Part shown: positions 1 through 64,000 of the stretch, one piece after another
How the letters are laid out: each line of letters opens with the position of its first letter
Position numbering within the stretch: the stretch's first letter is position 1
Notes under the pieces: generated by a model
What the model was told of the DNA's origin: nothing
Databases searched by the model: none
The model's input: the letters and a program-made list of their open reading frames with translations, nothing else
Position numbers and translations under genes: made by a program
Assembly: GCF_001723175.1 (NCBI RefSeq)
Contig: NC_064653.1
Span: 2,294,001 to 2,358,000 of the forward strand
Origin: Penicillium oxalicum
Lineage: Eukaryota; Ascomycota; Eurotiomycetes; Eurotiales; Aspergillaceae
Reading direction: 5' to 3'
Length of the DNA: 64,000 nt

Positions 1-354
1 CGAGAAACGATTCAAGATACCGAGGTTCTTGGGTTAGTTAGATTCCAAGTTAGACGAGGTATTCTGTCCCAAGAGAAGTATAGACGTCTTGCCACTATGT
101 CATATATGATTGAGAATTGAAAACAAGAATTGACATTGGCTATGCAAAACGGTCATTTCTTTTGCAGTAAACCGAGGGTATCAAAGTTCAGCAGTCACTC
201 AGAGGGGTGGAAAGAAAGAGATGAAAAAAAAAGAGCAAAAGGAAGAAGAAAAAATACAGGTGGTCTTCATGTGAAACCGTTGCGGAAGGGGGAATTAATG
301 TCACAAAGGACCGATCGCTCGCTCAGTAGGGTATGAAGTCAATTTGCATGCGGT
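1..354. other. Intergenic, 3' flank of the Zn2Cys6 gene
   Basis: I see no gene here. It is an A-rich purine stretch (about 205-260) downstream of the minus-strand regulator that ends at 355. The only open frame is short and of low complexity. Confidence 0.6.
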
Positions 355-2021
355 CTAGGACGATCCGTTAGAGTCAGGTATTTTGCGTGGCGCCAGTTGA
401 CACATACCTAAAAAATGATTCCAGTTCTCGTCTTCACTGAGCTGGTGGGTCCAATACTGCTCCAGAAACTTCAAGGACTGCAACACATTGGGAACTCGAA
501 TAGTATCGTACAAGGACGAAAGCAATTGTCGGACCGTATCGCGATCCTCACCACGAGCCTCACAGCCTGCGATGAAGAGTGGAGTCGTCAGCATGACCCA
601 GGGGCTTAGACCAGCTGACGGTCCGATCTGTGCCGTACATTCTAAAATTCGCCGGACGGACTGCTGGACAAGAGCCGAGGTTGTCGGAGTCTTTCGCAAT
701 CGCCGGTGGATCTGAATCAAAGCACTATGCTGAAATGCCTCGTTGCAGAGGGCAAGATGCTGCACACTATCTGCAGAGAGCCGCTCCGCCCGTCCAGGGT
801 AGAATGATGGTTCAGATGTCGCTCCTCGTCGCATGAGCTCTTGTATTGATGCTTCGAGCGCGGCAGCTTCATCTTCGGTGTTCTCGTCCATCTCGGTGAC
901 AAATCCCGGGCTCTGGTGCTCTTTCGCGGCCTGTTCGACTCTCCACGCAGCCGCTCCGATCTGCCGGAAAACGGCTGCCAGGTCGACTGTGAAACCCCAA
1001 TAGTCATCCAAGTAGTCTGGAGAGACTCTTTCTCCCGCCGTATCGGAGGACGAAGCCGCCAGTGAGTTGTCAACGGGTGGACCATTGCCCGTCAATGCTG
1101 TGAGCGACACAATGGACCAATACCAGCGGTCGAGGTATCGCCGGAAGCCACTCTTAGTCTGAAGGGAATCCTCGCCTGCCATATCGAGGGTATTCATCAA
1201 TGCTCTTGCACCTTCGATGTGAGCTCGCCATGATCGTGGGTGAATAGCACCAGAATGAATTTCGGCTAAACAGAGCGTTCGCGCCGTGGCAACCAGAGCT
1301 TCCGAATTCTGGGATGAGGGATGTTGTAATTCTTTGCGAAAGTGTTCCAGACTAAGTGCCATCAGGCGTGCAATGTCTGGAGCCGACTTGACGCTCTCCG
1401 GTTGGTTGTGTAGAGCCTGAATGTGGATGGCAGAGAGAGCGGTCGTGGCGTACAGCAGAGATGGAGTCTGGAGAGCCATCGGTATAATCATTCGGCAGAT
1501 CTCTTGCTGCATCCCCGAATGACTGGCAGTGATCTGTGACGCATCATTGATGAAGTGATGTAACAACGCTCTCTGATCCGGCGCAATGGAGGAGAAGGGA
1601 TCAACAGGGCTAGTCAGGCTCAATTCCAATTTAGACTGGACCTGCATTTGCGCCGATGTCTGTGCTTGGGCTTGGGCTTGGGCCTGACCCTGCGCTTGCG
1701 CCTGCGCCTGCGCCGACTTGGTGGTGTATATAAATTCTCCCGGGGAGTATTCTATTGAAACAAGTCAAAAGTCTGGTCCCAAAAGAGCAAAATATTGCCA
1801 GGTAGAGCTTATACTCGGATCATACCCAGTCTTTGCATGTTTCCAGTGTCCACACAGGCTCCAAACCGGGATCTAGAAAACGCACGTCCACCCCACTGAA
1901 GCAACATGGCATACTTGCACTGGACCCCTGCAAGTTGACAACGCCCACATGTTGGTCTCTGCTCGTCACATTTCTGACGTCGCGCTTTACATCTTGTGCA
2001 GCCGGTAAAGGATCTCGACAT
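355..2021 (-). CDS. Zn2Cys6 (C6 zinc cluster) transcription factor, Fungal_trans_2/DUF3468 type
   Basis: Two exons, 2021..1826 and 1751..355, joined by a 74-bp GT...AG intron in phase 1, give about 530 aa. The N-terminus carries a full zinc binuclear cluster with Cys 8, 11, 18, 25, 28 and 35 (C-x2-C-x6-C-x6-C-x2-C-x6-C), the DNA-binding domain of Gal4-type fungal regulators. After the cluster comes the LQWGGRAFSRSRFG segment I associate with this subfamily. An alternating Gln-Ala run (about residues 80-98) follows, then a helical C-terminal domain with a fungal-regulator-like ALMALSLEHFRKEL stretch. The start at 2021 is the Met just before the cluster. The protein should be nuclear and sequence-specific, but its targets cannot be read from sequence. 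It lies about 25 kb from the terpene cluster with unrelated genes between, so a pathway role is not supported. Confidence 0.9.
1662..1713. repeat. Coding hexanucleotide repeat (Gln-Ala tract)
   Basis: Imperfect tandem 6-mers (cttggg, cttgcg and cctgcg variants on the + strand) lie inside exon 2 of the zinc-cluster regulator and encode alternating Gln and Ala on the minus strand. In-frame 6-base units can expand or contract without breaking the gene. Confidence 0.85.
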
Positions 2022-2613
2022 GGGTCTTGTCAGGGGCGGCCTCGGGTGGTCGAAGGAAGAGAAAGCAGAAATTCTGCGGGGAGTGCGAATTATCTCCGAT
2101 CGGTTGGATTCCGCGCGGAAGATCTGAGAGAACGGCTAGCCCCGCATGCCCATGCGACCTGACGGGAACGGGAGATGATGATCTCCAATTCAGTACCATT
2201 CGTGATTGTACAAGGTTTGAATTTACAGGATGCCATTTCTCACGATCGAGTGAATTCTATATGATGACAGTCTAGTCTCCTATCCTGAATTGGAGTGGTG
2301 ATTCATGAGTTCAAGGAGAAAGGGCTAGCGCGACGGGCCCAATATGGAAGCCTGAGGTTTGACGGCCAGTCCATCAGGTTGGATATTCATGTTCACATTG
2401 AGGCGGGCAGTAGATAAAACGCACGACGGCAGATTCGCATGACGGATGCTTCGAAATAGAACAGCCTAGTGCACGCTGTGGGGGGGGGAGGAAAGGCACA
2501 CGGGTGAGGCCGGCAAGGGCGCAGTTGTCAGACTGAGAGGAAGGGAGATGAATACCAGATAACACCGAGAGCGAGGTAAGAGGCTGATACGATTGCTGAG
2601 GTGCCCTCTGCTA
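2022..2613. promoter_or_regulatory. Intergenic region: upstream of the zinc-cluster regulator, downstream of VMA13
   Basis: No gene is visible. It holds the 5' flank of the regulator that starts at 2021 and the 3' flank of the V-ATPase subunit that ends at 2614. A run of nine G lies near 2481-2489. I could not assign a defined promoter element. Confidence 0.5.
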
Positions 2614-4186
2614 TCATCCGTCAAAAGTATAGCGGAGCCATTCGCCAACGGCACGCAGACTCTCCCACCGAACGGTCTCATCTTTGTCGGCCATGAGCTC
2701 CATCACCCGTGTCTTCAGACCAGCCCGTTCCAACTGGGCGCGTCGCTCGGGGAGCTCTTTCACCAACTGCCCCACGTCATTGCAGGCAATGGCCAGAACT
2801 TGTTTGTCATTTTCCCAGTCCTTGGAGAGAATCTCGGCCAGCTTCTTGGGTAAAGCCCCGTTGCTCTCGTCCAAGATCCGGCGGGCATTTTCTTTCCAGA
2901 ACGTAGGGTTCTTGTGGGGAGGTGACCAACGCAGGTGACCAGATTGGACCTCGGCGGCGTATTGATCGAATGTCGTCTGCGTCTTGGTATACTCATCTAG
3001 CATAGTAGAGAGTCCGTTGAGATCTTCGAGAAGATCGGGATCCACGAGATGACGACCAGCAAGATTGGTCAACAGAGCAGGCAGTCGGACAAAAACAGCG
3101 ACGGGCAAAAGGATTGATCGATTGCTGTCACAGAGATTAAAAAGAGTGGCGAGAAGAAGGCGTGTAGTCTTTTCCTTCGGTGAAAGGCGGAGAAGCTGGG
3201 TGTAGAGTTGAATGATTTCATAATTCCTGAAAAAGAGTATCGAGGTCAGCCACCAGCCAGTACTCCAGCCAGTACTCCTTCCCTGGGCTTCATCGATTGT
3301 ACGTACTCTTGAAGATCCTCGCCAATAAGTTCACTCTCAAAAGTGAGCTGCCAAATCACTAGTAGAACGCGGTAGAGCAGTTGGAGACCCACGCCGCCCG
3401 CGAGACCAGGCTCAATACTGCGCGTGTTATTGCCAGCAACACTGTTGCCGCTGCTGTCCTTGGTTCCCGCCGCGGTTCGGAGTGTCTCAATCAGTGGGTC
3501 CAACGTCTCTTTTCGATGCTTCCAAAAGATCTCCCGAGCATGTTTCTTCCGCAGAAGCTCCGAGAATCCTTGGACGCCGATGTCCTGGAGTCCACTGTCG
3601 GAGTTCTTGGTCAGAGTCGAAAGGTAAGTGTATAGTTGGGGGAGGGCCTCTGCATCTCGCGGCGCAGGCTTCGATGAAGTCACAAGGCTGTGTGAGACGA
3701 GAGCCGTGAGAAAAGTAGAGGTGAGTAAGGGAATGGGGTCTTCGGCATTGTTGGAACTATGCAGGAAGGGCAGGAAGGGCTTGTAGGGCTCAGGATGAGA
3801 CACAAGCGAGTCGGCTAGCTCAGGCACATCTAAACATAACAACCGTGAGCTCGGTGATGACTGTGAGGCATTTGTTGCACTGGTTACGCACCTTGGATGA
3901 GGTCCGAGGCCAGCACCAGAATGTACTGCACAATATCGGTTCTCCGAGATGCCGATTCCAAAACGCTCTTTGATTGCGATCCACCGGCGAGTAAAGCTGT
4001 GTAGCCAGCGAGATCCGTCTTTATCGTTTGAATGCGCTGTTCCTTTCGCACCTTGTCCACCGCCTTAATCTTCTTGAGGTGATCATCGGTGATGTTGCCC
4101 GCGCGGACAGCACCTTCCCAAGGAATTGGCCGCGCTCGAATGTTGTTCTGCAGAGAACCGAGGTACGAAGGCGGATCCAGTGACAT
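2614..4186 (-). CDS. VMA13: V-type proton ATPase subunit H (Vma13)
   Basis: Three exons, 4186..3892, 3829..3307 and 3226..2614, give 476 aa, close to yeast Vma13 (478 aa). Phases agree at both junctions; the second donor is gtacgt. Subunit H joins V1 to the V0 stator. It is needed for activity of the assembled pump and silences free V1 at the vacuolar and endosomal membrane. The C-terminal domain is very recognisable: a segment around HLRWSPPHKNPTFWKEN, then a helical repeat region ending ETVRWESLRAVGEWL. The N-terminal HEAT-like part begins MSLDPPSYLGSLQNN. I chose the Met at 4186 over an upstream in-frame Met (4246) because homologues start at this motif. This is a housekeeping gene sharing its 5' region with the divergent coiled-coil gene. 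Confidence 0.96.
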
Positions 4187-4786
4187 GTTGACTGTACAGG
4201 GCCCCCGGGGGCTAGAGAGGAGAGGAGAGTCCGTGGGAGTTGGCAAAGCCGTGTTGGATCAGGAATGGGGAGGAGATGAGCTCGAGGGGTGGAGATGACG
4301 GAAGCTGGTGACGCCAAGACCACATGTCGGGCGCGCGCCCCCCCAAATCACCAGTTGGACAGATGCGCTTATCGCATCTTCTCCATGTGTCTCACGATTG
4401 TCCATGAGGACTCGACGTCGATGTGCTCACCACCAGCACAACCTATGAACCCCTAGTGTACTCCTAGAGTTGACGTCTCTCGTTTTACGACTTAAGATCT
4501 GTCACGACAATCATCCGGCAATTGTCATCCAGTCTCAGCAGGTTGGCGTCTCGACCTCAAGCCAACCTAGGTCGCATTTGTCCTCCTCTAGTTCAACTTT
4601 TGTCGCAGAGCCAGCTTTTTCCACCGGCAGACCATTCTGGCACGGTATCGGGACCGCTCATTCGAGCCCACGGCGCTACGGCGAGATCTTTCCCTCAACG
4701 ACATTCCTTAGCAACCTCATGCGAACGGAACACACGTTCATTGTTGCCTAGAAGGTGTCTTCGGCCTCTCGGTTTTCTTTGACACC
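4187..4786. promoter_or_regulatory. Divergent promoter region, VMA13 / TMF-like gene
   Basis: About 600 bp separate two divergent start codons (4186 on -, 4787 on +), so the stretch must hold both promoters and leaders. No long conserved frame is present. I cannot point to a convincing TATA box; there are scattered C-rich and pyrimidine-rich stretches. Confidence 0.6.
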
Positions 4787-7483
4787 ATGACGCAAAATTC
4801 TCAAGCACCCAAATCCAAATGGGGTGTGGGGAGTTTCTTTCAACAGGCTGTTGCTGGCGTCGAATCGCGACTTGACAACATATTGATGGATCAGGAGGAG
4901 GCATCAAAGGTCCCAAAACCGAAAGCCAAGGAGACCGAAGGTGCCGCGCCTCCGATCACCAAGTCGCCTGCTGGATGTGAGAACTTCAGTCGAAGATTTC
5001 AATTGGTCCCGTACTGATCGAACTTTTGTAGCGATTTCGCGCAGCTCTTCCAGTGCGCGCAGAAATGACCGGCTTCAGGAACGACTGGCGCGCGCCGTGG
5101 TGAAATCTAACACGGCGAATCGGAACTCCCAGTCGTCACCGGCACAAGACTCAATTCCCGGCAGTCCAGTCCAGACTGAAGATGCAAGGTCGAGCATAGA
5201 TATCGACTCCGTCGCTTCTGCAGGCCCGAGAATATCCGAGGATCTCAAAAGTCCTCCGCTCAATGGAGAGGGTGTTGCGGATCGTGCTGGCACACCTCGG
5301 GCAAGCCATGAATCTGAGGAATCTCACCGTCTATCTTTTGAGGTTACCAGCATGGAATCTCGTCAATCGGGCGAGACGAGTCGAAAGTCTGGAAACCCTA
5401 ATCTGGAGTTACCAAGCTCACGTCGAAGCGAAGCATTGAGCGGCCGTGTCTCGAGCGACAGCGCGCGCCTAAGCATCGATACGCCGTCCGAATCGCGAGT
5501 TAGTGAGGATGGTGACCGGTCTCAATGGCAACAGGAGCGATATGAGTATCTCGCCCGCATTGATGAGCTCCAACGAAACCTTGATAATATGGTAGAAGAA
5601 GCTGCCAGATCTGCGAGGATTGCCGCTGCCGCCGCGTCTCCCGGGAGCCCTGATAAAGAACTAGCCGAGGCCAGAGAGAAGTACGCTTTGTTGATGAAGG
5701 AGGGTCAAAAGCTTGAATCAGAGGCAGCGAATTCACGGACGGCAGTGAGAAGATTGAGACAGCAGCTCGCAGACAATTCCAAGCTACAAGCGGAATTGAA
5801 GAAAAAGAACGAGAAGCTGGAAAAAGCTTTGCTCAGCTCTGAGAGTAGAGCGAATCGGGCCGAGGCTGCGGAAAAGCGCGCAATTGAATCACTTTCTTCC
5901 CATCTGAAGATGACCAAAGACTTTGAGGCGGTGACAATCGAGCGGGACGCTTTAAATCAGACAGTGAAAGAAATGAAGGCTCAGATCGGCCGAGCGGTGG
6001 CCCGCGCTGAAGCTGCCGAGGCTCAGGCTCGCTCAGATGCTTCGAAACAGGAAGAGCGTCGGACTGAAGAGCTCGAGGAAGAGTTGTCATCGACCAAGAT
6101 TGAACTTGAAATCTGCCAGGCCAAGTCCCAAAAAGAGATTGCGGAGCTGAAGGGTAGCCTCGAGCGGGAGAAAGAGAGGGCCCGCTCCCTCGAGATCGAG
6201 TTGAAGGCAGAGCAGTCCGCTTTGGAGAGTCAGATGGAGAGCCTTCGCGTCCGCGCGGAGGAAGCGTCCTCGGGGGCTCACGGGGACACACAGGCCAAGT
6301 TGCTGCGCCAGATTGAGACTCTGCAGACGCAGTATTCGGTTGCTAGCGAGAACTGGCATGCTCTTGAGGGCTCTTACATTTCACGACTCGATGCAGCGGA
6401 GAAGGAGCGCGACCAGACCGGTGAGAGGGAAAAGGATCTACGAAAGAGGCTTCGGGAAATGGTAAGATGACCATGTGATAGACAACATAGACTCGCGAGA
6501 TTGGTGAGCTGACATATCTGTTCTTAAAGACCCTTAGAGTGAAACAGCTTGAAGAGGAATTGGAGGGCTGCAAGGAAACCGAGAGCGAACTTCAAAGTCA
6601 GCTCGACAAACGGGCGCAAGATCTTGAAAAGATTCAGCAAAAGCTTCAAGCCGCCACCGATGAGGTGGCCTCCGTCAAGAAAGAAATGAATGAGCAGAAG
6701 AAGACCTCGGATGCCAACTGGGCTCAGAAACTGGAGGAAGAACGCGCTAGATGGCGAGAGCAATTTCACAATCTGCAGCAACCTCGGGGTGTCTCTCCGG
6801 TCCCTTCGACACGTCGATCGAGCAATCTCGACACCATCCCATCTGTTCTATCAGATTATCGGCCTGGAAGCCGCCGCTCATCCACTTTGCCCCCCGGATC
6901 TCCAGACATGGGGACCCCACCTCGCCAAAACTCCTATCCAGCTTCCATTGCCCAGGGAACCTTGTCACCTCCCCCCATTAACACCTCTGTAGGCTTCCCG
7001 TCTATGATGCTGGAGACCCCCTCCATCACATTTGAACCGGATGAGTTCTTTAGCTCCGGCGAACCAGCCACTCCGTCCGCGTATGGCGGCACACACACGG
7101 CTGCCTCGCGCGGTATCAACGACATCATCTCAGAATCGACTGTTGGCGCGGGCCCCTCTGTGCAGCTAGTTGAACGGATGAGTGCTACTGTGCGTCGACT
7201 GGAAAGTGAACGTGCAGGCATCAAGGATGAGCTTGCGCGAGTCACGGCACAGCGTGATGAGGCTCGGAAACAGGTGGTTGAGCTGATGCGTGAACTGGAA
7301 GACAAGAAGGCCTCAGATTCACGGGTCAAAGAACTGGAGGCTCAACTTGCGGAGATCGATCAGCGTTACTTGACGACACTTGAGATGCTCGGCGAGAAGA
7401 GCGAGCAGGTCGAAGAACTTGAGGCCGACATTGCTGACCTGAAAAGAATCTATCGTGAGCTTGTCGACAGCACGATGAAATGA
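4787..7483 (+). CDS. TMF/Sgm1-type Golgi coiled-coil protein
   Basis: Exons 4787..4976, 5032..6461 and 6530..7483 (introns of 55 and 68 bp) give 857 aa. The protein starts with a conserved short segment (MTQNSQAPKSKWGVGSFFQQ), followed by a Ser-rich disordered region. A long coiled coil begins near residue 233 and covers the TMF DNA-binding-type domain (about 233-350). After a Pro/Ser-rich break comes a second coiled coil at the C-terminus (about 750-857), matching the TMF TATA-binding-type domain and ending in a TLEMLGEKSEQVEELEADI pattern. TMF1 and yeast Sgm1 are Golgi tethers that bind Rab6/Ypt6. A role in Golgi traffic is inferred from the domain order, and the 'DNA-binding' domain names are historical. 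The start codon has a good context (caccATGa). Confidence 0.9.
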
Positions 7484-8186
7484 GGTGCATGTATGCTTTA
7501 CGACTGTATATAGATCGCTTTGGTGTTCCCCTCCTGTGGCTCATGCAAATTGATGTCGCTTACCAAACAGGGTGTCCAATATAATAAGATAACCATCCAT
7601 GAGTCCAGCCCTGGCCAGCTTTCCTGGTACTTGAGGTAGTCGTCATTCCGCAGCCTGCACAAGCTATTTTCTGCGTTGATCCTCATCGGCCTGGAGAGCT
7701 CCCGCCTCTCGAATTTACCCAGCGATGGCGGACCCTGTAAATTCTAAGGCCGTATAGACGTTGAGTCAAGCAATTAACTTCTCCTGACCGAAGAATTGGA
7801 GCTTACGAGGGTTAGACTGAACTTGACGAAATATTTGCAAGATCACCGAAGCTGCAGGTACAGAGTCGAGCCCGGCAACTTGACCGTTGATGATTCTTCC
7901 TGGATACTTCGAATGTCGGTATCACGGAAAATCTCTGCCGCGATGCAACGCTGCGGAGAGAATGAGGGGTACTCCATCAATGAGTATCTTTCGATCCACG
8001 ACGATCACTAGACTCCGCAGGAAATTCTCCTGAACTGGAGCTACCTTGCGCCTGGGACTTGGGCAAGAGGATCTGCACCAGATTCATAAACATGTTTTTC
8101 CCTTTAGGGGTGGGGGGCCTATTCTATTAAAATGAACTTTCTCACCTCCACGTCCGTGATGTCCCACTGCTTGGCCGTGTCGAACG
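7484..8186. other. Intergenic region before the glycosidase-like gene
   Basis: This is the 3' flank of the TMF-like gene and 5' flank of the secreted protein starting at 8187. The longest open frames (about 60-70 codons) have no recognisable composition, and I see no RNA gene or repeat. Confidence 0.5.
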
Positions 8187-11147
8187 ATGAGACCCATTCA
8201 GCAACTTCTGTTTGTGTTCGGGTTTGCTCTCGTGGCGAGCGGGGACAATGGAAAGGACACTTTGGGTCTCAGTAACGGGTACACATCACTATCAACGAGC
8301 AATTTTGACATCAAACTCGTCAAGGATTCGCAAACACTTGCGTCGCTGAAACCTCGGAATGTCGATTTCGATTTCTTGCCATTTGATGATCTTGTTCATC
8401 GCGCAGCCGATGGCCAATATCACAATGGCGATGTCACATTTCGGTATCGAGAATCAGGCGCAACTACGTGGATCTCTGCCGACTCATCCACGTCGAGAAA
8501 GCAGGTGAAGCAGGTGTCTAGTTCTGCTGCGGCTGTTGCTGCTACTTCACTCGCTGCCGCCGACCTATCCGCCACTTTGCCCTCTGAGATTCCATTTCGA
8601 GTCATCCGCTCCTGGTCCAATGTAGACGGAGACCTTGGACTGGCATTCACCATCACCAACCGGGCTAGTCGGTCCATGGAAATCGGCAGTCTTGGGTTTC
8701 CCACCGAGTTCAACAGTATTTTCACAAATCGGCCGGCAGAGGAGATGGCGGCCAAATGCTCTCTTACAGATCCCTACATTGGAATGGATGCTGGGTATCT
8801 TCAAGTGACGCCTACCTCTGGGACGGGAGCTGCGTTGATTGTCACTCCTCTGACCAACACCAGTACACCATTGGAAGCTTGGCGGAATCTGGATGAGCCG
8901 AGTGTTGATCCGCTCTACTATGGGAGTCAGACGTTTGAGGGCTTCTATGAATGGCAGACTCATAGCAAGGCCTTTGCTGAAAATGAGTGGGCCGGGGTGA
9001 CTCCGTGGAATCGACCAAGTTCTCGGATGTTGAAGCCCGGTCAGTCCGTCACCTACGGACTGCGGTTTTCCCTCGTCAAGGAGGGCATTCGTGACATCGA
9101 AAAGACTGTAGAGGCGACTAATACCCCGGTCGTCGTTGGTATCCCGGGCTATGTGATTCCAACGGACTTGACGGCTCGATTATTCGTTCTTCACGGCGAC
9201 GTTGCCAAGATTGTGTCGGATGGAAATGCATTCAAAATCGCCCAAGACTCGAAGCAATCCTTCAGTCTCACTCCGACGAGCTCTGCCTGGGGCCGCACCA
9301 AGGTCACCATCACTTATACAGACGGCAAGGTTCAAACGGTACACTATTTTATCACCGATTCCGCACCCGCGGTTATCAGTCAACTGGGCCAATTCACCAC
9401 CACATCCATGTGGTTTGACGATACAACGGATCCGTTTGGTCGTGCCCCTTCTGTCATGACCTGGGATCATTCTCTCGGGGCCAAGGCCCTGCAAGACCCT
9501 CGAGTCTGGATCTCCGGGCTCAGTGACGAAGGAGGCGTTATCTACCTTGCCAGCGCGATGAAGCAATTTGGAAGTAGTGCGGCTGAGGAAATGGCAAAAT
9601 TGGAAACCTTTGCCAAGGAGGTTCTTTCGACCAGAATCCAAAATTCCGACTTCACGGTCCGAAAGAGTCTTTTCTACTACGAGCCCAGTCTGGTGCCGGG
9701 CTACCGTTACGATCAATCTATCAATTGGGGCAACTGGTGGTCATGGAACAAGGATGCAGCTTACTCGACGGACCGAGCGTACGACTACATCCATGTCATC
9801 GGGGCGTATTGGGCGCTCTATCGAGCTGGACGAGCCGATGAGTCGCTCCTCACGATCCACCCGTGGAAGTGGTACTTGAGCCAAGCGTACAACACCACGA
9901 TGGTCTGCTTTACGACGGATCCCAACGGCAACGGCAAAGTCGGCTACTCTCGACTGGGTCTCATGGGTGAGACAGTTGTGGGGGAGCTTCTGACGGATCT
10001 GCACCGTGAGGGTTGGACTCGAGAGGCTGATGAGGTGGAGGCTGCCATGAAGATTCGGGCCATGGCTTGGAACGCCGAAGCTGTCCCGTATGGCAGCGAG
10101 ATGGCATGGGATTCGACGGGGCAGGAAGGAATATACTACTGGAGCAAGTGAGTCGGCCTGTTCTCGGCGCGGTGCGAAAGAAGAAAGAGGCTGAGGTGCA
10201 ACTTTTGGCGCAAATTACCGCAAACAGAGGGACGAGGGAGACGGTTGCTAACGAATGATCGTTTTTCTTTGAACAGCTACTTCAAATTAGCCAAGACGGC
10301 CACCAAGACCATCAACAGCATCATCGGATACATGCCCACGGTGGCTCACTGGGGATGGAACGGAAACGCCCGACGATACTGGGACTTTATGTGAGTCTTC
10401 TTTCGTCGCATGGATATCGGACTGTGCGCTACTTGCTCCAGACCATGAGGCATCGCATTAACCTGGCACGGTACGTATGAGTAGTTACGGCGGCAAACTC
10501 CAGCGCATCGAACGCATGATCCACCACTATGGCTCCAGTCTCAATGCCCTCCCACTCCTCTCACAATTCCGCCAGACTCCCCACGACACTACCTCCTACG
10601 CGTCGGATACGGCGGAATCACCGGGCCTCTGAGTAACATCCGACGCGACGGGTCCATGTACAACGGGTTCCACTCGTTCCCCGACACCCTCCGCGGGGAT
10701 GATTACTCGGGCGACTTTGGCCCGACTTTTCTCGGCATGATGTTGGGTGCCGGGGTCTATGTCGTGAATGATGCCGATCTCGGACTGGTCACGTACGGGG
10801 GCAATATGAGGGTTTCCTCTTCGGGCGACCTCGTCACGGTCCAACCGCGAGATGCCATTCGTCGACGGGTGTATATTGCAGATTGGGGGGTGTATGTTAC
10901 GATCAGTGCGGGTTGGATAGATGAGGTTTCTTTCCATCGCGGATCTGTTGAGGGGGCATCCTTGACGTTGCACGTTGTCCCTGGTCCGACGAAGGCGTCG
11001 TCGACTGTGATCTGGGTTGAGACGCCGGGGACGGGAGGAACGTTTAGAGTCACGGGGCTGGAAGGGGCAGTAGTTGAAGAGAAGAGGGGAGGTTGGCAAG
11101 TGACACTGGGATCGACTGGGGCCCAAGTGGTTGTCTCGAATCATTAG
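8187..11147 (+). pseudogene. Secreted six-hairpin-glycosidase-like protein (DUF5695 type), reading frame interrupted
   Basis: Exons 8187..10147, 10277..10390 and 10485..11147 are joined by introns of 129 and 94 bp with good GT...AG signals and matching phases. The total is 2738 nt, one short of a multiple of three. The frame is correct through residues reading HHYGSSLNALPLL and FRQTPHD (up to about 10587). From about 10590 the family-like continuation (YLLRVGYGGITGPLSN) lies in the -1 frame and runs on to the stop at 11147. As written, translation ends at the TGA at 10630-10632, giving about 740 instead of about 912 residues. The N-terminus has a signal peptide (MRPIQQLLFVFGFALVASG). The long all-helical second half with WNW and YGG motifs resembles (alpha/alpha)6 glycosidases grouped as DUF5695; I do not know the substrate. 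I mark it as a pseudogene only because of the break. A one-base sequencing or assembly error is equally possible, since the rest of the frame is intact on both sides. Confidence 0.75.
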
Positions 11148-13215
11148 ATTCTGAAAGGGTGATATCAGGGAATGCAGCAGGTTGTGTGGACGGGCGTGAA
11201 AGATACAAATAAGGTGGTACTGCTGTATGTACACATTATCTTACTGCATCAAAAACCCGATACTTCAATATCTCACAGCGACTCGACCAATCTCCACAAA
11301 ACCCCCACAGCATCAAGAAAGCCAATTCGCAAAAGATCAGTTGACATCCCCCAAAAGGCTGTCGCTGCACAGATTCGGTAAACTTCGAGACGTACTAACT
11401 CCAAAGTAAATTTTAGGAACGCCAAATCAATCGAAGTAATTGATATAAAAGGGCCCTTACATCTCTCCACCTGCACCTGTCAACTTCAAAAGACCTCAGC
11501 CAGCAAAATGACGTCCATCAAACACCGGCAACGGACTCGGTACCAGCCAATCATTTTTTTGATCGAAATTTCGCACGGCCTGATTTGAACATCTCACTTG
11601 ATCGGTGGATTTCTGGGGAATGTGACAGGGTGAAAAAAAAAAGTCAGTCATTAAAAAAAAACAAAGTAAAAAGAAAATACCAATATGCCATCATACCAAT
11701 TTTCGATATGAAATGTCCCAAAACTGAACAGGTACTATATCACACTAGAATATTCCGGCTCTCGAACCACGAGCTCTGATTCTCATCCTTTTGACATGGA
11801 TTGCTCTCATGGACTTTCTGAAAATATCATATCAAGTATCTATGTTAAGAGTAGTACTTCAGTTCAACACAATTCCCCTAAAGCTACGATAGGAGCTCCT
11901 ATCGCAGATGCGCGATGATCGACGGATGACGTTGTCCCCTTTTTGAAAAAAGTCTTTGGTCAACAACCTTATGGGGGAGAGGGGCCAATCAGGCCGTGGG
12001 TCAGTGTCGTCGCAATCTTTATCCACAGAGGGGGGTCCTCCTACAAGATATTTACGAACGAGTCATGAAGAGTTGACTCCTCCCCTCTTATCCTCAATGC
12101 TCCATATGTGACAAGGAAGATGGGTCCCACTAGCTCTGCATGTCAAACTCTCTAATGCACGATGGAAATCGGAAAAAGGAGAGAAGAGAATGGAAGAGAA
12201 AAGAAACAAGGCAAGCTAGAATAAGGCTGGGAAGGGGAAGAGGAAGCGGAAGAGGAAAAGAAAATAAGGTCAAGATAGCAAAAAAAAAAAAAACAAGAAA
12301 AAAAAAATGAAATGAAATGATGCGATATGATGACACTGATCATGATCATGATCATCGGGTGGGTCGGCACTGCACGTCAAATGGGATGCGTCCTGACATT
12401 TCCTCCGCATTTTCCTGTGAGTGGACTGGTTTATGATGGCGACGGGACCGTCCCATGACAGTACTTCTTCTACTACCCGTGTGTATGTACTACATCGTCA
12501 TACTCGTGGTGGCGAGCTGGGACCAGTCGTTGACAAAGGCGAGACGTGCCCGGTGCAGTTGGCGCGCCTCAAATTTGAGGAGAAAGGGGCGGCATCGATC
12601 ATGTTGAATATGGGAGCGTCCAAAAGTATTTGTCAATTTGACGGGGGGAGAAAAAAAATAGAACTTGGGCCAATCAAGCATTGGAATGTCCATGTTGCTT
12701 CGGAGTGGAGATACTGAAGATGTAAAATGTACTGCAATCGATAAGCTGACTACTTGAGCCTTCCCCCCCCCCCCCCCCGAGAGCGGTGGCAGGGTTGCGT
12801 CAATCAGGATCTACTGCTATTCTGTGCGTAGATGCACAATACAGTAGTCTTTTGCCGTGGTCTTGTGCTACAAACGCAGACGCTAACTGGGGAAGAAACC
12901 AAGAAAAAGAGGTAAAAGTTGACCAGCAAAAAAAATGTTTGTTTTGCACAATAAACTCCATTTGTAGTGTACACAATTTCCCAATTCCATACCATGCTAT
13001 ATCATCAATCATAAAAGTCGTCAAGGTCATTAGGTAAAATCAAAAGGGGGGAAGAGGAAGAGGTGGGTGTAAAACCAAAAGGGGATGGAAGGCGTGGGTG
13101 GAGAGAAACAGAGGGTGCTGAGGGAGAGGAGAATGCGCTTCACTCATTTCTCCTCAAAAAAAAAATTGGTGGAAGAGACCAAGGAGAGAGAGCATGGTGC
13201 CCTCTATGCCCCAGC
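11148..13215. other. Intergenic region, polypurine tract and C16 run
   Basis: I see no supported gene in about 2 kb. It contains a purine-only-like stretch (about 12160-12310), a short GATCAT tandem repeat (about 12338-12356), a run of 16 C at 12763-12778 and several A runs. The 3' part should hold the 3' untranslated region of the small minus-strand gene that ends at 13216. Confidence 0.6.
12763..12778. repeat. Homopolymer run of 16 C
   Basis: Sixteen consecutive C in non-coding DNA, prone to slippage in replication and in sequencing. Similar runs occur at 15480-15494 and 45387-45402. Confidence 0.95.
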
Positions 13216-13740
13216 TCACGCAGCCATGGCAGAGACGGCGAAGCAACACAGGTTATTTTTCGAGACCGTCTCGACACAGTGGCCGTCGTTGGAGAATAAG
13301 CCATGATCGGGGGGTGATGGAGCCGAGTATGTGTCGAGGACTTTGGTGTCGAGGGGAGACTCGGTCATTTCGACGCGGACGAACCCATTGCGACCTCGCG
13401 GGGGGATTTGGATTTCTGGCAGATCGTCCTCATCCTCCTCATTGTCTTCCTCGTCGGTTTCCTCAAAGTCGAACGAACTGATCCGCGACTTCATGTCGTT
13501 TTCCGTCCAGAGGACGGATCCACAGTGAAGGCGGAAGTGTGCCACACATCGGCGAAGGTTGGGATCGGGGGCAGTGGCCTCTCGAGCAAGCTTCTCCTTG
13601 GAGATGACGGTGAGCTTATAGGGCAATGCAGAACGGTCGGCCATTGGGGGCCAACGCTTGTTGGTATGTTTGGTAAAATTGAGCACAGCGGGGGCGGGCT
13701 TCGGCGCGGCGGGTGTTTGCAGTGTCGGAGAAAAGGACAT
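13216..13740 (-). CDS. Small acidic protein of unknown function (174 aa)
   Basis: I do not recognise this protein. The single-exon frame from the Met at 13740 gives 174 aa. It has an N-terminal Pro/Ala stretch, a central basic segment with a VAHFRLHCGSVLW block followed by an SFDFEE motif, then a strongly acidic run (about residues 92-106, mainly Glu and Asp). The tail is Cys-rich (NNLCCFAVSAMAA). The frame stays open upstream to a Met at 14031, but those 97 codons look like translated leader (Ser/Leu/Pro-rich, low structure), so I prefer 13740. The composition, with ordered Trp/His/Cys blocks separated by an acidic linker, suggests a real gene. It sits alone at the edge of a gene-free region of about 7.7 kb, a layout often seen for genes with long leaders or large control regions. 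Confidence 0.6.
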   Translation of the reverse strand: MSFSPTLQTPAAPKPAPAVLNFTKHTNKRWPPMADRSALPYKLTVISKEKLAREATAPDPNLRRCVAHFRLHCGSVLWTENDMKSRISSFDFEETDEEDNEEDEDDLPEIQIPPRGRNGFVRVEMTESPLDTKVLDTYSAPSPPDHGLFSNDGHCVETVSKNNLCCFAVSAMAA

Positions 13741-16700
13741 TCTCAGTTGGGCGTGTGGTTTCCAAGACGAGATGAGGTCTGGATGAGGGGATGTGGTCTG
13801 AGCGCCGGACGGAATGCAAGTGATCAGGTATGAGGTGAGGAGCAAAAGCCTATTGGTGAGGGAGGGTGGCCCAGGTATAGAGGTGACAACAGGGTTGTGG
13901 AAGACTTCGAGTCGAGTCGTGGAGCGAGATGTGCTGCAGATGTAGCAGAAGCTTAGGTATGCTTGGGGAGGGTATTTGTGGAGTAAGCCAAACGGTCTTT
14001 TTGCAACCGTTGGGAGAATGAATAGTTCCAAGAAGGGGAGGAAAAGGCAGAGTGAGAGGCGCTGCCGCCAGTCTTATACGGGGGGAAGGGGGAAAGTATG
14101 AGAGAAAGAGTAGATCGGCACGATGGGGGATATCGTTGGTTGAAGCAACCGGAGTTCCCCAAGTGTTATTTAGGGAAAGGCGCTAAGTGAGTCTGCGTGG
14201 CCGAGTCTTTTTCCGTGCATGTACCCGGTACCGTTATGAAGGGGGAATGGTCCCATGCGTCTCCTGTACTCAGTACCGGACGACCATTTAGGGGCTGCTC
14301 AGAGTACATGGAAGGATCGAAGCGTCTCCCCGGCACCGATCCACCAGTCGTGGGCTTGACTGCCAGTCCGAGTTGTCTGTGGAGTGGACACCGCGCAGAG
14401 GATCAGAGCACCTCCACTTGGCTGGTGTGACTCCCACTGGTTCTAGACCCGCCCGAGAGGAGAATAGGGAAAAAAAAAAAAGACGTGCACTGCAGTGCGA
14501 CTTGGCCTGGGAATTCGCACGGGTCCGGCACAGTCTGGCCTGTCCTCGGCTTCGACCATTCAAGAGGACCCGTGGACACTGACCCTCTTCGCTTCCACTT
14601 TCAACCAAAAAGGGAGAAGCATGCCACCCTCGCTTCACCTTCTGTATCCGAAGTCAGCTACCAGTGGTCCCGATCATCCCACGACGTTTAATCAGATGAT
14701 CATCTCCTGTTCTCCATGATTCATCATCTTTCCCCGAACCAACTCAAGACCCAAACTCCCCAAGACCCTTGGCGGTATGTACTTCGCTATAGGTTCTGAC
14801 TGGAGAGCTACCCAAATGCAGACATTCTCTCGCCACACGTTCCCAACCACACGCCTCATGTCCATCGAGAAAGCTTATGATGATTGCTGCCAAAGCTAGT
14901 CCAGGTCGACCAACCTAAAGGTGGAGGGGATCAAACGTAAACGAAAAGGGTTCTCGCCCCTCGACACCTCAGCATTCACTGAGTACAGACTTTGCATTCG
15001 TTGCCAAGCCTGAGGATTTTTTTTTCTCGTCTTTTTTCTCTCTTCAACCTCAAGGCTGTTGGTACGGGTCCGGGTAAGTCGGTCGAGAAGAGCGGGTGGA
15101 GACTTTTTTTTTTTTCATGATCAGTTGATTGTTGCAAAATTTAGTTTCCTTCTATGGAGACTTTCCGGCGGAGCTTATTGATCATAATCACTCCTATCGT
15201 CGGCCGATTTCTCATCTTCACATTTCTTATTTGTCGTGTTGTTAAATTGTTTTTTGTTTTTTTTGAATGCAAATATTAGCAAATCCAAAGCCCAGACCCG
15301 CTCGATCGCGCTTTGGACTCCAACGGTGCATTGAGCATTCCAGAGTTTCTATACCGCACATCTCTGGACGTCTACAGGCCAACCCACGCTCTCTCGGCAA
15401 GAGCTCACGATCCCCGCGGATTCCCTGTCTGGGAAATTTGTAAGCCTTCATGTCTTGACCGAATTGGGAGAGCGTAAAGCCCCCCCCCCCCCCCAACACA
15501 CACACACATTGAATAGCTTTCCGCCCTCGATCCTCCAGATTCAAGACAAGGAGAGTGACAGTCTAGTCACTTCTTGGTTCGTCCCTCTGAGGAATCAAAA
15601 TTGAAGGTCCAGGCGTCCAAGGCGTCCAATTCTCCCTTGGTGCGACTTGAAGCCTACGATGAATCTATATGTGGCGTGTGCCCGTTCTCTCCCATCGTTG
15701 ACCTGATCGTGAGTACAGCAAGTCCTACTGTGGTAAGACAATTATGCCCTAGCTGGTCGCAGAGGAGACACCTTACTACTGTAATAGACTGGACAGGCCA
15801 GAAGGCTGGTCCTCGATGCGTTCACCTCTACGTAAATTCGAGTCTCCTCCATGCTCGGGAAACTTTCTTCAATCGGTCCCCACGCCGAAAAGAGAAAGGG
15901 GGGGGTAGTCGTGACGATTCCATCGATCCAAACTACTTTTTCGATGGCAATAATTACAGACTTCCTTTTTACCCCATGTCAGTCAGAGCTAATCATCACG
16001 ACCACACGTTCTCAGCAGGATTGATTGCGCGTAAGTTCCCCAGAAGAGTCGTCACCGAAAACGGCGAGCGTTCACTACACTCCAACGAGGGCCTTTCTGT
16101 AGATCTTCTTGCCACTATCCCGCGCGCCTCCCACTTGGAATTCCCCACTTCGGCCTCTGCCAACTCTCCAGTGCCGAGGGGTGGGCATTTCGGCGCTAAG
16201 AAAGGAACTAGTCGTAGCCACTCGCCCGTAGTCAGGCACAACCTTTGTCTCCGGTCAAAATTGGTGATGTGGCTCCACCGGAATTTCTCCATCCATCGGA
16301 GAGCACGTTGCTTTCGTAATCTGTGATCAAACACGCTAAAAAGTGACAAAGGGAAGGGCTGGAGCCAAGACGACACCCCAGCCGGGATGAAGGGGCGATT
16401 GCTGGACATATGATCAGTACGAGATGACTCTCTCTCTCTCAACGACGATCATCTCTGGGCATTGCTCAGATGAATCTGAATTCTTCATGTCAAGTTGTCC
16501 ACAGCCCGCAATCAGAGACCCCACGACCATGTGCTCCACGTGACGAGGGAAGTCCTGGCGCTGGTTTTCCGAAATTCGTGATTCCTTGGGGCCTGAGGTT
16601 GGTTTTGGCATTTCTATCAAAACGGGACACCAGCTAGTCGTCACAGCAGAGTAGTACTGTTACTACTGTATGTACATGATCAAGAATAGGGTGGTCTAAT

Positions 16701-19700
16701 TGGCTGAGTTGTGTTCAAATCATTAGAATCTTGGCTGCCTCCCTGCAACTCACCATAATAATACTTTGAAAAAGCGCACCACCCACAGTACTGTAGATGG
16801 GTCGCGACCTACCACCTGGGGGGGGTTCTAGAACCTCCAGTCCGTTGATGTTGATTTCGCAGGCCGAATCAAATAGGAGACACACTAGTATGTAACCGAG
16901 AGTATCGACCCTACATCTCCTTGTCCACTTCCGTGCTCCAAAGACCCCTCACTTGAGTAGTCAAACCAAGTCGGTCGGTCACTCTATCTTGTAGACGAAA
17001 AGCACACTCTCTTCCGACCTCCCAGCTTTGAAAACCAGTATTCACTCAACCCATCCGCACTAGTTTGTCACCTTTGTGAAATCAGGTAAGAAAGATCAGA
17101 TAACCTCACACCCGTGCTTGGTCCGCACCAAGCCTATCGCTGCGCAATCAGGCAGGCCTCCGCTTCTGGTGTCGACGATCAGTTCTGTTCTGTCAACAAA
17201 TGACGGAGACGTGAATGCCTCTTCTTGCTTCACTGTTGCGATAAGTGCCCTGCCCTGTATATTGTCTGAAAAGACAGTCCGAGGAGCCTTGCAGCGCAAG
17301 GACCCAGGGAGGGGCGGCTGGAGCCGCCGACTAATCTTTTCAATCTGTTGACCCACATGCTTTGTAGCCGTTCTTGTCCAGGCCTGTTCGCTCTATTATT
17401 TCGAAAGTAACAGATTTTAGTTCGTTTAGCTATCGCCATCGATTCAAGCTGATAAAATGCGGGCCAACTGGGTTAAGTGGTGACAGCATCGACAGCCAAA
17501 GTTGATGGAGATTTTATTTTTCTCATGAAAATGGCAACATCAAGACCAGCATCACGGACAGATGCGAGGGGTAGGCACGAGGTATACCGAAAACAATATC
17601 CACGCTGCCACTTCTACTGCTCTCTCAAGTGCATACCTCTTGCATACAAGGAAACCTATGTGTCCCTCGATGCATGCACCACTGGTGCATGGTAAGGGTA
17701 TACTCGACATGAATTGTTTCCAATCAGCTGAGGTGAGCTCCAGATACCGTCTCCCATCGATAGAATTCGCCAGGATTGTTCTACCGTGCAGGACCCGTGT
17801 GATGAGCTCATACACATGCCGCACGGGCTATGCAGTCACCTTGTCGCCATTCCATTGGCCACGTTGAAATTGTCTTTCGCGGGGACAGGTGGGGGAAAGC
17901 GCTTCATTTTTTTTCTTCCTTGGCCATCTGCACAAAGGACCGGTCTGAGACCGTGTCTTTGGGTTATCTTAGTTGATCTCGATGAAGTACATACATTTGG
18001 GTCCAAGAAAAATGACTAATTTTCATTCATCTCTGTTCCCACTTCCTCTTTATGTGTTCATCAGTCCCTTAGCTGCTGGTCGATCGGACCTTGGTCTGGA
18101 GAGTCTGTGAACTCACGGCCGGTGGTGAAGCCCCTGCTCATTCATTCTCGGCATGTATACGTATCTTGCTAAGGTTGACGCGTGAAGTCCATTCAATTTG
18201 AGTACAGGTACAGGGTCAAATAGAAACGTTCCAGATATTCCTGGCTATCTAAATTTCTTCCAATTTATCGAATGGGTTGAAGTAGCATCCATAAACTGCC
18301 GCCTTCTACGGAAATGATGAGACGCTCTTCCCGAAAGAGAAACCTCCATGCTTCATCGTCCTTCGGCGAGATTTAGTCCGGACGTCTGACAAGAGAGAAC
18401 AAGTCAACGTAGCCAGCCAGGTCGAAATTTGTGCAACAGACCCGTGCATTCCAGCTCGCTGTGTCACTGCCCGAGCGGCGATGAGCTCCTCTCTTGTCTC
18501 CTATCGATCTCGGAGAGTCGCTTCTCGTCTGGACAATCCCTTCTTACTGGTGATTCTTCTCGGAAGATGTTTACTGCTACGACTCTCCTTTCCAGGGGTC
18601 CGTGTCACACCACGATGGACATGAGCACGTTCACCCTCGAATCCGTCCACTCGATCAACAGCAGCACAGGAACGCATCATGTGGTGAGACTGAACAGGCG
18701 CACATTGAGCCTATCAGATTCATTCTACCCACTCGATCCCACACGCCGTGCCGTTGTCGTGCACGGATGGGGCCGCCATCTTTATCGCACAATTTCAGAA
18801 GTCTCCTTTTCGAGAGTCGTTGCGGAAGAGGTTTGCGCACACCTCCCTTTGTTCTATTTTCTGGTATTTGAGTCCGGCCTATCTCTCCTCCAATCTAATG
18901 AGGTGGATTATACTTCAAGGATAATTCCACCCGCTCTTTTGTGTAATCTGCATCCCGGTGCGTACGGACCTATGACTACCTTGAATCTTCATGGTTCTAA
19001 GTTTCCCGGGGTCTGGGTGAAGGAGTCAGCTGCTCTCGGAAAACTGAGCGGGGGGAGGGGACTCGCATGCAGATCACAAGCTGCGCGACTTTATTCGCTC
19101 AACTGGATGACGATGATGTCTGTCCAGACTTGTTTTTTTTTCTCATTTCAGTTGGACAGATGGGATTTTTGTTTATTTTAATATACTTGCCTCTACTTGT
19201 GCAGAGCCTGAAGTTCTGCTGACCAGAATCGATAGTTTTTGGCATACTTCGGGTTCTGAATCCTGTGAAGATTCACCGCGGAGCTGCTGTACTTGCGTTT
19301 CACTTGGGTGAGTTTCCACTTGACTTGAGAGGGATGCATAGCTTTCAGCTGGCATTTCATATTGACTGAGCACTCCTACTCCATCGACCGTTGCGAAACC
19401 GTGTACGTTGCCCTCGCGATTTCATTTTGAGCGAGATGTTTTAGCTTTCCTTAGTAAGGATAGACCCGACTTTGGCATGGAGAAGAACTCCCTCGTCGAA
19501 TTACTTTGGCTCTGTTCTGCACTCCGAGAGAAAAGAGTGATTGCAAAAGATGCGAGTGACATATCATCTCCCTACGAGGTCGATTTTGCCCCTCCGATAC
19601 ATGGCCCTTTTGGTGTGTTTAGAACCGTTTTCAAGGAAAGAGACGACCGCCGCGATTTCAGGTGTGCATCACATCTGAAATAATGGATATTCTGCATATA

Positions 19701-21482
19701 CCTTGAACCATATACCCAGGAATTCTCACCGGATGCAGAGAGTATATTGATCATGCTTTGAAGTCGTGGTAAAATTTGTCTGGTAATTATCGAGTTCTTG
19801 TCGGTACAGCCTTTGATCTTCGCAAATCTCGGGAATAATGTAATGCCACATTTTGAGTTGACATGTACTAATGTCAGTCGCTGACCTAAAATAAGTGCAT
19901 CTATCCTTGAGGTCAACCATGGAATGACGGGACATCTCCAATCACATGAGATCGACCCTCTATCTTCAAGATTCAAGGTTGTCAATCCCTGTGTCATGTC
20001 ATGATTATCAACTCGTGAAGAGTGTCATCAGAGACCAGAAATAGATTTCAGGAGGTGCCGAGGTGGTACTTTCAATACTCTCAATTTCGAATCTCTTATT
20101 TCCATGACTGACGGGTCTCTCATTAGAGAAGTCCTCAAGTTATGGCCATCTATAATACAGGTCAAGCGCTTACATGGCCAGTGCTGCAACAACCTGTGAC
20201 CATGGCCGTATCATCTCGTCCCTGAGGTAGATTGAGAAAAAGGCAGACAATCCGTGCTCACTTGCTGCTCTTCTTGCGGGAGGGATTCGTCACCTCACCT
20301 TCTACTGGTGAAAGGCGCGGACACGCACCGAATCGTGATCAGGCGGCGAGGTTGATAGTCAATTTTCTGCATCTTCTATTTCCATGTAGTCTACTTTACT
20401 TCTATCGGGTTCAGGTAGTCTGTCATAGCACATACAAGTCTTCAGTCGAAACAGAACAGGCGCAAGTCCAGCTTGCCATCGGGGTCGTCTGCTGCCTTGG
20501 TTGACCAGGTACTAGGCAGTAGTAGGTGACTACGAGGTACTGCTGGTAGTCACGTCGAAGAATGCACCCACTCTGCTGCTAGCTTCAGTTCCAGCTATAA
20601 TTCTGCTTGAAAACTAAACACTCGCTTTGGAGTAATCAAAATCAGATCCTGCATCTATGATGATGAGTCGACGAGCGGGTTTTTGAAACGAGAGTTATTT
20701 TTCCCGTGCTTTCTTTTCGCTAAGATGGTTGACAACCTGATTCTCTTGATATATTGACTTCGTCAACCTTCCCCGCGATTGTGTTCATCCCCGTGACTGC
20801 CTCATCACGCGACGCTGCATTCCCAAATCGTACAAGGGGGACATCATCGCCCATTCCCCGTTGGAGCAAACCTCCGTCACCTTTCCACATCTTGGTCGAG
20901 ACTCATGTTGACCCTGCCAGTAATTCGTTGCCTTTGTTGTAATTTCCTCCCTTTTCTTTGACCAAATCTGATTGCAAAAAAGGGCGATTTCGCTGTGTAG
21001 TTGTCGATCACCGTCCTCGGCTCACTCATGCTCCGAGTGCTACATCCGGACAGTTCACGTGTCGACTTTTGAACCCTGAAATTTTGGGCCAAAAAACTCA
21101 CTGGGGACTCTCGGTGCCACCCGATCAGGCACCACCAGGCACTCCAGACGCATCTCAGGCATCAGGTGCACTCGAACTGCCTCACCGCCTCGCCCCTCTT
21201 GCGCTCCGAGCGCATCTCGACGCCCGGAGCTCCATCATCTACGAAACTACGCATATCTAACCAAGCGGCCCACGCAGATTGACCTCGGAAGGTCTCATTA
21301 TCTGTCCGCATGCGAGCAAAGTGAAGTTGTCCGCACCATCGAATCTTTGTCGCCAACCCTTCGCGACTGGACCTCGGACTTGTCCTCACCACTTGCGCGT
21401 TCGCTTGACGCGCTATTTCGCGGCTTCAACGTCGGGTCCCTTGACCATACATGGGCCGGGAACAACTCGTTCCCACGCGACA
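13741..21482. other. Gene-poor region of about 7.7 kb
   Basis: No protein-coding gene could be supported. Open frames of up to 250 codons (15574-16326 and 18429-19181, both +) have no domain-like patterns, codon bias or splice structure and look like chance frames. The region holds a C15 run at 15480-15494 followed by a short AC repeat, many T runs, and scattered GTACTAC/GTAGTAC-like words (about 16650-16675, 20510-20560). It lies upstream of both the small minus-strand gene (13740) and the Rsc7 gene (21483), so it probably contains their promoters and leaders, and may host an unseen non-coding transcript. Confidence 0.5.
15480..15494. repeat. Homopolymer run of 15 C followed by a short AC repeat
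   Basis: Fifteen C and then about six AC units, in non-coding DNA inside the gene-poor region. Confidence 0.95.
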
Positions 21483-24112
21483 ATGAATGCGCAAGGCGAG
21501 GTAGTTGATGGCTCAGGAACCATTGATCCGGCAAATCTGAGTAGCGCTGGTAAGTCTAAAATCTTGCTAGTCAACATTCCTTCCGTCGGTCGCTTCCTTT
21601 TGTGTCCGTCAAAGCCTCTTTTTCCGGGTGTTCTTTGCGGTTGCGCAAAAATGTGTGTACCTGCTGTCATGGCCACAATCGCCCACCACTTGAGGAAGAT
21701 ACATTCTCGACCAGGAGTCAACACCATTCCACGCTTATGACGCCATCTTTGAGCTCTCCTTTTTTTCCCCCTTCTTTCGATATTGGCCCGGGTGCCTCCC
21801 CAGCCACCTTCCTGTAAACTGATAACCCCTCCTAGTTCCTACCATGCCGGCCCCGTCCACTGTTGAGTCAGGTTCCCGTGGTGTTAAGCGTAGCCGCACT
21901 CCAGACTACAATGGGAATGGTCTTGCTGTTGGGGATCAAGAAGATGGTACGTCCGCGACGGCGTGGGAAAAGGTAGACGGGGCAAACAAACCACACCATG
22001 TTTGCTGATTGATCACTCGGATGAATCTCGTCTTCTTTTTCGCTCGCCTACTCGTGCTCCTTTGTTTGAATCACTTTTACCTCCTATCTTGCCCAATCCC
22101 GTTTTCTAATATTCCCCTTTGCTATAATGATAGAGGACCAAGGACGTCGCAAACGAGGCCGGCCCCCCAAAACACCGCGGGCCAGCTCCAACGATCACCA
22201 AGCGACAGCCACCCCTATCCAAACGCCCCAGATGCAGAGTCGACCTCTGCCTTCTTCGAATGCCGGCTCGCCGCCTCTGGCCTCTCCCCCTGACAGACCG
22301 ACGCCGACAAAGACGCTAGTGAAAGCTCTTCCTTCCGTCAGAGACCACACATCAGATCAGTTAAACGCCGCGGGCGACGAGTACATTCCCAAAGAATTTG
22401 ACGAGGCTGGTGAAACAAAGGTAGATGCCGATGGTTACCCTCTCGGTGGACGCGAATACAAATGCCGAACTTTCCGCGTCCCTCACAGAGGCAACAAGCT
22501 GTTCATGTTGGCGACCGAGTGCGCAAGGGTACTGAACTACCGGGACTCGTACCTCCTCTTCAACAAGAATCGTTCTTTGCACAAGATCATCGCCTCTCAG
22601 GTCGAAAAGGACGACTTGATTCAACAGGATATTCTTCCTTATTCATATCGCTCTCGACAGATCGCCATCGTCTCTGCCAGGTCTATGTTTCGTCAGTTCG
22701 GCAGCCGGGTGATTGTCAACGGGAGACGCGTCCGAGATGACTACTGGGAAGGGAAAGCCAGAAAACAAGGGTTCACTGAGGATGACATGGCTGGCGAGAA
22801 ACGTCCAGGGACTGCCAAGGTCCGAGACACGCCGTCGGAGAACCAGAACTCTACCTTGCTACCACTCCTTCATAACGACGTGATATTCAGCAGCGCGATT
22901 CAGCCTTTGCCTCCTGGATTGTCCTTTGATGTGAGCGACGATACCTCGCTTTCTCAGCACCCGTTGATCCATATGACGACGACCGACGATCCCCGCCTGC
23001 GGGATTACAACTCCATGCCACGCTCACGGCAGGAATTAACTGGCCAGCCTTACCAGGACAACACGCGCTCCAGTACAGGTGCTGAAATCATCCACCAGGC
23101 TCAGACGGCTGCCGATTTCAACAAAGCTTTGCACGCACAGAGGAGCTTCCGTCTCAAGGGGCTGGACGAGTTTTACGCAAAGCCGCGTGAGATTCCCGAC
23201 CTCGAGGGGCAGGCTACGATCGCCCTGGATTCTGGCCTCTCCGTGTCACAGCCTGTTCAGCCCGTCCCAATGCCGCCAGCGGGTGTTGTAACTTCCGCGC
23301 ATTCCCAACACATGATCCCTCCTCAACCCATGGTCGCAGGCCAGCAAGCTTTTGCACAACAGCAGCAGCAGCAGCAGCAACAACAGCAGCAGCAGCAACA
23401 GCAACAACAGCAGCAGCAACAGCAACAACAGCACCCGCAGCAGCAGCAACAACAACAACAACACCACCACCCACAGCAGCCGGTCGGGCAATCGCCAGTC
23501 AGAGCGATGCCGGCAGCAATGCAATCAAATATGGTGCACCAGCGTCCAACGCCGCCCATGCCGGCAAACATGCCCCAGGCCCCTTACGCTTATCCTCCTC
23601 AGCAGCCGCCGCAGATGTGGGGTCAGCCACCACCACAACCTCAGCCATCTCCGATGTCCTCTTCAGGGCCGCAGGGGCAGGGTAGCAATATGGCCCAGTA
23701 TGGCCAGCCGATGGCCGCAACTCCACAGCAGGCACCCTCGCCAATGCACCACAGCCAACCACCTCAGCAGTCTCCTCGTCAACATCGTCCATCAATTCCG
23801 CAGATGCCGCAACAGTTCCAGCAGATGCAACAGCATCCCCAAATGCAACAGCAGATGCAGCAGCAGATGCAGTACGCAGCTACTGGCTCACCTGCCGGAT
23901 ACCCTGGCATGTCGCGGGCCATGTACCCTCCGTCTCAGGGGCAAGGTGGACCGCCTTTCATGGCAGGCAATCCACAGCAAGCAGGAATGAATATGGCCAT
24001 GGGGCCTGGTGGCATGCCTGGTTGGCCTGCCGGAGCCGGTTCTCCGATGCAACCCGGTCAGCCCCAGCCGGGTCAGTCCGGTAGCCCATTAGGAGGATGG
24101 TCGGGCTATTAA
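21483..24112 (+). CDS. RSC/SWI-SNF chromatin remodelling subunit Rsc7/Npl6 (Swp82 family)
   Basis: Exons 21483..21549, 21836..21946 and 22134..24112 join in phase to give 718 aa. The first intron is long (286 bp), and exon 2 also contains an in-frame Met (21845), so a shorter start is possible. An AT-hook-like core RGRPPK lies at about residues 67-72. The conserved CRC_subunit domain spans about residues 142-282 and includes DADGYPLGGREYKCRTF and LFNKNRSLHKII. After a disordered stretch comes a Gln tract (about residues 468-503, mixed CAG/CAA, with His and Pro). A Pro/Gln/Met/Gly-rich tail runs to the end. Rsc7 and Swp82 are accessory subunits of the yeast RSC and SWI/SNF complexes, which move nucleosomes; nuclear location and the same role are inferred. 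The yeast proteins lack such a large Gln-rich tail. Confidence 0.93.
23356..23462 (+). repeat. CAG/CAA repeat encoding a polyglutamine tract
   Basis: About 35 nearly continuous Gln codons, mixed CAG and CAA and interrupted once by a Pro codon, lie inside exon 3 of the Rsc7 gene. The codon mixing points to an old, partly stabilised repeat. The minus-strand and shifted frames here (poly-Leu, poly-Cys, poly-Ser) are artefacts. Confidence 0.95.
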
Positions 24113-25481
24113 ATTCTCGAACGATCAGTGCATTAATTGTCACTTCACGGTCACTCCCCCTCCTTTCGAAGAGACTGGGGCACTTTTGCAGGGCTCTTCA
24201 CGTAAAATGGTCTGTTCAGCCCTGTATGAATCTTCTATTCTCGTGTCTATCTTTCCTTGTTCTGTCTGCTCTCTACCTCCTCGGGTCTGGTTTTGTGACA
24301 ACTCCCCGCTATGAGGTTTGCTGTATTGCTCGTTTGGGTCAGCCTTCCTATACCCTCTGTTGTACTCGATTTGGCTCGAACCCTGGGTTCTTCCTCGGTG
24401 CTTTTCTTCTGCACCCGAATTTTTTGGCCACTGATTCCTTCTGTTTACCCATGGCCAATTTGTTGCAGGCTTTGTCTGGCGTTGTTTGTCCAACCCCCGC
24501 TTGTTCGGCGTTTGATTCTTTCTCTCTTTGTGTCAGCGGGCCTATCATCGGTTTACTTTTATCGTCTTTTCCTACCGCTTCGCCTTTCTTTTTTTTCCTT
24601 TTCGTGGTGGATAGAGAAGGGAACCCTGTCGCGTGCCCTGGCCAGCTGTGTCACAATATTTCCAGATCGATCTGCTCGGAGTCTGTTATGTTTGACTTCC
24701 CATTAGAGTATTTTTGGATGATATTTGAATCGCCTTCTCTTCTCGCCCTGTTTCTTTTTTCTTTTCTATTTCTGCTGCGTATGTGAGAGTCGTTGTTTCG
24801 TCCTCCTCTAGAGTACGAGAGTCTATATGATCATAGGTCGTTCACGTGAACTACCTCTTTCTCATGCGCAGATTGGGCTCAACAATGTTCTTTGGAATGT
24901 ATGTGTCTCGATGTCGCGCTGTTTCTTACATTCTGGGAGCCCCTGACTTTTTCAGTCCTATCGGGCATTTCTTGCGCCTATCATCGAGTTTTGCTCGGCT
25001 CCTACCCTGATAGAGGAACGTCGTTCGGTAGAATTCGTATGAGGATGGGTTGCTATAACCTCTCTGTGGTAAGCTAGGCTAACCCGGGATCTTCCTCAAC
25101 TTCTACATACTACAACATCACAGGTCTTTTGGTACGGTCGGTCTACTCTGCGACACGCACTTAGGCTGTCCTCTGGAACATTTTAAAGTAAAAATCAAGT
25201 CCCATATCTTACGTATTTGCAGATTATCGGTCGTCGCATCGGAGCATTGACAGTCTATCGTACGCCTGCGATGTCGTCTGGCTTTCCTATCGAGTCCGAC
25301 GATTGCTGTCCTACCATCTGTCACGTCGACTGGCCGCTCCTATCGTACCATCAACCCCGATCAATATCTACGGAAGCTCTAGGTAGCTAGTTAGGCTAAG
25401 TAAGCTACTCAGCAAATTTAAAAAAAAAAAAAAAACAATCTACGGATGTTCTCGCGGAGGAAAACAAAAAGCAAAGCGTCG
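24113..25481. other. Intergenic, T-rich 3' flank of the Rsc7 gene
   Basis: No gene is supported. About 24180-24790 is strongly T- and pyrimidine-rich and probably holds the 3' untranslated region of the Rsc7 transcript. The 229-codon frame across it (24097-24786) is rich in Phe, Leu and Ser, as expected from translating T-rich DNA. Confidence 0.55.
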
Positions 25482-25555
25482 CGTCCCCGGGAAGGCTCGA
25501 ACTTCCAACCTCCTGATTAACAGTCAGACGCGCTAGCCGATTGCGCCACGGAGAC
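25482..25555 (-). tRNA. tRNA-Asn (GTT)
   Basis: On the minus strand, 74 nt fold as a standard tRNA without intron: acceptor GTCTCCG/CGGGGAC (one T-G wobble), D-arm GCGC/GCGC, anticodon stem TCTGA/TCAGG with loop CTGTTAA (anticodon GTT), T-arm GGAAG-TTCGAGC-CTTCC, discriminator G. It is identical to the copies at 26684-26757 and 44163-44236. Confidence 0.97.
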
Positions 25556-26683
25556 AACTGCTTGAAGCGTGACTAACAGTATAAAAATATGAACCTATCA
25601 CAAATACACTGCTATCTTGAGGAGCGGGTGGTGCCGGTCGCTGCGGTCAACCTTCCTGCTGATCTGCGCATGCGACGGGTAGTAAGGTTGAATAGTTGGT
25701 TTTCAATTTATCCATTCACTCTTTGAATGGCGCTTTGATTTTCGTTTTTAAATTTTCTCTCCGGTGCGTAAAGGGTAATGACCTGATGTCTGGAGCTTGA
25801 GCTCGTGCGTTAAGTAGAGTTGCCGAGCTCAGAAATATATTTACCGCGGCTGAGCAGCCATGATACCGTTCGAGCTGCGAACGATTTGGTCCGTCACTCT
25901 TGACTCCCCATCTATCGTCTGGACTCCTGGAATACCTATTCAACTACCGTACTGGATCCGGATGGACGTGAAATGGACAAGACCAAGTGGACAGGTACGG
26001 TAGGTGGTCGGCTAAAGTTTTCCACATACTTCCCAATATGACCATTACCCGTACGTATGTCAATGCCAAATTGAATGACCCATGACACAGTTTTCGCCCA
26101 GGGCGATGGAAAATGATGATGGGCACCGTCCACAACGCCTTGTAGTTCACGTTCACCTCTTCCAGACCTGGGATGTCCACATGGTTGCGTAGACGGAAAT
26201 TCTCCAGTACATGTATCAACGTACTACATGGCCACCATCCGAACTTAAATGAAATGGACCTCGGAAGACACACCTTCATTCCAACCAAGGGCATGTTCAA
26301 CAATTGGAACTCTATAACATACATGCTAGGCGGGTCGGGGCACGACAAAGATACACCCAGATCCATATACCTACTCTTACCCAGTGCGTGAGTGTCACCT
26401 AAGCCAGATCAGTACTTCCTCATTCATGAATGCACCAACCCCCGGCCTCAACCTTTTCCCTCGACAAGTCCTGAGGGCATGACCCTCTGCGTTTCTTACG
26501 ATCGTGCGGACCAGTATCTTTCTAGGCGCTACCTAGGCTCAATGACCAAAATGAACAATCAAGAGACTACAAGAACCTTAGGACATCGCACCAAAAAGAA
26601 AAGGCCAACATTGACATATAGCACCTCAATCCAACTGAGACAGCCAGCCGAAAGAGAAAAAAGAAGATAAAGATCAAAAAGAT
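25556..26683. other. Spacer between two tRNA-Asn genes
   Basis: This is 1.1 kb between the two minus-strand tRNA genes. I see no supported open frame. The flanks of the two tRNAs do not look alike beyond the tRNA itself, so the pair is not an obvious recent tandem duplication. Confidence 0.5.
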
Positions 26684-26757
26684 CGTCCCCGGGAAGGCTC
26701 GAACTTCCAACCTCCTGATTAACAGTCAGACGCGCTAGCCGATTGCGCCACGGAGAC
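26684..26757 (-). tRNA. tRNA-Asn (GTT), second copy
   Basis: Same 74-nt sequence and fold as the copy at 25482-25555, in the same orientation. Downstream on the minus strand a TTTTT run follows closely (complement of the A run near 26676-26680), a typical RNA polymerase III stop. Confidence 0.97.
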
Positions 26758-27552
26758 TGATCTGACGAGTGGCGAAAACTTTGGCTATATGTTTAAATTA
26801 TCGAAAGATCGTGATGTGAGAGTGTCAACAAAGTTGACTGTTGCAGGGCAGTCGGGTGAATGACTAGAACACAGCTCTAGACACGAGGCGGCCCCGTATA
26901 CTCCAGCCTTGGACAGAAGCTCTCTTTCAGCTTCCACGTGGACGTATCCATAGAGAGAGTATTCGTTAGATTCTACAAATATCCACAACTCTTTCAAGTA
27001 GATACCAGTGTAGAAGTGTAGATGTGCATTTCTCAGCCTTGTCATACGGTAGTCTGTTCTCCAGGATCACAGCCATCTCAACCGAGTCCTTTGGTTATAT
27101 CGGCAGAAAACCAGCAGTGTAGCAGAAGACTTACTCCTGCTCTACGTATGATTTTATGTATGTCTGTACCATAAATGTGTTTACATATGTTCGTCTCTTA
27201 CGAAGAAAAAAAAATAAAATTGCTTACTTTGCTTGGACAGCTGGAGGGGTAATCAATCATGGCGCCCCCTTTAGAAACCTTCAAGTTAGGAGAAAAAGAC
27301 ACGCGGCTCATGTATATAATACATGCATACGTACCGTATATATTACAGACACATCGTATTAATACATTCATACACACAAATCAATAGCGGTATTACACAG
27401 CATTACCGAAAGATACATACGGTATGTATCGCCTGCCTTGCTACTCCAACTTCCGAGCGAGTCCGCCAGAGAGAAAACAGGTATAAGATCAAACAGCCTC
27501 CGTTGCTTAAAAAAACCAAAACCATGCAGACTAAAAGTCATATTTCACCAAC
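26758..27552. other. Intergenic region upstream of the SDR gene
   Basis: No gene is supported. The stretch is A/T-rich with repeated ATACA/TATGT words around 27290-27430 and should contain the SDR promoter. An in-frame Met does not occur close upstream of 27553. Confidence 0.5.
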
Positions 27553-28269
27553 ATGTCTTCCAGCTATGGCCGAGACTTTTTCAATGGTCTGGTCTCACGG
27601 CCAGAGCTCCTCACCAAATGGATCATCCCTGTAGTGGTCCTGTATGCAGCGTATCACATCAATCGGTATCTCAGCAGTCGTGCCTTAAACAATGGCGTGC
27701 AAGCCACCTTCGACTGGTCAAAAGAGATCGTTCTCGTCACCGGAGGCTCGGATGGTATTGGAGCTGCGACGGTGGAAGAATTGGCCGGACGCGGTACGAC
27801 CGTTGTGGTGCTGGACATTCGGCCATTACAATATGATGCTCGTCAGTTAATACTCATCGTCTCTCGAGGAATATGATCGTATCTAGTTCTGATGCGAGCC
27901 TCTGTCTTTCTGGTTTTTTTTAATAACCATAATTGCAGCCCCAAATGTCCACTATTATCAATGTGATCTGACCAAGCGGTCTGAGCTCCAAGCGGTAGCT
28001 GAGCGTCTTCGTCGGTGCGTGGTGATCATGATCACTTGGAATTGGCCCTTTCCTTAACCCCCCAGCTGAAAATCCACACTCCCTGGCCGATACTTGCAAA
28101 GACTGAACATTTATCACCAGCGAGATTGGGGATCCTACCTGTGTCGTCGCCAATGCAGGTCTCTGCCGCGGCAAGCCATTGCTTCATGCTACGTCGCGAG
28201 ATGTCGAACTGTAGGTTTTTTTTCCCTTTTTCCTATCCGGCAGCATTTGCATCGCCCTCAGCCTCTAAT

Positions 28270-28326
<57 letters not shown>

Positions 28327-28837
28327 ATTCTCACAATATAGAACATTTGCTGTAAACAATCTGGCTCTGATCTGGACCGCCCAGACATTCTTACCGTCCA
28401 TGATTAAGCGAAACCACGGCCATTTCTTGATCATGGCCTCCCAGACAGCTCATCTTGCAACGGCCGGAATTGTCGACTATGCCGCGACCAAATCCGCCGC
28501 ACTTGCCATCTACGAAGGTCTCCAGACTGAGCTGCGACATGTGTACAAGGCCCCCGCCGTACGAATGTCGTGTGTGTCACCGTCAGCAGTGAAAACGAAA
28601 ATGTTCCAAGGCATCCAAATGCCCGCCTCGGTCTCGATTCTGAAGCCGTCGGATATCGGGAAAGTCGTGGCTGAGATTTTGTGGAGTGGAAAGGCCCAGA
28701 ACAAGATGACTCCCAGTATGGCGTACATCTCGCCTCCGACAAGAGCACTCCCCGATTGGATGAGAATTGGGCTTCAAGATCTTGGGAAAGATGCCATGTC
28801 TGCTCTGTCGCCTCACCATCCGATGGACGAGGCGTAG
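27553..28837 (+). CDS. Short-chain dehydrogenase/reductase, membrane-anchored SDR16C-like
   Basis: Exons 27553..27841, 27939..28014, 28121..28210 and 28342..28837 join in phase to give 316 aa. A hydrophobic N-terminal segment (about residues 21-34) suggests membrane anchoring. The Rossmann motif TGGSDGIG is at 63-70, the NAG motif follows in exon 3, an NN dinucleotide is near the exon 3/4 join, and the catalytic Ser185, Tyr198 and Lys202 fit S...YxxxK. The fold and anchor resemble the classical retinol-dehydrogenase/17-beta-HSD11-like group, which oxidise or reduce hydroxyls on lipophilic substrates with NAD(P)H. As the first gene of the terpenoid cluster it could oxidise a diterpene alcohol, but an unrelated lipid role is not excluded. 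Intron 3 carries a long AG microsatellite. Confidence 0.9.
28273..28320 (+). repeat. (AG)24 microsatellite inside SDR intron 3
   Basis: Twenty-four uninterrupted AG units lie within the 131-bp third intron (28211-28341) and end 21 bases before the used acceptor. Confidence 0.97.
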
Positions 28838-29193
28838 TCTGCGTGTCTGCTGTGGGTGAAGGTTGATTCCTGCACGAGTGAGCACGATTGATTATTTGAC
28901 TTTTTGGGTTTGCCCGGGTCTGTTTTCTTTTCTTTTTTTTTTTTCTCGGTTGAGAGTGAGATTGTGATGAATTGCGGTAGATCTGGTGTATTGAAAAAAG
29001 ATTGCATATGAGAGATTCTATCATGTTGATTTTTCTATTCTAAGCACGGATGACTTTGACGTCAAGGTCTTGTTAGCCAGGTGTGATGGTCATTTCTTTC
29101 CGGTGTTCGTTTCATCGCCACTCTTTTCCCTTACATCAATCACTGAGAAAAGACTTGGGATCAATTGTGCGTCCAATCTTCGAGTTGTAGAGT
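28838..29193. other. Convergent 3' ends of SDR and P450
   Basis: About 355 bp between the stop codons of two converging genes. It contains T-rich stretches (about 28921-28946) suited to 3' untranslated regions. No further gene is seen. Confidence 0.6.
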
Positions 29194-31073
29194 TTAGATT
29201 TTGCGAAACTCCACTAGAAGGCCACCTTTTGGACGTGACGTCAAGCCCGTCTCAATCTCAATGTCAGGATCCTGCGCGAGAGACATTTCAAAGCTTCCCA
29301 CCAGAGCGGCAAGCAGACTGGCGAATTCGCCACGGGCAAAGCCTTGTCCAATACAGGAACGTGGACCTAATGTTGATACAACCCCGAGGTCAGTGGATGT
29401 GCGTGTCTTTCGAAACGGATTGCAGGAATGTACATCCAACTTACCGTGGAGAAAAGTCATGAAAGAGAAATTGGTCAGTCCGCCGCCAGTGTTTGCCTGA
29501 TTGGGCTTCATCCATCGATCGGGGTTAAAAGTGGCCGCATCGGGCCCCCAGAGATCGCGCGAGACGTTGACTGCGCGAGGCGAAATGACGATTTCTGTCC
29601 CCGCGGGTATAAACTGGCCCAGGATGGAGGTATTCTGAACCGCCACGCGTCGAGTGAGTCCAGCGGGTGGATAGACGCGGAAGACCTCGTTGCACACCGC
29701 GTGCAGATAAGGCAAGCTGTCCAGGAGTTCGGCTTTCATGGGGGGAGCCGTCGCATGATCGAAATACTGCGGGAGGAATTGACGGACCTCATCGCGTAAC
29801 CGCCGTTGCACGTCGGGATATATACACAGCGCATAGAGTGCCCAGGTCATGGAGGTGGCCGTGGTCTCGTGGCCAGCGGCCAGGAACGTCAGGAGGTGGT
29901 TTTCAAGCATGGGATCGGTAAAGGAGTCGGATGAGAGTGCGACAGAGATGATATCGCGACCTGGTTCCTTGGAGTCATGCGCCTGCATCTTGGATCGCTT
30001 CCGTGCAATCAATCGGCGAGCGACATCGGTCAATGTCTTGGTGGCTAGACTGATGCTATCCGTGCGGGAGAGACCGAGCATCTTGACGAGGGCCTCGCGC
30101 ATGAGAAACACCCCCATGGCCAACGTGCCCTGAGGAGGCTTTAGTTCGAACACGTTTCGGTAGGCGCTACAGATTTCGTTATCTGGATGATGAAGGGTAT
30201 CGAATTCTTCTCCCAAGCCGGCAGCGCCGAGGATATCCAGCGTCGCCCGTGCGAGCCAGTCGCCGACATCAAAGACATGGGTCGAATCATCTCGAGACAA
30301 GGAGATATTTTCACGCAGCACCTGAGCCAAGGCGACAGACTTGTCCCAAAAGATAGGATAGAGATCTTTGATATGTCGGTGCAAGAATGCAGGCATCAGA
30401 AGTTTGCGTTGTTTCTAACCATGGGGGTTTCCCTCCCCCCGAATGAATGAGTCCTCGTCATCTCGCAGTGTCGTCTTGAAACATGGATGAAGCTTGCTTA
30501 CCTTGTGTTGATTTCCTTCGGCCACAATCAAGCCAACTCCCAGGATCCGACCCAGACCGAGCCGGAGTTTTGCCGGTTTTGCAAACTCGTAACTCTTCTG
30601 GACCAAAACCTCGGATAGACCTTTGGGATTGGTGACAAAGATGACCTCCTTGTTGAACCGCATGCGATACCTGATCAGTCCTGAATTGGGCACTTGATTG
30701 ATCCATTCTTGCAGAGGCATCCCCGACCGTTCATTGGGAACAAGTCTTGTATGACCGGAGAGAAGCTGGCCACCCTATTCAAAGCATCAGAAGGGGGGAT
30801 CTCTTGATTTTGGGGGTTGCTGTGATCGGTTGCTTTTCGCTTGACCATCAGACAAGCTCCACACATGATAGTAGTACTCACGGGAGGCTCGGGCAGATTT
30901 CGCAGGGGACTGAACCATATCGGCCACAGGTAGAGCTTCCAGATCACCAACAGCGCGAAAGACCCGATGAATGAGCATCCTGCGAGTACCGCGATGGACT
31001 GGGTGGGAAAGACGCGGCTGAAAATCGCCGTCTGCAAGATGCAGCCCAACGTGCCTACCTCCAGAGAATGCAT
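29194..31073 (-). CDS. Cytochrome P450 monooxygenase 1
   Basis: Exons 31073..30882, 30774..30502, 30414..29445 and 29366..29194 join in phase to give 535 aa. An N-terminal membrane anchor (about residues 26-52) precedes a Pro-rich hinge. The I-helix oxygen-binding motif is AGHETT, the K-helix ExxR is EVFR, and the heme-binding loop is FLHGPRSCIG with Cys483 as heme ligand. The region GNQHKKQRKLLMPAF around the exon 2/3 join matches the C-helix WxxxR/K-type segment and confirms the splice. The protein should be ER-bound and need the common P450 reductase. I cannot assign its CYP family with certainty; it looks like a CYP4-clan-style fungal P450 and is not closely related to its neighbour. In this cluster it most likely hydroxylates the diterpene skeleton. 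Confidence 0.93.
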
Positions 31074-32362
31074 GAAGCGTGACTTGAGAAAGATGAGAAT
31101 TTGAAATGGAGAAGTTGATGATCCTTGGAGAGAACAATCGCACCACGTTCAACGCTTCTCCTTGAAGAGAGAGATCATACTTGTACCGATCGGCTCCGAG
31201 CGACTAGTAGTCCTACCAGTACTACCAATGGTATCTGAATGAACTGAACTTTTGACAAGACTCAGTAAGCATACCAGAGTTACAGACGGTGTGTAAGAAT
31301 ACTGGACGTACGAAACATTTCATTCTGACCGAAAGGATACATACTGTACGAACTACAACACTATTTATTGAGTGGTTACTCCATGTGGTACATGACCGCA
31401 TGTACCAAGTCTTCCAGTCGTGTCTGCTTACTCCTTTTGGGGGCCAAATGGACTACTTGCATCAAGCCATCGACTGTTATCTCCGAAATTCAATCCATCC
31501 TTCACCTGCCAGTGGATCTTCATCCGCCCTGGCTGGTGCAGAATGCCCCTTTCAGGAAATCGCCAAGAGCGCCCACTTTCTCCAGAATCCAACTTCTCAA
31601 TTGTTCTGCAGGTAATCTGGATTTCTCTCTCTGCCCCTCCACCACCCCTCGGGGGAGGGGCCCGCGTATGGACCGGTGCCACACAGTGCCCAGACAACCC
31701 GGGGGCCCCCACACCGAAGCTTGGTTGCATCGCAGGTTGGATCTGAAAATAATGAGACCACTTCCCTTTCCAAAAAGACCACTGATCCGGCGGTGCGTAC
31801 TACATGGCTTCGCGTGCAGATTTGGGAAGGGGGAAGACGAGAATCAGAAGATTGATACGGAATCTATCTCTATACCGAGGGGCCGACAATCCTGGCCGAT
31901 AACGGCCACTAGTGGGAAGCAGTTGCGTCAAACTCGCTGCGAGACGTGAATCATCAAGTGGGGGGTTGAAGAGCTACGTATCGGGAAAGAAGACAATCTT
32001 CATCTTTGATCCTTGCCCTGCTTAGCTGCTCAGACTATCATTCGTTCTTACGATGAGGTGAGGAGGGGGAATGATCGAGGATCTTAGTTTATTCCCTAAA
32101 GGGCCGAGAAGGGCAAGGGATAGATAACCCAAAACGAGTTCCTGCATCATCTTTTGCGCCCAAGCGAGGCATTCGTCTAGAACAGGGGCCAGGGGGAATT
32201 AGGAAGGAGGGGGAGGGGGAGGCGGGGGAAAAGACTAAACGATAGTATTCTTTTTTTTAGTTAGTTGGATCATCTACTGCGCGCTAACTGATAGGTCCTG
32301 CAAGCCATCCCAAGGATGATGAGAATCTGACATGCATGAAATGTGAAAAATAATAATAATAA
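31074..32362. promoter_or_regulatory. Promoter region of P450 1 and 3' flank of P450 2
   Basis: The two P450 genes are in tandem on the minus strand, 1.3 kb apart. The part next to 31074 must hold the P450 1 promoter. A cluster of GTACTAC/GTAGTCC-like words lies at about 31203-31230. The open frames on the plus strand (such as 31368-31949) have no protein-like features. Confidence 0.5.
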
Positions 32363-34245
32363 TCACTTGCGAGCAGTGATTCGAACTTTGAGCGGAATCT
32401 TCTCCCACGAGGTGTAGATGTACTGTTCATCAGGCCAATGGCGGCATTCTGGCATGAGTTCGAAATCAAAGTGCCACAGCATCTTAGCAAGAATCAGTCT
32501 CAACTCGATGTTGGCCAGACTAGAGAGAAAGGGAGAAGAGAAGAGTGTTAGCCAAGAGAAATATTCTTTTTTTCCCCCTCCGCAGGGATCCATCTGCAGA
32601 GGGCGAGGAAAAGGGATCTTACTTTCGACCGATGCAGTTTCGTGGACCAAAGGAGAACGGCTGCAAAGCTTCGCGTCTGTCGTGAGCATAGGGACCGTCT
32701 GTATCGAGCCAACGCTCTGGCAGATACAGCTCCGGATCCTTGAAATTGGCGGGCGAGCGGAACACAGCATATTGAGCCATACCCATTGAGGTCTAAGAGA
32801 GAGAGAGAGACGATGAGTTAGCCCACAATGCCCTGCATGTTCTTGACGAGCCAAAGAAAAAAAAAGAAAACAAGAAAAAAGAAGAAATAAAAAAAAAGGG
32901 CATACATTGCCAGGGAGCCATTCGCCCATAATGTTGGCCCCCTCGGGCGGCGTAATGCGAGGATGACTGCCCGCAGCCGGGGGATAGAGTCGGAAAGATT
33001 CGTCGATCACGGCATTGATGTAACTCAGTCGGCTAATTCGGGCAATGTTGATCTCCTCACTGGACTCAAACGAGGTGCGGACTTCATCGAGGAGCTTTTG
33101 CATCACGCGAGGGTGAGTGCACAGATAGTAGATCGTGCCGGACAGGATCGTCGCCGTCGTCTCACTCCCCGCAATGACCATGAGATTAGCATTGGCCACC
33201 AGGTCTGGGTTGGTCAATTTGCCTTTCTCTTCGGCCTGGATCAGGTGGCTCATGAAATCAATGTAGTCTGGGTGTTGTGTCTTTCGGCGCATCACCTTTT
33301 CTTCCACCAGGCCGATATGCCACTTGCGCCGTTCGACGATGCGTTTGGGCAGAATGGCCAGAATGATCGACCGAACGTCGATGAAGCGCTGGAAGGTGCG
33401 AATGTAATGCACGTACATGATGGCGTTGAAGATCATCGACATCCACGGGTGATACTCGGTGTTTTTGAGGCAGTCAAAGGATTCGTAAAACGCCAAATGC
33501 CCAATGATGTCAAAGGTCACGTACTGTGATTCTCTAGTCAGCGCTCTCATTCCCATTTCATTCACCAATGTCTATACCGAGCGGCGAGGGAACCAACATT
33601 GAACCACTTCACGATATCCACCGGCTCTCCCTTGTCCACCACCTCGTGGAGGCGAGTCACCAAGAGGTCAATGTAGTGCAGCAAGACCGGCTCTTGACCC
33701 TTCAACACCTTATCTGAGAAGGCGTTGGACAGAAGCTTGCGCAAGTCTCCGTGCGTCTTCCGGTCCGCATTGATGATCGTGGGATGTCTCTTGTCGGCAT
33801 CGGTGTTCTCTCCAGGATCCTTGCGATTCTCGGGAAGTCCACTGCGGAAACCATAGATTTCTTTCCAGGCATCCGCTCCTGTGAAGGACAATTCTGTCGG
33901 AGCGATCCGGACAATCTCACCATGTTTCAAATGAAGCTCATGGACGGTCAAGGGAAATTTGCCACGCAACTGATGCCAGGTCCACCAGAGACGAGTGGCT
34001 GCCGCGAGCTTCGGTCCTGGGTACTTGGACAGTGGATGAAAGTAGATACGATAGATGGCGATCCCGACAATGTAGACCACGCCCTGATGCACATGATTTC
34101 ATCAGCAAACCAAATTCATAGAGACGAGAAAGAAGAAAGAGAGAAACAGTTGTTGATCAGTGGGAATAAGGATCAAACATACCACACTCAGCGTCAGGAC
34201 AGCCAACTGAGGCAAAGTGAGACTGCGAAGCCACGATGAAGCCAT
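32363..34245 (-). CDS. Cytochrome P450 monooxygenase 2 (CYP65/isotrichodermin C-15 hydroxylase-like)
   Basis: Exons 34245..34183, 34083..33598, 33523..32906, 32792..32623 and 32519..32363 join in phase to give 497 aa. The N-terminus is a membrane anchor split by the first intron, then YFHPLSKYPGPKLAAATRLW, the typical start of a large fungal P450 group. I see the I-helix AGSETT, the K-helix ESFR with LYPP, the PERF-like LPERW, and the heme loop FSFGPRNCIG with Cys442. The block YVTFDIIGHLAFYESFDCL fixes the short 74-bp intron at 33524-33597. This group contains benzoate 4-monooxygenase-like and isotrichodermin 15-hydroxylase-like enzymes, many of them terpenoid-modifying. It is divergent from the diterpene synthase and probably shares its promoter, which supports a role in the same pathway. 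Confidence 0.94.
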
Positions 34246-35288
34246 GATTGGAACCCAAAGTTCTGTGACAAACTGACTGCTACTCGAGTCTTGACCAGCA
34301 CTGGGTGAGAAATGTAGAAAGAACAAAAGTCTACACGGCCCCGTGAATCTCAAAAAGATAATGGCTTAACTCCAAGATTATTCATATAAGACAAAGAAAT
34401 TGCCAGGAAGCCAAGCGCCGAGGCAACGTAAGAGTTGGACGAAAGGTCACTGACTCTTTGGTTTGCATCGATCGATTCTAAATGCAGTCGTTTTGTATTT
34501 GCTCCCCCACCTTCCTCTCAAGCGATACCGAGTGAATAATCCTTGAAGGAGGGGGAGTAGAGAAGGGGGAAAAATCCCAAAAAAAGGAAAATCGAATAAT
34601 TGGTCAATTTCATCAGTAAATATTGTGATTGCGGTATTTGTGAAGCATTGGCCGACTCGAGCAAGGCCGCCCCCCTCAGTTGGTCGCGAAGTGAAACCGC
34701 CAAATAGCCGGCGTGGAGACTTGACTTTTTTTTTCTTCCTTTTGTTTCCTAGTCTGTTCAAATCAGAACGAATTCCAATTGCCCATCCAAGTTCTAACCA
34801 GGTCAGACCTCGACATCTTTCTGAATGGCTGATCAACTACCGAAACAATCCAGGTTGCATGCGTGGACAACGGCCGCAAGAGCCGGATTGGGGATGGCTT
34901 TGGCGCCCATTTTGGGTTTTTGATAACCCACGAGCTGACTTGCAGGTCAGCACTAACTCACTTTCTCATGCTCATGCACAATCACGCAGTAAGGCGCCCC
35001 CTCTTCTCCCCCTCCAAAAAAAGTATACGGCCAATTATCGGGGTTGAGAAGCAAGTACAACTGGCTGTGTGGGGGTGAGATGTTTCGTGCGATTGAGAAC
35101 TCGCGGGATTGACGCTTTTCGAATGGACGCATGAAAGAGGGAGGTCCATGGTCCATGAAGAGGGGGCGAAAGAATCCCTCAAGCGGACAAGTGCAGCTGT
35201 GAAGGCGGTTTATAAGCCTGGATTGATCAAATCAGACACTCACGAGTCTCCGGAAAGATATTCTCTGCTCATAGAGACGGTCTACACC
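34246..35288. promoter_or_regulatory. Shared divergent promoter, P450 2 / diterpene synthase
   Basis: About 1 kb between divergent start codons. Several CCAAT boxes in either orientation are visible (near 34597, 34648, 34886 and 35033). A TATAAG element at 35211-35216 lies 73 bases before the chosen start of the synthase and argues against the longer start at 35109. Binding factors are not identifiable from sequence alone. Confidence 0.6.
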
Positions 35289-38123
35289 ATGGATGCTGCC
35301 ACTCTACATCACTCCGCGACGAGGTTGCTCGACCGGCTCACCGAGCAGCTGGACGGTCCCCACGGGCTGGGCTTCATGAGCCCAGCAGTCTACGACACTG
35401 CGTGGGTCTCGATGATTCAGAAATCGACGGACGGCCAGAGCATCTGGCTCTTTCCCGAGTGCTTCGAATATATCCTCCAACATCAGCTTCCGGATGGGAG
35501 CTGGATCACCTATGCGTCACAGATTGATGGAATACTCAACACCGCCGCTTCCTTACTTGCTCTCCAGAGACACTCTCGCACTCCCCTCCAAATTCAGACC
35601 ATATCGGGGGAAGTTTTGTTGGATCGTGTGAATCAAGCCACGCGCGCTTTGCAGCAATTGCTGAACGAGTGGGATGTCGAATCGACTCTCCATGTCGGGT
35701 TTGAAATTCTCGTTCCCGCGCTGCTGGGCTATCTCGCCGAGGAAGGCATCACCTTTGAGTTTCCGGGGCGTGAGATGCTTCTTCGGATTCGAGAACAGAA
35801 GATGGCCCGGTTCAAGGCCGAGTATCTTTATGCACCCATTCAGACCACGGCGCTGCACTCCCTGGAGGCGTTTATCGGACTGATCGACTTTGACCGCGTG
35901 CTGCATCACAAAATCGACGGGTCCTTCATGGCCTCACCATCATCCACGGCAGCAGTCCTGATGCATGCCTCAACATGGGATGACGAGTGTGAAGTATACA
36001 TTCGCCATGTCATTCAGCAGGCAAGTGGCGCGGGGAGTGGAGGCGTGCCCAGTGCATTCCCATCGACGATTTTCGAGATCACTTGGACATTTTCCACCCT
36101 TCTCAAGGCCGACTTTGACCTGTCCACCATCTCCCCGGGGGCAGTTCAAAAAGCCCGTGATTACCTTTCAAACATGCTCAGCCTGAGCAAGGGGACTGTC
36201 GGCTTTGTGCCCGGGGTCTGTCCCGATGCCGACGACACGGCCAAGGCGCTCCTCGTGCTCAATCTACTAGAGCACAAGACGTCGCCAGATGCAATGCTTG
36301 CCTCCTTTGAGACAGAAAGCCACTTCAAGACCTACCCGCTAGAGCGTGATCCCAGCTTCTCCGCAAACTGCAACGTCCTCCTGGCATTACTCCACGTCGA
36401 GGACCCATCTCCGTTTACGCTGCAGATCGACAAGGCTGCGAGATTCTTGCACAAGCACTTCCGAGAGTCACCGAGTCTCAACGTCCAGGACAAATGGAAC
36501 CTATCTCCCCTATACTCGTGGATGCTCATGTCACAAGCAATTGCTCGTGTCCACACTCTGTGCGAACAAGACAAACTGCCCCTGCTGAAGAGTTTTCTCC
36601 ACGAAGAGCTGCTGGGGTTGCTGGCCGAGATGGCCCGTTTGGTGATCCGTCAGCAGAATGAGACGGGATCTTGGGGGAGTCGGAACTCCAAAGAAGAAAC
36701 GGCCTATGCAGTCCTCATGCTGACGTATGCTCAGCAATGCAAGACCGACGAGGTTTCACCTGGAGATGTGAGAATCGCAGTCCGACGTGGCTGTGAGTTC
36801 CTCCACTCAGATCTCACCACAGGGGCATCGGAACATCTGTGGGTGGAGAAAGTGACCTACGAGTCGAAGATTCTCTCGGAAGCCTATGTTTTGGCTGCTT
36901 TACATAATGCACTCAATGTGTGTGCAGACGAGCAAAGCGCACCCCAATCAACCGTGGTGAATGGAGAGATTCACGGAGAGGTTGATGCAGTGGCTGACAC
37001 CAATGATGTGCACGTGGACGATTGTAACCAGTCAGCCGCTATCATCAATGGCAGCGAGACCAGCGAGCTTGACTCGGGATATGTCACCTCGGTCGAAGCG
37101 TCAGAAACCAGCGCAAGCGGCATGGGAGCCGACCCTGCGCAGGACCATGACTCTTGTGGACAGAGTGACAAGTCTTCCTCAACGATTGCCAGCTGTGGTG
37201 GCTCGAGTCTTCGCCAAAGGGGACCGTGGACGGAAGAGCACGAGCAGATTCTTCTGGGCCCATTCGACTATCTCGAGAGTCTACCAGGGAAAAACATGCG
37301 CTCCAAATTCCTCCAGGCCTTCAACGTCTGGCTGCAAGCACCACCAGATCACCTGGAAGTTGTGGAAAAAGTCATTTCCATGCTGCACACGGCGTCTCTT
37401 CTCGTCGACGATATCGAGGACAGCTCCGTCCTCCGACGAGGTCAACCCGTGGCACACAGTATCTACGGTGTGGCGCAGACCTTCAACTCGGGCAACTACG
37501 TCTACTTCCTGGCCCTTCGGGAGATCTACAAATTGAACGATCCGCGAGCGATTGAGATCTTTGTCGAGGCCCTGATCCAGCTACACCGTGGCCAGGGCAT
37601 GGACGTTTTCTGGCGCGAGTCACTCATCTGTCCGACCGAGCAAGAATATCTCGACATGGTCGCCAACAAGACGGGAGCTCTATTCTGTCTCGCCGTCGAT
37701 CTGCTCCAGCTCGGGAGTCCGGTCAAAGCCGACTTCACCCCGTTGATCCAACAGTTCGGGATGATCTTCCAGATTTGCGACGACTATCTCAACCTCAAGT
37801 CGACCAGCTACTTGCAGAAAAAGGGACTCTGTGAGGATCTCACCGAGGGCAAATTCTCGTTCCCCATCATTCATAGCATACGGGCAAACCCAAGTAATCG
37901 CCAGCTTATCAATGTCTTGAAGCAAAAGCCTCAGGATGAAGAGCTCAAGCGGTTTGCTGTCGCGTACATGGAGTCGACCAATACCTTTGAATACATCCGG
38001 GGTTTCGTCGCCACGCTCAAGGCGGAGGCTTCGGAGATGATAGTCTCGTTGGAGAAGCAGGGATTAGGTGAGAATCTGGCCGTACGAAAGATATTGGCAC
38101 GGATGTCTTTGGACGAGGAGTGA
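35289..38123 (+). CDS. Chimeric diterpene synthase: class II cyclase (betagamma) fused to GGPP synthase (alpha)
   Basis: A single uninterrupted frame of 944 aa from the Met at 35289 (context caccATGg); the frame is open back to 35109. Residues about 1-541 form a class II diterpene cyclase: early segment GLGFMSPAVYDTAWVSM, the catalytic acid motif Asp313-Ala-Asp315-Asp316 (DxDD), and a QW-like QNETGSWGS repeat. About 542-644 is a low-complexity Ser/Glu/Asp-rich linker. About 645-944 is an E-chain prenyl synthase with Asp707-Asp708-Ile-Glu-Asp711 (DDxxD) and Asp831-Asp832-Tyr-Leu-Asn835 (DDxxN, usual in fungal GGPP synthases). The alpha domain should condense IPP with allylic diphosphates to GGPP, and the cyclase should protonate it to a copalyl-type diphosphate. 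The same architecture is known in the copalyl diphosphate synthases PvCPS (Penicillium/Talaromyces verruculosum) and PfCPS (Penicillium fellutanum). It differs from CPS/KS enzymes and from PaFS-type class I fusions. Exact product and stereochemistry are not readable. Confidence 0.95.
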   Translation: MDAATLHHSATRLLDRLTEQLDGPHGLGFMSPAVYDTAWVSMIQKSTDGQSIWLFPECFEYILQHQLPDGSWITYASQIDGILNTAASLLALQRHSRTPLQIQTISGEVLLDRVNQATRALQQLLNEWDVESTLHVGFEILVPALLGYLAEEGITFEFPGREMLLRIREQKMARFKAEYLYAPIQTTALHSLEAFIGLIDFDRVLHHKIDGSFMASPSSTAAVLMHASTWDDECEVYIRHVIQQASGAGSGGVPSAFPSTIFEITWTFSTLLKADFDLSTISPGAVQKARDYLSNMLSLSKGTVGFVPGVCPDADDTAKALLVLNLLEHKTSPDAMLASFETESHFKTYPLERDPSFSANCNVLLALLHVEDPSPFTLQIDKAARFLHKHFRESPSLNVQDKWNLSPLYSWMLMSQAIARVHTLCEQDKLPLLKSFLHEELLGLLAEMARLVIRQQNETGSWGSRNSKEETAYAVLMLTYAQQCKTDEVSPGDVRIAVRRGCEFLHSDLTTGASEHLWVEKVTYESKILSEAYVLAALHNALNVCADEQSAPQSTVVNGEIHGEVDAVADTNDVHVDDCNQSAAIINGSETSELDSGYVTSVEASETSASGMGADPAQDHDSCGQSDKSSSTIASCGGSSLRQRGPWTEEHEQILLGPFDYLESLPGKNMRSKFLQAFNVWLQAPPDHLEVVEKVISMLHTASLLVDDIEDSSVLRRGQPVAHSIYGVAQTFNSGNYVYFLALREIYKLNDPRAIEIFVEALIQLHRGQGMDVFWRESLICPTEQEYLDMVANKTGALFCLAVDLLQLGSPVKADFTPLIQQFGMIFQICDDYLNLKSTSYLQKKGLCEDLTEGKFSFPIIHSIRANPSNRQLINVLKQKPQDEELKRFAVAYMESTNTFEYIRGFVATLKAEASEMIVSLEKQGLGENLAVRKILARMSLDEE

Positions 38124-38344
38124 AGCATTTGCAGAACAGGTTCTCGATCGGGTCATGGATAGGACAAATTTCACGATACAAATGGAAATACTTGTGGTTT
38201 TGAGGCTTAGATAGGATGATTCTCCGGCGACACTTTACAATTGCATTCCAAGATTCAATTTATTCCCCCACCTCCACAAGATGACCCAGGAAGAGAATGA
38301 GAATACAAAGTACAATTTCTTCTTTCGCGGCTATGAACCACTAA

Positions 38345-39295
38345 CTAGATACCTTTGGAGATCGCTTGTCGTACAACAAGCCGGCGAATAATTTGATCGA
38401 TTTCATCTTCCGAAATCCCACAGAAATCCACAAAATATTTTCTGGCGCCCCCAAACTCGGCGTCGATCACCTCTCTCAGAAAGGCTCTCATATCTCTGGG
38501 ATCGCTGCTGATCACGGCTTCGGCTTGTTCCCTGGTCGCAGCCTCACCTCGCTGCAGTAGTCGAGCGATAAGGTGTTCCCGCCACGCCCCCAGGCCATGG
38601 GTCGTCAGTGCATAATCCGCAGCAATATCCTCATCCGCAACCCCGCAGAGCCTGAGGATCAGTGCAGAAAAGACCCCGGTGCGATCCTTGCCCACGGTGC
38701 AGTGAAACAGGATCGCCTCTGCGGGGTGGTGCAGGAGATGCCGCATGATGGCCCGGAAACTGCCTGTTTGAGCCGCGCTGCGGGCAATAGCTTCGTAAGC
38801 CTTGACAAAGCCCGGCCTAAAGGTCTCGACCTGGTCCGGCGCCGAGTTCGACTCCGACTGTTCCCCGGTGACGCCATACTTTTTGGCGAGCGAGACCGGG
38901 GAATAGTCACCTTCTTGGAAGACCGGGACCGCGAAGCGGGCTGTTCCTGGAATCTCCAGCAGGGCGCTGGGGTACCGCTTGGCCACGAGGTCGATCTCAC
39001 TCGCCGAGCGAAAGTCAAAAATCGCACGGATGGCGAGGGTCTCCGTCAGCGTCTTCACCCCGACGGCGGTGATTTGGGATGGTTGCGCCGCGCGGAAGAG
39101 AAGACCAGTCCGAATGGACCAGGGTGCCTCGGTCTCATCCTTGGGATCTGGAGCCGCGTCGGAAGTGACTGCAACCGGAGGATTGCATGCATAGCCTCCG
39201 ATATCTCGAACGTTGGGGACCCCCTCCACCGTGACAAATGTTGACATGTTGGGCACGAGAGGAACTTGATCTTGATAGGTCATTGGAGCTTTCAC
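38345..39295 (-). CDS. Tyrosine-phosphatase-like protein (Y_phosphatase3 fold), candidate terpenyl-diphosphate phosphatase
   Basis: An intronless frame of 316 aa from the Met at 39295; Met at 39283 or 39247 are alternatives, and the last lies just before VEGVPNVRDIGGY, the usual family N-terminus. The active-site P-loop is HCTVGKDRTG, with nucleophile Cys199 and Arg205 (numbered from 39295), so the enzyme should be catalytically competent. Other landmarks are RTGLLFRAAQPSQI, the IFDFRS strand, and a helical C-terminus. The family (fungal and bacterial dual-specificity-like phosphatases) acts on phosphotyrosine, phosphoinositides or small phosphates. It converges on the diterpene synthase with 221 bp between stops. 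With no class I cyclase present, removal of the copalyl diphosphate group is a likely job; this is inference from context. Confidence 0.88.
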   Translation of the reverse strand: MKAPMTYQDQVPLVPNMSTFVTVEGVPNVRDIGGYACNPPVAVTSDAAPDPKDETEAPWSIRTGLLFRAAQPSQITAVGVKTLTETLAIRAIFDFRSASEIDLVAKRYPSALLEIPGTARFAVPVFQEGDYSPVSLAKKYGVTGEQSESNSAPDQVETFRPGFVKAYEAIARSAAQTGSFRAIMRHLLHHPAEAILFHCTVGKDRTGVFSALILRLCGVADEDIAADYALTTHGLGAWREHLIARLLQRGEAATREQAEAVISSDPRDMRAFLREVIDAEFGGARKYFVDFCGISEDEIDQIIRRLVVRQAISKGI

Positions 39296-41715
39296 AATCC
39301 GTCTTGCCCAGATCTGCGCAGAGAAAAGATGGAAGAGGGGTGGGCAGGGGAGGGGCGCCCTTTGAGTGCTACTTAGCGTGCCAGTGCTGATACGAAATCT
39401 CCGCTATTTCACCGCGTATGGCGCTCGGCTATCCAGAGTCAAGGTTGCATTGCAGTGAGAAAGACGTGATGGAGATCACCAACACCGCGGGCGGCTGGCC
39501 CTTGATTCATCGCTTTGCCCGGTGGTGATGGGGGCATCTCTGCAGAGCAGTTGGATCGATGGACCTGGTCCGATCGAATTTGACTTGGTTGAAGTAAGCA
39601 CTAAGGTGGCTGCACATAAGCGTCTTCGTTAGCTTTCCAGACTTCGGGTATCTACCACCAAACAACGCAAGAGCCGAGCCTGGGTCCGAGCACTGCATAC
39701 CGAGCGAAGGACGGATGACGAAGGTGAGAGGAGGGGAGATTCCAAAGTGGAGTTTGGGGAGCGCGTGGAGAAGCCATTTCAGCCCCGCGCTGAATCCACG
39801 TTGTGTACCTCCATTCGTCTTAGTACATTGTACAGTACGCATCTCGGTGTCCCACTGCTTCGGGGCACCTGGATGTCCCTGATTACGCCTGGTAATAACC
39901 AGGTCATGACCATGGAAACCGCCCGCATGTCTTGATACTCTGAAATACCATGACGGTGGGTGGTATTCCCGTAATGAGTCGTACTAGAGCCCTACCGTCA
40001 GGTCTGTCACAGTTCCTCATTGTTTCTGTGGGCAAATGCCAGAGCCGAGGAGGCTTAGTTGCTTTCACAGGCTTTGTGGCTCACGAGACCAGTCCGAGCT
40101 TTCTGCAGTCTCTAGTGACTATGCTTCATTGACTATCTTCCTGTTCTTGCAATCATCATGCCCCGGCCGACTTTGTCACGACTGCACAGACGAGACCACA
40201 TCATATCTCAGATTTGAAATGACGAACGCAGCCCAGACGGCTCACCACAGAGTGGTGATCACTATGTTATTGAGCTCGCGACAAAAGAGTTCAAGAGATG
40301 CGAGAGCCAGAGATATCCCAGATAATTCTGGCACCGTAGCCCATCTCACAACTCTGGGAGCGTGATAACCTCCCTGGCGATTCCCGTAGATTCTACTGGT
40401 TTGTTCATCATGATGGCTTCTGAGCGATTATTCGGCGATTTGAATATGCGTTTAATCCATCTCGTGATACCATGAGAGCAAAGAATGCGACGTTGATTGC
40501 CTTCGAAGCAGAGCCACCTGCGCAACATGCACACCCAAACAACATTGTATTTGACCTCTCCATTGAGAACTTCGTCACTTTTTCCATGAGCGAGCTCATC
40601 ACGAGGACAAAAGTACTCCGGGTGTGGGAGGTGCAGCTAAGTCTATATTCTGGTGAAAAGGTCCTTTGGTGATGAATAATCTGCCCAAGAAGGAGAAAGG
40701 AATCAAAAAAGAAAAAGGAAAAGGGAATGAAATGGTCTTACGATCTCGAGGGCAGTCGATCACGACATGGTGCAGTTGTCAATTCAGCGAGATCGGGTTT
40801 TGAGCCCCCTATTGAGCCGAGCCCACACGAAGCTTAGCTTGAGGCGAAGGTGTAACCCATCATTCAGGCGTGGAAAAATAGGCTTCGCCATTCAGCGGGC
40901 TGCTGTGACTCGTGGCGCCCCGCTTTGAACTTAACCACCGGCAAGAATGTGAGATAGTAGAGATGTGTGTACTTAGCTGCACTTTCGGAGTATCCTGCAC
41001 ATATAGCCATGGAACGAAGCGAATGGGTGATCAAAGTATTCACGGCATTCGGATGATGATCGCGCTCTAGAGCAATGCCCTCATCGCCTTTGGATGTCGG
41101 ATTCGAAGCGCGGGTATGCTGATGAGAGCTACTTGGTAGATTACTCATATTGTACATGTGTGTCCAGTTTTTTCAACGGGTCCCATTTGGCCGGTTATTG
41201 GCGGTAGTTGTCATTTGTCCACGACGGTTCATGTATGCACGATTCAATGTTGGAGAAATGGACCTCTATCTATCATTCATGCGCGTACGGCCGCCGATAT
41301 TGCTTACCAAGTGATCGGGTCGGATCAGAGGCAGTGGCTGTCCAGGAGAGAACAGTTTCCAAGAGGCCGGGGACCGAGGCAGTCTAGGTGGGTCTAGACC
41401 ATTCGGTGGAGAGTGCATGGTCGTACCTTGCACCGACAGAGTTGTAGCAACTTTATACTGATCCTGTCAGGGGATCAACTCATAGAGGTTTACACAAGTA
41501 TGCATCCAAGTCAATTTAAGATTTCATGAAATTCATTGTATTATCGCCCAAAAGGGCAAAATTATATCATCAGATGGGGTATTGGTGGGAGAAGAGCGAC
41601 ATGAGGTATATGCGGCTCAAGGCGACACGCGGACGAGCCGAGTCCCTTGAATGTTCCGCGAGACAGTCCACTGTCTTCACGATACGCCAGTTGAGTTTCT
41701 CATTGGTGGAGTACT
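39296..41715. other. Intergenic region after the terpenoid cluster
   Basis: About 2.4 kb without a supportable gene. It contains the promoter of the phosphatase gene next to 39296 and the 3' flank of the grg-1 gene near 41716. Short open frames (40346-40672 on both strands) lack recognisable features. Confidence 0.5.
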
Positions 41716-42126
41716 TTAGTGCTTGGCAGCCTCTGGACATGGTTGTTAGTTTATGTATATACACCTCGGGATCGACTGTGCAAACCAAAGTGCACCAGTG
41801 CACCGGGAAGAGGAAAGTGAAGACGAACCCTTGTGGACATCGGCCTTGGCATTGTGAGTGTGCTCGTCCTTCTTGTCGCCGAGAGCGTCGACGGCAGCGT
41901 TGGCACGAGTGCCGATGCTGGCGTTGGAGTCCTTGGCGGTCTCCTTGTTGGCTTCCTTGGAGGCCTGGGCACCGGCACCCTGGACGGTCTCAGAGACGTA
42001 GTTGGCGGCGTTCTATGTCAGAGAGAGATGCGTGAGCATGAGACACTGACTTTTTAGGGAACCGTTCGCCTCGATATCGAGGAGAACGTGGACAGTTTAT
42101 AATGGACTTACCTTGATGGTCTCCAT
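41716..42126 (-). CDS. Glucose-repressible / clock-controlled protein homologue (Grg-1/Ccg-1)
   Basis: A three-exon gene too fragmented for an ORF scan: 42126..42112 (15 nt), 42012..41829 and 41732..41716 (17 nt including stop). Phases agree, giving 71 aa. The protein starts METIKNAANYVSETVQ, continues with a SKEANKETAKDSNASIGTR block and a DALGDKKDEHTHNAKADV block, and ends KEAAKH. These are the landmarks of Neurospora GRG-1/CCG-1 and its many fungal homologues: small hydrophilic proteins, abundantly expressed when glucose is low or under stress, and clock-controlled in Neurospora. Biochemical function is unknown. Without the third exon the frame would read on into intron and give a false tail, which is why splicing at the tgtccag acceptor is preferred. 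A TATAAA lies upstream. Confidence 0.92.
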
Positions 42127-42230
42127 TGTGGATGGTGATTGGTTGGTGAATTGGTAGATTGTTTAAAGTGAAGAGTGTGAATGTGATAGTGGATGATAAA
42201 ACCAAAGTTTAGGGAGGTCTTTGTGACCTC

Positions 42231-42236
42231 TTTATA
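42231..42236 (-). promoter_or_regulatory. TATA box of the grg-1 homologue
   Basis: TATAAA on the minus strand, about 105 bases before the start codon at 42126. A strong TATA box fits a highly inducible stress gene. A run of six G just upstream (about 42256-42261) could be part of a stress-response-like element. Confidence 0.6.
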
Positions 42237-44162
42237 CTGCCGCAGGTATCACCTTTGGGGGGTCTGGTGGTGAGCTACGTCATGACTATCGAGGCATTTC
42301 TGCTACGCGGGTGGGCTGGCGAGTGGAGATCAGGTTGGCTGTGATAGGCAGAGCGGGGTTTGAGTTTGGGTAAAATCCAGACAATCAAAGGGTTGACAGC
42401 GAGCCGCGGGGGACTTTGCATGATCATAGCCACGATGGTAATTGTTGTGGATCTGGATCACCACCTGGTGGTGCTTACTCTGTGAGTTCAGCTCATTAGA
42501 ATTGGGAACTTGACCTCTGTCTCCGGTAGGTATCTATAGTACAATCTTATCACGAGTGTCTCCGAAAGAGTGATGTGATAATACAATCTTGGAGCCTTGA
42601 GATTCTGAGTCGTAACCGTGAGGTCTCTCGCTCTTTAGTGGGGCAGGGGGGGAAACATCCATCTCAGCACGATCATTCCGAATGGAGAGTCAACAGCATT
42701 CCCAATGAAACCAGTCTCAGGACGACATCTTCCGACACTCCGAGGTGGGGGGGCACTCCCACATGACCTCTCCAGCAAACGCAGCTTTTGTCGCGGCTCA
42801 GCAAGTGCCTAGGGACGGAGACAGGGAGATGGTCCTGAGGACTGCAGTGTGCACTCTGCAGTCTGCAGCACAGGTCCAGTGGTCAACAGTCGCACGTAAC
42901 CAAACATCCGAGAGTGGAGGTTGTGGCGTTCGCGCGGGAGGTCCCGCTGTGACGTCGTGGCTGAGCTGCGTCGCACATGAGCAGCGCGAAACTTGGTTCT
43001 GGACCACCTCCGGCGTCGGCTATTCTGGACAATCTCGTCCGAGAGGGTAGTCTGTACAATGGTGTGGTATGTTCAAGGCATACTGGCCTCATGTAGTGTG
43101 TACATCTAGGCTGTACGTGGTCTTCTCGATTGGGTCCTGAACACTCAAGATTGAGTCGGTGGCGGTGCTCCATGCATCTACGGACTTGTTTGTCTACAGT
43201 GTCTCCCCACATCTTGGTCCTTTTTGGGCAATTCTCGATGTTTCCGTTGCAGCTTCACGACGCAGCTGTGAATCTAGATCAAAAAAAACAAAAAAAAGGG
43301 AAACGCCCGAATCTCCACACCGGAAGTCAGCTCGGGGAAAGTTGAGCACGGAATTTCGACTTGAGGCCACCGTCATGATCGCAGAGAAGCCAAGGGGGGG
43401 CTCATCATGTCTTCTTCAGGCCCACCCGATTGCGTTGGTTGCTAGGCCTCGGCGATCGTGACTTACAGTCGTCGTGGACTGCTGGTGCACGTCGACGGTT
43501 CCTGGTTGATGGGATCTCCCAGGATTCAAGGCCGTGAGATCTACGGATCATGATCGACGGATCTCGGCACGTGATAGGACAACCGGCTCGATGGGAATGG
43601 CAACTGGAATCAAAAGGAGAAACGCGGGGGCGAGCAACCCAGACAAAAAGTCTCTGCATGACGTCATTCATGTCCTCGTACCGCGGAAGTGCCGACGATG
43701 ATTGGGATCGGGATTATACTACTTGCATTCGCGAGCCCACCAGTCCACGGCACCCGCGCGTGATGAAAGCTATGGTCACACAGCAGCTCGCAGGCAGGGG
43801 CAATTTGCCAATGACTCATTTGATCTCCAATTTATTTTTTCCCTCAACTACACTGCATCTGGTAGGGATAGTCGGAACATTACTGACGTAGCCGTGTGTA
43901 CACACGCTGTTGGAAAACAGAGTCAATGTCGGATTCCCGTCTATAGCCGGCCCCGGGAGAAAACCAGGGTATCTGTGCAACGGGCCTTGGGTGCTGGCGG
44001 TGAATGTAAGATGTGCAGGGAAGGTGGGTAGGATATAATGGAAATTCCCTTTTCGATATTAGTCCAGGGGGAACTCGACGTACATTGCCTGTTCGAGCGA
44101 CTCAGGTACTGTCTTTTAGCCAGGAAAATATTTACAAACTATCGATGATCTCTCAAGCAACC
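42237..44162. other. Intergenic region upstream of grg-1
   Basis: About 1.9 kb with no supported gene. It includes the upstream control region of grg-1. Overlapping short frames on both strands (42745-43891) have no consistent coding signal. I see no repeats beyond short homopolymers. Confidence 0.5.
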
Positions 44163-44236
44163 GTCTCCGTGGCGCAATCGGCTAGCGCGTCTGACTGTTA
44201 ATCAGGAGGTTGGAAGTTCGAGCCTTCCCGGGGACG
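44163..44236 (+). tRNA. tRNA-Asn (GTT), third copy, opposite orientation
   Basis: Same 74-nt sequence as the copies at 25482-25555 and 26684-26757, but on the plus strand. A TTTTT run follows about 14 bases downstream, as expected for polymerase III termination. Confidence 0.97.
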
Positions 44237-46341
44237 CATAGCTTTACTTTTTGATTCCAATCCACACATCAATCAAAATGTATACGAAGAGGATGGAGTA
44301 CTCGAAAAGTGAAAGTGACCCACTTTCTTTTTTTTGCCATTTGGGGCTTGCCGCTCTCCTGGTTGGGCGGAAACAACAGTAGTCCAGGCCGACAAAGCAA
44401 TAGTTTGGGCTCTCAATCGGAAGACACCTGCGTGAACCCAATAACTGGAGGGTATGTAGGGCTATGACGAACTCGCTTCAGATATGAGTAAATTGACTGA
44501 TTGTAGAAAGAATCCAATGAGTCGGATCCATTGATGGTGTATTTTGCCGTGATCGGGTATACTATATGTGGCTCGCAATATACACATTGAACTACGTATG
44601 CTCCAACATGAGGTTCACCAACTACCCCCAGGACGCAACCCGGTAGATAAATGTACATGTATCCATCCATGCATCTTGGACTTGACGGGGTCAACTTAAG
44701 TTTCTCGGGCAGCAAATGTCCCTTCCCACCTGCGTCTACGAGACTTATCCCATCACGACCCAGCGGATATGGAGGTATCTTCATCCACTCTGATCGATTG
44801 TTACTTGACTAGATCAACCCGGATACCGTATATATACGCAAATGGGATATAGAGATGCACCTTGTCCAAACCTATTGCTGGAGTCGGTCCCGTCAGTCGG
44901 GCTTTCAATCCACCACTGAGTAGGTACATAAACACCTTTGACACGCTCCCAGGCACATCGGCAGAGAAGATCACAGTGCCAGGCTTCCCGTCGTCGATAA
45001 GGTTCCTAGGCTATCAGATTGAGAATCCACAAGAACCTCATGACCTAATCCATGCTGTAGGCTCGCCCTTCATCTGATTACTGAACAATCTAGGACAGAA
45101 GCCGGATGGAAACCTATGATGGCCCAGAAAACCAGCCCAAGAGAAGTCACCAGACAGGCATTATGAACCTTTTATGCTCGCCCGTACATTGGCAGTTTCT
45201 AGATCACCGAGATCACGGGCATTGTCCAATATCTTTTCCATGAGATCTAGGTATCCAGATGGATATTTTGATGATTGGTAGGTAGGGAGATAGGTACCCA
45301 AGAACCTAACCTATACTGACATGTGATCCCACCAGACCGACGAGACAAGATATTAGCATATACTCTTCTCTGAAAAAAAAAGGAAACCCCCCCCCCCCCC
45401 CCAAATCAGCTTTGACTCGTCAATCCGCATCGATAATTTTCAAAATGACCGATTCCAAAGAATCATCTTCATAATACCGCCATCCAGATTGGTGCCACGC
45501 TGTACCCGAAATACACCAAGATGGCATCTTTCCCATCGGAAAAGACACATGAAGCTAGTACCGCCTACCTAATACAGCAAGCTGAGGAAGTTGATTATCA
45601 CGCTGGTTTGCAGGGCAAATCAGTCCACCGGCAAGTAGGTTCCATGAATCCGAGTGGGAATAAGCTCGGTACAGCTCTCAATGCTTGAAGCTTTGCTTAG
45701 CGAAAAGTGCAGGTATTAGAATGTCTTGTAGGTACCTAGTGTCCCACATTTGACTACTTATTCCCATTCAAGGGACAAGCCTGCTCTCATCTCTTCTGAA
45801 GGTTTCGATGAGATACCAGGCTTGATCTTCAATTCTACATGCTGAGAATGGCTTCGACTAACTCTACAATATAGCACCTACTTACCTATTAGTAGCTTGG
45901 GTACGTCGCTATAGACTTTTTCTGCCCGATAAGGCGGCTCCTCCTCTAGGCGTATGCCGGATGGGACGAGACTTGGAATCTGAGCCAGCTTCCGTGCGGT
46001 CTTGATCCAGTGCGCGTCAGTACTCAAGGCGCAGACCAGGCTTAGCATCGGTGGCGATATCGATTGACTTTGTCCGTTTGTTTCGAATTGGCTTGAGAAC
46101 AAGTCCGCCCTCCCCCCCTTCCCGCCGTAGATGGAAGGGTAAACAAAATTTGATAATTTTGCAAAGCTAGCCTGGCCAGACAGTCCAGCCCGCCAGGATC
46201 TTTCATCGTGGTGACAATGCTCAAATCGAATTTCAATTAGTGTATTTGCGTCTATCTGAATACCCCTCCTTTCTTTCCCCCCCAAACTAGATCAATCTCA
46301 AAACCCATACCGGGTACTTTCCAGTTTGCCTCAATTGCCAC
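44237..46341. other. Intergenic region with C16 run
   Basis: About 2.1 kb without a supported gene. It contains several GGTAGGTA/TACCTA-type words (about 45270-45310, 45725-45740), an A9 run at 45373-45381 and a run of 16 C at 45387-45402. The 135-codon minus-strand frame at 45878-46285 lies directly downstream of the histidine phosphatase gene and looks like translated 3' flank. Confidence 0.5.
45387..45402. repeat. Homopolymer run of 16 C
   Basis: Sixteen consecutive C close after an A9 run, in non-coding DNA. Confidence 0.95.
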
Positions 46342-47627
46342 CTAAACACCCGTCACCAGAGGCGTCGTGACGGGCGCAGCGCTGGACGGGCAGACACAGA
46401 CCGAGACGCTGGTCACGGGGGGCACCGTGCAATGCGGTTCAGTGGCCCACGCAATTGAAGTAGTGGTCGTAGGAGGGTCATTGACTTTTTTCTTCTCCGC
46501 CTTGACAAGGACAGGGATGACGGCGCCGGTGCTCAAACGGAATGAGCGATGGCCAACAACTCGCAAGATGGAGCTGATCTCACCCGAGTGGCTTGTCACA
46601 CTCACGAAGAAATGCTTCTTGCTGCTCGAGGAGAAGAAGACTTCCCCCAGAGCCTGGGCACTACGAGCATCTTGAGCCGCGCTGGTCTCCGAGGTGACTC
46701 CATTCCACAGCTCATCCTCGTCGGTGAAGTGCTTCTCGATATGCCATTTGGGGAAGAGCTTGTGAATATAACTCTTGCTGCGGCGGTGGTCACAAGTGTG
46801 GATGCTAATACCCTCGCGGAAAAGCTCCTTCACGACGGGCTTAAATTGTGCCGAGTCACGGGGGAAGTCCAACCCGGCAAAGGTATAGTTGGCAGTTTGG
46901 AGCGCGCGAGTGAGAGGCGAGACATAATAATCATCCGGAGTATGAATCTTTTGCTCTTCAATGAGCTTTTGCCAAAAGTCGTGGGCGGTGAGTGCCTGAT
47001 CGATGCCATTCGGAGTTAGGACCGCATCGCGCCAGGTCGCAGTGCTGTTTCCATTAAGCTCCGCCCAGTAGCACTGCAATTCGGAAAAGAAAAAGTGGAT
47101 GGGTGAGTAAAATGCACAATTGTCTTCTCAATCTGCTCGGTTGCAGGACCCAAAAAATTGTTATCAGCTTACATTCCAGGCAGGAGTGCCATAGTAGGAC
47201 TCGGCTGCGTTGTGGTAACCCTCGCCATGACGACCCAAGAAGAGGACCTTGTACTCGACATCATTGTCCGAGTCCCGATTCAGCTTCTCGACTTGATGAT
47301 AAAAGCGTTCCCACTGCGTAAGAGTCTTGTCGTTATAGTGGTTCTTCTTTTCATGATCAGCCGGATAGGTACGGTCGATAAGCCCAAAATTTACGGCAGT
47401 CTAAATGCCCCAAACGAGCGTGATGCATTAGTCTCTCATCCTCCGCAAGATGCGAGGGTCCTCTTCGAAAGGTAAGGGTTGTGTACAAAGTCAAAAGTAG
47501 ATGGATCCGTAGCTGCCTCGTCTTGCAGAAAGTATCCCGGCACAGTGGAGTACTCAATGATGGTGGATTTGGCTTGCGCCGAGGAGACCGCAGTCAACAG
47601 AGCCAAGCTCAAATTGGAAACCTTCAT
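46342..47627 (-). CDS. Secreted histidine-phosphatase-superfamily protein (phosphoglycerate mutase-like)
   Basis: Exons 47627..47487, 47400..47173 and 47073..46342 join in phase 0 to give 366 aa. The N-terminus is a signal peptide (MKVSNLSLALLTAVSSAQA), so I start at 47627 rather than at the in-frame Met at 47657. Exon 2 holds the catalytic LGRHGEGYHN with His105 as phosphohistidine. Exon 3 holds the second Arg region (SPLTRAL) and the second catalytic-site His285 (VTSHSGEI). This is the pattern of the fungal Pmu1-like branch of the superfamily. It should be a phosphatase of small phospho-compounds in the secretory pathway or outside the cell; the substrate is unknown. The C-terminus ends in a Ser/Thr/Pro/Val/Cys-rich tail that may be cell-wall or extracellular linker sequence. 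Confidence 0.92.
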
Positions 47628-48798
47628 GATGCAGATGATTTGGGCCTCAGGAGACAAAAATCGACTGCTTTCCAGATGAGACCTGGGATCAGCAGGATCT
47701 TAGCTTCTTATATTGCGCTGCAATCCAGTTCGCGCTGGAATCGGGAAACGAGCTGCATCATGCCAGACACGACTAAGTCTCTCCGCGGGCGGAGGTGTGG
47801 AGAGTGGAGACTTTTAGCGGCGAGAGAGGAGCGCATGGAAGCGAAGCGGAAGGGAGGCGGAGAAGCCAGGGCCAACGGGATCGGGCACGTGGCACGACAT
47901 CAACCTTCGGGATAATTTTCAGTTGGTCACTCATCATCCAGGAAGTAAATAATTTTCCGGATCGTGGCCGAAGCTAGTGATTTAGTTGATAGTCAAGCAG
48001 GAACGTCCCATTCGCCTTCGGCTGATGGAGAGTCGCTACCGAAGCCGAGCAGTCGTCCAGATCCGACCAAGTCAAGCCTCAAAAGCGTTTCCTGCAGAGT
48101 CCTGGATCACCGATGGCTCGGTACGAACCACATTTTTTTTTACACTGTGTACAGGCCGCTTGAGCGCTTGGGACGGAGCAAGCGCAATGATGAGACGGCG
48201 AATCATCGCGAGACCATGCCGATTCAGTGAACCCTAAGACCAGCGTTGAAGAAATCCGGTTGAAAGAAAAGGGAGGAAAGAATTAGTTGTGTGACAGTAG
48301 GTACATATCAAGGTGAGATGTTCAAGTGCTGTGAAATATGCAAGGTGTCGATCCCGGGGAGTTAAAGAGCCCTGCTGGGAGACAATATTGGACGGGAAAA
48401 GCAACCACATACAAAAGAAGAAAGTGCTTGAATAGATGACAAGAAAAAGGGGAACAAGACCCGGGAGCAAAGACGGCTCGAAAGGCAGAAAACGTTATGT
48501 CAAACACCAAAATAGCATATATAACCATACCCATAAAGAAGATGCATATGACGCTCCAACACGATATAAACACCAGTGAAACAACCCTGGAATGACCCAT
48601 AGACAGATGAGTGGAAAACAAGCAATGTAGAGAGAGACCATCAAAAGCGACCGCGGGTTTCCTGCGCGAGTGGGGATGTGAGAGCACAGGCTAACTCTCG
48701 ACCACACGAACCGAAGAGATACCCACAGTGCGAATCGCAAGCAACGAGGGGAGCATCGACGCCAGTAATGAAAGAGACCATGACTGGTCGAGACCCTG
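47628..48798. other. Intergenic region between the histidine phosphatase and homeobox genes
   Basis: About 1.2 kb. It should contain the phosphatase promoter (near 47628) and the long 3' flank of the homeobox gene (near 48798). No supported gene is seen. Confidence 0.5.
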
Positions 48799-51005
48799 TT
48801 AAGACGAAAACTGACCCGAGGAAGGATTGCTTGTCATGGCAAAGGGTCGCATGGGCATCTTATAGCCAGCATGTTGGGGTGCCATGCGAGTATCATGCTG
48901 CTGGTATTCAGGCATCATGAAGCTATGGTGCTTTCCTGTGCTGGAATCGACCGAGCCCGCAAGGTCCGTGTCATCGATAGAGTAGATCAGAGACGGTGAC
49001 GCAGAGGCAGTATCCATCCTGAAGCTGTGTCCAGGATGATCGGCTGCCGCATCGAAGCCGGCGGGCGAGGCTGAGTTCGAAGCAGGCACCGACAGACCAC
49101 TTGTGAACTCTGGTGAAGAGATAGATCCGGTATCTACCCAGCTTCGAGCGGTCAAGGGCATGGTGTCGCAATTCATATACTCGGGAAACGCAGAGACGTG
49201 GGCTGGTGCGGACATTGGTGGAGCGATATTCTGATAGGCAAATGGAGAATAGATATCGAGGGGGGTCGCCGGCGGAGACGCGAGGTTGATTTGCATGGGC
49301 TGAGAAGTGGGGAAGAAGTTTGTCCGCGAGTGAGCCGACACACAGTAACTGCTATCCGTTGGTGACGCGGGCAAGAAGTGCTGGAAGTCTTGAGGGGTCA
49401 AGGGAGTGGGTGGAGCCAAGCTTGCCGCAGACACAGACGGACGCAGCATATCAGCTTTGCTGGCCTTCATTGATCCCGACTCGGCAAAGGTGAAGTTGAG
49501 AGGAGAGCGCTGAGCCGCAGAGGACTTTCGCACCCCGGCGTATCGAGTATTCAGGCATTGCGCCGACTTGGTGTGTCTCATCGAGTGGCCAGCACCGAGA
49601 GAGCCCGCGGCGCGGCCCGTGGGGGACAGGGATGACATGGACGTTGAAGGGTTCAAAGTGCGAGAGGGGGCGGTGCCAATGGCTGCCGGGCGGGGGCGTT
49701 TGCGTCGTGCAGCAAGGTCAAGCTCCTTGCCAGATTCCCCCCAAGATGCGCCAGCGGCATTCGTTGAAGACTGCGGCATCCCAGAATCACCCGTGTGAAT
49801 CCCAATCCCTCCCAGGATGGTGAGGGCGTCTACCGACTCACGTCTCGTGATCGAGATTTCTGGGGTTTGAATTGTGCCTGGATACTGCATATCGGTAAAA
49901 CCGAGGCTAGCATGCTCCGGGAGCTGCCCGTGAGAAGGCTCTGGCCAGTCCTCCCCCGGTGAGGCATACTGCATTCCCGTGAAGCCATCCATGTCCACTG
50001 GCATGGACCGCGGTGCCTCGGAGAGTCTGTGAGTAGCCCTGGTCTCGGCTTGACCTTGCGTGGAATGCCAAGATGCGCACTCTTTCTGGTCTACCGACCC
50101 TGAGTAGCCAGTAGCGTAGGGTGTCTGGGATCGGCTCTCCTGGGACTTGGGAATCTGCATAGGTGGGCCCATGGCGGCAGGCGACTCGGACTGTTCTTTT
50201 CGGGTCGACTCTGCCTTGCTCTCCTTCCGCCCAGTGAAACGGTCCCGCGCAGCGCAGGCGGCATTCAACGCTCGCTGCAGCGAGGCTAATGTTGCCTCCC
50301 TCGCGGTCTCGCTCTTGGTTTTCTGGTGCTTTCTCGTCTTGCCATCCTCCTTCTTGGGCTCTGATGTTGACGCATTTATCGTGGTGTCGGAGTCTTCTGC
50401 TTGGGGGGTCGATGACCCCTCGGACCCTTCCTGATCAGCAGGCTGTCGGGACTCTGTCGATCGATCAACCGCGTCAGATTTCTGTCGGACTGCCTCTTCC
50501 GCTTCCGCTTTCGCCTTTTGCATTTTCTCGTATTCCTCCTGGCGTTTTTGTTGCTTGGCCTTGGCGCGCCGATTCTGAAACCAGTTCTAGAAAAAAAAGA
50601 AAGTTGTTCAGTCAAACAGGTTCTCATAGAAACTCACGCGCAGAGAAGACCGATCTGGGCATGACATACTGCAACTCGTGGCAGACTCAGGTTGGTCTGC
50701 GCCGCCAATTGTCGCTTGACATTGCTACTCGGCTTGGGGTGGGCCTGAAACTGCGCCTCCAACGTCTCGACTTGCTCCTTGGTTAAACGAGGGCGAGAGA
50801 GGTTCTCTGCGTATTCATCGTAGTCCATCATAGGCTGGTGGTAGTAGTCGAGCATCTCCATTGGAGGGTGAGGGTAGAGGTAGCCATCCATTGGATGGTG
50901 GTGCATCATGGGCGGTGGAATCATGTTCGGGTCATAGGCCATTGGGTGATCCATGGGCACACCAGGGTGAGCCTGGTAATTCCATGAGGGATGGACGTAG
51001 CTCAT
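48799..51005 (-). CDS. Homeobox transcription factor, Htf1/MoHox2/HbxA-like
   Basis: Exons 51005..50670 and 50586..48799, with an 83-bp intron splitting the homeodomain between ...LPRVA and NWFQNRR..., give 707 aa. The N-terminus is rich in Met, His, Pro and Tyr. The homeodomain spans about residues 68-128: it begins SRPRLTKEQVETLEAQF, and the third helix carries the hallmark WFQNRRAKAKQQKRQ. It lacks the three-residue TALE insertion. The long C-terminal half is Ser/Pro/Ala-rich and disordered, probably for activation. The start at 51005 is the Met before SYVHPSWNY; an upstream Met at 51029 is possible. Proteins of this type (Fusarium/Magnaporthe Htf1-Hox2, Aspergillus HbxA) control phialide formation and conidiation and, in some species, secondary metabolism. 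Assignment to that subgroup rests on the homeodomain only. Confidence 0.9.
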
Positions 51006-54000
51006 GGCGAAGAAGAAGGAATGTTTCAAGTGAGAGAGAGAGAGAGGGAAGGTGAGAGAAAGAGAAAACGAAGGACGTGCGAAGCGACGAAAAGGTACGA
51101 TGCGTATAGAGTTGGAGAAGAATTGACAGATGCGTCAGGGAACGAGAGTGACTGCACGAGGATAGACAAGCAAATAGCGAGGAAGAACGGCAGACTATCT
51201 CATGAATGGCGCGAAAGGTGTGATGCGCGGCGAGCAAACAAGGAATGTGGTTGGTGGTTGGTCCGAAAAAAAAAGAAACGGTGAGGTCGAGTTGAGGGCA
51301 TACAACACTAGATTAAGGAGAGACGGGAGCCCCAAAGAAGAGTCAGGGCACTTGAAACAGTCGAATGCGAAGTTAGTAAAGAATGTGGAGGGATGATCCC
51401 AAGAAAAAAGAAAAAAGGAGTGTGGAGCGATTGACAATGAGGGGAGAGAGAGAGAGAAAGAAAGAAGAGAGACTTAGATGAAGGAGGAGAGAGATGCGCG
51501 CTCAACGAGGGCAGCGATGGAGATGCGATCGGACAGCATCCAACAGCCGTCGACCGTCGTAAGAGGGTCCGGCGGTGCCTGTCGGCTCGGTGTGGTTTGT
51601 GCATCGTATGGGTAGGGGCGGTACTGAAAGTCCCGAATCTCGTACTGCAAAAGGCTACCACACCGTAACCCGCCAGGCTACAGCAAGGACTTTGAGATCT
51701 ACCAATACGGGGACCATGGCTCATTGCCTATTGCCTATTGTCTATTGCCATTGCTCCTTTTCTCATTGCCCATTACCCTGCACCGCCGACCAAACCACTC
51801 CCACCGCGAGTCACTGATACATATTATTACCGTCCGTACTGTACGTGGCCCGTCTACGCCCCACCGTCCGAATACAGGCCAGCTCCAAGTTCCTTTTGTA
51901 ATTCCGACAAGCCACAGGCCAAGGGCCAGCCTTAGACTGGGGAAGCTGCAATACCGATCTGGTACTCGGATCAGGTACCCATCCCTGTATTTTCATTTGA
52001 CGCCGGGTGGTCCGGGGGATTCGGGAGAGCTCAGGCTAGCGTACCGAACCATCGCATCAAAAGGTAACCCCAAGCGATGGAGGTCTCTACCAGTGGTACC
52101 TGCACAGGGCACCGCACTGCACACTTCCACAGTGGCCCAGCCTGTTCTGGGCGAGTATCTCACAACTACTGTACCAGTTCTTTTTCTTTTCTTTTCTTTT
52201 CTTTTGGCTCTTCATTACTTCCTGACACTCTAATTTGCATTTCAATGTTCACACTGGCTAGCAACTCCTTTTCAACTCACATCCTGTTGCTACGAGGGGC
52301 CTCGGTCGTTGGAGAACACTGATGACTCCTAGTCTCATCAGTCGAGACGGGCTTGGAACCGTCGGTCCGTTTGAGAGTTGTATTCTTGAATGAAGGACTT
52401 CATGAAAATGAAACTTTCCAAAAATTGACAGTCAAAACCTTTTGTGGATCATAGGATTTCTCTTCCGAGGACTTTCACTTCCTACTGCCCTTTTTCTTTT
52501 TTTTTCTCTCCCTCAATGACCCACTATACGTCTCGCACAGGTCATTTTGCATGCGCCTCCTTATTCCCCCCTCCCCTCCAGCCGCTGGCGCCAGATGCTG
52601 GCGTTCACGACCAGACGGAATTCCCAATGAGGCGCTCGAGCTTCTCGAGCGGCACGGGGTCCAGGGATCGCCTCCAATCACAAGTCATAATGTTTGGAAC
52701 GCCCCACATTAGGACGTGTCAATTTGTCCGGGCAAGACGTAGGCATTGCGTTGTGCCTTTCCACTTTTTTTTTTTCTCTCTCAACAGTGTGACGAACGAT
52801 GATAAGCAGTATCGTCAAGAGGAAACAACATGGTTAGACAAAAAAAAATAAGGATCACTAATAATAGCCCCAACCAGCTTGTCTTTCCCATGGTCAGTGG
52901 CAAATGGCCGTAATTCCCATCGCACTCTTGCGGATCACGGACTTGAAACGACTAAGTCTCTGTACCAAATGGAGGGAAAGGCTGAGTCTCCGAAATAGAC
53001 CCTTATCCCCACTTCCCTTTTCGTGGTGCAAGCGTGCAGTGCTGAGTGCTGCAGTCTCTGTACCACTCGGGCGGATTGAGGTTTCTAGGGGTGGCGGCAA
53101 AGCCGCCAGTTGTACCGACCGCACCAGCCTGCAGTGTGCCCTGCAGCTCCGTACAAATGTACGGTACAGGAACACTGTACGTGGGCTCAATGCCGCGCGA
53201 TTTGCTGGATGATGAACTCAATGAATTCCGCATCGCAACGGGACTACCGACGTCCATGAATTCTGCGTGACCGCGGTATCTCCACCCTTCTCTGATCTTC
53301 AAGGGAATCACAGCAAGGGCTCGATGTGGGCCTTTCATGATGAGAAACAGACGAGTCTGCTGGACCATGAAGCATGGTCTCGGCTTCTATCGCAGCATCC
53401 AATTCTTCACCTGTCCGCATGTGCTAGTGTCTCGAATTTTTTCTTCATGAGGGGACTCGGTGCTCCAGATTGATTGACTGCAGCGTCAAGACCCTTAATC
53501 CCTTCACCGAGGTAGTGCTTCGCCCCGATGCAAGTGGCATATGGATTTACGCATCCGATGAATCGGTGATGATATTTCGTGACCTCCAGGGACAGATGGA
53601 CAGATAGGCATCGTCGTACGCTGAGATGGCTGTGCTAGCGCCAATCAACACCGATCGGCCACCGCCTCAGATCAAGCTTGAGATCCACTATGATGCCGGA
53701 CTCCTGGTAAAAATGCGAGTGCCTTTAGTACCACGACCTAGTGACCCACTGTTCAGTGCTTTTGAATTGACCCGAGAGGCGCAAGGCGCCGACTGTCCTG
53801 GGGGTCGCATTTGGAAGGTCTCGATCCGCCGGACACGATTCTTTGGGATAATCGGCCGGCACAAAACGAGTCAACATGCTTGATAGGATGAACATTTAGA
53901 ACAATCACAAGGGACAAAAGAAAAATAAAAACGGGCTTCGTACTGTACACAATCATTGCAAGGCAGACCGGCAAACCCGTCATCCCAAGTTCTGAAAAGA

Positions 54001-57000
54001 GCATAACCCCCACTTCGAAAGGGGGCTTGGCGTCTGTTGACTCCTGTTTTGGACACAGACTCGATTTTCGGGCACTTGCACTGTGCCAATGCGGTGACTT
54101 GCACCGCATTGTAGTCAGGCACCAAACTCAAAGAGGGCAAAACGAAGTTTTGTTCCGTGGTTCCAAGGTGGAGGCACGATAGCATTGACGGGTAGCGTCC
54201 CGCGAATTTCTCCGCGCTTCATGTTCCAATTCGCGCGTATGGTCATGTTGCTTCGGATCATACAGACCGACCACAAGAACAACACACTTGAGATCAATGT
54301 ACATCATACAAATGGTGTATCATGCAGGGACTGCCGAGGTCTTGGAAAATGCCCTCCGGTCGGCCTGTCAGCATGGAAGGGTGAGCAGCATGAGGTGAAA
54401 CGACGAGTGTTCTGTACAGAGTCCTCTTGACGTGGGAGCATGTTTCTACAGTACTTTCTGGGAGAGTCGGGGCTTCAAAAATTTCAACCTTGCTTCCAAT
54501 CGACGAATTAGCCGGGTGTCTGACAGTTCCTGCATTAGCTCGCTTGAGATTTGGGTGCTTTTCCGAAAGAGGTCTAGAGCGATCGCAGGGAGTGGCGGGT
54601 GTGCAATCACGCGTCGGAATCAAGCGTTCGACGGTCCCAATCTGGCAGTCTTTCAAGCAACAGGTGGATGACAGCGTGGGCTGCCATGCCGGACAATGTA
54701 CATAACTATGTACAATCATACATTGTGCATAGGTGCCTTTGTACCAAGTACGACTAAACTATTCACCAGTGCACTCGATACTCCCGGTCAAGTCGCTGGA
54801 ATTGATTATTCTCTTCCGAGAACTTACGACTACGGTGTTATGCGTATGGTCAATTATCCATAGGACCAAATCTACTCATGTATGCTGTGTAAGACCTACT
54901 ACCATATGACAGTAGTATGTATGGTTTTATCCGAATATGGCAATCCTGTTTTCAAGCACGGCACAGGACGCGAGACGAGTAACAACTACAAATGGCTGTG
55001 CAGACGATCTTCATGACCCCAAGGAGAGAATGACAGATTTTCCAGCCTGGCTCATGCAGTATTCGGATCCGCCATAAGCACTTGTATCGGTACCACAAGA
55101 GCACCATTCCCACTCATAGTGAGCCCAACACTGAAGAATTAGCTGAAGGTCGCGACGCCTGGGCATCACTTGAGCCGGATGCCGTCAAACACACCGACGT
55201 GTCACTACAGGATTAACTCTGGAGGTGCTATGCAGGAGCAAGGTAACCTTCATCTGATCGCAGATTGTGAAGTGATGCGACCATTCAGCGTCACGCTAGA
55301 GGACTTGAAATGCCTATCCGGTACTGAATCCACGTGATGGGCCGTCGGCGATCACCACCCACGGAATGGGCAAAGCCTGGAGAGGTTTTTCTCCCTCTCC
55401 CCACTGCAAATGTCGTCACAACGGCATCGTGAGACACACTATTGGAATCTGACAGCGACCTTTCTTGGGGGCTCTGAAGAGACGACTCGAATCTGACAGC
55501 GTCTCCATTCAGCGCCCTGGGCCCCACGATAGCTTCAAGGTGGCTTGCGTCACGTGAAGTCCGTGGATCCATGCGCCAAGACGAACTAAACATCAATAGT
55601 CGACCGATCCCGTCGATCCCTCCGAATCCCTTAAGTTTTTGCATGTCCTTTCGGCTTTATCACCCTGGCCAAGAGGAGCTGGGTTCTCGATCTCTACCCA
55701 CATCAAAGGCAGAAAATCTACCAAAATCCCCCTTTCCCCTCCCTATCCCTGCCCTTCATGCCGGCAATCCACGAAGGCGTAGAGCCGGCTGAGGATGGGA
55801 CCAGGCCAATGCACCTGGTGACGTGCTTATCCCCCTACAAGTTTCCGCAAGGCGTGATATCCCGGGGGTATGGGTGACTTTGGTCACCACAGCGCTAAAT
55901 TCCCGAGCAAGAGAGGCTTCATGCATTGTGGATCACCGGGTGGGCGCCTTGGGTTTTGGAAGCCCCTGCCATTGCGATCGCCTCTCCTCATTCAGACTGT
56001 TGGAGTCGTCATTGAGGAGTGATGGTCTAGGTTCATTGCTATCTTCGCCCTGTCGTTCAAAAGATGATCGACACAGGGCTCGATCTTGGGGTGCGGAGTA
56101 CTCCCCGGTGGTCCGGATTCGCGGATCCCGAAATACCTTTGTGATTGACGTACAGTAGCTCTACTGGGGCCCTCATAGGATCATTCCCCGATGGTCTTTG
56201 CAGTCACCTAGAAAGAGGCATAAGATGCCATCCACATGCGGAAGTGATAGATCTACGGGTCCCAGAGGGTTGAAAGCATGACTCGAATGTGTAAAAAAGA
56301 AAAAGAGATCGACAGACGCTCCGTCCATGCGACTCGAGGGCTCACTGCCCTTCATGTCCAAGTCGTTGAGAACGTTGGCAGCTGCGACGATTGTCGTAAG
56401 CACGCCACAGGGATCTAGACCGACAAAGTACGGGTACCTTGGTGGAGTTATTTGGAATTGCTGCCCCGAGGGAACAATCCGATTCTCCAAACGTGTTCAG
56501 TTTCCGCTAATGACCGGATCCTTCGACGCGTGCACCGGTAGCTTGGAATTGACAGGGTACTAGCCATCGGTCTCATGTGAATGACCAAATCTGGAAATTC
56601 GAAGACGAGAGTAGTATATGTAGGTATCTATCAAGGGGTACACCAGGACGGCATCTGCTATCCGTCACCCTGTCAAAGGCATTAGGAGTTATTTACCAAA
56701 GTTGAGTCACTTGAGAGCTAAAATTGCAACATCCAGGCTACTCCGGCGCCGAGCAGGTCAACTGTATACGGAGATTGTACAAAATGGGCGCTGGACTTCC
56801 ATATCCCGAAACCACGAGGATCTGCTCGGAAGAATGGGATCTACAAGTCGCACGGTCTCAGGTGGCGCTAGCAGGTCAATGCTGTCACAAAGAACGTGGC
56901 AAAACCCTCCGAAGAGAGACAGGGTATTTTGGGGGCCGACGATCAATCAATGTCAAAGGGCTTTGTTGGCTTAGCCGTTGGGATACGGAGTGCCCAGGTC

Positions 57001-57246
57001 TCCATCGAGCTGAGTGTCAGTTGATGTATACGACCGCCCCAAATCCTGCCCGCCACGTTCGACGATTCAGAAACAATCATATGGACCGAGCAAGCGACAA
57101 GCACAATCTCAGTTCACCTTGGGCCTCAATTCCCTTGGCAGCCGGGATTTTCCGCAAGTTGGGAAGCGTTCATACAGTAGTCAGGTGAATGTCGATCCCT
57201 TTAGGCTCGGTAGTTCTACAGAACTTTACACACTACCCGGGTGACA

Positions 57247-57343
<97 letters not shown>

Positions 57344-60300
57344 CATGCTCCACCAAGCCCACTCAGCACATGGCAAAAGCGGAGCTTCAAAGTGAAAATC
57401 GAAGTTTTGCGGCGTTGAAAACTTCTCAATTCTGCGTTGTATCAAATGGCCATAGTTTACGAGTTTAGCTTTCTTTTCTCTCCCGTTTGCGGGTGTCGAT
57501 CATTTCGCTCACTGTTACATTTTGTTTTCCTAACAAATAAATTCGAAGAATGGGAAAGGTAATAATACCTCACTCAACCCCTGCGAGTCCCGATCTCCGA
57601 CTCAGCTGGTCCACATGTTCGTAAGGCGCGAACACATTCCAAGGAGACGGATTGACGCCTGATGGGGCTAGTACGAAGTAGGGAAGAAATCTCCGCGCGA
57701 CCATGGTTTACCATGGGGCCGATGGCGTGCATTAGACCCATTTAGCTCAAAGTGCTGTCTTTTATCTTTTGCGATCTTCGCGGGCATTTGGTTTTTTTTT
57801 GTCTTTTCGAGGCCTGCGCTGATCTCTATCCCACAGTACCTAGAGTGAAAACCCGACGATGCCATTGTGCACATGAAGACGATTTGACCGGCGCTCGCCC
57901 ATCCCAGATTTTCTGCAACAGCGGCTGATTGTTCCTGTTTTGACTGTGGAGCGTACCCAACAGACCATTTGAAGCCACAAGCCACCCAGCGCCGGTTCTG
58001 CGAAAGATTGCCATTGAAACCCGGCCTCTTGGAATTTGATACAGTATCCACGGAGATTAGTCCCTTGGAAGCTCCATGATCACAGAACAAAGTATTAATG
58101 ATCGACGAATACCAGCCACGTTCTGATAGGCTCGTTGCTCCAGTTTTGCGATCGACGAAAAAGGAAAAGGTCTGGTGTGGGCTGTTTTGCTCCCAGGTAC
58201 CTTGTCCGAGAGCTTTTCCCATGTTACCAATCGTCCATCGACGGTGTGACATTGATCCATTGCGTCGATTGTGCTAGATCAGTAGACACCAGGCAGGCTA
58301 GTGCTCATATACAAGCCTGAAGGAATGGAGATCTGCTCGTGGAATTGAATGTGCAATTCTTCCTCCCCGATCGACGTGTGTCGATCTTTACAGACTCGAG
58401 CCTGCGGCTGTGCAAGATTTCTTTCTGCCTCTCGGCATACAGCAGTGTAGTGTATCGGGTACTCTAATGCAAAGTGTCCCTCCAGAACTAGATCAGGCTC
58501 GGTTTGATCTTAGACTGCAGCGCTGTAATCACATGCTCTTTTGAGCAGCCAAGTCTGCAATGGGGGTGGAAAGCTTTCAGAATGGAATTGTTTGATTGAT
58601 CGTCCGGTTTATCTGGCGGGGCCCAAGTTATTTTCTTGGAAGGCGGAGGTACTGATTGAGGATCTTAATGTGGGTGGCGGCGAAGCTGGACACGGCGTTG
58701 GAAGGGGAGAAAAAGATAAGCAACGAATTCGCCCTCCTCCATCATCATCATCACTCTCTTCACGATCATCCACCAAAAGCTACCTGACGAGTGGATCCCG
58801 AAATCGTCAGGATGCAAGTGCACAGGATCCCTGTCTGTACGCTCACATGACGCAGATGCACATTGGGGAAATCGATCCTTGGCAATGCTGTAGACGGAAA
58901 TCCCCCCCCCAAAAAGCAAACTTCTATACCGGAAGTGGCTGACTGAAGTTGAGACTCGGAGACGAAGGATCGTGCACAGAATGCCTTGAAAACACCCCCC
59001 TCTCAGCAGAAACCATCGTGTTCGAGCCAATGTGACAGGTCGAGAATACCTTCAACCTCGTCGAATCGGAATTGAGCGCTGCACAAGGTTTTTCCCACCA
59101 GATGATGAAATCCCTGGAATCACACCGCAGCCGCAGGGCCAGATGCATCAAGGCAACACATTTGACGCATTGACAAGTATTGCTATTTGTCTCCTTGAGA
59201 GAGGTGCGCTCGGACGAGATTTTTTCTCACAACAGGACCCGACAACCGGGAGATACTGCGCATGCACGGTCCTGTACGGATGCAGGTCTGAAGCAAACAG
59301 CAAGTGCACATAGGATCTGCCGAAAAAAAATTAAAATAAAAAGATGTAGTGAATCGAATGCAGGCCATTCTCAGTCACTTTGCCTAATGCTTTGGCTGAA
59401 AGATTCCGGGTTTCGTCTGTCTGCCTCTATGCACGCGTGCGCTTCGAGAACCATGAGAATGATCTGATCGTGCCTTTCGAGGCCAGACTTTCAAGGTCGC
59501 TCATCGACCTCGAAAGCCAGATGACTTGGAAGTTTGTTTCAATCATACCACATGGTGTTTTTTACGGAAAAAAAAAAGACCAGACCGATGAAACCCCCTC
59601 CCCCATACCCTCATCCCCTCGTTAGAACCTGATGCTCAGTTGCCATTCTGAGTCAAAAGTCCACACTACACCAGGAAGCAGACAATTGAAGACGACTGTG
59701 GGTCTTAATCTGTTGCTTCCCTTGATGGTTTCTATCGATTTTCTTCTTTTGGGATTTCTTAGCTGGTCAGCCCTCAATAGACCCGATGAAGCCCGGCTAG
59801 ACGTGACTACTGTAGATTGTCCTTGCATGAACCGCTCACCGTGACTTGACACACCGTGTGAAGGTTAACCCCCTTCCGTTGCCTGGACACGCCCGATTTT
59901 CTCAGAACTTTGCACAACACAGAGCTATACCCCTTGGAGTGACGGAAATGTATTGGCTTATTGGCATCAAGATGGAAAGATTCTTCTCCTTGGACCGCTA
60001 ATCTATCTATAGGTTTTCATCAACCACTTTCGGTAATTTTTGGCAGCGGAAGTGAGCTCGCTGGTTTCTGGTAGGTGGTCAGTGCTGCGTAAAGTCATCC
60101 TGTAGATTTTGTTCGTACACGCTGGTTGTTCCAGGCTACGCCTGACAAGATCTGTTGTATCATGTCCAATTTCTATCCTGTGTCCTCTTTTCTTTCCGCA
60201 TAGAATTCCCTCGCGGTATGTGTTAGGCCTCTGCTCTTGTTTATGCGAGTAGCACCCATCAGAACGTGCCTCATCCACCCCAGCCAGATTCCCCCCTAAT

Positions 60301-61763
60301 CTTGCTCTCTCAGAGGGAGAGGAACAGAGCCAGAAATATCCTTTCCACAGATACCAAATCTTGTCTTGATGAAAGTCCAATCTCGAGCTGGGAAACGCAT
60401 GACGGATGTCCTTGCGCGATCCTTCTGATCGGCAAGCACTGGGGGCTTTTGCATTTCCTCGGGCACTCGCCGGCTCAGTCTGGTGCATGGTCAACTCGCC
60501 CTGCAAGGGTCAAACTTGACAGAGTCCGCCACTGTTGCCTGATCACTGCCCTTGTGGCAAATTCATGGCAAAAGCGTGGGGGGGAGGTGTCTGCCTCTGA
60601 GTAACGACCGAGACCGAGTACCTCCGAGTTACCAGGGCTAGATGGAGGAATTGTGGCTTTGGATATATTTCGGGTGTGTGAATGATGCTTTCGGCAGGTT
60701 GTTTTTGACCGTATACCTAGAATGTCCATGCAGATTGATGAGGGTATGGCAAGCTTTTCAAGCCAGTATGTACAGTACTGATGGTAGGTGACGTTCAAAA
60801 CGCACACGGTATGCACAAATAGTAACATGTGTAACATGAATGTGCGGTCCCGTCGACTGTTCTCCGAAGGGATAGAATAGACGTGTCTGTAGGTCTAATA
60901 GGCAGAATCTGCCGTTACTTGTCGCCTCAAGCTTCGAATCATTTATCCGCCAAGATGTAGTGGGAGGGGGGGATTGTCGTGAGATCTCGGGCACTTGATC
61001 CCTGGTGACACCAGGAACAGCTTGACTTTATTGAAATGACATGACTATATGTTTCGCTTGTTCTTCAGAGAAAAGGAAATCGATTTGAAAAAGTGGATGG
61101 TCTTGACGTACGGACGAACCCGGCAATTTGTGATCCATTCTAAGCAGAGACATGAAGCCCGTGGCAGGTACTGTTAGGTCTCTACTCTCCACAAGTAACA
61201 CCCGTGTGCACAGCAGATCAGGTCTTACTAATGGGTTTATCCTCTGAGATATTTCATTCTTCCACTTTCATCCTGATTTGGACACGACCACTTTCCATTC
61301 ATGGAAAATAGCAAGCTTGAAGAGTGCTTGAATACGTATTCAGGTGATGCCATGTCGCTCATCAGCAAGACATAGGTGTATGACAACTGCCGGCTCGTGT
61401 ATGCGACGGAAGGCTGGATCAATTGGAACGGCGCACGAGACACTGAGGCCACCCAGCTCTCTCAATTTATGTTAGGACATTGGCCTTCAAAGAGAACCAA
61501 AAATCCATATTATGATAGTAAAGTTGCTGTCCTCGACTGCCTCACTGCGCATCATTACGTTCAACTTTGCAGACGCGAAGAGGATCAAGACGTAGTATCG
61601 GTAGAAGTAGCAAGCTAGCTCTCAGTGTAATGAAAGCGAAGGCAAGATAATCTCAAGTATCGTTTCACATATTTCTAGCGGATTGCAGGAGAATGTCTCA
61701 CTTCCGCGGCATCTATCGTATTAGCAGCAATTTTCCTTTCTTCAAAGCTCTCAAACGCATGGT
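51006..61763. other. Gene-poor region of about 10.7 kb upstream of the homeobox gene
   Basis: No protein-coding gene could be supported. The part next to 51006 is purine-rich on the plus strand (51006-51500, many GA repeats) and probably forms the homeobox leader and promoter. Further on are a TTTTC repeat (about 52180-52206), an AC microsatellite (57249-57342) and C or A runs. The longest frame (194 codons, 57668-58252, -) has no recognisable motif. Most of this stretch lies upstream of the homeobox gene; the far end is the 3' flank of the HAD phosphatase. Confidence 0.5.
57249..57342. repeat. (AC)n microsatellite
   Basis: About 47 AC units with one phase break (near 57306), in non-coding DNA. 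Open frames reading Thr-His or Val-Cys across it are artefacts. Confidence 0.97.
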
Positions 61764-62672
61764 TCACTGAAGCGCGTTCCGAATCTCCAGCTGGATTTGT
61801 CCATCGACAACACCCTTGATAGAGATGCTGCGCAAATCTTCAACGATCCAATCCGCCCCAGCCTCTTTCAGCTTTTCGAGAGAATGTGTTGTGGCCAGAG
61901 CAATGACCTTGTATCCAGCCGCCTTGCCCGCCTTGATCCCACTGGGCGCATCCTCGAGAACCACAATGTTTGTTGAGCCCTCCAGGCCGATCCTCTTCGC
62001 GCCAAGCTGATAGCATCGTGGATCTGGCTTACCCAGCTCGACATCCTCGGCTACCACGAGGTGCTTGGGGTGAGTCAGACCGAGGACCCCAAGCCATCCG
62101 TCGATCAGGGCGCGTGTACCCGAAGTCACAACGCCCCATTTGGCGGAGGAGCTGTCAAGAGCGTCCAATAGAGCGCGGCCGCCAGGGATTTCTACGGCAT
62201 CAGAGCCATAAATCTGCGGGATTCGGCCTTCGACGTAGTTGACATCTGTTTGGGAAATACAGGTCAGTTTTATCATGGAGGAGAGCTATAAATTGTGTGA
62301 GTGGTCACACACAGTCCCAGTTGGCCTTGGTCTTATCATAGATTCCCATCACATCGATACTTCGCCGGCCATGGGAGGTGGCGAGGATGGTCTTGGGGTC
62401 AACCCCCAATTCGGCGCCAATTCTTGATTGGGGTCAGATAAAGTCCCCGTGAAGTGAATATTCCTTTGGATATCGTGACTCACTGGTGCCAGTGTTTCAC
62501 GATTGCTGTTGCGAATAGTCAAAGCATCAGCATTTGTTGTTACCCTTCGGTTGAAGAGCTGAGCCATACCATCTGTCGAGTCAACAATTGTGCCATCAAA
62601 GTCTGAGAGAAGGCCATCAAATGTGTGTTCCTCCGCCGGGGCAGAGAAGGTCTCTTTTGTAGTCGACGACAT
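61764..62672 (-). CDS. HAD-superfamily phosphatase, glycerol-phosphate phosphatase (Gpp1/Dog) type
   Basis: Four exons, 62672..62570, 62505..62484 (22 nt), 62422..62313 and 62245..61764, join in phase to give 238 aa, a little under the yeast Gpp1/Gpp2 length (about 250 aa). HAD motif I is DFDGTIVDST, with nucleophile Asp24 and acid Asp26. Motif II is the VVTSGT region, the Lys lies in ELGKPDP, and motif IV is VLEDAPSGIKAGKAAG. The small-cap segment includes the TSHGRRSIDVM stretch, typical of the Gpp/Dog subgroup. These soluble enzymes remove phosphate from glycerol-1/3-phosphate (osmotic response) or 2-deoxyglucose-6-phosphate; the sequence alone does not separate the two. The 22-nt second exon is fixed by phase on both sides. 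The gene is divergent from the Nug1 gene. Confidence 0.92.
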
Positions 62673-63077
62673 GGTGGGGGAGGGGCTCCGCGGGGATTGC
62701 GTCGGGAATAGAGGGAATGTTGCAGATTGAAGTGGCTAAATTCACAGAAATGATCTCAAGCAGAGAGAGGAGTCAGAGGTGGGTATGAAAAAGAAGGTAA
62801 AGAGCCGGTCTATGTTTAACAGGGAGAGAAATAAAGAAAGACAAGAAAGTGCAACACAATCAAATGAACAGAAAACAAGAGATACTTCGATAGCGGTTGC
62901 ACTACCCCTTAGCGTAATCGTCCCGCCGGCCGCGGATCGGAGATCGGTGTATCTGTTTCTCCGCTTATCGAAATCTTGGCGCTCAACTTTTTCGACTCGT
63001 TTTTGCGGAGATCAAGAGATACTGTGGAAGCGCACTTATTATTGTCTGATCTTGCTAAACACTGGTAAACAGACAAA
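62673..63077. promoter_or_regulatory. Divergent promoter, HAD phosphatase / Nug1
   Basis: 405 bp separate the two start codons (62672 on -, 63078 on +), so the region must serve both genes. It includes an A/G-rich part (62765-62885). No clear TATA box is visible. Confidence 0.65.
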
Positions 63078-64000
63078 ATGGTGAAACTCGGTAAGTACAC
63101 TGGTCCTTGACATGGATCAAAATCCAAAAACTCATCATCGTGTGTGTGACAGGCAAAAATTCTAAGCGGGTGCCCACTCGCCTGAGACACAAGATTGAAA
63201 AGGCTGCTGTTGCAAAGCAAAGGAAGCAGAAGAAGCTTGCCAAGAAGGTATTGCCCTCCAGAAATATTGCATTTTTGCATTCTATGAAGCACCAACTGAA
63301 CATCAAGCTAATGCATCTCCTTTTAGAACCCAGAATGGCGGTCAAAAATCAAGAAGGATCCCGGTATTCCCAATCTGTTCCCGTTCAAGGATAAGATGCT
63401 CCATGATATCGAGGAGAAGAAGCGCATGAAGGCCGAAGAGCAGGAGCGTCTTCGTGAGGAGGCTCGCGCTCGCAAGCTTGAGGCCAAGCAGACTCAACCG
63501 GGTACGCAGACCGCTGTGGATATTATGGAGGACGATCTCGTGGACGATGACATGGACGCTGAGGGCAGCGACTCAAACCCTATGGCGGCATTGCTCGCAT
63601 CTGCCCGCGCCCGCGCCCAAGAGTACGACGAGGAGAATGACAGTGAAGATGAGGAGATGGACGAGGACGATGATGATGAGATGGACGAGGATGACGAGGA
63701 GAGCGGCGTCACATTCACGGATGCTCCTACGCTAGGCAGCGCCATGAGTTCGTCCAAGGAGAGCTCACGGCGTCAGTTCGATAAGGTCTTCAAAACGGTC
63801 ACCGACGCGGCCGATGTGGTCTTGTATGTGCTTGATGCGCGTGACCCTGAGGGTACACGATCCAAGGAGATTGAACGAGAGATCATGGCCGCCGACAACG
63901 GCTCAAAGCGCCTGATTCTCATCCTGAACAAGATTGATCTGGTCCCGCCTCCCGTGCTCAAGGCCTGGCTGATTCATCTGCGCCGCTACTTCCCTACTCT
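63078..64000 (+). CDS. NUG1: Nucleolar GTPase Nug1 (GNL3/nucleostemin-like), 5' part
   Basis: Exons 63078..63090 (13 nt), 63153..63247 and 63327..beyond the window end join in phase. The N-terminus is basic and conserved (MVKLGKNSKRVPTRLRHKIE, then NPEWRSKIKKDPGIPN), the GNL3-type RNA- and preribosome-binding region. A coiled, Lys/Glu/Arg-rich stretch follows, then a strongly acidic block (about 63640-63705). The start of the circularly permuted GTPase domain (VVLYVLDARDPEGTRS) comes next, with G4 motif NKID at about 63930-63941. In this family G4 precedes G1, and the remaining motifs lie beyond 64000. Nug1 acts in the nucleolus in 60S subunit maturation and export. The gene is truncated only by the window edge. 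Confidence 0.94.

What the first reader, a model, noticed from the sequence alone, without database searches (positions are those of the whole stretch)
27553..39295. Compact labdane-type diterpenoid cluster built around a class II cyclase-GGPP synthase fusion
Five adjacent genes (SDR, P450, P450, chimeric synthase, phosphatase-like) lie within 12 kb, with unrelated genes only outside. The synthase carries all catalytic motifs for both steps: DxDD at Asp313-316, DDxxD at 707-711 and DDxxN at 831-835. The chimeric architecture is known in a few Penicillium/Talaromyces enzymes (PvCPS, PfCPS), but the combination with these tailoring genes would be a self-contained route from IPP/DMAPP-derived precursors to an oxidised labdane, and the end product is not predictable.
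Basis: partly seen in the sequence, partly recalled or inferred. Interest (0 to 1): 0.85.

Follow-up and report, generated by a model that had tools for sequence, protein, structure and literature searches.

The report
Penicillium labdane diterpene gene cluster
This stretch of a Penicillium genome, very probably P. oxalicum, holds a five-gene set that probably makes an oxidised diterpene acid; it belongs to an already described family of fungal clusters, and its likely kind of product can be predicted.

Summary
In detail: SDR, two P450s, a 944-residue class II cyclase-prenyltransferase fusion and a phosphatase lie at 27553-39283, with the three motifs at the stated residues. The fusion belongs to the PvCPS/PfCPS family; 33 of the 120 listed relatives share the architecture and form one clade. 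The cluster fits the published labd family (Talaromyces, Mar Drugs 2023), for which the synthase and a phosphatase are named as the two conserved genes. One P450 is 100% identical to Penicillium oxalicum PDE_07207; P. oxalicum is the species from which the seco-labdane penioxalicin was described. So 'the end product is not predictable' does not stand. Expected: copalyl diphosphate, dephosphorylation, then agathic-acid-type dioic acids oxidised on ring A, possibly penioxalicin. Two labd genes (aldehyde dehydrogenase, P450-methyltransferase) were not found here, and orthology of P450-2 and the SDR was not tested, so the late steps are unproven. The phosphatase is a PF13350 cysteine (tyrosine-phosphatase-type) enzyme; if it acts on copalyl diphosphate, that is the most interesting point. 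New member of a known kind; modest interest.

The parts
27553..28837 (+). SDR (LabdG-like by class only), exons 27553-27841, 27939-28014, 28121-28210, 28342-28837; 316 aa; TGGSDGIG and YAATK motifs
   Evidence: Splice and translation; PF00106; best solved relatives 17-beta-HSD 13 and type XI
29194..31073 (-). P450-1, exons 31073-30882, 30774-30502, 30414-29445, 29366-29194; 535 aa
   Evidence: PF00067; 100% identical over 94% to P. oxalicum 114-2 PDE_07207, 86% to P. ucsense over full length
32363..34245 (-). P450-2, exons 34245-34183, 34083-33598, 33523-32906, 32792-32623, 32519-32363; 497 aa
   Evidence: PF00067 3.4e-71; no relatives searched
34246..35288 (.). intergenic region between divergent P450-2 and synthase (possible shared promoter; inference)
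   Evidence: Coordinates
35289..38123 (+). chimeric class II diterpene cyclase-GGPP synthase (PvCPS/PfCPS/LabdA kind), 944 aa, no intron
   Evidence: PF00348; full-length match to chains 8v0f and 9q3i, both named copalyl diphosphate synthase
36225..36236 (+). DADD (class II DxDD motif, residues 313-316)
   Evidence: present in 33 of 33 chimeric rows
36924..37223 (+). variable linker, residues about 546-645 (boundaries set by me)
   Evidence: 7-44% identity to the 32 relatives other than the identical P0001, against 52-79% (cyclase part) and 58-94% (prenyltransferase part)
37407..37421 (+). DDIED (first Asp-rich prenyltransferase motif, residues 707-711)
37779..37793 (+). DDYLN (second Asp-rich motif, residues 831-835)
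38345..39283 (-). cysteine phosphatase, PF13350 Y_phosphatase3 (LabdB-like by position), 312 aa
   Evidence: relatives; AlphaFold model mean pLDDT 85.0; best folds C. difficile PTP 8dhi/8dhj and M. tuberculosis PtpB 2oz5/1ywf
38675..38704 (-). phosphatase P-loop HCTVGKDRTG, residues 194-203
   Evidence: C195, T196, G198, R201, T202, G203 invariant in the 17-row alignment

Best explanation
A labd-family diterpenoid cluster of Penicillium oxalicum. The C-terminal domain of the fusion joins DMAPP and three IPP into GGPP; the N-terminal class II domain, with its DADD motif, cyclises it to copalyl diphosphate, presumably the (+) form as in labd. The PF13350 cysteine phosphatase, or other phosphatases of the cell, removes the diphosphate. 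The alcohol end is oxidised to the C-15 acid (in the labd work this was ascribed to host enzymes). The two P450s do what LabdE and LabdF do in Talaromyces: oxidise a methyl on C-4 to an acid, giving agathic acid, and oxidise ring A around C-2, with the SDR reducing a C-2 ketone. The predicted pool is agathic acid, its 2-hydroxy and 2-oxo forms and a nor form; with an aldehyde dehydrogenase from elsewhere in the genome, ring A might be opened towards penioxalicin. Shown here: gene content, motifs, synthase family, co-occurrence of synthase, phosphatase and P450-1, species by one gene. Taken from the labd paper: the chemistry. Inferred: that P450-2 and the SDR are counterparts of labd genes, the role of the phosphatase, and the final product.
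For: Motifs and full-length match to two solved copalyl diphosphate synthases; 33 of 33 chimeras in one clade of a 120-row tree, support 1.0; phosphatase and P450-1 on same-length contigs as the synthase in 14 and 13 of 32 relatives, with near-consecutive locus tags in Recurvomyces and T. atroroseus (all three genes), Trypethelium eluteriae (synthase and P450-1), and P. vulpinum, P. angulare, P. longicatenatum, P. robsamsonii, P. frequentans (phosphatase and P450-1); labd reconstitution, where labdABEF made compounds 3 and 6-12 and LabdG reduced the C-2 ketone of 11 (PMC10744899, parts 1-4 of 6 read); P450-1 100% to P. oxalicum; penioxalicin described from P. oxalicum TW01-1 (cited in PMC13301828 and PMC7824341, passages); P. 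verruculosum KUFA1509, of the PvCPS species, yields (+)-agathic acid and penioxalicin together (PMC13301828, abstract and passages); no class I partner found in the genome.
Against: No LabdD or LabdC counterpart found in the window (and Pfam scans). In the labd work ring-opened talarobicin B came only in trace amounts from labdABDEF, and penioxalicin was proposed, not among the 13 isolated compounds. The attempt to tie P450-1 to bacterial LabE failed: among 71 bacterial loci the best was 32% over a long stretch and 38% over a partial one. Neither phosphatase nor P450-1 was found on the synthase's contig in 13 of 32 relatives, and P. diatomitis, the closest synthase relative, shows the phosphatase only. 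The labd cluster was silent in its native host. The strain is not known to be TW01-1.
Confidence: 0.77

Rival explanations
1. The cluster stops at unopened labdane dioic acids (agathic acid, 2-hydroxy, 2-oxo, nor form); penioxalicin of P. oxalicum TW01-1 comes from a fuller cluster in that strain or needs unlinked enzymes. This is a variant of the best explanation, not exclusive of it.
For: No aldehyde dehydrogenase and no third P450 found in the window; labdABEF alone gave 3 and 6-12.
Against: The genome has aldehyde dehydrogenase genes elsewhere (14 exon-level matches) that could stand in for LabdD; penioxalicin is reported from this species.
Confidence: 0.4
2. The copalyl diphosphate is handed to a class I synthase and becomes a tri- or tetracyclic diterpene, as the database name 'phyllocladan-16-alpha-ol synthase' would suggest.
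For: NCBI names many of the chimeric relatives so.
Against: The C-terminal domain is a prenyltransferase, not a class I cyclase. A full-length fungal 'ent-kaurene synthase' (P0036) used as query matches only this gene's class II half in the genome (one candidate); the single PF19086 match is weak and on contig C7. A phosphatase beside the synthase fits a dephosphorylated labdane.
Confidence: 0.04
3. The cyclase half is inactive and the enzyme supplies only GGPP.
For: None found.
Against: DADD intact and the cyclase part 52-79% identical across the 32 chimeric relatives other than the identical P0001.
Confidence: 0.03
4. The phosphatase gene is a bystander protein phosphatase, not a pathway enzyme.
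For: The solved relatives are bacterial tyrosine phosphatases; the labd paper says an endogenous A. nidulans phosphatase or LabdB could do the step.
Against: A phosphatase is named in PMC10744899 as one of the two conserved genes of such clusters; this one shares the synthase's contig in 14 of 32 relatives, out to Recurvomyces.
Confidence: 0.25

Closest known systems
labd cluster of Talaromyces sp. HDN151403 (LabdA-G), talarobicins (PMC10744899)
   Same: Chimeric synthase, phosphatase, two P450s and an SDR
   Different: No aldehyde dehydrogenase (LabdD) or P450-methyltransferase (LabdC) found in the window; the synthase is 57-58% identical to the Talaromyces orthologues P0023-P0025; LabdA itself was not compared
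PvCPS (P. verruculosum) and PfCPS (P. fellutanum); solved chains 8v0f and 9q3i are named copalyl diphosphate synthase (which chain is which enzyme is from recall)
   Same: Whole architecture and motifs; 1279 and 1190 bits over nearly the full length; PvCPS is described as a hexamer of prenyltransferase domains with class II cyclases on long flexible linkers (PMC8190136, passages)
   Different: Linker sequence and length
C. difficile PTP and M. tuberculosis PtpB (matched by PF13350-type sequence and fold)
   Same: Fold and CX5R P-loop
   Different: 22-24% identity in the fold alignment; no terpenoid role known to me
AstI/AstK phosphatases of the astellolide cluster (PMC5024094, passages)
   Same: Cluster-encoded removal of a diphosphate after a protonation-initiated cyclisation
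   Different: HAD-like enzymes, another fold; sesquiterpene substrate

Membership tests
Chimeric class II cyclase-prenyltransferase (PvCPS/PfCPS kind) | N-terminal class II cyclase with DxDD | tested here: met
   DADD 313-316; class II half aligned to 8v0f and 9q3i
Chimeric class II cyclase-prenyltransferase (PvCPS/PfCPS kind) | C-terminal prenyltransferase with DDxxD and DDxxN | tested here: met
   PF00348 6.9e-69; motifs
Chimeric class II cyclase-prenyltransferase (PvCPS/PfCPS kind) | Groups with the chimeras, not with CPS/kaurene-type synthases | tested here: met
   33 of 33 chimeras in one clade of a 120-row tree, support 1.0
Chimeric class II cyclase-prenyltransferase (PvCPS/PfCPS kind) | Makes copalyl diphosphate from DMAPP and IPP | not testable with these tools
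   Needs an enzyme assay
labd-type cluster | Synthase and a phosphatase together (the two genes PMC10744899 calls conserved) | tested here: met
   35289-38123 and 38345-39283 adjacent; related phosphatase on a same-length contig in 14 of 32 chimeric relatives, Talaromyces included. The Pfam family of LabdB is not given in the parts read
labd-type cluster | Two stand-alone P450s (LabdE, LabdF) | tested here: inconclusive
   Two P450s present; P450-1 has full-length Talaromyces relatives at 65-69%; which is E or F, and whether P450-2 is orthologous, not tested
labd-type cluster | SDR (LabdG) | tested here: inconclusive
   SDR present; orthology not tested
labd-type cluster | ALDH (LabdD) and P450-methyltransferase (LabdC); present in HDN151403, not stated to be conserved, so not defining | tested here: not met
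   No ALDH match in the window among 11 of 29 candidates scored or in the 55 ORFs scanned; no other P450 in the window. Elsewhere, two P450/Methyltransf_25 pairs lie within 2 kb: one on opposite strands (C3), one reading as two genes (C8)
Penioxalicin biosynthetic cluster | Loss of penioxalicin on loss of the synthase | not tested
   No such experiment seen in the listings (20 of 43 shown; none)
PF13350 phosphatase | Profile match, CX5R P-loop and fold | tested here: met

The most novel reading that the evidence does not exclude
The cluster's PF13350 protein is a dedicated copalyl diphosphatase: a cysteine-dependent, tyrosine-phosphatase-fold enzyme recruited to strip the diphosphate from a terpenyl diphosphate, kept beside the fused synthase across distant ascomycete lineages. 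Together the five genes would be a minimal natural set leading into the penioxalicin family, giving that orphan compound its locus.
Probability: 0.45. Interest if true: 0.5.

Novelty: new member of a known kind. Interest (0 to 1): 0.3.

Why it matters
It gives a concrete candidate locus for agathic-acid-type labdanes and penioxalicin in P. oxalicum; the searches made here (open-licence papers, mostly listings) showed no genes assigned to them in this species. It also raises one testable enzymology question: whether a tyrosine-phosphatase-type fold serves as a terpenyl diphosphatase. It is not a new kind of cluster.

Tried and rejected
Linking P450-1 to the Streptomyces P450 LabE (39% to LabdE according to the labd paper) through bacterial relatives: 71 loci, best 32% over a long stretch (L046) and 38% over a partial one (L033); no LabE recognised, so the E/F assignment is left open. 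The neighbours of these loci were not examined.

Search for a LabdC-like P450-methyltransferase fusion elsewhere: 96 P450 and 42 Methyltransf_25 exon-level matches compared by eye; two pairs lie within 2 kb, C3 on opposite strands and C8 on one strand; the C8 pair reads as two separate genes. Inconclusive, because both lists are capped and LabdC's methyltransferase family is not given in the parts read.

Class I partner for a kaurane/phyllocladane product: none found; the database name 'phyllocladan-16-alpha-ol synthase' is taken to be a transferred label.

Literature on P. oxalicum genes PDE_07205 to PDE_07210: no paper. Follow-up papers on LabdE or PfCPS: the term 'labda' matched 2,868 mostly plant-chemistry papers, so the search was uninformative. 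PMC11599460 was opened for PvCPS and concerns switchgrass enzymes of that name.

Full report
What is there. The five genes are real. Pfam sees the C-terminal polyprenyl synthetase domain (6.9e-69). Against solved structures the two best matches are chains 8v0f (1279 bits, residues 1-942) and 9q3i (1190 bits, residues 5-942), both named copalyl diphosphate synthase. The SDR (27553-28837 +), P450-1 (31073-29194 -) and P450-2 (34245-32363 -) contain 3, 3 and 4 introns in my splice and give Pfam matches along most of the domain. The phosphatase is intronless, 38345-39283 (-), and belongs to PF13350, Y_phosphatase3 (1.6e-51). All 55 ORFs of 150 aa or more in the window were scanned with Pfam; outside the cluster they name only unrelated genes.

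Which organism. P450-1 is 100% identical, over 94% of its length, to PDE_07207 of Penicillium oxalicum 114-2; the next, P. ucsense, is 86%. The assembly has 30.77 Mb in 17 contigs. I take the window to be P. oxalicum.

The synthase family. Of the 120 best relatives listed (622 passed the threshold among 7,994 scored), 33 carry the prenyltransferase domain in the precomputed Pfam column, P0001 (identical to the window's protein) among them, and 87 do not. In a tree of the cyclase part of all 120, the 33 chimeras form one clade, support 1.0, so a single origin of the fusion is the simplest reading. DADD is present in 33 of 33; the first Asp-rich motif is DDIED or DDIQD in 33 of 33; the second has the form DD-x-x-N in 33 of 33. 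In the 32 other than P0001 the linker is 7-44% identical, against 52-79% (cyclase) and 58-94% (prenyltransferase). PvCPS is described as a hexameric prenyltransferase core with class II cyclases on long flexible linkers (PMC8190136, passages). NCBI's label 'phyllocladan-16-alpha-ol synthase' on many of these is misleading: the C-terminal domain is not a class I cyclase, and a whole kaurene-type synthase used as query matches only this gene's class II half in the genome.

The cluster family. Zhang et al. 2023 (PMC10744899; parts 1-4 of 6 of the text read, and passages) describe labd of Talaromyces sp. HDN151403: LabdA (fusion), LabdB (phosphatase), LabdC (P450-methyltransferase), LabdD (aldehyde dehydrogenase), LabdE and LabdF (P450s), LabdG (SDR). 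They report homologous clusters in Talaromyces and Penicillium and name the phosphatase and the fusion as the two conserved genes, beside various modifying genes. In A. nidulans, labdAB gave a 3-hydroxy-labdadienoic and a 3-hydroxy-labdenoic acid (the oxidation and reduction ascribed to host enzymes), labdABF gave labda-8(17),13E-diene-15,19-dioic acid (agathic acid, by my knowledge of the name), labdABE gave talarobicin C, labdABEF gave compounds 3 and 6-12, and LabdG reduced the 2-ketone. The window holds genes of the five kinds A, B, E/F (two) and G.

Co-occurrence measured here. Using the contig length printed with each protein as a tag, the phosphatase relative shares the synthase's contig in 14 of 32 chimeric relatives, P450-1 in 13 of 32, both in 8 of 32, at least one in 19 of 32 and neither in 13 of 32. 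Each entry shows only its longest contig, strains differ and only parts of the lists were compared, so these are lower bounds; the misses may also be real losses. Three further phosphatase/P450-1 pairs share a contig length without a listed synthase. Locus tags place the genes close together: Recurvomyces LTR78_000149, 000150 and 000152; T. atroroseus UA08_07229, 07231 and 07232; P. vulpinum N7479_003466 and 003469; P. angulare N7456_002769 and 002772. Against: P. diatomitis, the nearest relative of the synthase, shows the phosphatase only. P450-2 and the SDR were not searched.

Product. Penioxalicin, a 3-nor-2,3-seco-labdane, was described from P. oxalicum TW01-1 (Bian et al. 2015, not read; cited in passages of PMC13301828, PMC7824341, PMC10780140 and PMC11509394). 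P. verruculosum KUFA1509 yields (+)-agathic acid, a 2-hydroxy form and penioxalicin together (PMC13301828, abstract and passages). The labd paper places penioxalicin downstream of the dioic acids but proposes rather than shows that step. I therefore predict agathic acid and its 2-oxidised and nor forms with fair confidence, and penioxalicin with less, because no aldehyde dehydrogenase or P450-methyltransferase was found in the window. The genome has other aldehyde dehydrogenases. In the listings I saw no paper that assigns penioxalicin to a P. oxalicum locus; the library holds open-licence papers only.

The phosphatase. An AlphaFold model on a 17-row alignment (mean pLDDT 85.0) matches C. difficile tyrosine phosphatase 8dhi/8dhj and M. 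tuberculosis PtpB (Foldseek E 1.5e-12 to 9.3e-12, 22-24% identity). The P-loop HCTVGKDRTG carries Cys195 and Arg201, invariant in all 17 rows. So this would be a cysteine phosphatase acting on a terpenyl diphosphate, unlike the HAD-type AstI and AstK (PMC5024094, passages). The genome gave 4 exon-level PF13350 matches, this gene included. That it acts on copalyl diphosphate is inference; in the labd paper host enzymes could also do the step.

Verdict. Correct observation; interpretation right on the enzyme, wrong on novelty and predictability. A new member of a known kind, with one open enzymological point.

Noticed in passing
25482-25555 (-), 26684-26757 (-), 44163-44236 (+): Three identical tRNA-Asn(GTT) genes flank the cluster, two on the left and one in inverted orientation on the right; 25462-25608 and 44110-44256 form an inverted repeat of 147 nt at 81%.
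   Followed up: partly
P0260 and P0095 (Aspergillus versicolor CBS 583.65): A 66% relative of P450-1 lies on a contig of the same length (1,321,896) as a CPS/kaurene-type synthase that is not a chimera: this P450 may have been paired with a different cyclase there.
   Followed up: partly
28274-28321: A (GA)n microsatellite sits inside the third SDR intron.
   Followed up: no
G000:C3:392065-393091 (L002, L003): A second GGPP-synthase-like gene, 60% identical to residues 695-937 of the fusion, perhaps the housekeeping copy.
   Followed up: no
48799-51134 (-): A homeodomain protein gene with a long open frame beside it, right of the cluster.
   Followed up: no
57249-57342: A long (CA)n repeat right of the cluster.
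   Followed up: no
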